DNA of 64,000 nt from Rhizophagus irregularis. Its lineage: Eukaryota > Glomeromycota > Glomeromycetes > Glomerales > Glomeraceae. Each line of letters begins with the position of its first letter. Positions within the stretch are counted from its first letter, which is position 1. The notes below the pieces were generated by a model. The model was not told where the DNA came from and did no database searches. It saw only the letters and a program-made list of their open reading frames with translations. Location: contig NC_089460.1 of assembly GCF_026210795.1 (NCBI RefSeq), forward strand, positions 2,380,501 to 2,444,500. Direction: 5' to 3'. This document shows, one piece after another, positions 1 through 64,000 of this stretch. The translations under genes and the position numbers were made by a program.

Positions 1-302
1 ATACTGTGCAAATCTCATTGTAATACTGGATTAACATAGGAATAATTCATTAATAAAAAAGGATCGTTACATTACCCTAAATATATCTTGCATATATCTT
101 AGTAATGATGTAATAATACCTCACAAAAATTTAAAATTTCTGCAAAGTAGCACTAACTAATAGAGTAAAATTTGAGTAGCAGATGTTTAAAGAGGAAACA
201 TCTTCATAAGATGAGAGTTTCTATACTATCTAATGCTACTTTTCGCCCATTTACTACTACGCTTTTGTCATTTCTATTCTAAAAAATTATATTAACGCAA
301 GA
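1..302. other. AT-rich leader without a recognisable gene
   Basis: No open frame, repeat unit or inverted repeat that I can support. The last eight bases (295-302, ACGCAAGA) are the left target duplication of the next element. Confidence 0.5.
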
Positions 303-746
303 TAGTGTTCCAATCCGTCAATCCCCCATCCGTATCCGTCATCGGATATCTGTCGTTTTTGGATATCCGTCATTTCAGATATCTGTACATACAGATAGGA
401 CGGATCACGGATATCCGTGACAGATTGATGGATCCCATCCGATCCCATCCGAATTAAACGGATCATCCAGATAATCCAATTTTTACTACATAATTCTGGT
501 CAAATCTGTAATGCTGGCCAGAATGATAAAAAATTTTTTTTTTCAACTTTGTGTTATACAAATGTTACACAACATAATTCGGGCTAGCACTATGAATTCG
601 GCCCGATTTAAAATTCAACGGATATCCGAGATTATCCTTCATGGATATCCGTCATGTCAGATATCCGTACATACGGATAAGACGGATCACGGATATCTGA
701 AAGTGGCGGATGACGGATGACGGATTATCCACGGATTGTAACACTA
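303..746. mobile_element. Short TIR element (MITE) with GGATATCCGT subterminal repeats
   Basis: The ends are inverted: TAGTGTTCCAATCCGT at 303 and ACGGATTGTAACACTA ending at 746. They are flanked by an 8-bp direct repeat with one mismatch, ACGCAAGA (295-302) and ATGCAAGA (747-754). Inside, degenerate copies of GGATATCCGT and its variants fill both ends, and no gene is present. Eight-base duplications fit hAT-like or KDZ-like transposases, and the subterminal repeats resemble those of the larger element at 17486-20199, so this may be a short non-autonomous relative. The small frame at 511-720 is repeat sequence and not a gene. Confidence 0.7.
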
Positions 747-939
747 ATGCAAGAGATGAGTGATTTTGGATATACAGTCAACTCTCTTTATAGTCACACA
801 TTTGGGACAGTCCATATTTGGTGATTATAAAGAGATGTGACTATATAAAAAATTTCTTATATTTGTATAACATAATTCTGGCCAAAAATTAACATGATTT
901 TAGCCAGAATTATACTTAAAACTTTATTGTATCGTAACT

Positions 940-1456
940 TCGCCAATATTAATCGTAGAGAGATGATTTTACCGCCATTCGATTCGTCTTGATGAGACGG
1001 TTCTAATGGTATAAAATACATAGAAATCCAATCACTAGATTAATTTCCGAAATTAAAAAAATATTAATGGTTTTTGTGTAATAACTCTGTCAATATTGAT
1101 CCTAGAAAGATGATCTTACTACCATTCGATTCGTCTTGATGAGACGAATCTAATGGTATATGATACATCGAAATCCAATCACTAGATCGATTTCCGAAAT
1201 TAAAAAAATATTAAATGGTTTTTAAGTAATAACTCCGTCAATATTGATCACAGAGAGATGAGCTTACCACCATTCGATTCGTCTCGATGAGGCGATTCCA
1301 ACGAGCTATAAATCGTCTTTTTACAATCACTAGGTACCGAGAAATCTAGCAAAATGTTAAATGGCGCAGTAAACGTAAATCAAGAAATATTATAATGCCG
1401 ATGTTTAACATTTTGTTGAATAACTCGTCAGACAGTGATCGGAAAAGGATAAAACT
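940..1456. repeat. ~147-bp tandem repeat, units 1-3 and left part of unit 4
   Basis: Three units carry GTCAATATTGATC, then an (A/G)AGATGA block, then CCATTCGATTCGTCTTGATG and a related continuation. The CCATTCG landmark falls at 975, 1122 and 1270. A fourth unit starts near 1410 but is cut at 1456 by the LINE, and resumes at 9280 with its CCATTCG landmark at 9300. The motif is partly palindromic (GATTCGTC...GACGAATC) and recurs in other repeats of the window. Confidence 0.8.
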
Positions 1457-1567
1457 GTTCTGCTCACTTGACAATATTTACGGAAAAATAAAAAATTTTT
1501 TTTCGAAGTTTTTTATTACTTTTTCTTTATATTTTCTTTATTTTAGATAACTACGACACTCTACGAC

Positions 1568-3591
1568 ATGGCTAAAGATAACAAGAAACAAAATAACAAG
1601 TCTAACAAAGATACTACTTCTAAACGTCCTGCCTCTAGCTCTCCAACAGGCAACATTTCTGGTCAAGGTCCCGCTATATCTGACCCTTCGAACACTCCAC
1701 CTTTGACCACCTTTACTAACAAACGTACCAGAGTCAGTGCTGAGGACTCTGTCATGGATGTTAATAAACCTCTCACGCCTCCTGGCCCTGTTGAGACAAC
1801 TTCCGCTGAGATACTTTCTCAACCCGATACCTCTTCTCTTGACGCTTCTCAACACGCCCCTGCTAACAATAATGATAAAGGCAAAAGTCCAGAAATTACT
1901 CCCGCAGTTTCCTTCCCAGAACGTGCTGCCTTCCCGGACGCGTCCCAAGCTGCAGTACAATCTCAACCTACACTTTATTATGCCTTGGCCGCTCCTAATG
2001 ACGTCGAAGGCTTTTGGACTCACTTCGCTTCGAACTGCGACGCGTGCGATGCGGTTGATCGACAACTTTTCTTGTTCTCCTCTTATGGTAGTCGTGCCAC
2101 GTGTAGTGGATCCAACGATTTGAAGAGGATCATCGTACACTTCTGGAAAAAGGAAGATCTTGACAAAGCCACAGCTTCCCCTATGAATTCTTTGTTCGGC
2201 TTACACTTCCATGCATATGACCCCAAGGCTATTAAGGCAGACGAACACGCACGTACCCTGGTGGTTACTGATATTCCCCTTTTCATTACTGACGTGCTTT
2301 TGCGTGGCACCTTCTCCCGTTATGGCAATATTACTCGCTGCCATACCCGTTTATCTAAACTTTATCGTACTGCATACATTACCTTTGAATCTACTGGTGC
2401 ATTACAGAATCTCGATTCTATTTGGGGCGTCCTTTGTGGTGGACATTGCTTACGCATCTGCCCCGCTACTTTTTCACCTGACCAACGCGCTGAAAGATGC
2501 GCTTATGTTGCTTTACTTGCCGGTCTTCCGCGTGGTACTATTGCGGTCGATCTTGCCGAAATCGCTGAGGAAATTTCCGCTAAATCTATTAATGTTCCCT
2601 TCTCTATGAATTCTTATAATCCCAAGCCTTATGCCTATTGCCATTTTGCCTCTGAAACAGCTATGGAAAATGCAAAATCTATTTCATGCACCCTCAAGAA
2701 TGTTGGCCTTACCTGGCATGCTCTGGATGAAGTCACTTCTCTTTGTCATCGATGTGGTCACCCTCATTGTAACCCTGATCGATGTGGTTCTTCATCTAGA
2801 TCTAATCGCCCTTCTCGCCCTTGGCAATCTAATGATAAATTACGTGCTTTATATAATAAACACTTACCTCCTTCCCATCCTGCTAAATGACATAATCGTT
2901 TTGCCCGCCCTGATAATAACAATGATGGACATCGCCATACTAGTGTTTCTCACCATCGTTCTAATTCCAGACCTAATAATCGACAACAATCTCATTCTCG
3001 CTCCCAACGCCGACCATGGAATCACGATAATCTTAATAATAAGAATAACAATAATCAGCATCGTCGTATTCCTGATGCAAATGAACTTGATCACTATGCT
3101 GATGGCATGGATGTTACATACCCGCTCCTCCTACTGTGCTTACTGATTGGAAATCTATTGGTGCTGCTCTTGAAAAAGTAGTGGAAGAATTAGCCCTCCT
3201 TACCACACAATTTGCTACCATGAACACCCGCATCACCCATTTGGAATCTGCTATGGCTGCTCGTGCTCCTGTTCCAGGACCTTTTGTCGCTAAACCACCT
3301 TCCTACATCCCTTCCTCTATGCAAGGATGGGATGATTCAGTGAACCATACTAATAACAATATTCTTGTTGATATTAATTCTCCTCCTTTACAATCAATAA
3401 GTGGATTTACCCCAATTCCTCAATTTGCTCCTATTCCACCTTCCAATGTCGCTCCTTCCTCTTCTATTGATATGGAACAGCGTCTCTCCTCTCTTTCTGA
3501 TACTGTTGCCTCTTTGGCTGGTTCGATTAAAGAAGGAATCCAACAAAACAACCTCATCTTAGCTCGCCAACATGGCCAAGCTAATCAATAA
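1568..3591 (+). pseudogene. LINE ORF1 (RRM/zinc-finger/coiled-coil nucleic-acid-binding protein), broken
   Basis: The frame opens at ATG 1568 and runs 440 codons to a TGA at 2888-2890. Residues ~1-110 are Ser/Pro/Thr-rich. About residues 220-300 look like an RRM fold (TLVVTDIPLFI, then a YITFES strand). Near the end is CHRCGHPHCNPDRCG, a Cys/His cluster. The same frame continues past the TGA as an Asn/His/Arg-rich stretch to about 3115, where a frameshift leads into the 3136-3591 frame: a helical, coiled-coil-like C-terminus (KVVEELALLTTQF) and a final TAA. The intact protein would be ~670 residues. CGA to TGA would explain the stop. LINE ORF1 proteins bind element RNA; that role is inferred from family. 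Confidence 0.8.
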
Positions 3592-3641
3592 TTGTTCTCT
3601 TTCTTTCCTTTTCTTTATTACCGTTTTATCAGTTTGTAATA

Positions 3642-6600
3642 ATGATGGACAACAAAAAACATAATTTTTCTCCCCACCCTTCTCCCCTTATTAAATTTGG
3701 TCAAATTAATGTTAATGGATTATGTTCCCCTGTTCAACAACAACATTTGCTTAATTTTTTTCTTCATTCTTCTTTTGGTGCTCTATCTGTTAATGATACT
3801 CACCTTTCCCCTTCAAATACTAAATTTATTTTTAAAAATGAACACTCCCAACATCATTTTTGGTCCTATTGGGCCTGTTCATCCTCCTCTCGTCCTCATG
3901 ATGGTGTTGGCATTTTATTACGTAACCCCCTTCATAAACATGTTCAAACAATCGATCCTTGGAAAGGTCGACTTCTTAAATTAGATTTATTTTTTCATCA
4001 AATTAAAATCTCTATTATTTCTATATATTATCCCCTTCTGGTTCTATTCATCAATCTATTTGCAATGATCTTATTGCCAAACTTCTTTCTTGGCTTGATC
4101 ATGCACGTACTAATAATTATTTTGTAATAATACTTGGTAACTTCAATATTGATGAAATTGCTCATTCTAATTATCCCCCCAATCATTTTAAACTCCTTCG
4201 TTTACTTTCTTCTCAATTTTTTACCGATCATCAAGCCCATTCTTCTATTGATGGTCCTGATCCTACCTTTTTTCATGATAATGGATCTTCTAGACTGGAT
4301 TATATCTGGTCTTCACCTGGTTTTCCCGCTCCTGGTTTCTTTTCGCAAGTGGTTACTTGCCCCAATCTCCTTGATCGTCCTTTTACAGATCACAAAGTTC
4401 TTACAACTGTTTTTGACTTCAGTTCTTGTCTGGCTATTTTAGCTAAATCTCGTCTTAAACAAAAAAAAGAAATGCGTACTATTTTCTCTTATACTTCCAC
4501 TTCAGTTGAACAATGGAATAATTTTACCACTGAAGTAGATGATTCTCTTAGAGTATATCTAGACAAGCAATATCACACCAATTTTGATTTCTCCTCTCTT
4601 TCTCTTGATCGTATGTGGCATGCATTGAAAGCTGCTATACTCAGTGCTGCAATTGAAACTTTACCCTTTCAAAAAGTCTCCAATACACACCGACATTCGT
4701 ACTCTCCTGAATTAACCAAACTTATTGCCATTAACAAGTTTTTAGATTGATTTTTATATCGTCTTACGGCTCGTTGTCCTAATCGGCCTACTCAACTGTC
4801 GCAAATGACTGCTGCATTGCCTATTCATCTAAAGAACCTTGCATCCTTGCTTCCTGATTATTCAGTTTCTACTTATTCTACAACTCCCATATCTGGATTT
4901 AAATCATTTTTACGATCGCAAAAGAATTTAGTTTCTGCCTTTCTATCTACTAAATTTGCCCAACATCTTACGGACTCTGTGGAGTACTACACTGCATTAC
5001 ATGACGAACACTTTTCGAACTCACTTGGCACTTTTATAGATTCTGCCTTATCAGTAGAAAAACGTTCGATTATTCTCGACCGCGTCCTAGTTGTCCTGGA
5101 TTCTACTCCTACTTTATTAACGGATCCTTCGGATATTAAGCAAGCTGCTATTATTCATTTCCAATCAATTGTTTCTCCTCCGTTGGTCCACTACTCTTCT
5201 ATCGCTTCATTTCCTGTTTGTTGGCAACAAGCTTACATTCCTCTTTCTGATGTGTCTGCCTCATTATATGACCCTGTTTTGGCACCTATTTCTTTACAAG
5301 AATGGTCTGATGTGATTTCTTCCATGCCAAATAACAAAGCTTCTGGCCCTTCAAAAATTTCTTATGAAATGATAAAGCATTTATCCGGTGAAGCCTTGGA
5401 CTTCTCTCTTTTACTTGCGAATACTTGCCTTTCTCGCGGTGATATCCCTGCTGACTGGCGTGAAGCTGTAGTTTATCCTATTCCTAAACCTCACGATTTT
5501 GATGCTCAACTTAAGAACACTCGACCCATTACTCTTCTGGAAATAGTTCGTAAATGTGTAGTTAAGGTCGTCACGAATCGTCTCTCCAACATCCTTGCTG
5601 ATAATAAAATTCTCCAAGGTGGTAATTTTGCTGGTTTACCTGGTGGTTCTACGGATGTCCCTATTAAGATGCTTGATGCGATCATTCATCAACAAAAACA
5701 TGACTCTACTGATGATCAGGAATTATGGATCGTTTCTCAAGATATCTCTAAAGCTTTTGATTCTATGGACTTAAATATGCTTAAATTAGCTTTAGATAGA
5801 TTACATATCCCTGCACTTTTAGTGCGATTTATTTTGAATCTTTTTACACGACGAAATAATAAGATAATTACTTGTCACGGTGATACAGCTGCTTATCGAG
5901 TACGTGTTGGTATCGATCAAGGAGAAATCATTTTCCCCCTTCTATGGGTCATTTATTTGGATCCCTTACTTACTGTTTTAAATCGAGAAGCACGAGATCC
6001 TTTTAAATTAAAATCTTCAGCTCTTTTAAATTATTCTCCACTTGAATTTGAACAACATTCCTTACCAATTTCACATTTAACGTTTATGGATGATTCTACA
6101 CTTATTGCTTCTTCAAAATCTGGAATAGAAGATCGTCTTTCTATTACTGCTGAATTTTATACTTTAAATAATGTTCAAGCCAATTCGGCAAAATATGTCC
6201 TTCTTTCATCCTCTTTCCCTTCTTCAAAGATTACCTTCGAACTTTCACCTTCATGTTTAATTTCCAATACCTTTCTTTCTCTCTCTTCTTTATCTCTTAA
6301 TACCTCTTTTCGCTTTTTAGGTGTTTGGTTTTCCTTATCCGCCTCCTCTGCTTTTGTTCTTAAACAAGCACGCTCTATGGTTAAAGATATGGCTGCTCTT
6401 CTGGGTCCAAAGAAATTATTAGCACAACATGTGGCCTATCTCTATAATGTTGTCCTTCTTCCGCGATTGGAATTTCGTCTTCAAACTACCCTTTTCTCTG
6501 AAAGTACTATTCAATCAATAGTCAAGCCTATGTTTCCAGTACTTAGAAGAAAAGCTGGACTTGCTGCGACTACTCCGTTGGCCTTGTTATTTCTCAAACT

Positions 6601-9028
6601 TCCCTTTTCGATTCAGAATGCCTTTTATCGGTTCCTCTCCTCCCATGTTGCATCATGGCAAAAAATATTTACACATCCTGATTTTAAAGATTTTGCCCTC
6701 TATGCTATCTCCTATCTTCAAGGATATTTGGGTGCTGAAAATTGCCCGACTACTATCAACTTGGAACCATGGTCACAAGTCATTTCTCTTCGGACGCATA
6801 CTTTGTTTAATTCATTATTGTTTTCTTCACGTTTGAATATCACGTGGTCCCTTCCTTTCTGACTTCCGAGGCTGGATTTACAACCAGCTTTGCCACTCCG
6901 GTCCATTCTACCGCATTCTATTTTTCAGACTGCTTGGAAACTCTGGAAAAACTTGAATCTCTTTGTTCTTGCCCAGTTGGTTTCCCCTTGTGGACGTTAT
7001 CTTATGAATTGGCCTGACCTTCGATATCTTGGTCTTGTTGGTCGTAAAGAACGGATTCCTACTTGGTTTAATTTTATTAAAAATAATTTTCTTTCTTCTT
7101 CCTCTTCTTCTTTATTGTTACCTTTGTATTTTATTAATTCTTCTTTTACTCTAGCTTCACCTTGTTTATTAGATCATACTGTTAAAGATTATTATTTTTA
7201 TCCTCAATGGGCTATTAATTTTGATTCTGCAACCCAAACTTTATCCGTAGGCCGTGTCTGTATTACCTACAAGAAACAAAACTCTGCTATCATGTCTCAT
7301 TGGCTCCCTGTATCTTCTTTTGCTGATGAACGATCTTATAATCCTTGTCCTGATTGTTCCTTTAATATCCCCGCTCTATCCAAGAAATCTGCAATCAAAC
7401 AACGCTGTAATAGTGAGAAATGCTTTTTTAATGTAATCTTATCAGATACCATAGGCTATCCTACCAGAAATGCCAAAGTATTTGCGGCTTATCTTCCCAT
7501 AACTTTATCTACTTCATGGAGTTATGCTACTTCTCTGGCTCTTGTTCATTTGACAAACCCGTCTTTACCTACTTCTTCCGCTTTCTCTTCTCCCTTTATG
7601 GATCAGACTGATGATAAAGTTTTGCCACTTTCTGTGCAATCTTTGTATACCGATGGTTCTTTTCATATTGCTACGGACTTTTCACCTTCTTCCATGGCTT
7701 CTGCCTGGCTTGCTCTTGATGATGATGGATTTATCCTTGAATCTTCATCTTTACAAATTTCTTCATGTTTCCCTTCAGCCTTACGTTCTGAGATCTATGC
7801 TGTTATATTAGGGCTAAACGCTTTTTCCCATGGTTCTTCAATCTCTATTTATACTGACTGTAGTCAGTTAATTTCATTATGGAAACGCTTTGTTGATGTT
7901 CCCTTCTCACTGAAGTTGCTTCGTGAACACAATCACCTTATTTAGCTTTCTATTCGACAACTGATCAAAGATCGTAAGCTTATGGTCAATTTGATTAAAG
8001 TCCCTGCTCATGGTGATGATATCTACAATGTACAAGTGGACTCTTTGGCAAAAGCTTCTCATTTGTCTTCGCAACCTACCGTCTCGCCTTTGGCATTTTG
8101 TCATGTCCCATGCTTATTAACTTTTAATTCTTTGCCTATTGACATGAATATTCGGCACTTCCTCCAGTCTATAGCAGATGCTCGCGCACTTTTATCTTTT
8201 TGTTCAATGGAACGATTCACTGCTCTTGGCTCTCCATCACTCTTTGATTGGGCTGGTATATACTTTTGCCTTTCGCAAATTAAAGGTTTTGCTTCGCATA
8301 AGAATGGTCGTCCTGAATTTTAGATCTTCCGTATCAAACTTCTTTTGGATATGCTGCCTACTTTAACTACTCTTCAACAACGCAAACCTTACTTATACTC
8401 TCCGGATTGGCTTTGTCCACAATGCAATTCCGCTCCTGAAGATTTGAACCATCTTTGGACTTGTCCTTATATTCTTCCAGAACTTAATCCATGTTCAACA
8501 CATCGTTCTGAAGTTGTTAAATTCAGAGATTCGTGTCTATCCTCATTTTTGTCCTTGAAACCTTTGGACTCTAATTTCCAAACTGCATTCTCTGCTCTTG
8601 ATTGTTGGAACTATGAAACTCCTTCTTCATTCTGTCTTTGGCTTACTAGAGGATTGTTACCTGCGCATTTGACGAATTTTCTGAAACAATATTTCCCTCT
8701 TTCGGTTATTTATAAGACTATTTCTCCTCTTCTTAACGACTTCCAGATCGAACTATATGGTGAAATTTGGTTATGTCGGAATGTTCTTTTCCATGCTTGG
8801 GAAGAGTCACAGGGTATCTCGGCTGCTTCCAAATTACGTGACCCATCTTCAAATCCTCCTTCTACTGCTATTTCTTCACATATTCACAACTCTTCTTTGG
8901 CGTCAGTTTCTCAGGATTCCTGGATTTCTTGGATATCCTCTTCTATAATTCGGGGTGGATCATGGATCTCGCACTTGGATTTTCTGCGCCGCTTAACAGT
9001 TCAACCTCTTAGGATTTCTTTCTGGTAA
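3642..9028 (+). pseudogene. LINE ORF2 (endonuclease-reverse transcriptase-RNase H), broken
   Basis: ORF2 starts at 3642, about 50 bp after ORF1. The APE-type endonuclease runs from IKFGQINVNG to SRLDYIW and FTDHK; the usual GDFN motif reads GNFN, which may impair catalysis. One base appears lost in a C run near 4031, and the frame then stays constant to 9028 with in-frame stops at about 4748, 6860, 7943 and 8321. The RT domain (~5250-6200) shows ADWREAVVYPIPKP, DISKAFDSMDL and FMDDST (motif C is FMDD rather than the usual FADD/YADD). RNase H (~7650-8070) shows YTDGSF, LRSEIYAV, YTDCSQL and QVDSLAKA. A finger CPQCNSAPEDLNHLWTC follows at ~8420. Stops are consistent with C-to-T type decay. The protein copies LINE RNA into nicked DNA. 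Confidence 0.9.
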
Positions 9029-9279
9029 CGGACTGGATTTTTGGACATTGGATAGTTGACTCACACTGGCCTTCGGGTAAAGTTGGGGTATGCGATTCTG
9101 TAATAGTTTAGTTTTTCTTTACTTTAATTTTATTTTAGTTTAGATTTCTTTACTTGTATGAGTCGTGAAGCTACTCTTTTTATTTTTTATTAGTTTATTT
9201 TCTTATTTTTGTAATATTGTTCGTCCATCTTCGATGTTAAAATATAAATAAAAGATAAAGTCAAAAGACTGTTTGCACA
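9029..9279 (+). other. LINE 3' untranslated region with terminal hairpin
   Basis: This is the 250-bp tail after ORF2. It ends in an A-rich stretch and a perfect short stem-loop AGTC-AAAA-GACT (9259-9270) followed by TGTTTGCACA and the target duplication. A 3'-end hairpin could be the template recognition site for the reverse transcriptase, which is an inference from other LINEs. Confidence 0.6.
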
Positions 9280-9575
9280 GGAAAAGGATAAAACTACCAC
9301 CATTCGATTCGTTTCAGTGAGACGATTCTAACAAGCTATGATACATCTTTGTACGATTATTAGATGCCAAGTTATTTAATATATTCTTTATATAACTGTG
9401 ATTATAAACGGTTTTTTTTAATATAAGATTTTTGAGGATAGGTGTGATAGTGACTATAGATAGTTTGTGACTATATAGGATAGATTTTAATAATAAAGTG
9501 TTTTGAACATTCAACTGGTATGACTATATAGTAGAATGTGACTATAACGGGAGTGACTATAGAGGGAGTTGACTG

Positions 9576-9850
9576 TATATGTGAACAAAATATTGTGATC
9601 ATTTTGGCTGATTAGTTTTTATTTACAACCACTTAATTGATCAGGACCTGGAAAATACTTATATAGGTAAGGTCCCAAAAATATTTTTTATTAGTAGCTC
9701 TAAGCATAGGTTTTTACTATGATCACTAAGCATTATTGATATCTAACCTTAAAAATTATATAAAAATAAGCAAATCAATCTTCTAACCTAATTAAATTTT
9801 TATTATAACACATATAATTTATAAAATATATTTATTAATTTAATATATTT
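9576..9850. other. AT-rich spacer
   Basis: No frame or repeat that I can support between the pogo-like element and the following satellite. Confidence 0.4.
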
Positions 9851-9859
9851 TATTAAATC

Positions 9860-10470
9860 CAATTTTAAATATGATCAATACATTGTGAAGCTAAACTAAA
9901 CATAATATACAAGTAGATTAACAATATTCAATTAATAAAGTTAATAAACAGTAAAAGAAAAATTCGAAATTAATACTATTACAAACAATGTAAATTTCTC
10001 CATAAGTATTATACTTACACCCATAAAAATTAATATGTAAGTAGTTTCGACCTTTGCTGAACAATTTTCAATTAATTTAGAAAGTCGATTTCATTTGGCC
10101 AAAGTGGTGTAATTACGCTCTGACGTTGTAAACGGAGAAATGAAAAATTCGGAAGTTAGTACCATTATGAAAAATGCACATTTCTCCATAAGTATTATAC
10201 CCACACTCATGAAAATTAATATATAAGTAGTTTCGACCTTGCTGAACAACTTTCAATTAATTTAGAAAGTCGATTTCATTTGACTGAAGTGGTGTAATTA
10301 CACTCTGAAGTTATAAACGAAAAAGTGAAAAATTTAAAAGTTATTACCGTTATAAAAATATGCTTTTCTATATAAATATCATACTTAGCCTTATGAGAAT
10401 TAAAATACAAGTAGATTTAACTTGCTGAACAACCTTACTTAAGCATAAAAGACAATTTGATATAAAAAGT
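9860..10470. repeat. ~186-bp tandem satellite, family shared with 30060-31110
   Basis: Units carry GTAGTTTCGACC, TGCTGAACAA, CAATTAATTTAGAAAGTCGA and AAGTGGTGTAATTAC in the same order, with the first landmark near 10037 and 10223 and a diverged one near 10409. The same units recur at 30060-31110, and a single inverted fragment lies near 39450-39510. Confidence 0.75.
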
Positions 10471-10582
10471 GGTGAGTAGTGAAATTATATATTAAAGTAA
10501 AACATATTTACAGTAATTTTATTTAACAAAATAAATAGTATCTTTTTAATTTTTATTAAACTCAGTGTATTATTTTTAGAGT

Positions 10583-10728
10583 AAATTTATTCATCGCACG
10601 TGCGATGCATCATCACTTTCCTTTTTTGTAAATTATTTATGTTGATCAACCTGCTTATACATCGCCACCCCCCTTAAAATGGCAATGATAAATATAAAAA
10701 TTTGCATCGCACGTGCGATAAATAAATT
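10583..10728. mobile_element. Small MITE with paired ATCGCACGTGCGAT palindromes
   Basis: The 14-bp perfect palindrome ATCGCACGTGCGAT occurs at 10593-10606 and 10706-10719, within inverted termini AATTTATTCATCGCACGTGC and its near-inverse. The interior is ~100 bp without coding capacity. Each palindrome contains a CACGTG E-box core. Confidence 0.55.
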
Positions 10729-11089
10729 ATTTCTTATTTTTAATATAAAATTACTATATTATACATGTTGAAAGATAATTAATAAAACATTGAAAAAAAA
10801 AACTGAAATTTCATCAAAAAAAATTTTTGTTTATGTATTTATATAAAATTGTGAAATGCAGTACAAAATCAACACTCACCGTTAGTGAAAACAAAATAAA
10901 AATTAATTATAAATTCAATATATAATATTTTAAAAAGTTCTATAAATATGAAAAATAAGCAACTAAAAACTCTTAGTATTTTAAAATAATACCAAAAATA
11001 TGCAATTTAATTATCTTACATAGTATAAAATTTTCTCAAAATTAAGCATTATAAAATTCTTACATCATAAAATTTTTTTATGTTGGCTA

Positions 11090-12208
11090 AGCACCTTGGT
11101 ACCTTACATATATAAGTATTTTCTGGGGTCCTCACCTAATAGCATTTGGGAAGATATTAATAAAGGAAAAGCTGTTAGTTCTGGCAAATTTGCCGCCTCC
11201 TGCAAGTACTGTAAGAATACATGGTCACGCAGTGAAGTTTCAAAGCTCGAAGAGCATCTTTCAAACCATTGTCCAGAGTCGCCAGCAGCAGTTGTTAGAA
11301 GGTATATGACTAAAGTAATGGAATGGCAATATAAGTCCGATCTAAGTCATCCAAAAAAAGAAAATACTCTGAAGGTCAAAGTAACATGGATGATTACCAT
11401 GATTCAACAGAGCTTAACGAACAAAGATGTACACGAATTAATCGTGCATTAGTTAAATTTTTTATTGCATGTTTAGAGTAGTAGAACATCCCTTTTCCAT
11501 CAATTTTATAAAAGAGCTTAATGCTGGGTACAATACACCAATAAGGGAAGTACAGTCATCCTCCCATATAATCACACCCTTCGGGACCAAAAAAAAATGG
11601 TGTGACTATAATAATTATATATGATGTGATTAAAGGGAAGGTTTTTTTAATAAGTTTATTAGTAACTTGGGATTAATGTAAATATGCTTATAAGGGAGTT
11701 GTGATTATACAGGGGGTGACTATATGGGAGGACGACTGTATTAGTAAATCAACTACTTGAACGTGAATTAGCTCAAGTGAACTTCAAAGTTAATTCTGAG
11801 CTTGAAAAGGAAATGAATTTAACGTTAGGTTTGTTAAATTAAATAGGCTATCATATGTCATTTTTATTTAATCTTACTTACTATATAATATTAATTTATA
11901 ATTTAGCCTTTGATGGTTGGACGTCTAGTACACATCGTTCAATTTGGAACTTCATTGTAATAACTCTGTCGCGTAAAGAATATCTTTATCAACTTTCTGA
12001 TTTGTCTGAAAATTCGCACACTACAGAATATCTAGTTACGGTAATTGAAAAGGTTATAGAAGGTATTGGAGAAGATTGAATATGTGCTGTAGTTTCTGAT
12101 AATGCGGCCAATGTTCGTAATGCACGAAAAATTATACATGAGAATCATCCAAAGATTGAGAATGTGCGATGCATTGCACATTCTATCAATTTAATTGCAT
12201 GTGACATC
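11090..12208 (+). pseudogene. hAT-family transposase, 5' part, split by insertions
   Basis: The first block (11096-11452) is a BED-type zinc finger: SCKYCKNTWSRS, LEEHLSNHC. After a decayed link the frame resumes with ELNAGYNTPIREV at ~11515-11550, is cut by the MITE at 11551-11740, and continues LVNQLLERELAQVN. The catalytic-core region follows with LAFDGWTSSTHRSIWNF (from ~11895), VVSDNAANVRNARKI and RCIAHSINLIACDI (to ~12206), typical of the DUF659/hAT fold. The reading stops at 12208, where the 3.5-kb element begins. A small intron probably lies near 11830-11895. hAT transposases cut and paste DNA; this copy is dead. Confidence 0.8.
11551..11740. mobile_element. Pogo-like MITE inside the hAT gene
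   Basis: Termini TACAGTCATCCTCCCATAT and ATATGGGAGGACGACTGTA are inverted and flanked by TA. It is 190 bp, non-coding. With one TA retained, the flanks read GAA-GTA-TTA-GTA, restoring the hAT frame (IREV/LVNQ), so the MITE entered an intact codon. Confidence 0.85.
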
Positions 12209-13164
12209 CACTGGTCAAAATCAAAAAAATCGGACATATGGAAAATTGGCCAAAAATCAGACCAAAATTGACTAACATTATAAATCGGCACATCTGATTG
12301 ATGCCAATCAGACAATTTGATAAAAATTCAGCAAAAAATCATTATATTTGATTGACGGCTGATTGATGCTAGTTGAAATCAAAAAAAAAATGGACAAATG
12401 GCAAATCAACCTAAAATTTGCCCAATATTCAAATATGCACTTCCGATTTATGAAAGATTGATAATTCAATAAAAATTCAATAAAAATCCAACAAAAATTC
12501 AGCAAAAAATCATTATATTTGATTGACGGCTGATTGATGCTGGTTGAAATAAAAAAAAAAAATGGACAAAATAGCAAATCAACTTAAAATTTGCCCAATA
12601 TTCAAATATGTACTTCAGATTTATGGAAAATTGACAATTCAATAAAAATTCAATAAAAATTTAGCAAAAAATTATCATATTTGATTAACAGCTTAAAATT
12701 TGCCTAATATTGTCTGATTTATGACACTTTTATATCAAATTGCACTGGTCAAAATCAAAACTTTTGGGCATGGACAAATTGGCTCAATTTCAGAAGTTAT
12801 TCGAATAAACGATTTTTCAAAATCATCTTATGATGTACTAAACCGCAGCCACAGTAAATTTAATCTGGCAATTAGTTGATCTATTACCGAATTTAGACTT
12901 TATTTAAACTAAAGTTTTGAAACTTTATCTTCATCTAACTTCATTCCTAAACAAAACGGTTTTAAACGTTTTGGGATTTTTTTTTAATTTTTTATTGGAA
13001 ATAATGTTTCAATTTTTAACATTTTTATTTTTTACGAAACGTTTTTTAACTTTTCATTTAATATTTTCAATCAGAACATTAGTTAACGTTCTGATTTTAT
13101 TAATTTTTTTTTGCAAAACTATTACTTTAAAAAACGTTTTCTAACATTTTTTTTTATACTTTTA

Positions 13165-15095
13165 AATAGGAAATTGACTCCTACTTGGATACTGAATTCC
13201 AAAGGTAAGTTTTGAAGAATTTCTTCGAAACTTTATAAAAAAAACGTTTTCTAACATTTTTTTTATACTTTTATATAGGAAATCGGCTCCTATTTGGATA
13301 CCGAATTCCAAAGGTAAGTTTCAAAGAATTTTTTCAAAACTTTATAAAAAAAAACATTTTCTAACGTTTTTTTTATACTTTTATATAGGAAATCAGCTTC
13401 TACTTGGATACTGATTTCCAAAGGTAAGTTTCGAAAATCCCGCAAGTAAAGTTTCGATTTTCAAAACTTTTTGACACAAATTAATAAAAAAAACGTTTAA
13501 TTCAACATTTTTTTTATTATTTTTTATTATTTTTTTTTGCAGGAAATCGGCTCCAAATTGGATACCGGAATTCCGCAAGTAAAGTTTCAAAGTTTTGAAA
13601 CTTTACGAAATTTAATAAAAAAACATTTAAATTAACGTTTTTTTTATTAGATTTTATTATTTTTTTTGCAGGGAAATCAGCTCCAAATTGTACCGGAATT
13701 CTGCAGGTAAAGTTTCGTTAAAACTTTTTGACGCAAATTAATAAAAAAAAATGTTTAATTTAACATTTTTTTTATTATTTTTTATTATTCTTTTTTTTTT
13801 GTAAGGAATCAGCTCCGATTTGGATACCAATCCCACAGGTAAAGTTTCGAAGTTTCTTTTCGAAACTTAATGAAAAATATTTATTAACGTTTTTTTTTAT
13901 TTTTTTGTAGGAAATCGGCTCTGAAGCTTGGATACCGAATTTCAGGTAAGTTTCAAAATAAAATTTTTGAAACTTTATTTAAAAAAACTGTTAACTTTTT
14001 TTTCTTTTTGTAGGGAAATCGGCAAAATCTCTTCGGTCAGGTTTCAGAAGGTAAAACTGAAAGATTTTATTAATTTATCTAACGAATGTTACTAACGTTC
14101 GTTCTTATTTTTTGTAGGGCAGGGAAGCCGATGGACAAATTTCGGTCTTCCATTCTGAAGGTATAAACCTTTAAAATTTTTTATTTTATTTACTCTATTT
14201 TAACGAACACTAACTAACGTTCGTTCTTACGTTTTGTAGGTCCATGGCTTCTTGCGCGGTATTTCAAAGGTAGAAAATTTTCTTTTTTCTTTTTTATTTA
14301 CACAAAATGTTGACTAACTTTTGTTTATTTGAATTTTTCTTTTTTGTAAGTACAGGAATCTAAAACCAGATTTAGGTTTTCGGCTCTCTGGTTTCTGTCT
14401 ATCTGAATGGAATTTCGAAGGTACTTCTTCGAAATTTTGCATTTTTTTTTGTATTTTTATTTGAATGAAATGTTGACTAACGTTTCGATTTTCTTTCTTT
14501 TTTAGAGTTTTGGCTTCCTGGGCGGTATTTCGAAGGTGAAACTTCGAAAAAAAATTTTTTTTTTTATTTTATTTTAACGAACGTTAACTAACATTCGTTC
14601 TTAATTTTGTAGGTCTAGAACACCAAAGTGCAGGGCTCTGATTTGGCCAAATCTTTGTATTTTTGAAACTTAATAAAAAAACGTTAATTTAACGTTTTTT
14701 ATATTTTTTTATAGGAAATTAGCTCCAAATTGGCCAATCCTATAGGTAAAGTTTCAAAGTTTCTTCTAACTTCGAAACTTTCATAAAAAACGTTTAATTT
14801 TAACGTTTTTTATATTTTTTATAGGAAATCAGCTCTGAATTGGCCAATCCTATAGGTAAAGTTTCATATTTTCGAAACTTAATAAAAAAAACGTTTATTT
14901 TAACGTTTTTAATTTGTTATTATTTTTTTTGCAGAGAAATCAGCTCCAATTTGGATACCGGAATCCCGCAGGTAAAGTTTTGATTTTTAAAACTTTTTGA
15001 CGAAACTTAATAAAAATGTTTAATTTAACATTTTTTATTATATTTTATTAATTTTTTTGTATTTTAATGTTTTTTCTTTTTTTTTGTAGGAAAAT
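13165..15095 (+). repeat. Micro-exon array 1: ~17 exon/intron-like units
   Basis: About 17 units of ~105-150 bp. The commonest block is ~36 nt, beginning GAAATCGGCTCC and ending CCGCAG or CCAAAG, followed by GTAAAG or GTAAGT. The spacer then carries a hairpin such as ACGTTTAATTTAACGT, a long T tract and TATAG, TGTAG or TGCAG directly before the next block. Acceptors lie near 13168, 13278, 13388, 13543, 13670, 13909, 14012, 14117, 14239, 14503, 14612, 14713, 14822, 14934 and 15089. Units near 14100-14650 have different exon sequences (for example TTGGCTTCCTGGGCGGTATT) but keep the splice-like borders. In the commonest block all three frames are open. Whether it is transcribed or spliced cannot be seen from sequence. 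Confidence 0.75.
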
Positions 15096-15199
15096 CATCT
15101 CCAATTTGTAGAAACAAATGGGAATTAAGGAATTTAACGTATACCGGATTTGTTAGAAAGTTGGGATAATTTTTGGTGAAATTGTTTTATATGTATATG

Positions 15200-15480
15200 T
15201 AATATTTTAAATTTCAGAATAAAATTTACTGTAATTTGCGATACAATTTATAATACAAATCAGAATAAATTTTTTACTACAAATCGGAATAAATTTTACT
15301 ACAAATCAGAATAAATTTTACTACAAATTGGAATAAATCTTACTACAATTCAGAATAAATTTTACTACAAATTGGAATAAATTTTACTACAAATCAGAAT
15401 AAATTTTACTACAATTCAGAAAATTTTGTTACAAATTTACCATAATTCAGAATAAATTCACTGCAATTCGGTAAATTTAT
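15200..15480. repeat. ~22-bp minisatellite
   Basis: Degenerate tandem copies of AATAAATTTTACTACAAATC (CAG or TGG variants at the end) fill this stretch in the right end of the 12209-15672 element. Confidence 0.7.
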
Positions 15481-15675
15481 GAATAATATTTTTTAAACAA
15501 TTCGGATTAAAAATACTAAGCAATTCAGATACAATTCAGACATTCTGATCGGCATCAATCGGCCTGCCAATCAGAACTTTGCCTAAATTAATAAATTGGC
15601 CATCTTTATCACCAAATTCAGCCTAAAATCAGACATCCAATTTCTAGCCGATTTGGACTATTTCGACCAGTGATC

Positions 15676-15964
15676 TTATCTATGTATATAAAATATTAAG
15701 TTTTTTCTTTTACTTACCATTTAAAAATAATTGCTATATTTGCTTATAAACTTTTTTGTCATATTTAATAAAAGTGAAAAATAATGGAAAAGTGATAAGC
15801 AGTAATGGGAAAAAAGAAGTGGTTATTACCGTTATTTTTGAATATTGATTAAAAAAATTTTTTTTATTTTTTATTAAATCTGAGTTACGTAAATATGTAA
15901 CATATATTTAATTTGGATTTGTGTAATGTTAATCTTACTAAAATATTAAATTTTTATAAAAATC
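15676..15964. other. AT-rich junction between hAT and Plavaka relics
   Basis: Probably the decayed continuation of the hAT gene; no frame can be supported. Confidence 0.35.
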
Positions 15965-16668
15965 TTAATTTAGACTAATTCCAAAAATCGGCACATATGT
16001 ACTAAATTCTGATTCATTATAGTACTTGCTAACTGCTCGAATACAATCTTCACTGGCAGTCATATTTGTATAACTATACCAAGAAATAATTGTATTATTA
16101 GTAATTAACTCCTCATTTAAATCATCATCTAAATCAAAAAAATCATTTAAAGCTGTAAGAAAACAGCTTAATGCTAGTAAAGCTTCAGAAGCGAGACTAT
16201 TTTTTTCCTTATAAATATCAAAAAATTCATCAAAATTTTCCAATGCAAATTTTCCTAATATAATCCATTTAACGATGTGGCTTTTTAAGATTTTTTCTGT
16301 TTAGTTTGACACATTAAATGTTTTAAAGTTAATTTGATTTGAACCTATAAAATAAATGGTTTTTAAAATAAAGATGGATATTATTAAAAAAGGATTTTAA
16401 AAATATACTAACTGTATTAATAATTTGTCCTATTGCTTCACGCTTGTTACTTAATCTATATGGGATTTTGACATAATCTTTATGCAAAAACTCATAGGGT
16501 TCTGTTGTAAAACTATTAATAGCACCAAATCCTTCAATTGAATTAATGATGTGATACATCCAATTGTGTAATTTGGGCAATTTAAGTTCAGATCGGGAAT
16601 AGCTTTGGAATAGTTTCACAAATAATGTTGCCCAATCTGTTATTAATTTCTATAACATCAGAAAATTT

Positions 16669-17169
16669 GTTTAGGCGCGCGTAATTTAGTGTAATATTTT
16701 GAAGGTGGTGTAAAATTTTGAAATATTACACTAAAAACGTAATATTACAAAAGTTTACGCTCTTAAATTTAAATAATTATAGTAATTTAAGAATATCTCG
16801 CTATCTACTGATCCAATCAAGACGATCTATAGCTCATTGGAATCAGCTCATCAAGACGAATCGAATGGTAGTAAAATCGTATCTTTACGTTTGATAGATG
16901 ATTTTCTATTAATTTAAAACTTTACTGCATACTATAGAGCGTTCTATTAACTGTAGAAATGCCGATTTTACTACCATTCGATCCGTCTTGATGAGCTGAT
17001 TCCAATGAGCTATAGATCGTCTTGATTGGATCAGTAGATGACGAGATATTCTTAAATTACTATAATTATTTAAATTTAAGAGCGTAAACTTTTGTAATAT
17101 TACGTTTTTAGTGTAATATTTCAAAATTTTACACTACCTTCAAAATATTACACTAAATTACGCCTAAAC
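16669..17169. mobile_element. 501-bp foldback element with ~230-bp arms
   Basis: The element begins GTTTAGGCG and ends CGCCTAAAC; the whole left half (TAATATTACA, GAGCGTAAA, CTACTGATCCAATCAAGACG) is repeated inverted in the right half. AAATTT flanks both sides. Each arm carries the GATTCGTCTTGATGAG motif of the 1-kb tandem repeat (rc at ~16845, direct at ~16980). It sits just after an intron acceptor of the Plavaka gene. Non-coding. Confidence 0.85.
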
Positions 17170-17485
17170 AAATTTCCTGATGAATAAAAATATATATCAA
17201 TAGCCAAAGTAAATAAAATGCACTTAAAAAAATACCTTAAATTCCATAAGTTCTGATTTCAAAAAGTATTCCTTTCAGCTAAATAAATACATTTTATTCC
17301 ATCGATAATAAACATCAACCAATGTATCATCTTGTTTTTTGGAATTTTGTTCTATGCTATATTTTATTATCAACCCTTTAATTACAAAAAGAAATACTTT
17401 CATCATACTATGATATTCATTAGCTGTGAATAACTTGATATTTTTAAGCCATGTTTGAAAATTTTGAGCCCCAGAAATCTAGGAA

Positions 17486-20199
17486 TAGAGGTGTACTCCA
17501 GTGAAATCCGTTCAATCCGTCATCCGATCCAATCAAAAAACGGATCATCCAGATTAAGAATGAACGGATTGCGGATAATCCGGATGGATCCGTTAGATAA
17601 CATCGGATTGATCGGATGTTACACGGATGACCGGATTGACCAGATTGATCAGATAATCTGGTCAAATTCATAACTTTTTTTTTTTTTTTTAACATAAATA
17701 TTTTTTTTTAAAAAAAAACACCTTTTTTTCTTTAGGACGGACTTGGACTTGGACTTCGGAATGACTTGGACGGCTTGAATTTTGAAAAGTAAGTGTAAAT
17801 TTCTTTTTCTTTGTCTTGGGAACGTCACTAAACGTTCCTTTACTTCATTTCTTTAGGGGACGCCTGCCTGGAACTCAATTTCAGCTTGGGCTATAAAGGT
17901 AAGTTGGGGGAGGGTAATTTTGATTTTTTGTTTGTCTTTGGGAACGTCATTAACGTTCCTTTTGCTTTTTTTCTTTAGGAGACGCCTTCCCGGATTTGGA
18001 TTTCATAAAGGTAAGTTGGGGGAGGGTATTTTCGGGTTTTTTTTGTCTTTGGGAATGTCATTAACGTTCCTTTTGCTTTTTTTCTTTAGGTGACGCCCTT
18101 CCTAACCTGGATTTCGGCTTGGGCTATTAAAGTAAGTTGGGGAAATTAATTTTTGTTTTTTTTTTTGTCTTTAGGAACGTCATTAACGTTCCTTTTGCTT
18201 TTTTTCTTTAGGTGACACCCTTCCTAACCTGAATTTCGGCTTGGGCTATTAAAGTAAGTTGGGGAGGTTATTTTTGAGTTTTTTTTTGTCTTTGGGAACG
18301 TAATTAACGTTCCTTTTGCTTCTTTTCTTTAGGTAACGCCCTTCCTGGATCTTGATTTCAGCTTGGGCTATTAAAGTAAGTTGGGGAAGTTAATTTTTGT
18401 TTTTTTTTTGTCTTTAGGAACGTCATTAACGTTCCTTTTGCTTCTTTTCTTTAGGTGACGCCCTTCCTGGACCTGGATTTCGGCTTGGGCTATTAAAGTA
18501 AGTTGGGGAGGGTGTTTTATCTTTTTTTTTTGTCTTTAGAAACGTCATTAATGTTCCTTTTGCTTCTTTCCTTTAGGTGACGCCCTTCCTAACCTGGATT
18601 TCGGCTTGGGCTATTAAAGTAAGTTGGGGAGGTTATTTTTGAGTTTTTTTTGTCTTTGGGAACGTAATTAACGTTCCTTTTGCTTCTTTTCTTTAGGTGA
18701 CGCCCTTCCTGGACCTTGATTTCAGCTTGGGCTATTAAAGTAAGTTGGGGAAGTTAATTTTTGTTTTTTTTTGTCTTTAGGAACGTCATTAACGTTCCTT
18801 TTGCTTCTTTTCTTTAGGTGATGCCATTCCTAACCTGGATTTTGGCTTGGGCTATTAAAGTAAGTTGGGGAGGTTATTTTTGGTTTTTTTTTTGTCTTTG
18901 GGAACGTAATTAACGTTCCTTTTGCTTCTTTTCTTTAGGTGACGCCCTTCCTGGATCTGGATTTCGGCTTGGGCTATTAAAGTAAGTTGAGGGAGGGTGT
19001 TTTGCTTATTTTTTTTTTAGGAACGTCAATAACGTTCCTTTTGCTTCTTTTCTTTAGGTAACGCCCTTCCTAACCTAGATTTCGGCTTAGGCTATTAAAG
19101 TAAGTTGGGTAGGTTATTTTTGGGTTTTTTTTGTCTTTGGGAACGTAACTAACGTTCCTTTTGCTTTTTTCTTTAGGTGACGCCATTCCTAACCTGGATT
19201 TCGGCTTGGGCTATTAAAGTAAGTTGGGGAGGGTGTTTTATCTTTTTTTTTTGTCTTTAGGAACGTCATTAACGTTCCTTTTGCTTCTTTTCTTTAGGAG
19301 ACGCCCTCCCGGATTTGGATTTCATAAAGGTAAGTAAGTTGGAGAGGTTATTTTTGAGTTTTTTTTGTCTTTAGGAACGTAATTAACGTTCCTTTTGCTT
19401 CTTTTCTTTAGGTGACGCCCTTCCTGGACCTGGATTTTGGCTTGGGCTATTAAAGTAAGTTGGGAGGGTGTTTTATCTTTTTTTTTTGTCTTTAGGAACG
19501 TCATTAACGTTCCTTTTGCTTCTTTTCTTTAGGAGACGCCCTCCCGGATTTGGATTTCATAAAGGTAAGTTGGGGAGGTTATTTTTGAGTTTTTTTTGTC
19601 TTTGGGAACGTAATCAACGTTCCTTTTGCTTCTTTTCTTTAGGTGACGCCCTTCCTGGACCTGGATTTTGGCTTGGGCTATTAAAGTAAGTTGGGGAAGG
19701 GTTTTTTATCTTTTTTTTTGTCTTTAGGAACGTAACTAACGTTCCTTTTGCTTCTTTCTTTAGGAGGACGCCTCTTGGACCTGGATTTCGGCATGGATTA
19801 TAAAGGTAAGTTGGGGGAAAGGTATTTTTGTTTTTTGTTTTTAGGAACGTAATTAACGTTCCTTTTGCTTCTTTTTTTTAGGGAGACACCTTCTTGGACC
19901 TCTAAATCTTAAACTTTTTATAAATATTGTGTCAACTAATTTGTTAAAAATCATTTGTAATAATGTAAAAATAAATACTATGTTTATTATTATAAAATTC
20001 TAATTGTTAATTAATATTAATAAAAAGTATTAAGTAGAAAAAACTGAATTCGGATTCACCGGATTCACCGGATTGACCGGATTATTCAGATATCCGGTCA
20101 ACCATCCGGTCAAATTGGTGAGCAAGTATTGACCGGATATCCGATGATTCAGATGGATGACCAGATATCCGGATTGACTGGATTCGAAGCATACCTCTA
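17486..20199. mobile_element. 2.7-kb TIR element with 8-bp duplication carrying micro-exon array 2
   Basis: The left end TAGAGGTGTACTCC and right end GAAGCATACCTCTA are inverted. TCTAGGAA (17478-17485) and CCTAGGAA (20200-20207) form an 8-bp duplication with one mismatch. Subterminal repeats of CGGATTGACCGGAT type occupy ~17500-17660 and ~20045-20190. Joining the flanks restores a Plavaka reading (ATIPRFLGLK), so the insertion point is supported independently. No transposase is inside. The ends resemble the small MITE at 303-746. Confidence 0.8.
17728..19900 (+). repeat. Micro-exon array 2: 19 units of ~121 bp
   Basis: There are nineteen TTTAG acceptors (ending near 17735, 17856, 17978, 18089, 18211, 18332, 18454, 18576, 18696, 18817, 18938, 19057, 19176, 19297, 19411, 19532, 19642, 19763, 19881). 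Each is followed by a 32-43-nt block of the type GTGACGCCCTTCCTGGACCT...GGCTTGGGCTAT and by GTAAGTTGGGG. The spacer has a perfect 7-bp stem GGAACGT-AATTA-ACGTTCC, then CTTTTGCTTCTTTTCTTTAG. The 17880 unit ends TATAAAG|GTAAGT; with the shorter GACGCC start, a 42-nt block is obtained that keeps one frame open with a Gly codon split G|GT, whereas most units end TATTAAA. Spacing is very regular, suggesting recent expansion. Confidence 0.85.
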
Positions 20200-21011
20200 C
20201 CTAGGAATTGTGGCTAATTGTTCGTCAAGCTTATCAACTGCTGCTTAACCACATATATTTTTCAACATTTCTCATGTATAAATTACTTGATATTTATACA
20301 AGCCTAAGTCAAGGTGGTGCATTCTGTCTGGGTATTTTGCCAAATATATATCAAGTTGACTAAAGAATTACATTGTACGGTTAGTTTATTAATATATTTT
20401 ATTAATTAATTATGATAAAAATAACTTATGGGTATTTCCAAAAGATATTGTTCATGTTGTACATCGAATTTTGATGTGCAGGTTACTGATATAAAATATC
20501 TATCATCATTTTTGGTGTTCTTAACTCTATTTGATTATTGCTCAATCTTAAATTATTCAGATCTTCACCAGAAATTAAACATTTGTGACAAGAATGATTA
20601 CTATTAACTGAGTATGTTAATGTTTGTGTAGTATTTTCTGAAAGATCTCCTAACAAGGTGGATATATGCAGAAAATACTACATATCTCCATTATTTGTTT
20701 GTAAGTCAAAGCCCGATCTTTGTATGACAAGAGTGAATGCATTATGACGTCAAATGCATACTGAAACAAAGCTATTTTTGCCAGCAAAAAACTTCTCAAT
20801 CTTTTTTCTGAATTTGTTTTTGCTTTTAACATTGGAAGATAGCAGAAAAGGACTTTAGCATCAGGTTTATTCTGACGCCAGTTGGATATATTCCCCAAAG
20901 TCAAGTACACTGGGTGTTTGCTTAACTTTCCTGGTTACAAGTAGTGGCGTCAGAATAAAGAATTATTGATAAAACATTTGCTGTATTGGGGAGTGTTTTT
21001 TGCATCTTTTT

Positions 21012-21188
21012 TATACATGCTGCCCAAATTATTTTGGGATGCCATAATTATAATTTGGGATGTCGTAATTCATCCAGTTTATATATAATTTACTATGTAA
21101 AGTGCCAAAATAATTTGGGATGTCATAATTGAATTTGGGATTTTACTTATAATTACAGCAGTCCAAAATAATTTGGGTGGCATGTATA
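21012..21188. mobile_element. MITE in the Plavaka gene
   Basis: TATACATGCTGCCCAAATTA on the left and its near-inverse ending GGCATGTATA on the right, with internal AATAATTTGGGATGTCATAA repeats. It is 177 bp and non-coding. A TA target is likely. Confidence 0.7.
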
Positions 21189-21245
21189 ATCTTTTCCCAC
21201 CATTTTCCATTGAATTGTTCGCTATAAATTCTTTGGTTTTGATAT

Positions 21246-21738
21246 TATAATGGTCGTCAGGCTGGATGTGTAGTCACTACGTTCCTCCACCTCAGCCTTA
21301 TGGCCTTGCAGTACCTACATGGCCCCTACGGGGCTCAGGCATCCCCCATATATTTTCCACAATCCTCCATATAGATCTTCCACAAAAATATATACCAAAA
21401 AAGGATAAAATAAAGAAAAAGAGAAGAAAATAAGAGGGAATCAGAAGAGTGTGGAGGATGTGGAGGATGTTTTAAAAATATTGGGAGAGGATTCCCTCAG
21501 AAAAAAGTTTTGATTTTACCCCCAGATCCTCTACATCTGAAACATCTTCTACATGTACAGGATTCCATTAGTTTTCCTAATGGAAGCAGTGAGACAGCAA
21601 ACCAGGTAGATTAACAGGTAAGCCCCTAGAAATTCTGTAGAGCCAGTAAGACTAACCCCATCCTATCCTCGTCAGAAAAAATAAGTAATTGAACAATGGT
21701 AAACCATAAGTAATATATAAGAATACTTAACACGAAAT
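21246..21738. other. Unassigned stretch with a locally GC-rich patch
   Basis: 21250-21350 is unusually GC-rich for the window (GGCCCCTACGGGGC at ~21318-21331 forms a stem) and is followed by purine-rich sequence with GTGGAGGATGTGGAGGATG near 21450. No frame, tRNA fold or known RNA is apparent. Confidence 0.3.
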
Positions 21739-22119
21739 ATGCATATGATGAACTTGCATATCACCACTTCTCTTGCTAAAGATCTCGGACTCGATCTTGT
21801 AGATATCTATGGAATCCGTAAATAGACCCAAATGCAGGTTTCACCTCTTAACGATTCCAACATAGTAGCGGAGATGATCAGAAACCTTCTGATCAAAGAA
21901 TTCAGAAAGCACCTCAAGATAAACAGACTCTGATACAACTGTTGTAAAACTGAGTTGTGGAAGCGGCATGAGAAAGCTGAGAAGGCTTATAAACAGACAG
22001 TAGAAAAGAAAGAAAAAGCGGAAGATGCTCTTGGTCAATCATATGAGGAAGCTAGAAAAGAGCAAATTATGGTAAGACTAGCTTTTGAGCAGCTTGGATT
22101 TAATATATATGTGGATTGA
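21739..22119 (+). pseudogene. Coiled-coil ORF relic of the Maverick/plasmid-like element
   Basis: One frame runs from ATG 21739 to TGA 22119 with only two internal stops: an N-terminal hydrophobic/Asp-rich part (AKDLGLDLVDIYGIRK) and a Lys/Glu-rich helical part (KAYKQTVEKKEKAEDALGQ). Its place directly upstream of the helicase relic suggests the same element. The family is not recognised. Confidence 0.4.
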
Positions 22120-22328
22120 AAAAGAGGAAGGGAAGATTTAGAGCAGTCGTAAAGGTTTGTAGTTTATAGTTTTTTTTTACCCCTATAAGATAACCAGGTA
22201 TGACTGGAAGACCGCAGAACCGCAGAACCGCAGGATAACCAGGTAGAAGTGCAGATTTTTGGAAAAAATATTCGGCAATTGAAGATTAGGTAACTATAAA
22301 TTAGTACTCAATTTGATAGAATGAAAAA

Positions 22329-23427
22329 ATGACTGCCAAAACTAGCATTCAAGCTCAAGTTATTCCCAAATTTGGTGAACAAAAGAAAGCCTTCAGTATA
22401 GATGAGCTTAAACAGCTCATTAACGCTGCTAAAAGTATGAGTGACCTTGATCAAGCTAAACGTTATCTTTGCAGTTACTTTATCCCCTCCTCTAACCCAC
22501 ATGGAATCTTCATGTGGTGGTCAGAAATCAAGTATCTTGAACATATCCTTGATAAAAATATTAGTAAACTTATCTGTCCAATTACCAAAGTCTTTTACAT
22601 ACAATCTGAACAAGGTCCTTCACAAAAGGTTGAATTCAATATCAACAAATGGTTTATGGTCAAATACAGTACTGTATGTGTAGCTACCTGTAACCTTCAA
22701 AAATCCCGTATCTTTAAGCTAGGTGGCCAACTTTATCTTAATATCTTCCTAGGATTTCTCCATATCCTGCGTCCAATATCCACCTTTGAGTCTATAACCC
22801 ATCAGGCGGTTAAATTTATCTTTTTTCACGTTCAGGATATCTGGTATTCAGGCGATTGGAATTTTACTGAGTATATCATCAACTGGTTGGCTGGTGTATC
22901 CACTGAAAGGAAGATGTACTCGATTCTCTACCTGAAATCTGGATAGGGTTAGGATAAGAGTATTATAACAGATTTCATTCAACGCAGTATCCTAGGCACT
23001 CAACTCGTTTATAAGACCAGAGATTTTCAGACGATTCTTAAAAATTTCAATGGGCAATTACAGGGTAAGATTTTTCTTCTTCTCGAGGAAATGCCCACAG
23101 AAAAAAACCAGTGGAATAATCTGTATCGATCGTTGAAGGATAAGGTAACAGGCAACATAATAGAAATCCATGAAAAATATGACGCCAACACATTACAAAA
23201 ACTTTATATCCACCATTGTCTTCACCAATGAAAATGCTCTCAGAGTGGAGAACGATGACAGGCGTACTGTGTTCTTGGATATGTCACCTTCCCGCAAGGA
23301 AAACCTGAAATACTTCAAAAAACTCAGTGACGTTATAAAATGTCCAGGCGTTAGTGAGGCATTCTATGTATACTTGAGAGCCATTGCGGATGCTTATTCA
23401 GACTTCAATGGGAATCCCCTCCTATGA
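22329..23427 (+). pseudogene. D5-like primase-helicase relic (SF3 type)
   Basis: The frame opens at ATG 22329 and runs 205 codons through YSGDWNFTEYIINWLAGVST, which in this family precedes the Walker A loop. The expected loop reads G-stop-G-stop-DKS at 22940-22960: two TAG codons and a Gly-to-Asp change. The frame then continues IITDFIQRS, KIFLLLEEMPTEKNQW (Walker B-like, 23068-23110), NLYRSLKDKVTG and, after a shift near 23175-23230, NALRVENDDRRTVFLDMSPS and a helical tail to 23427. The NDDRR block is the sensor/arginine-finger region of DUF5906/D5-type helicases found in plasmid-like, Polinton-like and large DNA viral genomes. It would unwind DNA at replication. Clearly dead. Confidence 0.65.
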
Positions 23428-23465
23428 CTGCATCTAAGCAGCATCACATTATATTGACTCTCCTA

Positions 23466-23735
23466 CTTAGTGTTCTGAACGGGTCAGGTCAATTCGGGTG
23501 ACCTGTTGGGTTGACCTGAAAATTTTGGGTTGGGTCATTAAATTCATGACCTGACCCGTTGACCTGTTTGACCTGACATAATATTTCTGGTCAGATGGGT
23601 CAAATATGTAAAAAAATGCTAAAACGTTTTTTTTTTGTATTATTATTAAGAAAAAATGTTTTGGTGTTTTTTCATATAAAATTATTAAAAAAACGCTGAA
23701 AACATTTTTTTTTTGTATTATTATTAAGAAAAGCC
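23466..23735. repeat. Insert with GGTCAGGTCAA subterminal repeats
   Basis: Direct and inverted copies of TTGACCTGACC-type decamers fill 23475-23610, followed by two copies of ATTATTATTAAGAAAA. This has the style of the window's subterminal-repeat elements, but only one end is evident. It lies between the helicase and polymerase relics. Confidence 0.5.
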
Positions 23736-24277
23736 CCCTTAAGACTCATGATTATCTACAAGATTTACCTCCTGCAGTTGATAGTATAGCTGTAAAAAAG
23801 GATAGGTTAAGCCCATATATAACCAAACTTGTTGATAACTTAGATGGAGGGCGATTTCCTGAAACAGAGAAGTTAGTTCCACATCTTGGTAAACATGAAG
23901 ATTATGTCATACATTACCAAGAACTCCAGTATTACATTAAATTAGGCATGGTTGTAGATGAGATTACACAAGTCCTATCATTTGATCAGGATAACTGGTT
24001 AGCTCCTTAAATTGCAAAAATACAAATTTACGTCAACAATCCAAGAATTCATTTGAGAAAGACTTCTTTAAACTCATGAATAATTCTGTTTATGGAAAGA
24101 CTATGGAGAATGTACGTAAATATCAGGATGTCAAGCTTATGAGAATGATCAATGAAAATGATGAGAAGAAATTCCTTAAGAAAATCCGCAAGCCCTCCTT
24201 CAAGTATGCTCGTCAACTTGGCAACACACTTGTGGGTGCACATATGGGAAAGGCTAGTGTTATTCTCAATAAACCTA
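23736..24277 (+). pseudogene. Type B (protein-primed-like) DNA polymerase relic
   Basis: The translated pieces are HDYLQDLPPAVDSIAVKK, LGKHEDYVIHYQELQYYIKL and QVLSFDQDNWLAP, then a stop and a shift, NPRIHLRK, and a cleaner frame from 24076 (NNSVYGKTMENVRKYQDVK ... NKPIY). HYQELQYYIKLGM and NNSVYGKTMEN are the blocks I associate with Maverick/Polinton and linear-plasmid polymerases (palm, motif B region). It is cut at 24278 by a Tc1-like MITE. It would replicate a linear element; this copy is decayed. Confidence 0.7.
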
Positions 24278-24279
24278 TA

Positions 24280-24945
24280 TACTCCCTGGCCAAAGTTTAG
24301 AACCACCCCTATATTTGCAAACTTATAATAATTGTTGCATAAAATGCAACTTAAATACAATAATAAAATACTTAAAATTTTTTTTACATTTATTTTGTAT
24401 TAATTGATAATTTGATATTAAATAACAATTTTAAAAAATTGCTAATTATATTTGTAATTGTATTTAGTAAAATTTTATACAATATTGAGAAGAATCATTT
24501 TAGCAAATACTTTTAAAATTTAAATTCTTTCAGTTAAAAGGATCAAAATAAGCTAAATTTTGTAAAAATCAGATTAGTAGTTAATGAAAACATTATTTTT
24601 AAAGTTTGTCAATTTACATATACAATGATTTACATTATCAATTTCCATATGTAAATTAGCAATTTTTGATGATCAATTTCTTCCTATTTACTGGTCTGAT
24701 TTTCAAAAAATTTAGCTTATTTTAATCCTTCCAAATAGAAGAACCGAATTCCAATCTTAGTTTTAATAATATTTTGCTGATTGCAATTTTACTTGAAATT
24801 AAAATTTTATAAATTCCAAGTTCTAAGTATAAATCAGTAATTTATATATAATTATTAAATTATTATATTTCAATAATAAAATTTTTTTTTTAAGTTGCAT
24901 TTTATGCATATAATTACGTGGTCCTAAACTTTTGGCCAGGGAGTG
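24280..24945. mobile_element. Tc1/mariner-like MITE, 666 bp
   Basis: ACTCCCTGGCCAAAGTTTAG on the left and its near-inverse CTTTTGGCCAGGGAGTG on the right, both flanked by TA (24278-24279, 24946-24947). TTGCATAAAATGCAACTTAA and AAGTTGCATTTTATGCATA also pair across the element. Non-coding. It is inserted into the polymerase relic right after NKPIY. Confidence 0.8.
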
Positions 24946-24947
24946 TA

Positions 24948-25301
24948 GTTAGTATTGGCGTAATTTTAATTTTAATGGAAATGATCAGCAATGATCGATA
25001 GGGTGGTCAGATACTTTTTACCAGAGAGTATACATGAACCGATTTTCATAATAAAGAATTTCAAAAATAGCAGATTTTCTTTCTATACCCTTACCACCGT
25101 CCTTTATTGTTTTTCTAAAAAAACTGAAACTTGATCATGGTTTTTTTTAACTCCTGCACATAAAAATACTGCAAATCAAAAATACCTATGTGCATGTATG
25201 GCGTAATATCTTTTAGTGATATGGTGTAAGAAATAAATCAAGCCATTTTTTTGCTTAAATTGCAAAAAGTGCAGAATCAGTTTTCGTGCGTAAAAATCTC
25301 T
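24948..25301. other. Decayed spacer
   Basis: Possibly more of the polymerase relic at the left (FRAME after the MITE reads SIGVILILME), but nothing firm. No repeats seen. Confidence 0.3.
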
Positions 25302-25789
25302 TTATAACTGATTAATAAGATTAGCACATTCTATATTAAAAAGGACTTTGAAATTAAAATTTTGCAAAACAATCTCTTTATCTCCCCCCATTAAAGATAT
25401 GTAAGACCAACTTTGTGTAATATGATCCTGCCAAAAATGAAATTTTACCGATATTCTTTGCATCTCCACACTAATAATTCTTTTAATATTATCATCAAAT
25501 TGATTTTCAGATTTATGTATCTGGTTCATATTTTTTTCAATTTTGTGGATTTTATCTCTATTGCCAATATCTTTTTTTGTGCTACTAAAGTAAGGTTCAA
25601 TTTTCCATTTTGTTCCATTTGGATCTATTAGACCATTAATTACTAAATTGTGCAATTTACTAATTATTGGTTCCATTACATTTTGTAATGTCTCATAATT
25701 CTCTACACCTGGATATAGAATAGTTGTATAGTAAAAGTCAGCCTTACGAATATTCAATATATTATCTAAAATGGTACAAGTAACCATAA

Positions 25790-26002
25790 GGGGATGGCCA
25801 GAAATGACGTAATTTAAATTTTAGGATTTTTGACCCCCCCCCCTCCCCATGTCATCATTCATTTTAGGAAATGTAAAATTAAAACATAATTCTGGCTAGA
25901 ATTATATTAACTACAAGTGTCTAAAAATGGAAGATGTGTAATATCATCATGGTCTTAACCCCCTCCCTCCCTTAGAAAATGATGTCATTTCTGGCAGTCC
26001 CC
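25790..26002. mobile_element. PIF/Harbinger-like MITE, TAA duplication
   Basis: GGGGATGGCCAGAAATGACG and its near-inverse GTCATTTCTGGCAGTCCCC, flanked by TAA at 25787-25789 and 26003-26005. It is 213 bp. Removing it joins GTGAAACACAT and TATGGTTACTTG in frame with the surrounding gene. Confidence 0.8.
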
Positions 26003-27158
26003 TAATGTGTTTCACTTTTCTACCTATGTTACGCCCATCACCTGATATTTGTACATGAATTATAGGATCATTTGGATTAAGAATATTTCAATTTACAAGA
26101 TCTGGAATTACAAAAAGTAAAATGTCTGAAATACGTCTATAACCTGCTTTACCAATATATTGTAATACCTCTTTTACAATTTTTTGATCTTCAATATCAG
26201 GAGCTTCATTTATTGTTAATGCAAAAGGTGTATGTTTAATATTTAAAATAGAAATAGGAATTTTTTGACTCATTTTTTCATTAATTCTTTTTCTAGCATT
26301 TAAGATGACACAGTCTCGTGGTAACTCAGGTTGAAGTGCAGCTAAATTTCGGTAAGCATCTCAGAAAATTGGCCCTTGATCAATAACTTTTGTAAATGCA
26401 TCAATGCGTTGATTTTTTTTTCATTTTTATCACAATAATTAGCCAAATAATTCTTATTTTAAACATTAAATCGAATTTCTTGCAAAACTGGCTGGTCACT
26501 TAAATTATAGAAATTCAGAGTTTCATTTTGAAATATTGTATCTATATGTATAGAAAATGAACAAGACCGTTTTATTTTCATAGATTCACTTAACATATTA
26601 AATGGTTTAAAAGAATGATTTTTCACGTTTTTTTTTTTTTTTAAAAAAAACTCTATTATAATCATTATATAAACTTACAAAATATAAGATAAACAAATAC
26701 ATATAAGAATTAAGCATTATGAAACAAGACTACTTTTCATAAAGAACAAGTCGACTCATGATCTACCCAATGACCACCACGATGGAATGCCAAATCATTC
26801 CATTTATTCCAATTATTTTCTAACATATTACAGCCAACATTTTTAACACCCACTTCAGTGCTTTTACTATGTGACTTAGCTTTTTTATCTTTACCGCTAA
26901 TACCGCACTGCTTTTTTTCCTTTACTACACGTTATAAATAACGTGCATGTATGATTCTTTCTTTATTAAAAAAGCTGTATGTACATACTATCGGATACAG
27001 AATGATGAAATAAACGAAAACAAATTTTCTAAATAATTCGTTAAAACTACTGGGGAAGTCTATATATTTTTCTTTCAAATAAAATTTGCCATATGTAAAT
27101 ATAATCAAATATGGAATGATGTGAAACTAAAAATAAATTCAATAGACAAAACTGACTA

Positions 27159-27356
27159 CAGTCAGACCTCTATAATTGCATTCTCCATAATTGCACCCAC
27201 TATGTATACCCTCTCTAAATGCACCCTCTGGTTCGGTCCCAAGCTTATATGATCTCTAATTATTTTACCTCTATAAATGCACACCCTCTTTAAATGCACT
27301 ATTTTGAAAATTATGCATATGGTCCCAAGGGGTGTGCAATTATGGAGGTCTGACTG
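27159..27356. mobile_element. Pogo-like MITE, 198 bp
   Basis: CAGTCAGACCTCTATAATTG and CAATTATGGAGGTCTGACTG are inverted and flanked by TA. The interior alternates TGCACCC and CTCTNTAAATGCAC copies. It lies in the putative intron of the minus-strand gene. Same terminal logic as 775-9575 and 11551-11740, but different sequence. Confidence 0.85.
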
Positions 27357-28458
27357 TATATATTTTTCTTTCTAACCAAATAGCCTTATGTAAATATTAT
27401 CAGATAAGGAATGATCTAAAATCCTAAAATAATTATTCATGTTTTCCCTTTTGATAATTTGTTTCTTAATAATTAGCCATCCCACAAAAGAAAATAAAAA
27501 AACAAAACAAGAATAACTAATTATATATTTATGTCCCCTTAATATAACATACCTTGCTCTAATTTACGAGCTTTAATTGCATACTGATTAACCATGTAGT
27601 CATGAGTAACACCACGTGCACGCCTCCCTCTTCTAACCCCATTACAATATGTTGTTAAAAGACTTTTATCTCTAATACTATTCAAACCCTGATGAAATTC
27701 TGCCCTTGTAATAGGTTCTTGTCTATTGAGTATTTCTTGCCAAGGAGCGACATTATCCTGTCCACTAATTTCCATTTCTTGAAGGTCCGTAAAAATATTG
27801 TCTATCGTAGCACTTTGACCAGCACTACTTGACTGTTCTGCTAACTTACTATCTTTTCGTTCAAAAAAAGCGTCTTTTTTCTTTCTTAATTTGAGAAAAT
27901 GTTCTTCGTTAAAAGAATGATTAATAAAAATATCATCTATTAACATTTTATATCCAACTTCACTTGTAACTTGATCTACCAGAAACTCCATTTCTTTTTC
28001 TGATATGTATTGTTTCTTAAGGATATCATGTCTACATTTCAACTTATGTTTGGAAATAAGTACCTTTGATCCAATTCCATTATTTGTGACCTGCCATTTA
28101 TTTTTATTACTCTTGAGGCTGTTTTTAAACCTCTTTTTATACTTCTCTTGTTCTTTCAACATCTTAAATTGCTTGTTTATCTGCAAATTTGAATACGTAA
28201 CTGCATATTTACGTGCTCCACCATCTATCAAAACTTTTTTTGTATAAGACACGCCAACACGTTTACTTATTACTTGTTTAACTTTACTAAAATTCTTAAA
28301 CACATTTTGCAGCGGAGGTGTAGGAGTTACTATCACCTTCGAACGACAATTTTGACAAACTTTTCTATTTCTTGACATTACGTAAGCACAGACGTTACTA
28401 CAAAACGAGCATGGAATATAGAACCCCAAATACCATATACGTCTACCATGACTAAATT

Positions 28459-29839
28459 TAAGGTTGCCTGCCGAAACTCATTTGGCCTGGTGCCGAAAGC
28501 CAAAACTCTTTTATTAGTGCCAAAACTGCCAAAACGCCAAAACGCCAAAACCTGCCAAAATGCCGAAACTGCCGAAACTATTTGCAAGTTTTGGCATAGT
28601 TTCAGCATAGCTAATACTAACATCTTGATATAGTTTCGGCATAATTTCAGCATTCTATAATAATTTTTTTTCATTAATTTAATTCCAATATATATATACA
28701 TAATTAAATATTTTATTATATTATTTATTTTATTGTAATAAACCAATTTTTATAAACAATGGTATACTATAAGAAACGCACTCGTTTCTTCGAAGCAATT
28801 AAATAAAACTTTCCATATAAAAAAGTCTGGTAAAAAAAAACAAAAAAAATAGAAGGAACGTTATAACGTTTCTTCAATATATTAAAAAAAAAGATTCCTT
28901 CCCCCTTCCTTAAGCTTACATACCAAGTATCCCAAGTTCGGGTTCTTCAAGTTCCTAGGAGTCCGGTAACCTAAAAAAACAGAAAAAAGAAACATTAGTA
29001 CGTTTCTTTAACACAATTAACCTAAAAAAAACAGAAAAAGAAACGTTAGTACGTTTCTTTAACACAATTTAAACACAGTACCCCATATACTTACCAAAGA
29101 CCAGTTCTTCCAAGTTTCTAGGAGTCAGATAACCTAAAAAAACAGAAAAAAGAAACGTTAGTACGTTTCTTTAACACAATTAAACACAGTACCCAATATA
29201 CTTACCAAAGACCGGTTCTTCCAAGTTCCTAGGAGTCCGGTAACCTAAAAAAACAGAAAAAAGAAACGTTAGTACGTTTCTTTAACACAATTTAAATACA
29301 GTACCCCATATACTTACCAAAGACCGGTTCTTCCAAGTTCCTAGGAGTTTGGTAACCTAAAAAAAACAGAAAAAAGAAACATTAGTACGTTTCTTTAACA
29401 CAATTTAAACACAGTACCCCATATACTTACCAAAGTCTGGGTTCTTTCAAGTTTCTAGGAGTCTGGTATCCTAAAAAACAAGAAAATAGAAACGTTTGTA
29501 TGTTTCTTTAATACAATTCAAGAAAAAAATTAAAAAAAATTAACGTTAGTAAAATATACTAACGTTAAAATAAAGGGTGGGCGGGCGATCATAAAATTCA
29601 ATGTTAAATTATCTTTTTAACGTTAAAAAAGTTTTTTTTTTAAAAAAAAAATAACGATAACGGTTTAAAAAACTGTTTTAAATTATCAATGATCAGTTAA
29701 AAAACTGATCGGAGCTTAACTGAATTAAGAAATACTGAAACTATATGTATATCATATGATATACTGCGCTGAAACGCTGAAACAATTTCAGCAGTTTCAG
29801 CAGTTTCAGCAGTTTTGGCAGTTTCGGCAAGCAACCTTA
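28459..29839. mobile_element. 1.4-kb TIR element with perfect 8-bp duplication carrying micro-exon array 3
   Basis: Left end TAAGGTTGCCTGCCGAAACT, right end GGCAAGCAACCTTA, flanked by ACTAAATT at 28451-28458 and 29840-29847 with no mismatch. Subterminal repeats are GCCAAAACGCC/GCCGAAACT on the left and CAGTTTCAG on the right. The core is the array. Removing the element and one duplication copy restores an uninterrupted frame in the host gene (TYIKFSHGRRIW), so the boundaries are strongly supported. hAT- or KDZ-like mobilisation is inferred from the 8-bp duplication. Confidence 0.9.
28905..29530 (-). repeat. Micro-exon array 3: ~5-6 units of ~113 bp on the minus strand
   Basis: On the minus strand each unit reads TTTTTTTAG|GTTACCGGACTCCTAGGAAC...GGTCTTTG|GTAAGTATATGGGG. 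The block is 39 nt in the best units. The spacer holds AGAAACGT-ACTA-ACGTTTCT, whose loop contains TACTAAC, identical to the yeast branch-point consensus. Plus-strand landmarks CCTAAAAAAAC lie near 28970, 29131, 29243, 29356 and 29469. In phase 1 the blocks stay open (Tyr-x-Thr-Pro-Arg-Asn-Leu, then Glu/Lys, Glu-Pro/Leu) across units, whereas another phase has a stop in one unit. The last unit near 28920 is diverged. Confidence 0.8.
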
Positions 29840-30054
29840 ACTAAATTTAATATATGTATAATTTGTATTATTTTGTTTGAGTAAAAAAGGGTTATTCTCA
29901 GGATATTTACTATATTTACTTTGGTTAGAAGAAGACATAATAGACATAATAGAAATAATTTTATTTCAAAAAAAAATTATCACATTAATCACATTAATCG
30001 CATCAACCATTTGACCATTCCACTTAATTGTGCAACTTAAATTTTAAGGTGCAT

Positions 30055-31110
30055 CAAAATAAATCAAAAATTCCAAAAATGCACACATATGCTCCATATT
30101 TATTATACCTATACCTATGAAAATTAATATACAAGTAGTTTCAATCCTGCTGAACTATTTTCAATTAATTTAAAAAGTTAATTTTATTTGACTAAAGTGG
30201 TAAAATTACATGCTAAAGTTAGTAAATAGAAAAAGAAAAATTTAAAAGTTAGTACTATTATAAAAATATTGGTTTCTCTATATGTATTATACTTACACCC
30301 ATGAAAATTAATATACAAGTAGTTTCGACCTTGCTGAACACAAGTCGAAAAGTGAAAAATCAGGCATCAATCAGTCACCAATCAGTCACCAATCAGGTAG
30401 CTGATTGGTGACTGATTGGTGACTGATTGGCATTTTCGCCAAATACCGTCACCAATCAGGCAGTTTGCTAACTTTTAATTCAGTAATCAGGAAAAAATGA
30501 AATATAGCTCATTGGATTCGTCTCAACAAGATGAATCTAATGGTAGTAAAATCGCATTTCTAGGATTAATACTTGATGAGAAATTAAGTAAAATATAAAA
30601 ATAAAAATGTATCATTTATATTTTATTTAATATTTTATTAACTATTAATCCTAAAATGTGATTTTACTACCATTAGATTCGTCTTGTTGAGGCGATTCCA
30701 ATGAGCTATATTTGATTACTGGATCAAAAGTTAGCAAACTGCCTAATTGGTGACAGTATTTGGCGAAAATTCCAATCAGTCACCAATTGGTCACCAATCA
30801 GCTACCTGATTGGTGACCAAAAAGTCAATTTTATTTGACTAAAATGGTAAAATTACGCTCTGAACAAGTTAATAAATAAATAAAAAATTTGAAAGTTAGT
30901 GCCATTATGAAAAATATGGGTTTCTTTATATGTATTATACCTATACTTATAAAAATTAATATATAAGTAGTTTTGGCTCTGTTGAACAACTTTCAATTAA
31001 TAAAAGAAGTTGATTTCATTTGACTAAAGTGGTGAAATTATACTTTAAAATTATTAAATAAAAAAATATAAAACTTTAGGAGTTAGACAATTAGTAGTAT
31101 TATAAAAAAC
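30055..31110. repeat. ~180-bp satellite, second locus, split by a foldback
   Basis: Units carry ATGAAAATTAATATACAAGT, TTTCGACCTTGCTGAACA and TTTTATTTGACTAAAGTGGT, as at 9860-10470. The array is interrupted at about 30360-30825 by a foldback element. Confidence 0.75.
30362..30823. mobile_element. Foldback element built of CACCAATCAG repeats
   Basis: The left arm holds CAGTCACCAATCAGTCACC and GTAGCTGATTGGTGACTGAT, then GCCAAATACCGTCACC; the right arm has the inverse (GGTGACAGTATTTGGC, CACCAATCAGCTACC). Nearer the centre, both arms carry TAGCTCATTGG, GATTCGTCT and TGGTAGTAAAATC inverted to each other, as in the foldback at 16669-17169. Exact ends are uncertain because the host is itself repetitive. 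Confidence 0.7.
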
Positions 31111-31324
31111 ACAAATTTCTCTATAAATTTCATTTCTAATTATAAAATTGAGTTGTATAGGTTTAATATTAATAGTATGTTTGAAAAATTAAAAAAATTT
31201 ATAAAAAAATTTTTATTTATGTGTATAAAATTGTAAAACGTAATACAAACAAAATTAATATAAAACTAAAATTATATTACTGATGAATTTCACCTCACCT
31301 CCTGGTGAATTAATTTTAAATTAA
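31111..31324. other. AT-rich spacer with TTCACC...GGTGAATT
   Basis: 31275-31310 carries CACCTCCTGGTGAATT, and 36560-36590 carries AGTGAAATTCACCAGGTGAT in roughly inverted order; these might be ends of an older element enclosing the MULE. Weak. Confidence 0.3.
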
Positions 31325-34300
31325 GGCAATTTCTAATTGTACACGGGGTGTCTGTACCCGTATCACGTGATTTGCATAAAAATTTCCTTTTTTGAATTTT
31401 TGCAATTTATTTAATGCGAATCATGTGTAATTATGGTAAATATCATATGTCACGTGACACACTAATGCGATTTTATTAATTAAACCAATGAGCTAATGAA
31501 ATAACAAAACGCCTAATTGAGACACGTTTTCACGTAATGCCCATATTGATTACATTTTCCACATTTTCAGCCTTTTGTAATAATTGTTGAGCTCTCTAAG
31601 TTACTTTTACTCTGACCTTCTATTACATTAACAGCACTACTATCTTTTAAAACTTTCTTTTCCCTATGTAATACATCTTTTTCAACATTCGCTACGAGCC
31701 TTTTCGGCGGTCGTCCTTTATGCTTGATAATTACCAGATTATTAATATCAATCGAGTTTCCCTCCAGCCTACTTTGTATATCATAGATAAAGGCCTTGAA
31801 AAGATTTGACAATTCGTCCTGCATTTCAGTTTTTATAGCACAGTCGATGGCCTTCTTCGATAATCCAGATAATTCTGCGTATATAGCTTTAGGTGATCTT
31901 ACGGATGATTGGGATGATTGGGATGAATAAAGTGATGGTGAACCATATGAATCGATCTAAATGGAAAAAAAATGTTGGAAGGTGATATGATTTTCAAAAG
32001 GTATGTTATCTTCCAATTGTATCTTATCACATACTGGGATAAAAGAATATTGTTGCAGGATATTGTTTGGTTCAACATTGGGATTTAAGTACCATCGATT
32101 TGGGATCATACTTATATGAAAGGTCGTGAATCTAGAGTAGGTACCAACACGGAAAAAGTGCCGACATACTAACCCTTTATTAAGCAATAAAAGACAGGTA
32201 CATAGATGCGTACCATCATTAAGCAAAATTACATAATGCCCAATTCCATATGTGCCGGTTGCTCGTACGTTCCATACTTCAAGGATTGCTTCCATTGGTA
32301 AATTTGACACCAACAATTGTAAAAGAATTTGCTTTGTGTCCTGCTCTTGTTCCCTAATTCCCATACTTATTTCTTCGTTATCAGCTTCCATCTATAATCA
32401 GAAATACGAATTTAATAATCAAATTCAAGATGTACTAGGGGATATGAGCCAAAAAAATTCGCGAACTCATTTTGTAAGTAACTCCAAAATGATTACCTCT
32501 ATCAAATGATGCCATTCTGTAATTTGATTAATATCATAACATACAGATTGATTCATTTGTGATCTTTGCTTACCAAGCATCACAGTAGTCAAAAACTTTT
32601 TAATAATGGCATCAACTTTACCAAAGAATCTTTTGTTCAGCATCGGCATACCGATCGTGGGTAACGCATTTCTTTCAACTTCAATTTAACATGGTCGGTA
32701 ATACTAATCAATAGATTATATAATGAAGTAGAACGATCTACTTTATCATGAATATGCCTATTTATTGACTCGTGCTTTGTGCACCAGCTGTGAATTTTTT
32801 ACGGATCCAAGGTACCGCCCACGAATCTTTAGTATTATAAAGAGTGCCAGACAGATATTTGGCTGCTGTAGGATATTGTTCAATTAGTTGATTCTAGCGA
32901 AGTTCAAATAATTCTTTGCAAAGGGAATTCCGGCATACATAGAACTTATGATGGAATTCCTCAAACTGACTGCCTAACTTTCCCTTAAGTTTTTTCTGAA
33001 GGTTTAGGTCTATGTGAAATATACATATCAGATGATGGGCGTTGGGAAAAATATCCTTGATCGAACGAATCAGAGAGGGATCCGAATCAGAAAAAACAAC
33101 TCGTGGAGAAACGCCAGTCTCAGTAAGAATGCTATCAAGTATCCACTGGTATGTATCTAGCGTTTCGTCTTCAATTATTGCACATGCAACGATGATTCTA
33201 GTTCTGTAATTGTTATCAATTACAGTTACTACATAAAGGATCATCTGGAATCGGTTCGTGTTATAAGTGCTATCCACTATGACAACATCATTATATTGGT
33301 TATATAATTCCCTCTATACGGGAGACATCCACAACAGAGAAACTAATCTTCTTGATATTGGATCTAATCGAGTTTTTATAATCCAAAGTGGCTTGGAGTC
33401 TTTCCAATCCATTAATAATTGAAGCATTTGCGAAGCATCACCGTCTCCAGATTATTTTTTTTACGAAACTGATAAACCGCGTTATACAAGTCTTTCATGT
33501 AAATAGGTTGATTTGGATAATCATGTTTCAATAAGGGATATATAGACATCGAATCCATGCGTCTTTGAACAACGTATTTCTCCACATCGGCCAGCATTTC
33601 TTGTGTTAACTTCCAGAAGCGAGGAGCTATTTCTTGGATCATTGAGGTAAGTGGATGGTTATGAACATCATTAAACGAATTGATTTTCACAATGTTACTT
33701 GTTTTTGGATAAGTCAGATTAACTCTCCAAGGACATGATGTTCGTTGAGAATGAGTATTGCGTTTCTTTGTTGGATCTGACGTGGCTTGTGAAATATGAG
33801 ATCCAGACTTCGTACACTCATAGGTAACCCTTCGCAATACACCCTCAATGTATTCACTCATTCTAATTTTGTAATTGAACCCCTTTTTTAATGCGAACCT
33901 ATGCATCCATGCTTTGAAATCATTCCAATCAGAAAAAGTAAGACCGGTAGTCAAATCTAAAGAATTGGATGGTTCGTCTGATCTATTGGACTCATTATCA
34001 TCGATCGAATGTTGGTTGGTTTCATGAATCTATTATGTAGATTTTCTTTAATTGAGTACAACACAGCAGAATTGTAGGAAACAAGAACTTAAGGAAATAT
34101 ATACATAAGTTTTCGGAGTATCAGAATCATTATCAGCGGTTGATAGGTTAGTTTCATGAACCTGTTATGCAATTCTCTTTAATTGATAACAACATGGCAA
34201 GTAACATACAGTACAACGAAACAGAAAACTTGAGGAAATATATACGTAAGTTTTCAAAGTTCTTAATGAAGTCAAAGCTTCACATCATTCGTTATCACTA

Positions 34301-34600
34301 ACGTTTCTTTGTTCTGTTTCATGCATCTTGATTATATTTAATGGTTCTGTTTGATTCATATCGATTATATTCAAAGGTTTACACTTTACGGTAAAGAAAC
34401 AAAAATAAGGAAGGGAAATAGAGAATCAGATTATCATGATGTAATGAATAGATCACTATGAAGTAAACAAATCGTATGATACGTGACCGTGTCTGTAATT
34501 AATAAATTTTTCTTTCCAAAAAAGGAAAATCATGTGACACGTGTACAGACACCCCGTGTAAATTAACATTTTTTCATATTTTAAATATATTTTAATTGCC
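31325..34600 (-). mobile_element. MULE-type DNA transposon
   Basis: Inverted ends: TTGTACACGGGGTGTCTGTA (from ~31340) and TACAGACACCCCGTGTA (~34545-34562), followed inward by ATCACGTGATTT and AAAATCATGTGACACGTG. The left end may extend to GGCAATTTCT at 31325, by comparison with the MITE at 44584-44834; the right outer boundary and the usual 9-bp duplication are not resolved. It encloses a MULE transposase gene. Confidence 0.75.
31567..34380 (-). pseudogene. MULE transposase with FAR1-like and SWIM domains, lightly broken
   Basis: On the minus strand, small 5' exons (MNQTEPLNIIKMHETEQ and two HETN-type repeats, ~34370-33990) lead to a FAR1/WRKY-GCM1-like DNA-binding domain from 33954 (FSDWNDFKAWMHRFALKKGF, CTKSG, CPWRVNL, HNHPL). 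After a frameshift near 33440 and a TAG near 33313 comes the DDE core: VVIVDSTYNTNRF (first Asp), VVFSDSDPSLIRSI (second Asp), HHLICIFHIDLNL (the usual C/W-x2-H block), and ELR-stop near 32894. A decayed segment is followed by the SWIM finger CTCLLLLNKGLVCRHFF (~32190) and a C-terminus with KHKGRPPKRL, an AT-hook-like patch (~31710). FAR1-related MULE proteins are abundant in such genomes. Few lesions, so possibly a young copy. Confidence 0.85.
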
Positions 34601-35935
34601 GATCCACGAATGAATCGGATCTAGTGATCGGTAAAATCAAATCTCCACTTCCAAAAAAAGTAAAGTCGGTCAATTTTTAGCCAAACCAATTAAATTTTTT
34701 TTTTAAAAAAACTTAGAGATTAAATCTATTTTGTAAAAATATAAATTTAAGTATTTCAAAACTCAAAATTTTGCGAATTGCTCTTAAATATCATCAATTA
34801 GCGAAATTTTAGTAAAAATTATTTATCATTTTTTTTTCTAATAAAAGTACTAGCAAGAAGTCTCAAAATTCACACATATATACTTTGGACATATATTAAT
34901 AGAATATTAAAAAAAAAATGATATAATAAATGTAAAAATATTTCCTACTTTAAGGTTAACTAACAATAATCCATTTTCCCATTTTTAATGCTTATATGAA
35001 ACTTTTATAAATCAATCTTTAGGAATTTAAAAATGGTAATTTTATCTTAAAATATAAGTTCTGAACATATTTAAAGCATTTATTTTCAAATTATTAAGTG
35101 AAAAAATTTTTCGGTTTTGTGTCGATGGTTACACAAATTACGAATTGAAGAAATTTAAAGTTTATTGGTGAAAGTTTGACTTTTTTAAGAGCTATTTTTG
35201 ATACTTTAATAAAATAAAGCAAATGTCAAAGTTTTTTCATTAAAAATTTCAATCTATTCGATTAAAAATTGGTGGATATTCCTATATTGGAAATGCAGAT
35301 TTAAGGGGTGGTCCGATTGGTACATGGATTACTAATTAAGTATATTTTAAATATAATACTTTTTATAGGAATACAAATAAAACTAAAAAAATGTTGCAAA
35401 ATATATCAAACCTATTAATATTTGATATTGATGAAGAACAAGAAATCTACAATAATAACAATATGAATATTAGTGATACTTATTTCCCTCAAGTATTTTG
35501 TTTTTCTTTATAACTGTGCTTTTTTAATATCACTGTTTTTTTTTGACACCTTTGTTTAACTTTAATTAGTTACACTTTTTTACTTTTTGCACACTTTTTT
35601 ACTTTTTTTGTCAACTGTTCATTAGTTTTCTATTCAAAGTTTGTACAACTTTAATAATGAATTTTGAGATTCTCATCAGCTTAACGGTGATGTTATTTAT
35701 TCAAAAAAACTAAGAGATTTGGAGTTAATGATAATTGATAAGGATCAAGAAAACTATGACAATACAAATGTTAATATCAATACTTACTCTTGTTTGCTTT
35801 AATTAAATGTTTTAATTTTTTTAACTAATCTTTGTATTTTGTATAAATTTAGAAATGATCATCATCAGCATCGTGGCGTTACTACTCAAGATGATATTGA
35901 GTTACCTGATATTGATTTAAAAAAAAACAGAAGAA
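34601..35935. other. AT-rich stretch without a supportable gene
   Basis: Short Asp/Asn-rich open stretches around 35380-35500 and 35640-35800 (TNVNINTYS, ELMIIDKDQ) separated by T-rich DNA could be small exons of the gag-like gene that follows, but I cannot confirm splice pairs. Confidence 0.3.
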
Positions 35936-36280
35936 GAGAAGAATTAGAGTTAAAGGTAAGAGGAAGCTTGTTGGATTTTTTGAAAAATGGGAGGCCGTAT
36001 GCAAGGTCTTAGATTACCATCAAGTTTTGAGCTCAGAAGGAATTAGGTTGTCATGGTGTCAATACTCTATGCCTAACCTAAAGAAAGTGCCCTCAATTAA
36101 AAACATTCCAGTAATGCAAAGTCAAAGAAGAAGGATGATAAGTCCTCATCTAAAGCTCCTAATACAAGTAATAAGTTGAAGAAATCATACAATTCAAACA
36201 AGAAGGTGAAGGGTGGTAATAGTTCAAACAAGAAGGTTTTAGCAAAAATTTTAGAATTATTACAAAAATTAGTTTAGTCT
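35936..36280 (+). pseudogene. Gag-like/LINE ORF1-type C-terminus, relic A
   Basis: One frame reads GFFEKWEAVCKVLDYHQVLS and RLSWCQYSMPNLKKV, then, after a one-base shift near 36100, a Lys/Ser/Asn-rich tail (NAKSKKKDDKSSSK ... NKKVLAKILELLQKLV) ending at TAG ~36278. A homologous minus-strand copy with the same WCQ...NLKKV block and ending lies at 38150-38960. I take it as the basic C-terminus of a retroelement RNA-binding protein. Confidence 0.5.
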
Positions 36281-36840
36281 TAATAGAATTTAGTTATTTC
36301 TACTAATTTGTACTTGCTATTAGCATAGCCGTGTTTAGTACCACAATCTTTTGAAAAGGGGACTTGTCCTCTCCATTTTTATTTTTTTTTACCCAGTGTT
36401 GTATTTGCTTAAATATAAGTGGATGTGCTTGTAGATAGGTCTTTTTTAGGACTAGTTCTGCACTTTAGTGTTGACATCTGTTTTTTATATATATTCCCTA
36501 CCTGCTTCACATAAAATAAAAATTAAATTACCAAGATGAATTTAATTTACCCTAGTGAAATTCACCAGGTGATTTTATATTACACAAATGTGTAGCATAT
36601 TTTGTTTTTTTGCTTTCTTGTAATATTATTTTCAAAATAGCTGGAACTTCTTAAGGTAAAATTTTTTTATTTGGTTGTTACTTCGCTAGTTTAATGTTCT
36701 TTTTCTCTTATGCTAATTTGTTAACTTGTTTTTCAGAAAACAACTTCAAATAACTTCAAGAGGTTTAAGGTAAGACTCACTTTTATTACTAGTATTTTGC
36801 TATTTTATTGTTTTCTTTATTGAAAATGATACTAACAGTT
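36281..36840. other. T-rich spacer
   Basis: No gene. Contains TTCACCAGGTGA near 36560 and GTAAGACTCAC-type donor-like words, nothing firm. Confidence 0.3.
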
Positions 36841-37265
36841 TTATTCCCTTTTCATTTTTCACTCCCCTTTTGTTTTTTATTATTTTATTATTCCCTTCAC
36901 CTCCATTTTATTTTTCTATCATTCCATTTGCTCCCATTTTGTTTTTAATTTAATTATCCTTTTTGTTTATCATCGTCCTTTTTGCTTCCATATCATTTTT
37001 CATCACTTCATATTGCTCCATATCATTTTTCATCTTTATATCATTCTATATTATTTTTCATCATTCCATATCATTCCATATCGCTTTTCATCATCCATTT
37101 TATTTTTGTCATCTCATTTCATTTACATATCCCCTTCACTCCAATTCATTTTCCATTGTTCTATTTCATTTTACATTAACATTGTCCTTTTAATTTCACT
37201 TTCCATTGTTCATCATTCAATTCATTTCTTTTTTGCATATTCATTTCTTTTCCATCATAAAATTA
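36840..37265. repeat. Degenerate pyrimidine-rich minisatellite (CATTTTTCAT type)
   Basis: Strong strand asymmetry: CATTCCATATCATTTTTCATC-like words and TTCATTTC variants repeat with loose period. Frames across it (for example 36963-37324) are low-complexity Ser/Phe/His/Ile strings and are not genes. Confidence 0.7.
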
Positions 37266-37478
37266 TTAGAACTGCGATCTTATGCATTACTATAGGGTTT
37301 AAATTAATAAAAAACCTAGATTAAATGGTTAGTAGATGGGTGTAATAGTTTAATTAAGTTATGTTAATATTCTTGTAATTTAGAAAGAAACTTTTTGTTA
37401 ATAAAACTTTAAAAGTTCATTCTTAAATGGTCAATAGAAAAAACTTTTTTATTCAAACATAAAAATTTGAAGTTATGT

Positions 37479-37503
37479 ATTTATTTATTTATTTATTTAT
37501 TTT
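37479..37503. repeat. (TTTA)n microsatellite
   Basis: Six TTTA units. On the minus strand this is a (TAAA)n tail and could mark the 3' end of a minus-strand LINE relic lying to its right; that reading is inference. Confidence 0.7.
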
Positions 37504-38149
37504 GATATAATGACCAATACTACCCAGTATCCCCAGACTTTTTGTTAGAAAAATTCTTCATCTTTGGTATATATGGTGCTTTCTTCATACTTTCCTGTGG
37601 TTAGGATAGGATGTATTTAAGGTTTTGAGTGTAACCTTCCAATTCTCGAAATAGCCCACAAGCTTCCTCTTTTCTTTACTTGTTTGAATTATTTTAAATG
37701 CACTAGTACCACACATCATTAAAAATGTAGTTAGTTTACGTTCATTCCACAAGGTAGCCTAATAAAATCATGTAATATAGAATTATGGATCATCAACATT
37801 TTATTATTATTTAAATAAAGTGAAATTTTTAAAAGAAATTTTTGTAAATTTTAGTTGCATATTTTTTTTATTTTATTTCTTAAAGAGAAGTTATCAATGA
37901 CTTTATTGAAATAAATCTAACTAGTATCAAAGACAAAATCAATCCTAAACATTTGTACAAAACCTCACCTTTCAATAAAGAATGGAGTCACACCTAGGTG
38001 AAACTATGCCACAAAGGTTTGCCATACGCACTAGGTAAAAAAAAGGAGTTAACTAGAATAAATCCCCTCTAAAGTGCAAAAGCTTATAGAGTAGAAATAA
38101 ACTATTAAAATAATACAAATTAGGAAATCTAACTAAAGACTAAACTAAT
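37504..38149. other. Relic 3' region of a minus-strand retroelement
   Basis: On the minus strand, the sequence after the gag-like stop at ~38170 resembles the DNA after relic A (AAAATTAGTTTAGTCTT in both), so it is probably decayed untranslated or ORF2 sequence. No frame. Confidence 0.4.
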
Positions 38150-38960
38150 TTTCATAATAAAGATAAAATTTCTGTTAAAACCTCCTTGTTAACTTTATTA
38201 CCTTCACCTTTTTCTTTGAGGAATTCTTTGCCTTCTTATGATCTTCATGATCTTCAACTGGTTATCATTTTGCTAAGCTGTCTTTGAAGATTGTTTTTTG
38301 TCTTTCTTCTTAGGCTGATTACTATTTGATACTTGTTCAGATTTCTTCTTGTTTGGGGTATTTTTAGCCTTCAGTTTGAATTGTACTTTCTTCAAGTTAG
38401 AAATGAAGTGTCAACACCATTTCAACTCCTTACCTGGCATATCTAAGTGGTCTTCCAATTCTTTTAAATGCACTAACACTGCACTTCGTTAAGAATTTAG
38501 TTGGTTTATGATCTATCCTAATGGCTTGGAACTTTTTACGTTGTTTTCTTGTAAAGCAGTATACCTTCCAGGTCTGTCATCCAAATTTATTAAACTGGGG
38601 AAGGGCAAATAAGGATAGTACTATCTTTACTCTAACAGTGATACTTGTGCTGATGTTTAACTGAATACTTGATAATATTTCCTATAGTTTTAACTCTGCA
38701 AGAATTTTTGGCAGGTTCCAGATATTCAGGATATTGTAGATTGCTCCTCTCTGACTACTTTGTATCCTGTCAGTATTTGAATAACCTCTGGTTCAGATGA
38801 TTTCTTGTCATTTCGTGGCTTTTTGGCTGATGTTTGTGCATCAGGTTTTGCTGTTGTTGATTGGTCCTTGACTTGTTTACACATGCTTTTGATTTTTGTT
38901 TATCCTTCTGGGAATTTACTAAGGTCATATACGACCTCTCCCATATCGCCAAATGTTTTG
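38150..38960 (-). pseudogene. Gag-like/LINE ORF1-type protein, relic B
   Basis: Minus-strand pieces are LVNSQKDKQKSKACVNKSRT with QQQNLMHKHQPKS (38950-38770), a WCQHF...NLKKVQFKLKAKN block (~38420-38370), NKKKSEQVSNSNQPKKKDKK (~38340-38290), and NKVNKEVLTEILSLL near 38190. The order and the ending mirror relic A at 35936-36280. Stops and shifts are present throughout. Confidence 0.5.
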
Positions 38961-40040
38961 GTAGAAGTGTACCATAAAATTATCCCATGACCTGGACGAA
39001 ACATATAATGCTATAGAATATATTAGCGAAAGGGTGGTTGGTTATATATTGTCAGTTGAGCTTGTGAGGTAAAGTTCACAGGGTTGGCGGCATCGTCAAA
39101 TATCTCTATCAGTAACTGGGCTTTATCCACAGTTTTTGACAGGTTTTTTTTCAAATAAGTTCTTGAGAAAACCATTCTCTATAAAAGAACCTAATGGTAT
39201 CATCATGTCAATAGGTACCTAAAGTGTGGGAAGAATTTAAAGGAGTACAGTCTTCATAATTATGAGATAGAAGATAATGAAACAACCTATGAATACGTTT
39301 AGCAGCAATTTGAGGTTGTTGCAAAAAAAATAGGATAATATTTATTTAAATTCATATTGAAATCATCATTGTGAAGTGGTAAGTGATATAAGGGAAATTA
39401 ATTGATCAATAACTTTATTTTGAAGATAAGATTATTGGAGGGGGATTTACACCACTTCAGTCAAATAAAATCGACTTTCTAAATTAATTGAAAAATACAA
39501 AGTTTAACATTGCCTTTGAAATATAAATCCACCGATAAAATACGTGAAAAATGGGATTCATAAAATTGGACATGAGTAGCTAAGGAGTTATGAAGTTTTG
39601 TTGGATCTAAGTCAGAATGGAAGGAAGTATAATTGCTAACTCACTTAGATAGGAATTTCAATTGTTTGAGATAAGTAGGTGTCAACTATACCACCAAAGG
39701 ATATGTGTTTTTGAGAAAAAAAAAAGGAAATTTGGTCAAGTTTAGATTAGAAGATTTAAGACCACTAACATTAAAAGAAGAAATGTTAAAAGAGTTAGGG
39801 ATAGAGGAATCTTGAAATGAATTAGAAAATAACGTATCAGATAAAGGGTCATTAATAATATTTTCTATATCAAAGGAATTAGGAGGTTGCGCACAAAAGA
39901 ATCATAATCTAAATTATTGTTCATCATTATTGCACCAAAAGGGGACAATAAGATGAAGCCTTATCGGCTTTATCTGAGAAAATCTACCAGTAATGGAGGA
40001 AATGAATTTGCCAATAGATTCTGATAAAAGGTCTGAAATG
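38961..40040. other. Repeat-derived DNA with an orphan satellite fragment
   Basis: 39445-39510 holds an inverted fragment of the ~180-bp satellite (ACCACTTCAGTCAAATAAAA, TCGACTTTCTAAATTAATTG). The remainder is probably the tail of the minus-strand LINE relic at 40040-41560; no frame can be supported. Confidence 0.4.
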
Positions 40041-41560
40041 CAGAGACTTCAGCATGTTCTTTGTTTATAAGTTCTTCATCAGTATTGGATGCAGGGATGG
40101 AAAGCGAAGGGTTTTTGGAGGTGGGGTAAAAATAAATAGTGTTAGCAGGAGTGGACCGGAGAGAGAAATGGATGAAGCGGGCTGGTTGGATTGTATTGTA
40201 TTGGGGGGAATTTGCTGGTGGTCATCAATTATCATGTGTGAAGAAACATAAAATCTTTTTAATTTGTGGACAATTAGGGTCAACCAAAGGAGAGTTCCAA
40301 CCAATTAAGTTGGAGGAGGAAGTTTTATTATTGTGTGGATTAGAGAATGAAACAGAGCAATCTTTATTTCTGCGTTCATTAGACCTGGGCCTTTGGGTAG
40401 ATTTGTTATTGTTGTTGTTGATGGAGTTATTGTTCACATGTTGACGAGAATTAGAGTGATCTCTGGATTGGGAATGAGAATGTTGCTTGTTACGATTGGC
40501 AAAAGATGTTTGTGAAGGTTAACCAATGTTAAAGCATTCTTTAAGATTAGCAACAGGATTGTGAGTATGTAAACGTCCTCTAGAGTTATTTATAGGGCAG
40601 GCAGTAGAAGCACAACTGAGCTTACCACATCTGTGGCATAATTTGTTAGTGTTTTGCAGCAATTTCCAAGTAAGTCTACGGCCTTGTAAAGTAATAGATT
40701 ACTCCATAGCAGTATTCATCATTTGAAAGTGACGTATGCCCATCTTTTGGGTTTGTATGAGTTAAGAGATAGGAGGACATTAACAGCCATAGCACCTACT
40801 TCATGGACTAGAGGAGCCAAATGCACATCTTTGGTATTATGAGGGAAGCAAGTGGAGTAATAATATATTGCCCATTGGCTATCAAAATGTGTGATAGATG
40901 ATGTGAAGACGACAAGATTCAATATTGCTGAATTTCTTGAAGAGCACAGTGATATCATCTTTCTTAATAAAAAAGGGAATGTCAGTGACTTGGATGGCTC
41001 AGAGATCTTTATTGGATCAGAGTTGTTTAGGATCGTATAAATGAAATTGCAGATCAGCAAGATCAGTATGTCATAGTGATAGGCATTCATTACACTCTTT
41101 AGATGAATTAAAATGGATGACAAGTCTTTTGTGATCTCCAGAACCAGAGTGGAATATTTTTTTATAAATTCAGGAGAAGCAGCAGCTTGATAATCATACC
41201 TAAGAATAGAAATAGTAGGCGTGTCAAGGGTGCAGAGTTAGTTTCATTGGTTTCCATATCTTCTTATTAGGAGACGCATATATGGAGTAATGAAACATTA
41301 TCAGTATTATTTTGTTGAGGAGGAGTAGAACCACTACCTCCAACGTCAGCTGCTGTATTGGTGACATAATCTTATTTGCTGTAATAATGTGAGTATGTTT
41401 GGATGGGTTGTCTTGTTTATTTGTCAGCTCAGTGTCAGAGTTAAAAACGTCAGAACCAGAGTTTTTTTGCTTGTTTCTTTTATCTTGTCACTTAGCAGTG
41501 CCCTGTTGGGGTTGCTAGCATTATTTCTATGGTGATTAGTCATTTTAAGTTGAGAAAATA
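40040..41560 (-). pseudogene. Minus-strand LINE ORF1 relic, homologous to 1568-3591
   Basis: On the minus strand: an N-terminal KRNKQKNSGSD stretch (~41480), then FPHNTKDVHLAPLVHEVGAM, LSLNSYKPKRWAYVTF (~40750), LTWKLLQNTNKLCHRCGKL and CASTACP (~40680-40600), and an Asn/Ser/Arg-rich tail (HSHSQSRDHSNSRQH, NNNKSTQRPRSNERR; 40470-40350). These align with the MNSYNPKPYAYCHF, LTWHALDE, LCHRCGHPHC and NNNKSNKD-like parts of the intact LINE ORF1. It therefore belongs to the same family but has many lesions. It runs opposite to the ORF2 relic at 42040-48085, so the two are separate copies or one rearranged copy. Confidence 0.7.
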
Positions 41561-41707
41561 GATCAGATCCTCAAGTCACACTTTTAGTTTGTGCTTGAAT
41601 TTTATTAATTTTTGCCACAAGTTACTTTAGAGAATACCAGGTATTCAAAAAAGTACCAAATAATCTTCCAAACAATACATAAAAAGAAATGCTAAGATTA
41701 TTAACCC

Positions 41708-41918
41708 AGGACCCCGGACATCTTTAAAACATAAATATCTTGGCATCCAGTAGTCCGATTTTGATGAACTTTCTTATTAAATTGTAGAGCTATATGAGGG
41801 CTACAAAATAAAAAAAAAAGTTCATCAAAATTGAATCACTGGATGCTGAGATATTTACAAAAGTGGTGTTTTTAACCAAAAGTCAGTTATGACCTTTATA
41901 TTAGATGTCCGGGGTCCT
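41708..41918. mobile_element. MITE of the AGGACCCC family, perfect 8-bp duplication
   Basis: AGGACCCCGGACATCT and AGATGTCCGGGGTCCT are perfect inverted ends, flanked by ATTAACCC at 41700-41707 and 41919-41926. The arms stay paired inward (ATCTTGGCATCCAGT / ACTGGATGCTGAGAT). 211 bp, non-coding. Confidence 0.9.
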
Positions 41919-43001
41919 ATTAACCCAACATCCTCTCTATATAAATCATAATGGCTACTCCCCCAAGTTATATTTCAAACAAGGTAAAGTTGACTATGCT
42001 ATACATACACCCGCTACATTTAAAGATCAAAGCACCCTAAAGCCAAATACCATCAGCACCATCAAAAACGCACAAAATTCAATTTCCCTTATTTGACTAC
42101 ATACTATGGATAATAAACCTACTTCAAAAAGACCTCTGGGAACTTTTTAGTGTTATGCAGTCCAAATGGTCTTTTTATTTTATTCGTATTAACATTATCA
42201 TCTCAACTTATAAGAATACGTTTACTTCTCTTCAAAAATGTAGATCTGATAATTTTTTAGATTTACTCAAAATGCTTGAATACATGACTTTACTTTTGCG
42301 TGCCCTGCTTTTACTTAAAGAACAAGATTTTTAAACCTCTTCTATTCAAGCAAAAATTGATGCTTGTAATGATAATTTTACAAATGATATTTCAACCTTT
42401 CATTGTTTTAGATAGGGTTTTTGTGGATCATCCTACCCAGCCTACCTTACTCACCTCTCCTGAAGCAATTAACAAAGAAGTTATCAACCATTGTTCTGAT
42501 CACTTCTTCACCTTCTTCTTCTATTTATGACTTACCGGAAAGATGGTTAAATGCTTACAAACATCTCAAAGAGGTTTCTTCTGATTCCTGAACCTTGTTG
42601 GCACTCTGATTTATAGAGACAAGCTACCATCTTTTCAATTGCCAAACCACATGAATGGAAATGTCAACTTAAGAATACTCATCCTATTACCCTACTAAAG
42701 GTGATCTGTAAGACTTTAGTCAAGCTCTTTTATAACTGCTTAACTCCTCTCTTGGCTTCTTATCATATTCTTCAAGGAGGCAATTTTGCTGGGTTCTTGT
42801 CGGTATCCTATCATTACTTTAGAATATATTATTCATGATTCTGTCATTACCAAATAACCCTTATGGATCCTTTCTCAAGACATCTCAAAGGCTTTTGACT
42901 CTGTAGATCTTAATATATTGTCAATGCCAAATAATGCTATACAATTTCTTTTATTATTATTTATGGCTCATTTGAATCAAGTTAATGGGTTATTTATATT
43001 G

Positions 43002-43138
43002 GGGGTCTTCACAAAAAACGTGATTGAGATTGAGATTGAAATTTAGTATAAAATTTCAATCTCACTAACATATTAAGATTGAAAATTCTATATGAAATCT
43101 CAATCTCAATCTCAATCACGTTTTTTGTGAAGACCCCC
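43002..43138. mobile_element. 137-bp foldback MITE, ATT duplication
   Basis: GGGGGTCTTCACAAAAAACG and its exact inverse, then GATTGAGATTGAGATTGAAA and its inverse; flanks ATT at 42999-43001 and 43139-43141. Removal restores the RT reading (VIYI|DPLLMAL). PIF/Harbinger-like or related by duplication length. Confidence 0.9.
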
Positions 43139-44520
43139 ATTGACCCACTATTAATGGCTTTAAAAGATGAAAAGAAGGATCTTATTGTTTGTTTTCTTAG
43201 TGTTTATGGATGATTCCACTTTAATTTCTTCCTCAAAAGATGGAATGGAGCATATGTTATCACAATAATACTTCTACCAATCATAATAAATATTTTTGGC
43301 TACTTAATGCTACTTTTACTATTACTGCCACTTCCATCCCTATGTATTCGTCCTTTTATTTTCTGGGTGTATGGTTTAACATTATGGTTCATGGGATTTT
43401 ATTTCTGCTATTCTTTGCCCTGGTAAATTAACTTCTCAGCAAGTGGTGTATCTTCACAATATGGAAGCCAAATGCTCTACCGCTAACTCCAAGGCTAAGT
43501 TATCTCATTCCACTTCCAATGCGATTTTGTATTTGATGCATGCTTTGGGTTTGATCAATGTCATTTTACTAATTTATTTTTATTAGCAAATTCTTCTTTC
43601 TCTTTTTTTATATAGATTACGCTTTATTCAATTTTTCTTTTTAATTCCTATTTCTCCTTTATTAGTGTTGGATTGGTCTTATTGGTCTTCTCTTACTCTT
43701 TTTAAATAAGATTATGTCGCTAGTACTATTGCTTTGCTTGTATCAACTCCTTTTCATTTAATTCGTGCTGGCTCTGCCTCAGCACCTGATATTACTTATC
43801 CTAATAGTTGTACTCCCCTATATCAATGTCTTTCCATTGGCACATTCAAGTCTAATTTGAAAGTGTGGTTTATTTAATCTTTTACAACTTTTGATGCCCC
43901 AAGGCACACATTTAATCTTTTGGCCTGTTTTCTACTCCAAATTGTCTAAAAAGCATGGTAATGCTCAACCTCCTAAATGGTATAAAGACCTATGCCATAA
44001 TGAACAATTTATTTCTGCACCACCCTCTTCTTGGAACTTGCTTCTTGCCCTCCATTAGCGAATATTGGAATATACTTTAGCCTGTTATCGATTTGAGTCA
44101 TGAGTCAATTCCGATCTGAGTCCAATCATCTTTTTTTTCTACTTTTGAAATGAGTAACAGTTTCAGGTTCTTCAACAAGGATTTATAGCTCTGTATGGTT
44201 ACATTTCACGTTAGTAGAAAATGATGAAAAGGCTCAGTGTAATTATTGTTGGTGAGTGTATTATTATTATAAAGTAAATTTGTTAATTTAGCAGTATATT
44301 AAGTATAAAATTTATTTTAATAAGGACAACGTATAAAAGGACAGGTGGCAACACTACTAATCTTTACAAACATATGCAGAGGAAACATTCCAGTAAAATT
44401 GAAACAGAGGTAGAAAGCGGTGATATGGACAAGTTTGTAAAAAAAGATTTACCCGTAAATGTTTATTTTCTTTTTTTTATATATTGTATTTTATGCTTTT
44501 TAGTACTTACAGCAGATTGC

Positions 44521-45047
44521 AAAATTGTAAGACCACCCTATGATTTTCAATTTGAAAGTTTGATATTTTGAATTTTTCAAGAAGGCAATTTCTATTTGTA
44601 CACAGGGTGTTTAAATACGGGTCATATTAGTAGATTAAAAATGGCATTCAAAACCTCCTTTAAGGCCTTAAGTAAACTTGCAGAGCAGGTGAAAATACAT
44701 ATATATATCTGTAATACAATAAGAATAAAAAGTAAAAGCATACAATTTCAAATTAAAAAACAAAAAATTAGTCTATTAAAAATTATATTTATATGACCTG
44801 TGTACAAAAACCCCATGTAAACTTAGAAATTTTCTTTTAAGAATTAGTAAAAAAGCAAGTTTAAATACCTATTTTGGTAATAACTTTAACTCCTTAAAAT
44901 TAATATAGATTTTAAAGTAATTTATTTATATTGAATTATTTAAGAAGTTGAATAAACAGGTTTTTAACTTGATTTTTTACTGGTTTTTGAAAAATTCAAA
45001 ATATCAAATTTTCAAATTAAAAAATCATAGGGTGGTTTTACAATTTT
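44521..45047. mobile_element. Foldback element with GTAAGACCACCC ends, copy 1
   Basis: AAAATTGTAAGACCACCCTA and its near-inverse TAGGGTGGTTTTACAATTTT. Inverted arms continue through AATTTGAAAGTTTGATATTT. It sits in the hAT gene and itself contains the MITE at 44584-44834. Confidence 0.8.
44584..44834. mobile_element. MULE-derived MITE with 9-bp duplication
   Basis: GGCAATTTCTATTTGTACAC (left) and GTGTACAAAAACCCCATGTA...AGAAATTTTC (right) match the ends of the MULE at 31325-34600. Flanks TTTCAAGAA (44575-44583) and TTTTAAGAA (44835-44843) agree at 8 of 9, the MULE duplication length. 251 bp. Confidence 0.8.
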
Positions 45048-45738
45048 GAAATCTGCTGTAATATTAATAAAGAAATTTAAAAGAACATTTTGAGATTTTA
45101 TTGTCAAATGGACTGTTTGTGATGACCAACCTTTTATGGCTGTAGAAAGTGAACACCTTAGACTTTTATTTTGTATACTTAATCCTATTGCTAAAGCTCC
45201 ATCAGCAGATACTTTACGCAGCAATGTTATTGATAAATTTAATGAAGAAAGAAATAATATACAGGAGATTTTACAGGTATTTCATATTTGTTATTGTTAA
45301 TTACTTTAATTTTATAAATAAATACTAAATACTTATAATATTAAATTATTAGAATGCACCAGGTCAACTTTCATTCATGCTGGATGCTTGGACTTCACCA
45401 AGTTACATTCCATTTCTTGGAATAACTGTACATTAGATAAGTCACAAATGGTAAAAAGTTGTAACAATATGAGAATTCTCACAAAGGTATTATTATTTAC
45501 ATTTGTTCTAATTATTTTTTTTTAATTAATTATAATTAACATTTTCTATAATTCTTTATAATATTTGATATTAAATTTATAGATTATAGCATACACTACT
45601 GATAATGCTTCAAATAATGATACTCTTAGAAAAAACTTGTAAAAATTGAAATATTGAATTCAATACGTATAACAATTACATTTGATGTTTGGCACATATC
45701 ATCAACCTAGCAGTATAGGATGCATTTTCAACTTTATA

Positions 45739-46122
45739 ATTGTAAGACCACCCTATGATTTTTTAATTTGAAAATTTGATATTTTGAATTTTTCAAAAAC
45801 CAGTAAAAAATCAAGTTAAAAACCTGTTTATTCAACTCCTTAAATAAAAATAGAAATACAGTTTAACGTGATGCTTAGCCAATAAAATATGTCAATTTTC
45901 CCTCGCTATAATGAAGTAACCAATCAAATTTTTCAAATTCTTCGTTAACTTGCTATAACGAATTTGAGGTGCAAAACGGTTTCTTTGCTATATCAAAGAT
46001 CATATGATTCAATATAAATAAATTACTTTAAAATCTTTATTAATTTTAAGGAGTACCAAAATAAGTACTTAAACTTGCTTTTTTACTAATTCTTGAAAAA
46101 TTCAAAATATCAAATTTTCAAA
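45739..46122. mobile_element. Foldback element, copy 2 of the GTAAGACCACCC family
   Basis: Begins ATTGTAAGACCACCCTATGA as copy 1 and ends within the opposite arm (TTCAAAATATCAAATTTTCA). The interior has an extra ~190-bp insert beginning near 45860 (TTTAACGTGATGCTTAGCC) that copy 1 lacks. Confidence 0.7.
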
Positions 46123-48074
46123 AGTTAGATATGTGGAAAATGAAAATATAATGATGAAGTATCTGAAGTTGTTCCTAAGGTCAGTATTCAATAAATAAAT
46201 AAATAAAAATGCGCGAATTTAAAACTTGATTCAGTCAAGTTGATTCGAGTTCAGGTTAAAATATTTTTAAATTTGAGTCAGGTCGGATTGGAAATTTTAT
46301 AATTTTAACTTAACTCAACTTGACTCAATTTTGCTGAGTCACTTAATCTAAACAAGTCCCTATATACGAAAAAGTTTGTGGCCAATTTTTCATCAGCTTG
46401 TTCTATTTCAGTTTCTCTTCTTCAATCGATGATTCTTCCTCATCCATCACGCAACAGACTTCTACTATTTTGACTATCACTTCCTGAGCTGAAATTATGA
46501 ATTGCATTACTGCGTATTATAATCACTTACTTATTCGTCCTGATTTCTTTGCAGTTGGTTCACCCACTCTCTTGACTCCTTATAATGATGTTGACATCAT
46601 TACACCCACGTTTTTGGCTGATATTGCTTTTGCTTCATTTCCTACTGTACCTACTTTGGACTCACTCCTAACTCTATAGCATCTCATGTGCATGGCATTA
46701 TTCGTAACTGATCTTCTTTTTCTTATGCTGAAGCTGCTGCTATTTATGCTGTCCTTACAGTTTCTCCTGCCAATTCTATGGTCTCCATTTACACAGATTC
46801 ACAAACGTCTATTGATGGTTTGAAGCAATGTTCTTCCTCTACATACTCTAATTTTTGCCTCTTTACAAAACCACCAATTTTGAATTATGAGCTATTATTC
46901 AACAATTGATTATTGACAAACATTTAACCATCATACCTCATAAGGTTAAAGCTCATTCTGGCTTGTATGGTGCCAGAAGCCTATACTTGACAATAAAAAT
47001 GTAACACTTAAAAATCTTTCAACTCCTTAAAAAAATACAATTTAGAAAAAATAAACTGGTAACTTTATTTTTTGAGGTAAGCTCTATAAAAGAAGATTTA
47101 TGTAAAAAGTTATAAGTATTTGAAATTGCATGATTTTTATATGATCAGCCCAAATTTGAAACAAAATATGTTGGCCAGAACTTATGATAATTTGGGCAGA
47201 CTCCCATGCATTGTGATAATGCCAGCCCGAATTATCATAATAAAAAAATTTTTTTATCAATGTATAACTTTTATGAAATGGTAGTTGCTATTTATTGCTG
47301 AAATCTACTTTTTCTTATATTTTATCTTATTTGTATCAAAAACTGTACTTTACACAAGAAATCCTGGTTTTTTATTGGCTGAATTCCGGATCACATGATA
47401 TAGAATCAGCTCAGAAAATTGATGTGATTATCGAGTATAGACTTATATGAATGATTTTGCTAATTCTTTAGCTTCTGCGATGAACATGATAACTGCCATT
47501 CATAACAACTTTATCAACAAATTCTGTAAAAGAATTTGGAATCTGTGCTCCTATGACAAAAGTTTATGGGAACATATGATAAACATTTCTTTGCTCAAGT
47601 CTTCGTACTTATTTTATTCTTCTTTACTAACTGATTGGTTGAAAAACTCAATGCAATATGGATTATTCAGGTTGTATGGGTCATCTAACGGTGCTACTTA
47701 ATAACAGCTTTTGCAGGATAGAGTGTCAATTTTATAGTGGGCATGTCATTCATTATTTTGTTAGCATAAATATATCAAAAAAGAAGATTTAGGAAGTATT
47801 AGTATTAGCAAATTTTCTTTTGATTTTTCTTTTTTCTTTTTTTTTTTTTAATGATTTATATATGCTTTATTGATATGTAGTTTATATACCATACAAACAA
47901 ATTATCATAAGCTATATCCACCCAGTAGGATACAATCATCAAAATACTTTTGATTTTTCTTTTAATTTTAATTTTTTCTTATAAAACTATATAACTTTGT
48001 TTTTAGTTAGTTTTTATTTTATTTTCTTTTTTTCTTATATATAATTTGTAAAGTTCAATAATAATTAATAAAGA

Positions 48075-48142
48075 TAAAGGCTACTATGCCATATTGTCTA
48101 AAAGTGTGACTTATGACCTGTTTTAGAGATGTCCAGGGTCCT
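48075..48142. mobile_element. Fragment of an AGGACCCC-family MITE
   Basis: GACTTATGACCTG and AGATGTCCAGGGTCCTAT match the right end of the 41708-41918 element. No left end seen. Confidence 0.6.
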
Positions 48143-48158
48143 ATCTTACTACACCACT

Positions 48159-48381
48159 AGGATCCCAAAATATATATGCAGAGCATGCTGCATCAGAAGT
48201 GATCCAAAATACGCATTCTTTCGGGCCGGAATTACGATAATTTCAGCCATTATCTAAATTAGGAAACATTATTTTGGCTGGAATTATCCATAAAAGGAAT
48301 GATCTACATGATTTTTTTGACTCATTATATGCAAACTCTGACCTGACCCTCTTGACCCTCTTATGTATATTTCGGGGTCCT
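48159..48381. mobile_element. AGGACCCC-family MITE, second complete copy
   Basis: AGGATCCCAAAATATATAT and ATATTTCGGGGTCCT, flanked by ACACCACT (48151-48158) and ACACCACC (48382-48389), 7 of 8 matching. 223 bp. Confidence 0.75.
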
Positions 48382-48523
48382 ACACCACCTGTCATAATAT
48401 AAATAGTACTTTAAATGATTTTATTTTATTTTTATTTTATTTCAGAGAGAAGTAACCGCTATGACAAATAAATAATAGGAGATGCCAATACATTGAGAAG
48501 AATCTACACTATTATTGGTACTA

Positions 48524-48735
48524 AGTGGTCTGCCTAAACTAGTTTTGAATTTGGCTAAATGTCTAAACTTCAGTTTTGCCAATTTTTTATAATATTCTGA
48601 TTTACTATAGGTTTCATTTTTAATCAAGTTTCGCTAATTTTTTATTAATACTTTAATATAGTTTCATCAAGTTTAACCTTTTCAACATTTCGACAGTTTG
48701 CTAAACTACTTAAATTTCGCCAGACCCCCTAAAAA
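48524..48735. mobile_element. Possible TIR element with GGTCTGSC ends
   Basis: GGTCTGCCTAAACTAGTTT near 48527 and AAATTTCGCCAGACCCCC near 48731 are roughly inverted, with CTAAACTT/AGTTTCAT repeats between. Duplication not found. Confidence 0.4.
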
Positions 48736-50110
48736 ATATATAAAAAGGTTATACTAGCCGTTTAAAGAACCTAAATTTTCATGAAAATCTTGCCTTTTTT
48801 AGATAGTGCCGGCCTAAATTTTATTGTCCGTTTTGATACCAAAACCAGTATGTGCTACACTCCCAATACCTATTAATTAACCTATAACATCTAAAACTTT
48901 TCAAAAGAAAGATAAATGATATTATTGTATATGATACCCCATATACCTGGAATGTTGAGAAAATTTTAGGAGAATTAATGTTATAGGGCAAAACTATTAA
49001 GTTGTCAGTTAAACGGCAACACAAATATTAGACTCTTAGAGTCAAAATAGTTTTAAATTCATTCACCCTTCCCCAGTTTAAAAAGTTCTGGATGACTGAT
49101 CTGAAAAGTATATCTATCACTTGTGAGATAGTTTTCCACAAGTTGGAATCTCCAAAAAAGAAAACAATAAGAGAAATTTCAGCTGTCATTTACAACATTC
49201 CAGAAGAAATGATAATGGCTACCTTGTGGGCTGAATGTAAACCAACAACATTTTTAATAATATATGGTGCTAGCATATTTAAAATAATTCAAACAAGTAA
49301 AAGTATAAGGAATAAAAATGGTCAACAGCAGTCCTAAAGACCATGGTCCTCTCCAGTCTTATATGCAAAAAGATTATATAAGATGCGGTCTCTTATAGTC
49401 CTTACTGATCATATGATAAACTAACAAAACTGGTAGTTTTTTTAGAATCGCAAGTCTTCAAAAGATCTATCATCTTAATCATATTATTATATAAATAAAT
49501 ATTTATTATTTTAACATTGTAATATAATTTAATAGTATAAGATTTTTGTAGTTATTAATCTTTTTTTTTAAAAAAAAACAATTCAGAACAAATCCAATAT
49601 ATTTATTATAATTTATTAAGAATAATAAAATAATTATATGCATTATAGTGATTATACTAAACAAATTGAACTAAATTCTTTACAGAAACTTAACATTTTT
49701 AATCAATATAGAATCGATATCGTTAAGTTTATCTTAATGGTATTATTTCAATATCATTTCAATATCATTTCAATATAGATTTAATATCAAAATGATATCA
49801 CTTGAAAACTTAAAGTTTTTGTAAAGTAATTGTATTAAATTGACTGAAAAAATATATAATTGGATACAGTTTTTTGATTGATTAAATTAGTTATATTATT
49901 TATAATATATTAATATGTAAATATATTGTTTATTATAAATTAATTTAGAAGAACACTAATTTTTGTAAATCTATTTAACTGACCACTAACCACATTAATA
50001 ATCAATTATCTAAAAATAAAAATTTACAATAAATCTAATTTAGTTTAAAAGTAAATAGACTAATAGAATTCAATTTTCTAATTAGCTACATTATTTATAT
50101 ATGAATTTAT
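48736..50110. other. AT-rich DNA, no supportable gene
   Basis: 49092-49337 is open for 81 codons but shows no motif and its neighbours are repeats. 49740-49775 repeats TCATTTCAATA three times. Nothing else seen. Confidence 0.4.
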
Positions 50111-50629
50111 CCCTATAAAAAGTATTATACTTAAAATATACTTAAAATATATTTAAAATATACTTAATTTAAAAATTGCAAAATACTTATAATATATTTT
50201 TAATATATCTAAAATATACTTAAAATTATCTTAAAATATATGTCTAATATATTTAATTTTTGCCCATATACTTAAAATATATTTAAATTATATTTAAATT
50301 AAAATTTAAGTATATTATAAGATTTAATATTATAAGTATATTTTTTACATACTTAAAATATACTTAAAATATATTTATAAGAATATTTTAAGTATGTAAA
50401 AAATATATCTATAATATACTTAAATTTTAATTTAAATATAATTTAAGTATATTTTAAGTATTTGGGCAAAAATTAAATATATTAGAAATATATTTTAAGA
50501 TAATTTTAAATACATTTAAGTATATTATAAGTATTTCGCAATTTTTAAATTAAATATATTTTAAGTATTTTTTAAATATATTTTAAAAAGTTTTTAATTA
50601 TATTTTAAATATAAATACTTTTTATAGGG
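50111..50629. mobile_element. 519-bp extremely AT-rich foldback
   Basis: CCCTATAAAAAGTATTATAC and its near-inverse ending CTTTTTATAGGG. Arms of ~250 bp are made of ACTTAAAATATA words and remain paired to the centre near 50370 (GGGCAAAAATTAA / TTAATTTTTGCCC also pair). No coding capacity. Confidence 0.8.
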
Positions 50630-51440
50630 ATTATAAGGTTAAATTAGAATTAGAATTAAGGTAAATATTTTAAATAGATCTTTAACTTTTCAAATCTTTC
50701 TTTATATTCAAGAAAAAAAACAATAAAATTTTAATAGTTGGACCAGTCTATTTAATTTTTGAAGTTTTAATAAATTTTTCAGTATTTTTATTTTTTTTTA
50801 TCTTTAAAAATTAATTCTATTTTTAATTAAAAAAAAAGGTTTATTTGTCACCTATCAATCTAATCCGTCTAATAAAATACAATCTGAATATCTGTAGTAA
50901 CAGATTAAAGATTATCTGGATATTCTAATGAAAACCCCTACAAACCCATCAGGAACGTCACATGCACACACATAAATACGCGTTGATTCTACTTTAATGC
51001 ACTAACACATAATCATATTACAATTGTTACAATTGACTCCTGATGTGTCCGTAAGGGTAACCCAATTAGATCCATCTGAATACTCTTTAATAATCTAAAT
51101 ATATGGAGATTTATTACAATATTTCCATAGTTTAAGTGGCTGAAGAACTAAAGGATCTAAAGAAGAAAAACAAAATTAGTGAAAAGAAACAAAAAAAAGT
51201 AATAAAAAAAAGAAATAAAAAAGTTAATCTAACTATTGTTTCTAAAGCCAGGTGGTCAAAATCTAACGAAATTAGAAAAGTTCATATAGATAATCCTTTA
51301 GTAATACAGATAATCTGGATAATCTGTTACAAATATCCTTTAATTATCTATATCTGTTTAAAAAATCCTATTCATATATATATAACCATAAATGGTAGAT
51401 ATCTATTTACGAATATGGATTGCAGATAAACAGGTTGAAA
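50630..51440. other. AT-rich DNA with GATAATCTGGATA-type repeats
   Basis: TATCTGTAGTAACAGATTA and GATAATCTGGATAATCTG words near 50890-50930 and 51300-51340 resemble the subterminal repeats of the window's TIR elements. The Lys-rich open stretch at 51136-51429 is probably spurious. Confidence 0.4.
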
Positions 51441-51752
51441 TACTAACCAATCATTTAGGGGCTCATTTTGTGATCAATCTAATTAAACAGGGTTACTATT
51501 AAGCCTGTTTAATTCTGATTTTTGATTAAAAATCCATTAACCAATCCTAATATGTAATTAAAATCAAAACTGAGTATTTTGATTGGCTTATTGAATGGTC
51601 ACCTTATTTTTCATTTAATAAAATATTTTCTTTGGTTGTTGATCAGGTCACACAATTTCATCAGCCGATCAAAATTCCGAACGATCAGGCCTATTGTTAC
51701 ACGTGAAAACATTTTTGAGATGCTTTTTTCATACCAACATTAGCAGAATAAG
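51441..51752 (+). promoter_or_regulatory. Upstream region of the TPR gene
   Basis: No gene. It marks the switch from repeat DNA to genes; contains TGATCAGGTCACA and CGATCAGGC words. No defined promoter element can be called. Confidence 0.3.
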
Positions 51753-52915
51753 ATGGAACGTCTTAGTGGACCAGAACTCGTACAAAAAGCCTCACAGTTA
51801 ATAGCAAATAATGAACTTGACGAAGCTGTAAAAATTTTCGGATATCTTGTTGATAAATTACCTGACGCACCTTTACCACTATTGAGCAGATGCACTTGGT
51901 ATGGTACATAAAGAGTGGTTGTATTTTAAATATTTGAAATTTCAAGCTGATTATTATCTTTCTTTTTTTTCTTAGTTTAATACAATTAGAGAAATATGAA
52001 GAAGCAAAGAAAGATGGTACCATTTTATTTTATATTATTTGTTTTGGTATAATTTTTTAATTAACGAATTTATTATTTATTTAAGCCGAAAATTTGTTAC
52101 ACTTTCCCAACATGCCTATTAGTGAAGAATTAGCGCCGGGAAATTCAACTTTACATTCTGTGGCATATGCAAGATTGGCAAAGTGTTATAAAGAATTAGG
52201 GCAGATTGAGGAAGCAGAAAAATTGTTAAAAAAACGATTAGAAATAGAAAAGACAACAAACCCACGAGCTATTAAAGAGAAGATCAATGAAGATGATAAA
52301 TCAGAAGTTGGAACGAATGATGAACAATCTATAGAAACAAACAAGGCGGCAGAAAAACTAAGATTACAAGGAAATGAGCTATATAAATTAAGAAAATTCA
52401 AAGAAAGTTCGGATATATATTCAGAGGCATTAGAACTTGATCCTAACAATATTTTAATCCATTCGAATCAAGCTCTTGTATTGTCTAAACTAAATGAGCT
52501 AGATGATGCTTTAGTTCATGCAGAAACTTGTATTAGATTAAACCCTAAATGGCCAAAAGGATATTATCGTAAAGGTAATATTTATTTTTTTTTAAAAAAA
52601 AAATATGATTTTTTGGATTTTAAATTTTCATTTTTCTTGTAATATTTAGGATGTATATTGCTTGAACAAAAGAAATATAATGAAGCATTTGCCGCCCTTC
52701 AATTAGCAAAACATTATGGTGGGGAAGATGCTGATCTTTCAAAGAAAATTGATCTTTCTCGTAAAAAACTTAAAAATTCGACAAACTTAAAATTAATTAT
52801 AATATCTGTAGCAGTTAGTATAATTTCAGTTCTTTTATTGTATTTTGTAGAATTCGAACAAATTAAGAGCGTTCTTTATTGGTTATTTAATAATTATTTT
52901 GGAGATCTTTGGTAA
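51753..52915 (+). CDS. Tail-anchored TPR protein, 313 aa, 4 exons
   Basis: Exons 51753-51898, 51976-52016, 52086-52574 and 52650-52915 join in frame (942 nt). A first helical repeat covers about residues 8-40 and 85-115 (VAYARLAKCYKELGQIEEAE). After an acidic/charged linker (~118-148) come three canonical TPRs at ~151-250 (KLRLQGNELYKLRKFKES; LIHSNQALVLSKLNELDDAL; PKGYYRKGCILLEQKKYNEA). A single hydrophobic helix at ~272-292 (LIIISVAVSIISVLLLYFV) near the C-terminus predicts a tail anchor in the ER or outer mitochondrial membrane. TPR proteins of this layout act as chaperone or complex adaptors; the exact partner is unknown. Its 3' end overlaps the convergent Maf-like gene. Confidence 0.85.
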
Positions 52916-53733
52916 CACAGTTAAATTCTTGTTTTTTTACTAATTTCTCTAATTCTATGAAGACTTTAATTGGAAGTCCAACTACATTATAGTAACACCT
53001 ATATAGGAAATAATATGATATAGGAATATTTAATATATTTAGATAGATATAGATGAAATTTTATAAAAAATAATTACCCGTTAATCTTTTCGACAAAGAA
53101 TGAACCAAATGCTTGATAGCCATATGCACCTGCTTTATCCATTGGTTCGCCTGTTTCGATGTACACTTTTAAATCATCTTCGTTACATTCTCTAAACATA
53201 ACTTCGGTTTCTTCCGTAAAAGAGACGATATTATAACCTGGGTGAATAGGTTCTCTTAAAGAATAAATAAAAGCGACCCCTGTGTAAACCCGATGTGATC
53301 TTCCACTAAGCCTCTTTAACATTCGTAAAGCATCTTCGGCATCTTTTGGTTTTTCCAAAATGTCATCATCTATTGAAACAATTGTATCAGCCGCGATCAC
53401 AATATCAACTTCTTGATCCTCTTGCTTTCATAATTAACAAATAATAATAATCGAATACACATTACATTTGAAATAAAAATAATATTCACTATAATTCTTT
53501 ATAATATAAATACGAACCGCTAGTCGTCCATACACTTCCAAACCTTTCTCAGTTGCATTTGCAATAGCGTATTCAGAAGGTGCATATTTTGCTTTATCTA
53601 AAGTTTCAGGAAATTTACTGGGTACAATATCGAAATTTAAACCTAACCTTGATAAAATTTCTCGTCGACGTGGAGAACCAGAAGCGAGAATAATGCGTTT
53701 ATTTTTAAGGTGTTGAACAAAAGCGAATGGCAT
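52887..53733 (-). CDS. Maf-like nucleotide pyrophosphatase (ASMTL/YhdE type), 224 aa, 3 exons
   Basis: Exons (minus) 53733-53514, 53420-53078 and 52998-52887 sum to 675 nt. Hallmarks: ILASGSPRRREIL (residues ~15-27; the S-x-S-P-R-R substrate loop), AADTIVS with Asp85, SGRSHRVYTGV, MDKAGAYGYQAFGSFFVEKI and, in exon 3, YYNVVGLPI. Maf proteins hydrolyse non-canonical or modified nucleoside triphosphates (dTTP/UTP, m5UTP, pseudo-UTP) to monophosphates, a house-cleaning role in the cytosol. Exon 3 is required to supply the conserved YNVVGLP ending; without it the protein would stop at FVEKING. Its last 29 bases lie under the TPR gene's last exon on the other strand. The first intron donor GTATTT and acceptor AAG are weak. 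Confidence 0.88.
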
Positions 53734-53825
53734 TTTAAAGTAATATTAACTATAGTAAAAATTATGGTAATGCGTTTTTTACAAAATTTGATCAACAATG
53801 TCAACAATAACATTATTGGTGGATA

Positions 53826-54559
53826 TTATAATATCTCATCGTTATTAAAACTCAAATGAGATTGTGATTTCTTTTTCGCCGTTTTAGGTTTTTTTCCAGA
53901 TTTATCATTTTCAATTTCATTATTGCGTTTACGCTTCATGCCATCGATGACCTCATTAATTGCTTTTATTGGCACTTTAGATTCATTTTTTGCCTTTGAA
54001 TGAGAGCCCACGACTGTTTCTGATTTGTTTGTATTTTTCGTTTTCGGTTTACGAAAAAGAATTTTTCCAGTTTTTTCATCTACAGTTGGAATATTATCGT
54101 CGATATCACTTTCTTTATTTTCCACCAAGGAAGAGTCTATTATCCATTAATAAATAAATCGATTATCACATAGTGATTAATATAACAATAAGAAATGAAC
54201 CTACAAACCCTTTTCTTTAGATTTTCTCCTAGAATCCAGATACGATCTTACTTCTCCCTCGCTCATATGTTTTCCTTCTTTTAATACTACAATTTGAGGT
54301 CTTTCTTCTTCTCTTGTCGCATTAAGTTCATCATCCGAAGGTTCTTTATCACTGAAATCTTCACTTGCTTTTTGTTCATCATCAATATAATCATTTGTAT
54401 GAGAGGTTAGCCCTTGCAGGAAATTTGGAACCTAAATTTTAACATATAAATTTTAATTTCCACATTTTTTATGAATTTAATAATCATTAATATTATTACC
54501 TTCTTGACATAAGTAAGGCCTTTTTTGAATTGGTATGGTGTCATCTTCTTTGGGGGCAT
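53826..54559 (-). CDS. DUF4604/KIAA1143-like nuclear protein, 197 aa, 3 exons
   Basis: Exons (minus) 54559-54500, 54431-54209 and 54136-53826 sum to 594 nt. The start (MTPYQFKKGLTYVKK at residues 6-20) leads into PNFLQGL, an acidic stretch, then EERPQIVVLKEGKHMSEGEV. The C-terminal exon has TVDEKTGKILFRKPK and a Lys-rich tail ending SHLSFNNDE, matching the order of blocks in the DUF4604 family (KIAA1143). Likely a disordered, nuclear/nucleolar protein; function not established. It lies 92 bp downstream-to-upstream from the Maf-like gene on the same strand and is divergent from the hydrolase gene. Confidence 0.82.
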
Positions 54560-54848
54560 ACCGGGAAATTTATAGAACTCAATTTATTTATAATTTACAA
54601 AATAAATACGCAAATCGATGTCGATTAACAAATATCTGGTGTGCAGGATACGCTATCAATCCTATCATAAAAAGTACAACTTTATCGCTATCCTCCTACC
54701 TCCCAAACAAAATTATTGTTATGAGTACTTGTTTTCTTTTACAAGCCAATAAGTTATACTAACGTATTGACTTTCAAAGCTACTATATTAGGTTTAGCCT
54801 CAAATTCGCTTTTAAAGAAACCCCCTTTGTTTATTATCACAAGCAAAC
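54560..54848. promoter_or_regulatory. Bidirectional promoter region
   Basis: This 289-bp gap separates the divergent DUF4604 and hydrolase start codons, so it should hold both promoters. Notable words: CTCCTACCTCCC (54692-54703) and ATTTATAATTTACAA (~54586). No firm TATA or factor site. Confidence 0.4.
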
Positions 54849-56689
54849 ATGACAGACTTGCAAATTCGTTTATTGCGGCACGCGCTTATTATCTTGCTTG
54901 GTGGTTCATATTTGATTTGTTCAACAATCTTAATACTAATGCTTATTCCACCATTTACACTCTTTGGGTGTTTTTTTTTGCCAACCGCTGTTGGGTGTAG
55001 CGTTGGTAAGTTTATATATTGGTATCTTTTTTTTCTAAAAAGAAACATGATAAGGTAATTAATATTTCACGATTATATAAACGATTTAGTTGGTGCTTAT
55101 TGTATTGCATGGTTGGCATATTTATCCTTTGGTAAGTATTATTGAAACTATTAAATCTGACATTTTAACCTTTATATTAAATCTTTGAAAATTTTAACCT
55201 TTTATCATTTTATAGCTCAAACAGATCGTGAATTCAATGTTCCATATAACCCCAAACGCATAATAAAAGTTAATTATGCCATATTTCAAGCATTGTGGGC
55301 TTCCATATTTTATCTGCCATTATTAGCAGAATATGGATATCTGAGATTCTTTGTATTAAGGAAAAAGCTTCGGCGAATTATAAAGTAGTATCTTAAATTT
55401 ATATTTTTGCATTAAGAAAACATATGATTAACTTTTTTTTTTTGGTTAAAAAGAGAAGACATATTTTATGGAAGCCAAACGAATACAAATCGTCTTGATG
55501 TTTATATTCCCGATACCGCAAAGTTACAGCAACAATTTTTTGATAAAGCTACACATCCCGTGATTGTGTTTATTTATGGTGGAGCTTGGGGCTCTGGTAT
55601 TTTAATTAAAGATTTTTTTTCTTTAGCATTCGATGTTCAATAAGAAAGTTAATATTTTATTTAATTTTTTTTTAAAATAGGCGATAAAATAATGTACAGT
55701 CTATTAGCTCTCCGATTAAGACATCTGGGTTACGTGGTAGTTGTCCCTAATTATACTCTATATCCAAATGTATGTGACTAATAGACTCAAATGAATTATT
55801 ATAATTACCCTTTGTTCCTTTATGATTATTTAACTATTATTATTTTTTTTCTTTTAGGCGAAGATTGATCTAATTATTTCTGATATCAAACGATCTTTAG
55901 TTTGGACGAAAAGATATATCAAGTATGACTATATTATAGATTATTTTAACTTTAATTTATTTATTATTTATATATAACATTTATTTTTTTTGTATTATAT
56001 TACAGTAAATTTGGTGGTGATCCTAATAAAATCCATCTTATGGGGCATTCAGCAGGCGCCCATTTAGCTTCTCTCGTAACAATTAGAGATGCAATTATTA
56101 AATCTCAAACTAATTCAAACCTGGTAGCTCGAGAATTTACGAATTTAGAAGATATTGATCCTGAATTAGAGTTGCCAAAAATTCATGGATTAATATTGTA
56201 AGTTATTTAACTAATTTTATATTATTTGAAATTTAAAAATAATTAAATAAATCTTTTTTTTTTTTTGATAGATTGTCTGGCGTGTTTGATATATCAAGAC
56301 ATTTTATATGGGAATCTAACCGTGGTGTAGAGGAGATTTCTGCAATGGCTCGAGTAATGGGTGGCACACAAGAAAGCTTTGCTTTGAATTCACCTACAAC
56401 TCTTATTGAAAATGCTTTGAAAAGTAGAGATATAAATATGGATAAGCTAAAAAGGTTGATGCCTGCAAAAATATTGTTTATTCATGGAAATAAGGATAAA
56501 GTTGTTCCATTAGAATCTACATTAAGATTTAATGGTATGTTAAATGAATTAAACATAAAAGATCTAAGACTAAGAATACCTGCAGAAATGGCTCATAGTG
56601 ACTCAGTGACTGGCTTTATGTATAGTCCTTTTAAAAACAATTATACTTCTCAACTATTATATGAACTTGCTGATTTCATGTCATGTTAA
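54849..56689 (+). CDS. Prenylcysteine methylesterase-like membrane alpha/beta hydrolase, 424 aa, 8 exons
   Basis: Exons 54849-55005, 55090-55131, 55216-55384, 55454-55596, 55681-55769, 55858-55922, 56006-56197 and 56272-56689 sum to 1275 nt. The N-terminus has hydrophobic helices at ~11-50 and ~53-67, so it is membrane-bound. The hydrolase domain begins ~124: VIVFIYGGAWGSGDK (oxyanion strand, residues 159-173), VVVVPNYTLYP, MGHSAGAHLAS (nucleophile Ser237), HGNKDKVVPLES (Asp361) and AEMAHSDS (His394), a complete triad. Layout and length match the isoprenylcysteine alpha-carbonyl methylesterase (ICME/PCME) family, which removes the methyl ester from prenylated protein C-termini in ER/Golgi membranes. 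The His of the common HGGxW box is Tyr here. Another membrane acylester hydrolase is possible. Confidence 0.85.
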
Positions 56690-57360
56690 TTATTTATTTT
56701 AATATTATACAACCCTTATAATTAAAAATTTTATTTCAGAAATAATAGTAATATATAAGCAATATTAGATAATTTTTATTATAATTAGTAGTCAATAGAA
56801 TATCAAATTGATTTATTTAATAAATATAAAAAATTACACCTATAAAATTGTTAGATATGATAGATATGATGTCTATTTGAAAATTCGAATATAGTGATCT
56901 TATCAAATCATAAATCATAAGAATTATAAATGATATCATCAATATCATCATATCATCATTAATTCTTATAATTATTAATAAGCTAATAAGCCTGCGACAG
57001 AATAAATTAATTGACTTGTTTTTTCTTTAAAACTTATTCTGCTACAGCTTTGATAAAGGTTAGTGAATATCCAAAATTAGATTTACTTTTTATGGATAAA
57101 CCTGTGCAAAACTTTCGGAAAATTTTAAACCTTATTTTTAATGTTGCATCAGATCTGCATTGCACAATATTTATTTAACGGTTACGCGTTCTTATACGTT
57201 CACTTTTCAGATCAATTAAGTAAATTTTTTTTTTTTTAGAATATCAAATACCCTCTTTTATATAGAAAGTCCCAATTCTTAAACTTATAGCACATCCTCG
57301 TCCTATTTCAGAATTTGCATTACTTCCAACTTTACTGAAGACTATTTTGATTAGCCATAT
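56690..57360. promoter_or_regulatory. Intergenic region upstream of the Rua1_C gene
   Basis: AT-rich, with an ATCATATCATCATTA-like repeat near 56930-56965. TTTTTTTTTTTTTAG at 57227-57239 could be a 5'UTR intron acceptor. No gene. Confidence 0.35.
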
Positions 57361-59394
57361 ATGCTTGTCGAAACGATTCAAACCATGTATTCTCCAAAAT
57401 CCTTTGGTAAAGAAATTACTTTTACCATACCAGATATTAATATTCGTCAACGATTGCCAACAGAAGGAAAACTTCTTGAACAATCGCCATTAACTGGTAT
57501 TTCAGGCAAAACTGAAATGATTGTTAATCAATGTAATTTATTTCAACTAATTTCAATTGAATTAAAATTTCTGTTGCATATTTATATTGGAACGTTTGAA
57601 TTATTTCAAAGCTGAATATTATTTTTTCCCTTTTTCATTAAAATAATGACATAAAGCGCTAAACTATTCTCCAATACCTGATCGTTGTTCGATTGAAAAC
57701 AATAACATGTGCGATAATTTAAATAGCTTTGAAAAGTCAAATTTCGGTTCTAACCAATCAAATTTATATAATCATTGTGATCCCCGTCGTTGCCAACAAT
57801 ACAATCATTCATGTCCAAATCTTTATAATCAAAGTAATACTCAAAGAATTGAAGAAATAACTACAAACCAACTTGTTAAAGAATATCAAACTCCTGATCA
57901 GTTCGATTATCACTTGAAAAACCATGAGCACTCAAGCCAGCGGGAGTCTTTAGAGACACATGATACGTTTTCTCAAGTAAGCCGTTTTGAACAGCCAGCT
58001 TACTTATTAGATAATCATAGTTCTCATTCAAACTTAAATTCAGAGAAAAATGGATCATTCAACAATAATTTAGTACTTACTTTACCAAAACCTGATCCTT
58101 ATTCTCTTAGTAACGAAGATGAAGAAAATCGTGATCATGTATCTTTGTACTCAGGACCAATGTTCAGAACGACTATTCTTGATTTGCAGCAATTAAGTTT
58201 TCCGCAATTGCAACCTTCTACTCAACAGGAGAATCGAGTTATATCGATACCAACGGATGGCAATTATCACTTGGAACCTATTTATAAAGATCAAGTAAAT
58301 GATTCTAATGAAATGAATAATGAAAGATTTTCACCAACAGCATCAAGTGAACAATTATTCCCCGAGTTGCCCTCGTTCTTAGAACCTCGTTTTATGACAA
58401 CTTGTTGCAATGAATTATGTAGCAATAATGAGACATATGGAGATGAGAATTCATCATTACCTAATCGTAATGTCATTATGTCTTATTCTTGGAATATCGT
58501 TGGTAATCATTGCAACAATTCATTGGGTTCAATCCAACCTTTTTCACAGCCAACCATTCCTTATTATTGTTGGGGAGATCAGGTCGTTTTTTCACCCATC
58601 CATTTAACAGCTGCAAATTATTACCTTGAACAAGCGCCTGCTCGCAAATGTGTATTGAATAACGGCATGCCCGAGAACTCTTTAAACGAAACTAGCAATT
58701 CATATCATTTTATAAGTAAAGAAACAAAGGCGTTTGTTGAAAATCAAGGAACTAGTCTTACACCTAACCTATCATTTTTAACAATTGGATCTGTTGGATC
58801 AAATATTAATGAATATGACATATACCAAAAGTTTGTTGCACATCAAATTCAACCGAAAATTGATATGAATGATACTGTTCCAGAAACTCCAGGACCTCCG
58901 GTCGATCCTAGTGATACAAGACTAGATGCAAAACCTCGAAATCAAAAGCTTAAATATCCAGGTGACATGTATACTCCCCAATGGGTGAGATATTCAGGTC
59001 ACATTAAAGAAGGATATTGCGATAATTGCAAACCGGGTAAATGGTTACAATTGAAAAATAGCGCTTATTGGTACATTTCTTATTATCATATGTATCTTCA
59101 AATTCAGTTGTTCGTCGGTTAGTATTAATAATTTCTTTAATCATTGGTTGATTAAGGTACCATAAACAATTCTTTCACGGTATTTCTTCTGTTTCCGGCA
59201 AAATGTTTGTTCCGCCAGTTGAAACGCGAAAATCTGATGCTGGTGATTGTACCGAAGGATTGTGCCATCAATGCCGTCAGTGGGTTACTATCTCTACTAC
59301 AAAGAAAAAGAATTCTTTTCTTTGGTTTCGTCATGCGCATAAATGTCATGTTTATATTAAACCCAAAAGCTATGTACACAATAAAAGACGTTAA
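57361..59394 (+). CDS. Rua1_C (DUF4451) zinc-binding transcription regulator, 607 aa, 3 exons
   Basis: Exons 57361-57532, 57657-59070 and 59157-59394 sum to 1824 nt. Residues ~1-450 are low-complexity, rich in Asn, Ser, Gln and Tyr (disordered, activation-like). The C-terminal domain (~485-595) has YTPQWVRYSGHIKEGYCDNC (Cys512, Cys515), PGKWLQLKNSAYWYHKQFFH, FVPPVETRKS, GLCHQC (Cys565, Cys568) and WFRHAHKCH (His588, His590, Cys592, His593). The domain is the PF14616 type named for Ustilago Rua1, a regulator of a glycolipid gene cluster; target genes here are unknown. Without the GTACAT intron at 59071 the protein would stop 16 residues after SAYW, losing half of the domain. The start Met is the first in frame and could be later. 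Confidence 0.85.
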
Positions 59395-59931
59395 AAGTAA
59401 CATTTTATCAATTGATAAAAATTGGTTTGAACAGGACGACTGAAAAAAGAAAATCGGTGTATTGCAAGTAATGTATTATTATGCTTTATTTTAATGCTAT
59501 GTTGTATTCTTATGTATTAAATTTTTATTTCAGTTATTTGTAATTTTATTGTTATTTTTTGCAATATAATATAAAAAAATCTTTGATACATGAACATATT
59601 TTGCTAAATGTAATTAATTGTACGCTATTTCAAAAATTTTTAAGCTGTCGATTTGTAGAAAAAAAACATTTTTGTAAATCGAAATATATATCCCGCATAT
59701 ATATACTTTATAACCCCAGCGTCACCAGGAAAAAAATGGTAACCGGATTCATATTAGGTTTAAAAATATATCTCAAATAATGGTATAAATTTTCGATATT
59801 CAAAGTATGCGTGACAATTGAAGCCGTGACACTATGTGACGAATTACTACCCTAATCCTAACTATGCACATAAATCCGTTTGTTTTAATGTATCACGTGA
59901 TTTGAAATATTTGAAATATTGCGATTCTAGG
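59395..59931. other. Intergenic AT-rich DNA
   Basis: 3' flank of the Rua1_C gene. GTGACACTATGTGACG near 59827 and TATCACGTGATTT near 59891 are small palindromes. No gene. Confidence 0.4.
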
Positions 59932-60268
59932 AGGACCCCAGACAATTATAATCAAGGTCATATCCCCTATGTTAAGAATTTTTAAAAATTTATTATTGCC
60001 ATTTTGAATTTAATAATGTAGTTTTTTATTTTTTTGAATATTTCTATGTATACTGATTGTGAAAAAGTGTATATTTTTTTCAAATTTTGCCTTGTTACAC
60101 AACTTTATCTCTAATTTTAATCAGTAAATTTGCATTATTAAAAGATTCTTTTCTTTAAAAGAACCATTTTTTTCTATATTATCTTATAATATTAACTTAA
60201 TAAAATTATAATGTATAAAGTTTAAAACATAGTCGGATGTGACCTCAACTATAATTATCCGGGGTCCT
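59932..60268. mobile_element. AGGACCCC-family MITE, third copy
   Basis: AGGACCCCAGACAATTATAA and its near-inverse ATAATTATCCGGGGTCCT. TCTAGG flanks both sides, an imperfect duplication. The only clear transposon inside the gene block. 337 bp. Confidence 0.75.
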
Positions 60269-61016
60269 TCTAGGGACTAGGGTGTCACTTGCATGTGATA
60301 GCGTTAACGTTAACTCGGCGTTAATATCGTACACCCCCCCAAGAAAGCTATACTAATTTTCGCCCCTAGTTCCATTGATTCTGGCTTGTGAACCGGGTCC
60401 GATTGATCAACATCTGGAATTTTTTGATTTGTAATCAATTGTAAATCATCCGGATCCATGTCTTCTGTCGTCATTACATGGAATCCGAGCCAACTCCACA
60501 TCGGATCCAATGGGAACCTGGGGCGCAATAATATTTCAAATCACGTGATAGTCGTGATACCGGATAAATCACTTATTCGGCCATACAGTCATAATATATA
60601 TAATATATACATCTTTTATTATTGCATTACATTGATAATTCCTCGCATTAAAAATTCACTTCTAAACAATACTAACCAAAAATAAAACCAATATCCAACA
60701 ATATCCATTGTCATGGACCTTTTTTGATTATTCTTAATATTATTCCAAACTAAATCAATCAGTCAATAATTATTATATTTTTCTTTTGAATATAGTTTGG
60801 CAATTCCTTGCCATAAATAATGTATGTTAACGTGTGTATAAGTCAAAAATCTATGAAATAAAAACGATTATCAAAAGCAAATAACAGATATAAATAAACT
60901 AGTTCAATTGATTAGGGCTGAAATCTCACGGATGTAAGTTAGTCTTCCAATTGTAATAGATTGTGTTTGTTGTAATTCGCCTAAATATTGACAACAAAAA
61001 AAAAATTGTCGTTCCA
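60269..61016. other. Intergenic DNA downstream of the SAC3-domain gene
   Basis: Contains GTTAACGTTAAC at ~60302-60313 (palindromic) and two CACGTGAT words. The 72-codon frame at 60310-60528 (-) has no recognisable motif and is probably spurious. 3' UTR sequence of the minus-strand gene is expected at the right end. Confidence 0.4.
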
Positions 61017-63959
61017 TCAAATTTGTCCTTTGATATCAACTTTCTCAAATTTTTTGCCACTCGCTTCAATTGATCTGTAAGCGTCCTTAGTGTTTAAAGT
61101 GTTATTTGGATTTATGAAAGGAGCAGCATTATGTGTATTAAGAAATTCTTTACATTCTTCGAGATCATTAAAAGCTAATTCGGAACGTACAAACTCAAGG
61201 TCAAGATTAGGCCGGAAACTAAATTAAAATAATTTTTGTGAGATATCATGTGACTTAGCAAATTTAGAATAAATTGTATAGATTACTTACGCTTTGCACA
61301 ATACTGTTAAAGCGGCTATTCTTTCTCTTTCAATAAAATGATCCATGAGATAAGCTCCCATATTAGGCGCTTTAAGGAACAACTCAAAGAACTTATGGTA
61401 ATTTGCAGTAGCCAGAGTGGATCTAACCTCTAATGCATGTTTTATTGATTCATCTCTCTTCATTTCATCTGTTAATTCTGCGATCAATGAATTTATATCT
61501 AAAAAAAAGAAAATCATAAATTCTTAAGAATGTGTAATATATAATATATACCCGCTATTAAAATAACAATTTACCGGAACGATTTCTCGTATATAGGAAG
61601 TACAGAAGTCGATATGCCATAAATTCCATTACGTGACCTGGAATATTTAACCTGTAAAGTTCCTTTAGTTGTGTTTGACATTGATTATACTCACCCAAAT
61701 CGCCCTACACATTATAAATATGAATATAAATACATGTATTCCTTTTATTAATGTTATAGAAAATAGATAAATTGTTACCTTCTCAAGCGCTATGCGAGCA
61801 TGTGTCTCATAAACTCTTACGGTAAACTCATCTTGTATACGTTGAACCTTGGATACATTATAAGCATTCATAAAGATGATATAAATTAACAATAATAAAT
61901 GACAAAGTTAACCAACCGTTAAGTCCTGTCGTAAAGATTTGAACTGATCACATATATAAGTATAATTTTGTTCTCTGACCCATCTTTCTTTTAAAAATTC
62001 GAGTGTTTTCTTCAATATACGCTTAGGTCTAACAGTCGATGGATCAGGAGCCTGCCGTAATTTACAAATTATTTAAGTTAGTAGAATAGACTGAATACTA
62101 GAAAATAATGAAAAAAGACGATGAATGTCTGTTAGTAAAGGCCAAGTATTTATACACACGGAAGTCAATCTCAAATATGATTTTTCAAGATTCTGACAGG
62201 TTCCAACAATCGTATTCTCCAAATCGTTAATCACAGGATCATTTTCCTGTGATTAAAAGAAAGAAATAAATAAATATTTTTTTCCGAAGGTACTACTGAG
62301 GTATCTAAAAACATACTGCGGAAGGAGATCCCCATGATTTAGTATTTTTGTCGGTTTGAAAACGCTTGGCGCGTTTTTCCCTTTTCTGGAATTCACGATC
62401 GTTTTCAATTGAATTTCTATCTGGAGAACGACTATGTGATTTAAAGCTAGAAAATGATAAGTTAAACACATTATACATTTATGAATAAAAGCAAATTCAA
62501 AAAATAAATTATTAAATTAAATTACATATTTACATTTTTCGCTTATTATCCTTTTCTTTAATTACGCTGTCAATGGAAAGAATAATAATATCATTAATAT
62601 GCAATCATCGTTAATTTAAATATGCAAAATAAATCACACCTGCAACTTTTCGGTAATTCCACTTCCGTCCAATCAGTTTGATATAATGCGCCTTCTGCCA
62701 GTTTAGTCGCAATTATCTTTTTTAATTCATTCTCAATTGCATCAATATTATGTGGAGCCGCGTTGAAACTTCGCTGGACATAATCCCTTATTAAAAAGTC
62801 GAGATAAATATAATATTTTACATATAAACAAAACTATAAAAATGGCGAAAAAGCGCTTACTTCAAACTCTCTGGCCATTCCCTATTTTCCGGCTGTTTCC
62901 TATATATTAAAGCGAAATTCTAATTTAATTCACTTTTACACTATATAAAATCACAAGTAATAAAACATACTCTGGTGGATTTTGAATTGAAGACTCTGAT
63001 TTCGGACTTAACGGATTAATCTTAGGAGAAGATTTCATATTTCCTCGTACCATTTTTATTGGACGGTATAATGGCTCTATAATAAAAAATGAAGGTCTAT
63101 TCGAAGTGCCAGAAGAAATATCTTTTAATTATAAACTTGATAATTACTTGATTTAGGATCTTCAGCTCCAGAATTTACGTTCGAGTTTCCAGAAGCATTC
63201 TGCTGAACATCGTTTGCGATCGGCTTTTCGCTCTGACTAACACTATTAATGATAGCATTGCTTGTGGTGGTAATAATAGCAGGAGCAGAAGTACTATTTA
63301 ACAATAATATTGTTATATTAATTAATAAATCAAAACACAACAATAATAATAACAAATAATAATAATTAAATATACATACGGTGGTTGAGGATTAAAGGAT
63401 GCTACTGAATTAGTCGCGACGGGAGGTACAGAAACTGGTGAGAAAGTAGGGTAAGAAATCGAGTTCGGAGCTGTTTGAACCTGATAATTTAAGTACTGCG
63501 CTTGATAGTATTGATTAGGATCATATGAAGCTGTAGAATAAATGTTAGTTTGATAAGTCGCAGGAGTAGACATCGTCGTCGAAGAGTACCACAAAGTGTT
63601 TGCATTAACACCTGGTGGATTTGGTTGAAAAGTTGAAGGGGAAGGTTGTGGTGTCACTCCTGGAGGACCAAACACAGTAGAAGCGTTAACTGTGTTTGTA
63701 TAAGCGTTAACGGGAGTGCTAGAATACTGATATTGAGGTTGATACTGAACAAAGGGTTGAGAAACAGTTGCAGCTGCAGTGTAGTAATTAGGATAATCTG
63801 CTGTTTGTGTTCCTGGAGGCGCCAAATATTGTTGTTGGCTTGGATCATATGGATAAGGCCTAAGGAAGAACGGTAGGTTAAAAGAAGTAAAAGGTATACA
63901 CATAAAAGTAAAAGCATAAATTAATACCAAGATTGTGTGTACTGTGGATTTTCTCCCAT
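61017..63959 (-). CDS. SAC3/GANP-domain protein (LENG8/Thp3-like), 647 aa, 14 exons
   Basis: Exons (minus): 63959-63928, 63859-63380, 63293-63148, 63076-62971, 62899-62861, 62786-62640, 62566-62534, 62446-62317, 62246-62160, 62051-61917, 61847-61779, 61704-61575, 61498-61291 and 61218-61017; 1944 nt in one frame. Residues ~1-240 are rich in Gln, Tyr, Pro, Thr and Asn ([19 protein letters not shown]). The middle has WPESLKDYVQRSF and a basic [19 protein letters not shown] segment. Residues ~401-600 form the SAC3/GANP/eIF3-p25 fold ([112 protein letters not shown]). This layout is that of LENG8 and yeast Thp3, nuclear factors in mRNA processing/export. Tiny exons of 33 and 39 nt are notable. 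Confidence 0.9.
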
Positions 63960-64000
63960 TTTAATATTTATAAGCTGGCAAAGATCTTAAGTTAATAGTC
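63960..64000 (-). promoter_or_regulatory. 5' flank of the SAC3-domain gene
   Basis: Only 41 bp remain before the window edge; nothing can be said about the promoter. Confidence 0.3.

Follow-up and report, generated by a model that had tools for sequence, protein, structure and literature searches.

Candidate tandem exon-intron arrays carried by non-autonomous TIR elements in Rhizophagus irregularis

Elements of the CACTA superfamily have TIRs beginning with CACT(A/G) and 3-bp TSDs, and Pack-type elements are non-autonomous, gene-capturing TIR elements with exon-intron cargo. Ordinary MITEs, to our knowledge, carry no exon-intron arrays. Splice signals borne by transposable elements have a precedent in introners, many of which are described as arising from non-autonomous DNA transposons (PMC9860276), and the symmetrical stwintrons of Hypoxylaceae, spliceosomal introns with internal inverted repeats, are described as multiplying in a fungal genome (PMC8469720). 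In human cells, introns are reported to protect transcripts from HUSH silencing and to mark them as self; in the passages of that source drawn on here, protection is independent of splicing, and spliced stuffer sequences gave none (PMC8770142).

Three elements in a 64-kb window of the R. irregularis genome (the whole stretch of DNA that was analysed) resemble each of these systems in part. With non-autonomous hAT elements and MITEs two of them share a TIR, an 8-bp TSD and the lack of a transposase, and the TIR of element 3 also occurs on an element with DUF659 and hAT-dimerisation domains, but they differ in carrying a tandem exon-intron array. With non-autonomous CACTA (CMC/EnSpm) elements the remaining one shares a TIR starting CACTG and a 3-bp TSD, whereas its cargo is a non-coding intron array. 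Pack-type elements are likewise non-autonomous TIR elements with exon-intron cargo; here, in contrast, no coding frame is kept and the unit is amplified in tandem. As in introners, the splice signals are borne by the transposable element, but an introner is one intron of a host gene, while here several to at least 20 introns lie between blocks of the element's own. Nor do the splice sites lie at or near the element ends, as they would if the whole element were one intron: counted from the 5' terminus, the first signals appear only after some 280 bp in element 3, and no closer to it in the others. Neither "Rhizophagus" nor "Glomeromycota" occurs in the main text of PMC9860276. The stwintrons differ in having terminal inverted repeats of 45-55 nt and in residing in genes with, as far as the consulted part of that account goes, no flanking duplications (PMC8469720), whereas the stems seen here are short, lie at the donor and the branch site, and belong to TIR elements with TSDs; inspection by eye of the introns printed for the array loci revealed no nested introns. 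HUSH is a human complex. Among the papers listed by a literature search, none describes an element class of this kind, in agreement with an earlier note on this DNA. Rows of exon-like blocks and strong hairpin introns that keep no reading frame, borne by several families of small transposons, point to a type of mobile cargo, open to splicing, that has not been described before.

Three arrays inside TIR elements

The arrays singled out in the earlier note (Table 1) are real, and they are the top three chains of the window when candidate exon-intron chains are scored on donor, branch site and acceptor, with scores of 128.6 for element 2, 40.1 for element 3 and 35.1 for element 1. Ten local dinucleotide resamples gave best scores of 10.0-18.8, none reaching 24, and the reversed window gave 16.0; finding full splice grammar in three TIR elements that lack a transposase is thus far above what chance would give, as the note had held. 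The fourth-ranked chain (score 22.7, 25401-26442 on the plus strand), whose start is antisense to a 172-codon open frame, was taken as false.

Table 1. Coordinates of the elements, arrays and example hairpin within the window
Feature	Position	Strand	Details
Element 1	12209-15672		TIR CACTGGTC; TSD ATC at 12206-12208 and 15673-15675
Element 1 array	13170 (first exon-like block) to 15089 (last acceptor)	+	Blocks mostly 30-37 nt
Element 2	17486-20199		TIR TAGAGGT; 8-bp TSD at 17478-17485 and 20200-20207
Element 2 array	17736-19881	+	18 introns, 17789-19881
Element 3	28459-29839		TIR TAAGGTTGCYTGCCGAAACT; TSD at 28451-28458 and 29840-29847
Element 3 array	Core about 28924-29470; chain span 28827-29559	-	Introns about 73 nt
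Example branch-site hairpin, element 3	29038-29059	-	AAGAAACGTACTAACGTTTCTT

The predicted introns follow the U2 order of donor, branch site, polypyrimidine tract and AG at the usual intron length. The blocks of element 1 are mostly 30-37 nt long, the first ones 35 nt, and its donors are GTAAGT at the start and later mostly GTAAAG, with higher degeneracy in the middle units. Element 2 has introns of 68-82 nt and blocks of 42, 43 or 32 nt after a first block of 53 nt, and element 3 has introns of about 73 nt and blocks of 39-40 nt, the last being 47 nt. The hairpin with ACGT arms reported in the earlier note is present, but more can be said of it than that it is internal to the intron: the likely branch site is enclosed by it, where the loop meets a stem that covaries. 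In element 3, TACTAAC lies inside the ACGT-stem hairpin, and the 22-nt sequence of the example hairpin is repeated at 29150 and 29261. In part of the arrays the donor, too, is associated with a covarying stem.

Judged by their termini and flanks, element 1 is a CACTA-like TIR element without transposase and with a 3-bp TSD, and elements 2 and 3 are hAT-like TIR elements, also without transposase. The TSD of element 2 matches at 7 of 8 positions (TCTAGGAA/CCTAGGAA) and that of element 3 at 8 of 8 (ACTAAATT). Among copies of element 2, L003 has a perfect 8-bp TSD (CTTGGTTG, 8/8), the flanks of L016 give no matching 8-bp TSD, and the remaining fetched copies comprise one end only; copies of element 3 have 8-bp TSDs matching at 8/8 (L009 and L010) or 7/8 (L012) positions. 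The TIR of element 3 occurs 600 + 642 times in the genome with at most one mismatch (control, 0), and together the TIRs, TSDs and dispersed copies show the elements to be mobile. A hAT transposase partner sharing the TIR was found for element 3: L065 and L066 have this TIR and 8-bp TSDs, and L065, which is longer than element 3, has open frames matching DUF659 (6e-21) and Dimer_Tnp_hAT (3e-5). L066 is more broken than L065.

A TIR beginning with CACT(A/G) and a 3-bp TSD are present in element 1 and in a further CACTA-like element, C27 (TIR CACTGGTC, TSD TAT/TAT). The array of element 3 is not private to it, its module also lying inside a CACTA-like element with TIRs and a TSD of its own. Modules have thus moved between superfamilies; nested insertion of a hAT array was rejected as the reason, since 9 bases of the element 3 TIR had no exact match inside the CACTA-like element.

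Spread and composition across the genome

The whole genome holds 1137 occurrences of a strict intron pattern versus 75 in the reversed control, and they fall in many arrays, and a hairpin pattern occurs 737 times versus 3 on each strand, every place being counted on both strands because the pattern is palindromic. Chains of at least four introns were found at 11 of the 18 hairpin places fetched, the other seven having no four-intron chain, and at all six apparently isolated strict introns. The array of element 1 has at least 264 genome matches (40 of 214 candidates scored) and that of element 2 at least 195 (40 of 73 scored). The element 3 array has at most 153 candidate places versus 1242 TIR ends, so it is apparently dispensable for transposition. 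The earlier note had taken the arrays of the window as three separate convergences, a reading weakened by these many further arrays and by recurrence being in part shared descent, since a hAT-like element and a CACTA-like element have one module in common.

The typical unit consists of a block of 24-45 nt and an intron of 70-100 nt with a GTAAGT or GTAAAG donor, a YTAAC branch site, a T-rich tract and mostly TAG, and unit number varies from copy to copy. The profile of the element 1 family covers 107 units at seven loci (10-25 per locus); in its relatives L075-L077 the chain finder predicts four introns each versus 10, 13 and 15 profile units, and in L078 none. Among 363 array introns, counted without the window copies (L001 and L007) and the chaperonin loci, 248 have a GTAAGT donor and 329 a TAG acceptor, the donor counts leaning upward because chains with good splice signals (donor, branch site, acceptor) score higher in the chain finder. 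GTAAGT is present in none of the 17 control introns, a small set inferred at five chaperonin loci, several on weak scores; three control introns of at least 150 nt were excluded ahead of the hairpin count. Loci L001-L028 were chosen by similarity to the window arrays, and L030-L047 from the hairpin list, so that the hairpin rate of the latter is not independent.

Origin and maintenance of the splice signals

On balance, we consider it probable that these are non-autonomous transposons, belonging to no fewer than two superfamilies (hAT-like and CACTA-like), with a tandem, non-coding exon-intron cargo that would be transcribed and spliced. Of the three readings offered in the earlier note, whose interpretation is partly supported overall, this one, non-autonomous elements making multi-exon RNAs, fits the sequences best. 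Exon-intron units would have been duplicated in tandem and ferried by the TIR elements; the array would be transcribed as a non-coding RNA, the ordinary U2 spliceosome would remove its introns, and loss of spliceability would have left a copy with fewer descendants. In families 1 and 2, variation is 2-5 times lower at the splice signals than in the remaining unit. Mismatch in family 2 (151 units) is.032 at the donor,.004 at the AG and.057 at YTAAC, versus.163 in the exon and.188 in the other intron positions (p 0.0008 for the contrast), and in family 1 (107 units) it is.053 at the donor and.070 at YTAAC versus.140 and.163 (p 0.03). The covariation of the branch stem and, in part of the arrays, of a donor stem speaks for this reading too, as does the lack of an overall coding signal. 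Conservation was measured on profile matches unfiltered by splice rules, the profiles of families 2 and 3 themselves having been built from units found with such rules.

The strongest competitor, which we regard as unlikely, is that the arrays are palindrome-rich satellites, descendants of one or a few real introns spread by tandem duplication and transposition, with inherited signals that are now unused. Such disuse would agree with family 3, where the splice signals show no significant excess conservation (p 0.23; its AG figure is void and unused because the unit profile stops before the acceptor AG), and with a joined-exon query that gave no near-identical match across exon junctions among the matches listed (40 of 86 candidates scored). 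The stems, moreover, look like near-perfect DNA palindromes whose mismatches are G.T or A.C in 34 versus 33 cases at the branch site and 26 versus 20 at the donor, and as these show no overall RNA-strand bias, the palindromes could be maintained at the DNA level or be decaying neutrally. At a single branch-stem pair G.T prevails (23 versus 5 A.C), an excess that may be a polymorphism of one family. Splicing could also be hindered by a branch A that closes the stem and a donor that lies inside the donor stem. Against the satellite origin stand, however, the lower variability of the splice signals in families 1 and 2, the YTAAC that, by eye, marks the edge of the loop in almost every hairpin row shown, and a grammar that is constant even though block lengths and intron interiors diverge widely among arrays.

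Less probable still is an origin by capture and amplification of exons from a gene for a short protein repeat, belonging to the host or to a transposon and now decaying. The earlier note had pointed out that the commonest or inferred ancestral block lengths are multiples of three. That regularity is refuted: 299 blocks leave remainders of 0, 1 and 2 in 96, 117 and 86 cases, and in family 2 (121 units) the lengths are 43 nt in 45 blocks, 42 nt in 44 and 32 nt in 16. The longest open frame exceeds that of shuffles at the 0.05 level in 2 of 32 chains, and the block sequences show no common reading frame and no overall coding signal. The element 3 relatives L008, L010, L011 and L012, all four fetched loci tested, do lean towards open frames (p 0.06, 0.09, 0.04 and 0.12; the window copy, p 0.39), and by eye one frame is open in some of the blocks at the end of the element 2 array. 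Different arrays have in some of their blocks a weak core in common, for example CTGGACTT or GACTTTGG; such sharing was seen in 6 of 20 groups, compared with a mean of 3.4 and a maximum of 5 in shuffles, but one group in this shared 8-mer test combined the three window arrays, which inflates the sharing. With no frame kept overall and a weak shared motif, capture from a repeat-protein gene has little support. SP7-like effector genes do contain repeats, but were set aside: in the part of PMC11333574 consulted, they have a single conserved intron, located ahead of the repeats.

Intron mimicry, by which the insertion itself would be spliceable and thus harmless in genes, is very improbable: the element carries strong donors and acceptors, and introners give a precedent for splice sites borne by transposable elements (PMC9860276, as far as consulted), but the arrays are internal, the outermost predicted splice sites of element 3 lying 280 and 368 bp from its termini. 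Splice sites therefore do not delimit the element as a whole, and the host mRNA would retain blocks.

We give slightly less credit again to the view that the hairpin introns, rather than being splicing by-products, give rise to structured or small RNAs (mirtron-like, silencing triggers), which would suit the covarying stems at the branch site and, in part of the arrays, at the donor, and the young, small-RNA-rich regions described for R. irregularis in the consulted part of PMC10234402, but not branch stems of only about 8 bp, mismatches without overall strand bias, or the absence of Rfam matches at the gathering score in window positions 12000-30400. The last result also led us to reject a known RNA family as an identity for that interval. 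A T-arm-like stretch in the L020 family had suggested descent from a tRNA or SINE, which was rejected, as ARAGORN found no genes at six loci.

Possible value of introns to a DNA transposon

Since transposition of DNA transposons involves no RNA, it is not obvious why a non-autonomous element should keep rows of near-consensus introns. If the proposed non-coding, spliced cargo is real, the most likely gain to the element, speculatively, would be a transcript resembling host pre-mRNA, which might attract less nuclear RNA surveillance or small-RNA silencing and so keep the chromatin of the element accessible to a transposase acting in trans; a role of the arrays in escape from silencing is speculative. 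A bolder and doubtful version would have mobile intron arrays as self-contained, non-coding modules that amplify in tandem, hop between superfamilies and let the transcripts of the element pass as host pre-mRNA, with stem-loops at the branch sites, and in part of the arrays at the donors, timing or gating splicing. Were this true, they would embody a transposon strategy of seeming self through introns.

The occurrence of one module in hAT-like and CACTA-like elements suggests that it is worth acquiring. The covarying stems would offer an unusual natural series for studying the effects of structure on splicing, and the arrays could help to label part of the unclassified repeats of R. irregularis, estimated at 24-32 percent of the genome (PMC8647823) or about 30 percent (PMC11075540). 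If the arrays are spliced, introns would be of selective value to a genomic parasite for reasons other than coding, and whether introns serve to mark transcripts as self would become testable beyond mammals.

Arrays of intron-like units in the window and across the genome

Parsing of donors and acceptors bore out the unit plan claimed for the three arrays in the earlier note: in each of elements 1 to 3, which are TIR elements without a transposase, short exon-like blocks alternate in tandem with introns that hold a donor, a YTAAC branch site in a hairpin with an ACGT stem, and an acceptor. When runs of consecutive predicted introns (chains) were scored from donor, branch and acceptor signals only, the same three arrays took the first three ranks in the window, with scores of 128.6 (element 2), 40.1 (element 3) and 35.1 (element 1), while a second stretch of element 1 scored 18.5. 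In randomised sequence, the best chain in ten local dinucleotide resamples scored from 10.0 to 18.8, none of them reaching 24; the top chain of the reversed window scored 16.0.

Features of the window, with positions, strand, termini and remarks
Feature	Position	Strand	TIR	TSD or remark
LINE-type retroelement, open frames resembling (by eye)	1547-9028			stop-interrupted; endonuclease, reverse transcriptase and RNase H regions (by eye)
hAT transposase gene fragment	11024-12208			element 1 inserted in it or adjoining it
Element 1	12209-15672		CACTGGTC	3-bp TSD ATC
Array of element 1	13170-15089	+		donor/acceptor parsing
Long inverted repeat, looks like a fold-back element	16679-17163			arms 16679-16879 and 16963-17163, 201 nt, 98 percent complementary, 83 nt apart
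Element 2	17486-20199			8-bp TSD, 7/8 positions alike
Array of element 2	17789-19881	+		18 introns; donor/acceptor parsing
Next chain after the three arrays	25401-26442			score 22.7; start antisense to an open frame
Element 3	28459-29839			8-bp TSD, 8/8 positions alike
Array of element 3	~29470 down to 28924	-		donor/acceptor parsing
MULE-type transposase, open frames resembling (by eye)	32894-34029	-		

The arrays are a genome-wide class. In the 146,748,485 bases searched (32 contigs, the window being C32:2380501-2444500), the array of element 1 has at least 264 matches (best 40 of 214 candidates scored), that of element 2 at least 195 (best 40 of 73) and that of element 3 at least 108 (best 40 of 153). 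The genome has 737 matches per strand to the stem pattern GAAACGT-N(2-5)-ACGTTTC, against 3 in the reversed control, and in nearly all the matches listed YTAAC spans, by eye, the loop and 3' arm on one strand. A strict intron, GTAAGT-N(30-60)-YTAACGT-N(12-40)-TAGG, was found 607 + 530 times against 27 + 48 in the control. This is probably an undercount, as only 129 of the 363 array introns fit the pattern. Among the matches listed, a hand count, leaving out two rows without a clear stem, gave at least 34 strict-intron places separated by over 10 kb within the first 10.4 Mb. Chains of at least four introns were present at 11 of 18 places sampled from the stem-pattern matches and absent from 7, and all six strict introns that seemed isolated fell in such chains.

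Intron signals, stems and block sequence

Of the 363 array introns, 248 have GTAAGT as donor, a count that leans upward because the chain finder favours strong signals, and 329 have TAG as acceptor; GTAAGT is found in none of 17 inferred introns of chaperonin genes. Hairpins were not used by the chain finder, although some loci had been picked by hairpin. On the branch side, 256 of the 363 have a hairpin of at least 6 bp (31 in shuffles) and 188 have YTRAC at its loop edge, as compared with two and none, respectively, of the 14 chaperonin introns under 150 nt. When 124 distinct branch stems were anchored on their ACGT core, Watson-Crick pairing was seen 98, 94 and 79 times at outer pairs 5, 6 and 7 (58, 70 and 57 expected), with changes on both sides in 38, 18 and 16. 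Pair 4 is almost fixed (113, 113 expected) and there is no surplus at pairs 8 and 9 (48 vs 53 and 43 vs 42 expected), which puts the stem at about 8 bp.

On the donor side, 87 of the 363 introns have a stem of at least 5 bp (36 in shuffles); no window intron of element 2 or 3 has one. The donor GTAAGTTTYG followed by CGAAAC is found in 48 introns from 13 loci, with 34 distinct interiors, where inner pairs 1 to 3 are Watson-Crick in 31/34, 30/32 and 25/32 (12, 20 and 16 expected) and pairs 4 to 6 show little or no excess (21/29 vs 18.5, 10/18 vs 8.9, 5/10 vs 4.6). The unit consensus of family 1, the units related to the element 1 array, reads GTAAAGTTTC-GAAT-GAAACTTTAC at the donor. Mismatches of the G.T and A.C kinds number 34 and 33 in branch stems and 26 and 20 in donor stems, although at branch pair 7 they number 23 and 5. 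Because pairs covary but G.T has no overall excess over A.C, the stems are, as far as their sequences tell, maintained or renewed as palindromes. Rfam has no family matching window 12000-30400. Within the arms of the family 1 branch stems (L074-L080), the two most variable positions, at 0.23 mismatch each, are the C of one CpG and the G of the other, a pattern that decay of methylated cytosines after insertion would produce.

In unit profile searches, whose matches were not filtered by splice rules, the splice signals are under constraint in two of the three families. Mean mismatch in family 2 (151 units) is.032 at the donor,.004 at the AG and.057 at YTAAC, vs.163 in the block and.188 elsewhere in the intron; the corresponding donor and YTAAC values are.053 and.070 vs.140 and.163 in family 1 (107 units), and.070 and.074 vs.094 and.081 in family 3 (38 units), whose profile stops short of the AG. 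One-sided rank tests gave p-values of 0.0008 (family 2), 0.03 (family 1) and 0.23 (family 3). These values are rough, because the positions depend on one another, the units share ancestry, and splice rules had served to find the units behind the family 2 and family 3 profiles.

The blocks, by contrast with an earlier reading of them as multiples of three, keep no frame: the lengths of 299 leave remainders 0, 1 and 2 in 96, 117 and 86 cases. With the blocks joined, two of 32 chains (L011, L024) have a longest open frame that exceeds shuffles at 0.05. All four fetched relatives of element 3 lean open (L008 0.06, L010 0.09, L011 0.04, L012 0.12), and the window copy gives 0.39; overall, the blocks are not coding. 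Weak 8-mers such as CTGGACTT are common to blocks of different arrays in 6 of 20 groups, against a mean of 3.4 and a maximum of 5 in shuffles, but the sharing is inflated by one group that combined the three window arrays. A weak core around ACCTGGACTTTGG recurs in the blocks of many loci and may reflect common descent or act as an exonic splicing signal. A joined-block query from six loci gave no near-identical junction-crossing match among those listed (best 40 of 86 candidates), so retrocopy evidence of splicing is absent there; setting aside ends one to five bases long, the crossing matches align with gaps at 66-73 percent identity.

Carrier elements and exchange of the array module

The carriers are mobile elements. 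Elsewhere, element 3 is flanked by the TSD CACCTAAT in one copy and GTTGGTTG in another, each alike at 8/8 positions, and by the pair GATGTATC/GATGTACC in a third; CTTGGTTG stands on either flank of one element 2 copy, and in another (L016) the flanks differ. The element 3 TIR, with at most one mismatch, occurs at 600 forward and 642 reverse places genome-wide (0 in the control). Two longer elements, L065 and L066, have this TIR, perfect 8-bp TSDs and transposase-like open frames, more broken up in L066. Those of L065 contain DUF659 (6e-21), the hAT dimerisation region (3e-5) and, in a third frame, a Myb/SANT domain; a BED finger scores below threshold (19.7 vs 20.6 bits). Since it has its TIR in common with these hAT transposase-like elements, element 3 is a non-autonomous hAT-like element. 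The chain finder detected no array chain in L065 or L066, and with at most 153 candidate array places against 1242 TIR ends, most of the family seems to be without an array. The translation of the hAT fragment beside element 1 closely resembles L065 by eye.

A 3529-bp element on contig C27 is CACTA-like, given its CACTGGTC termini and 3-bp TSD (TAT), and has a copy on C11 with 98.5 percent identity over 3.4 kb. Its positions 2239-2711 match the array of a copy of the hAT element 3 piecewise at 76-88 percent (best E 1e-104), and the element 3 TIR core was not found inside it. A third kind of element, with TIR CACAGGTC and, in the copy at C1:7180186-7185614, TSD TAT, carries related arrays as well. 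The earlier note had remarked that complete splice signals recur in three elements; because one array module is present in both hAT-like and CACTA-like elements, this recurrence is partly the result of module exchange, and convergence is not the sole cause. Single-linkage clustering of 45 array segments by BLAST gave eight groups, with elements 1 and 2 outside that of element 3 at the threshold applied. In two loci of the CACAGGTC family, L038 and L040, the minus-strand array has upstream of its first donor what looks by eye like a promoter and first exon, with a TATA-like stretch, CACGTG palindromes and a pyrimidine-rich leader.

A possible role for the arrays

The array would be transcribed as a non-coding RNA and then spliced and, more speculatively, the element might benefit from a likeness to host pre-mRNA. 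Introns are reported to shield transcribed DNA in human cells from HUSH even without splicing, a precedent for introns as protection, yet also a warning, as spliced stuffer sequences reportedly gave none (PMC8770142). For R. irregularis, abundant small RNAs are reported from young parts of the genome (PMC10234402), so a pressure on elements to escape silencing is plausible.

The earlier note knew of no such element class, and this stands within the literature searched: among the titles and abstract openings listed on the R. irregularis genome, repeats, splicing, introners and TIR elements, subscription papers and preprints being outside the scope, we found no account of such arrays, and the word "intron" is absent from the main text of two papers on transposable elements of this fungus (PMC11075540 and PMC8647823). 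The arrays are a real and unusually regular feature of the genome, undescribed as far as searched, whose novelty lies in the cargo, which is new in kind, the vehicles being known transposons.
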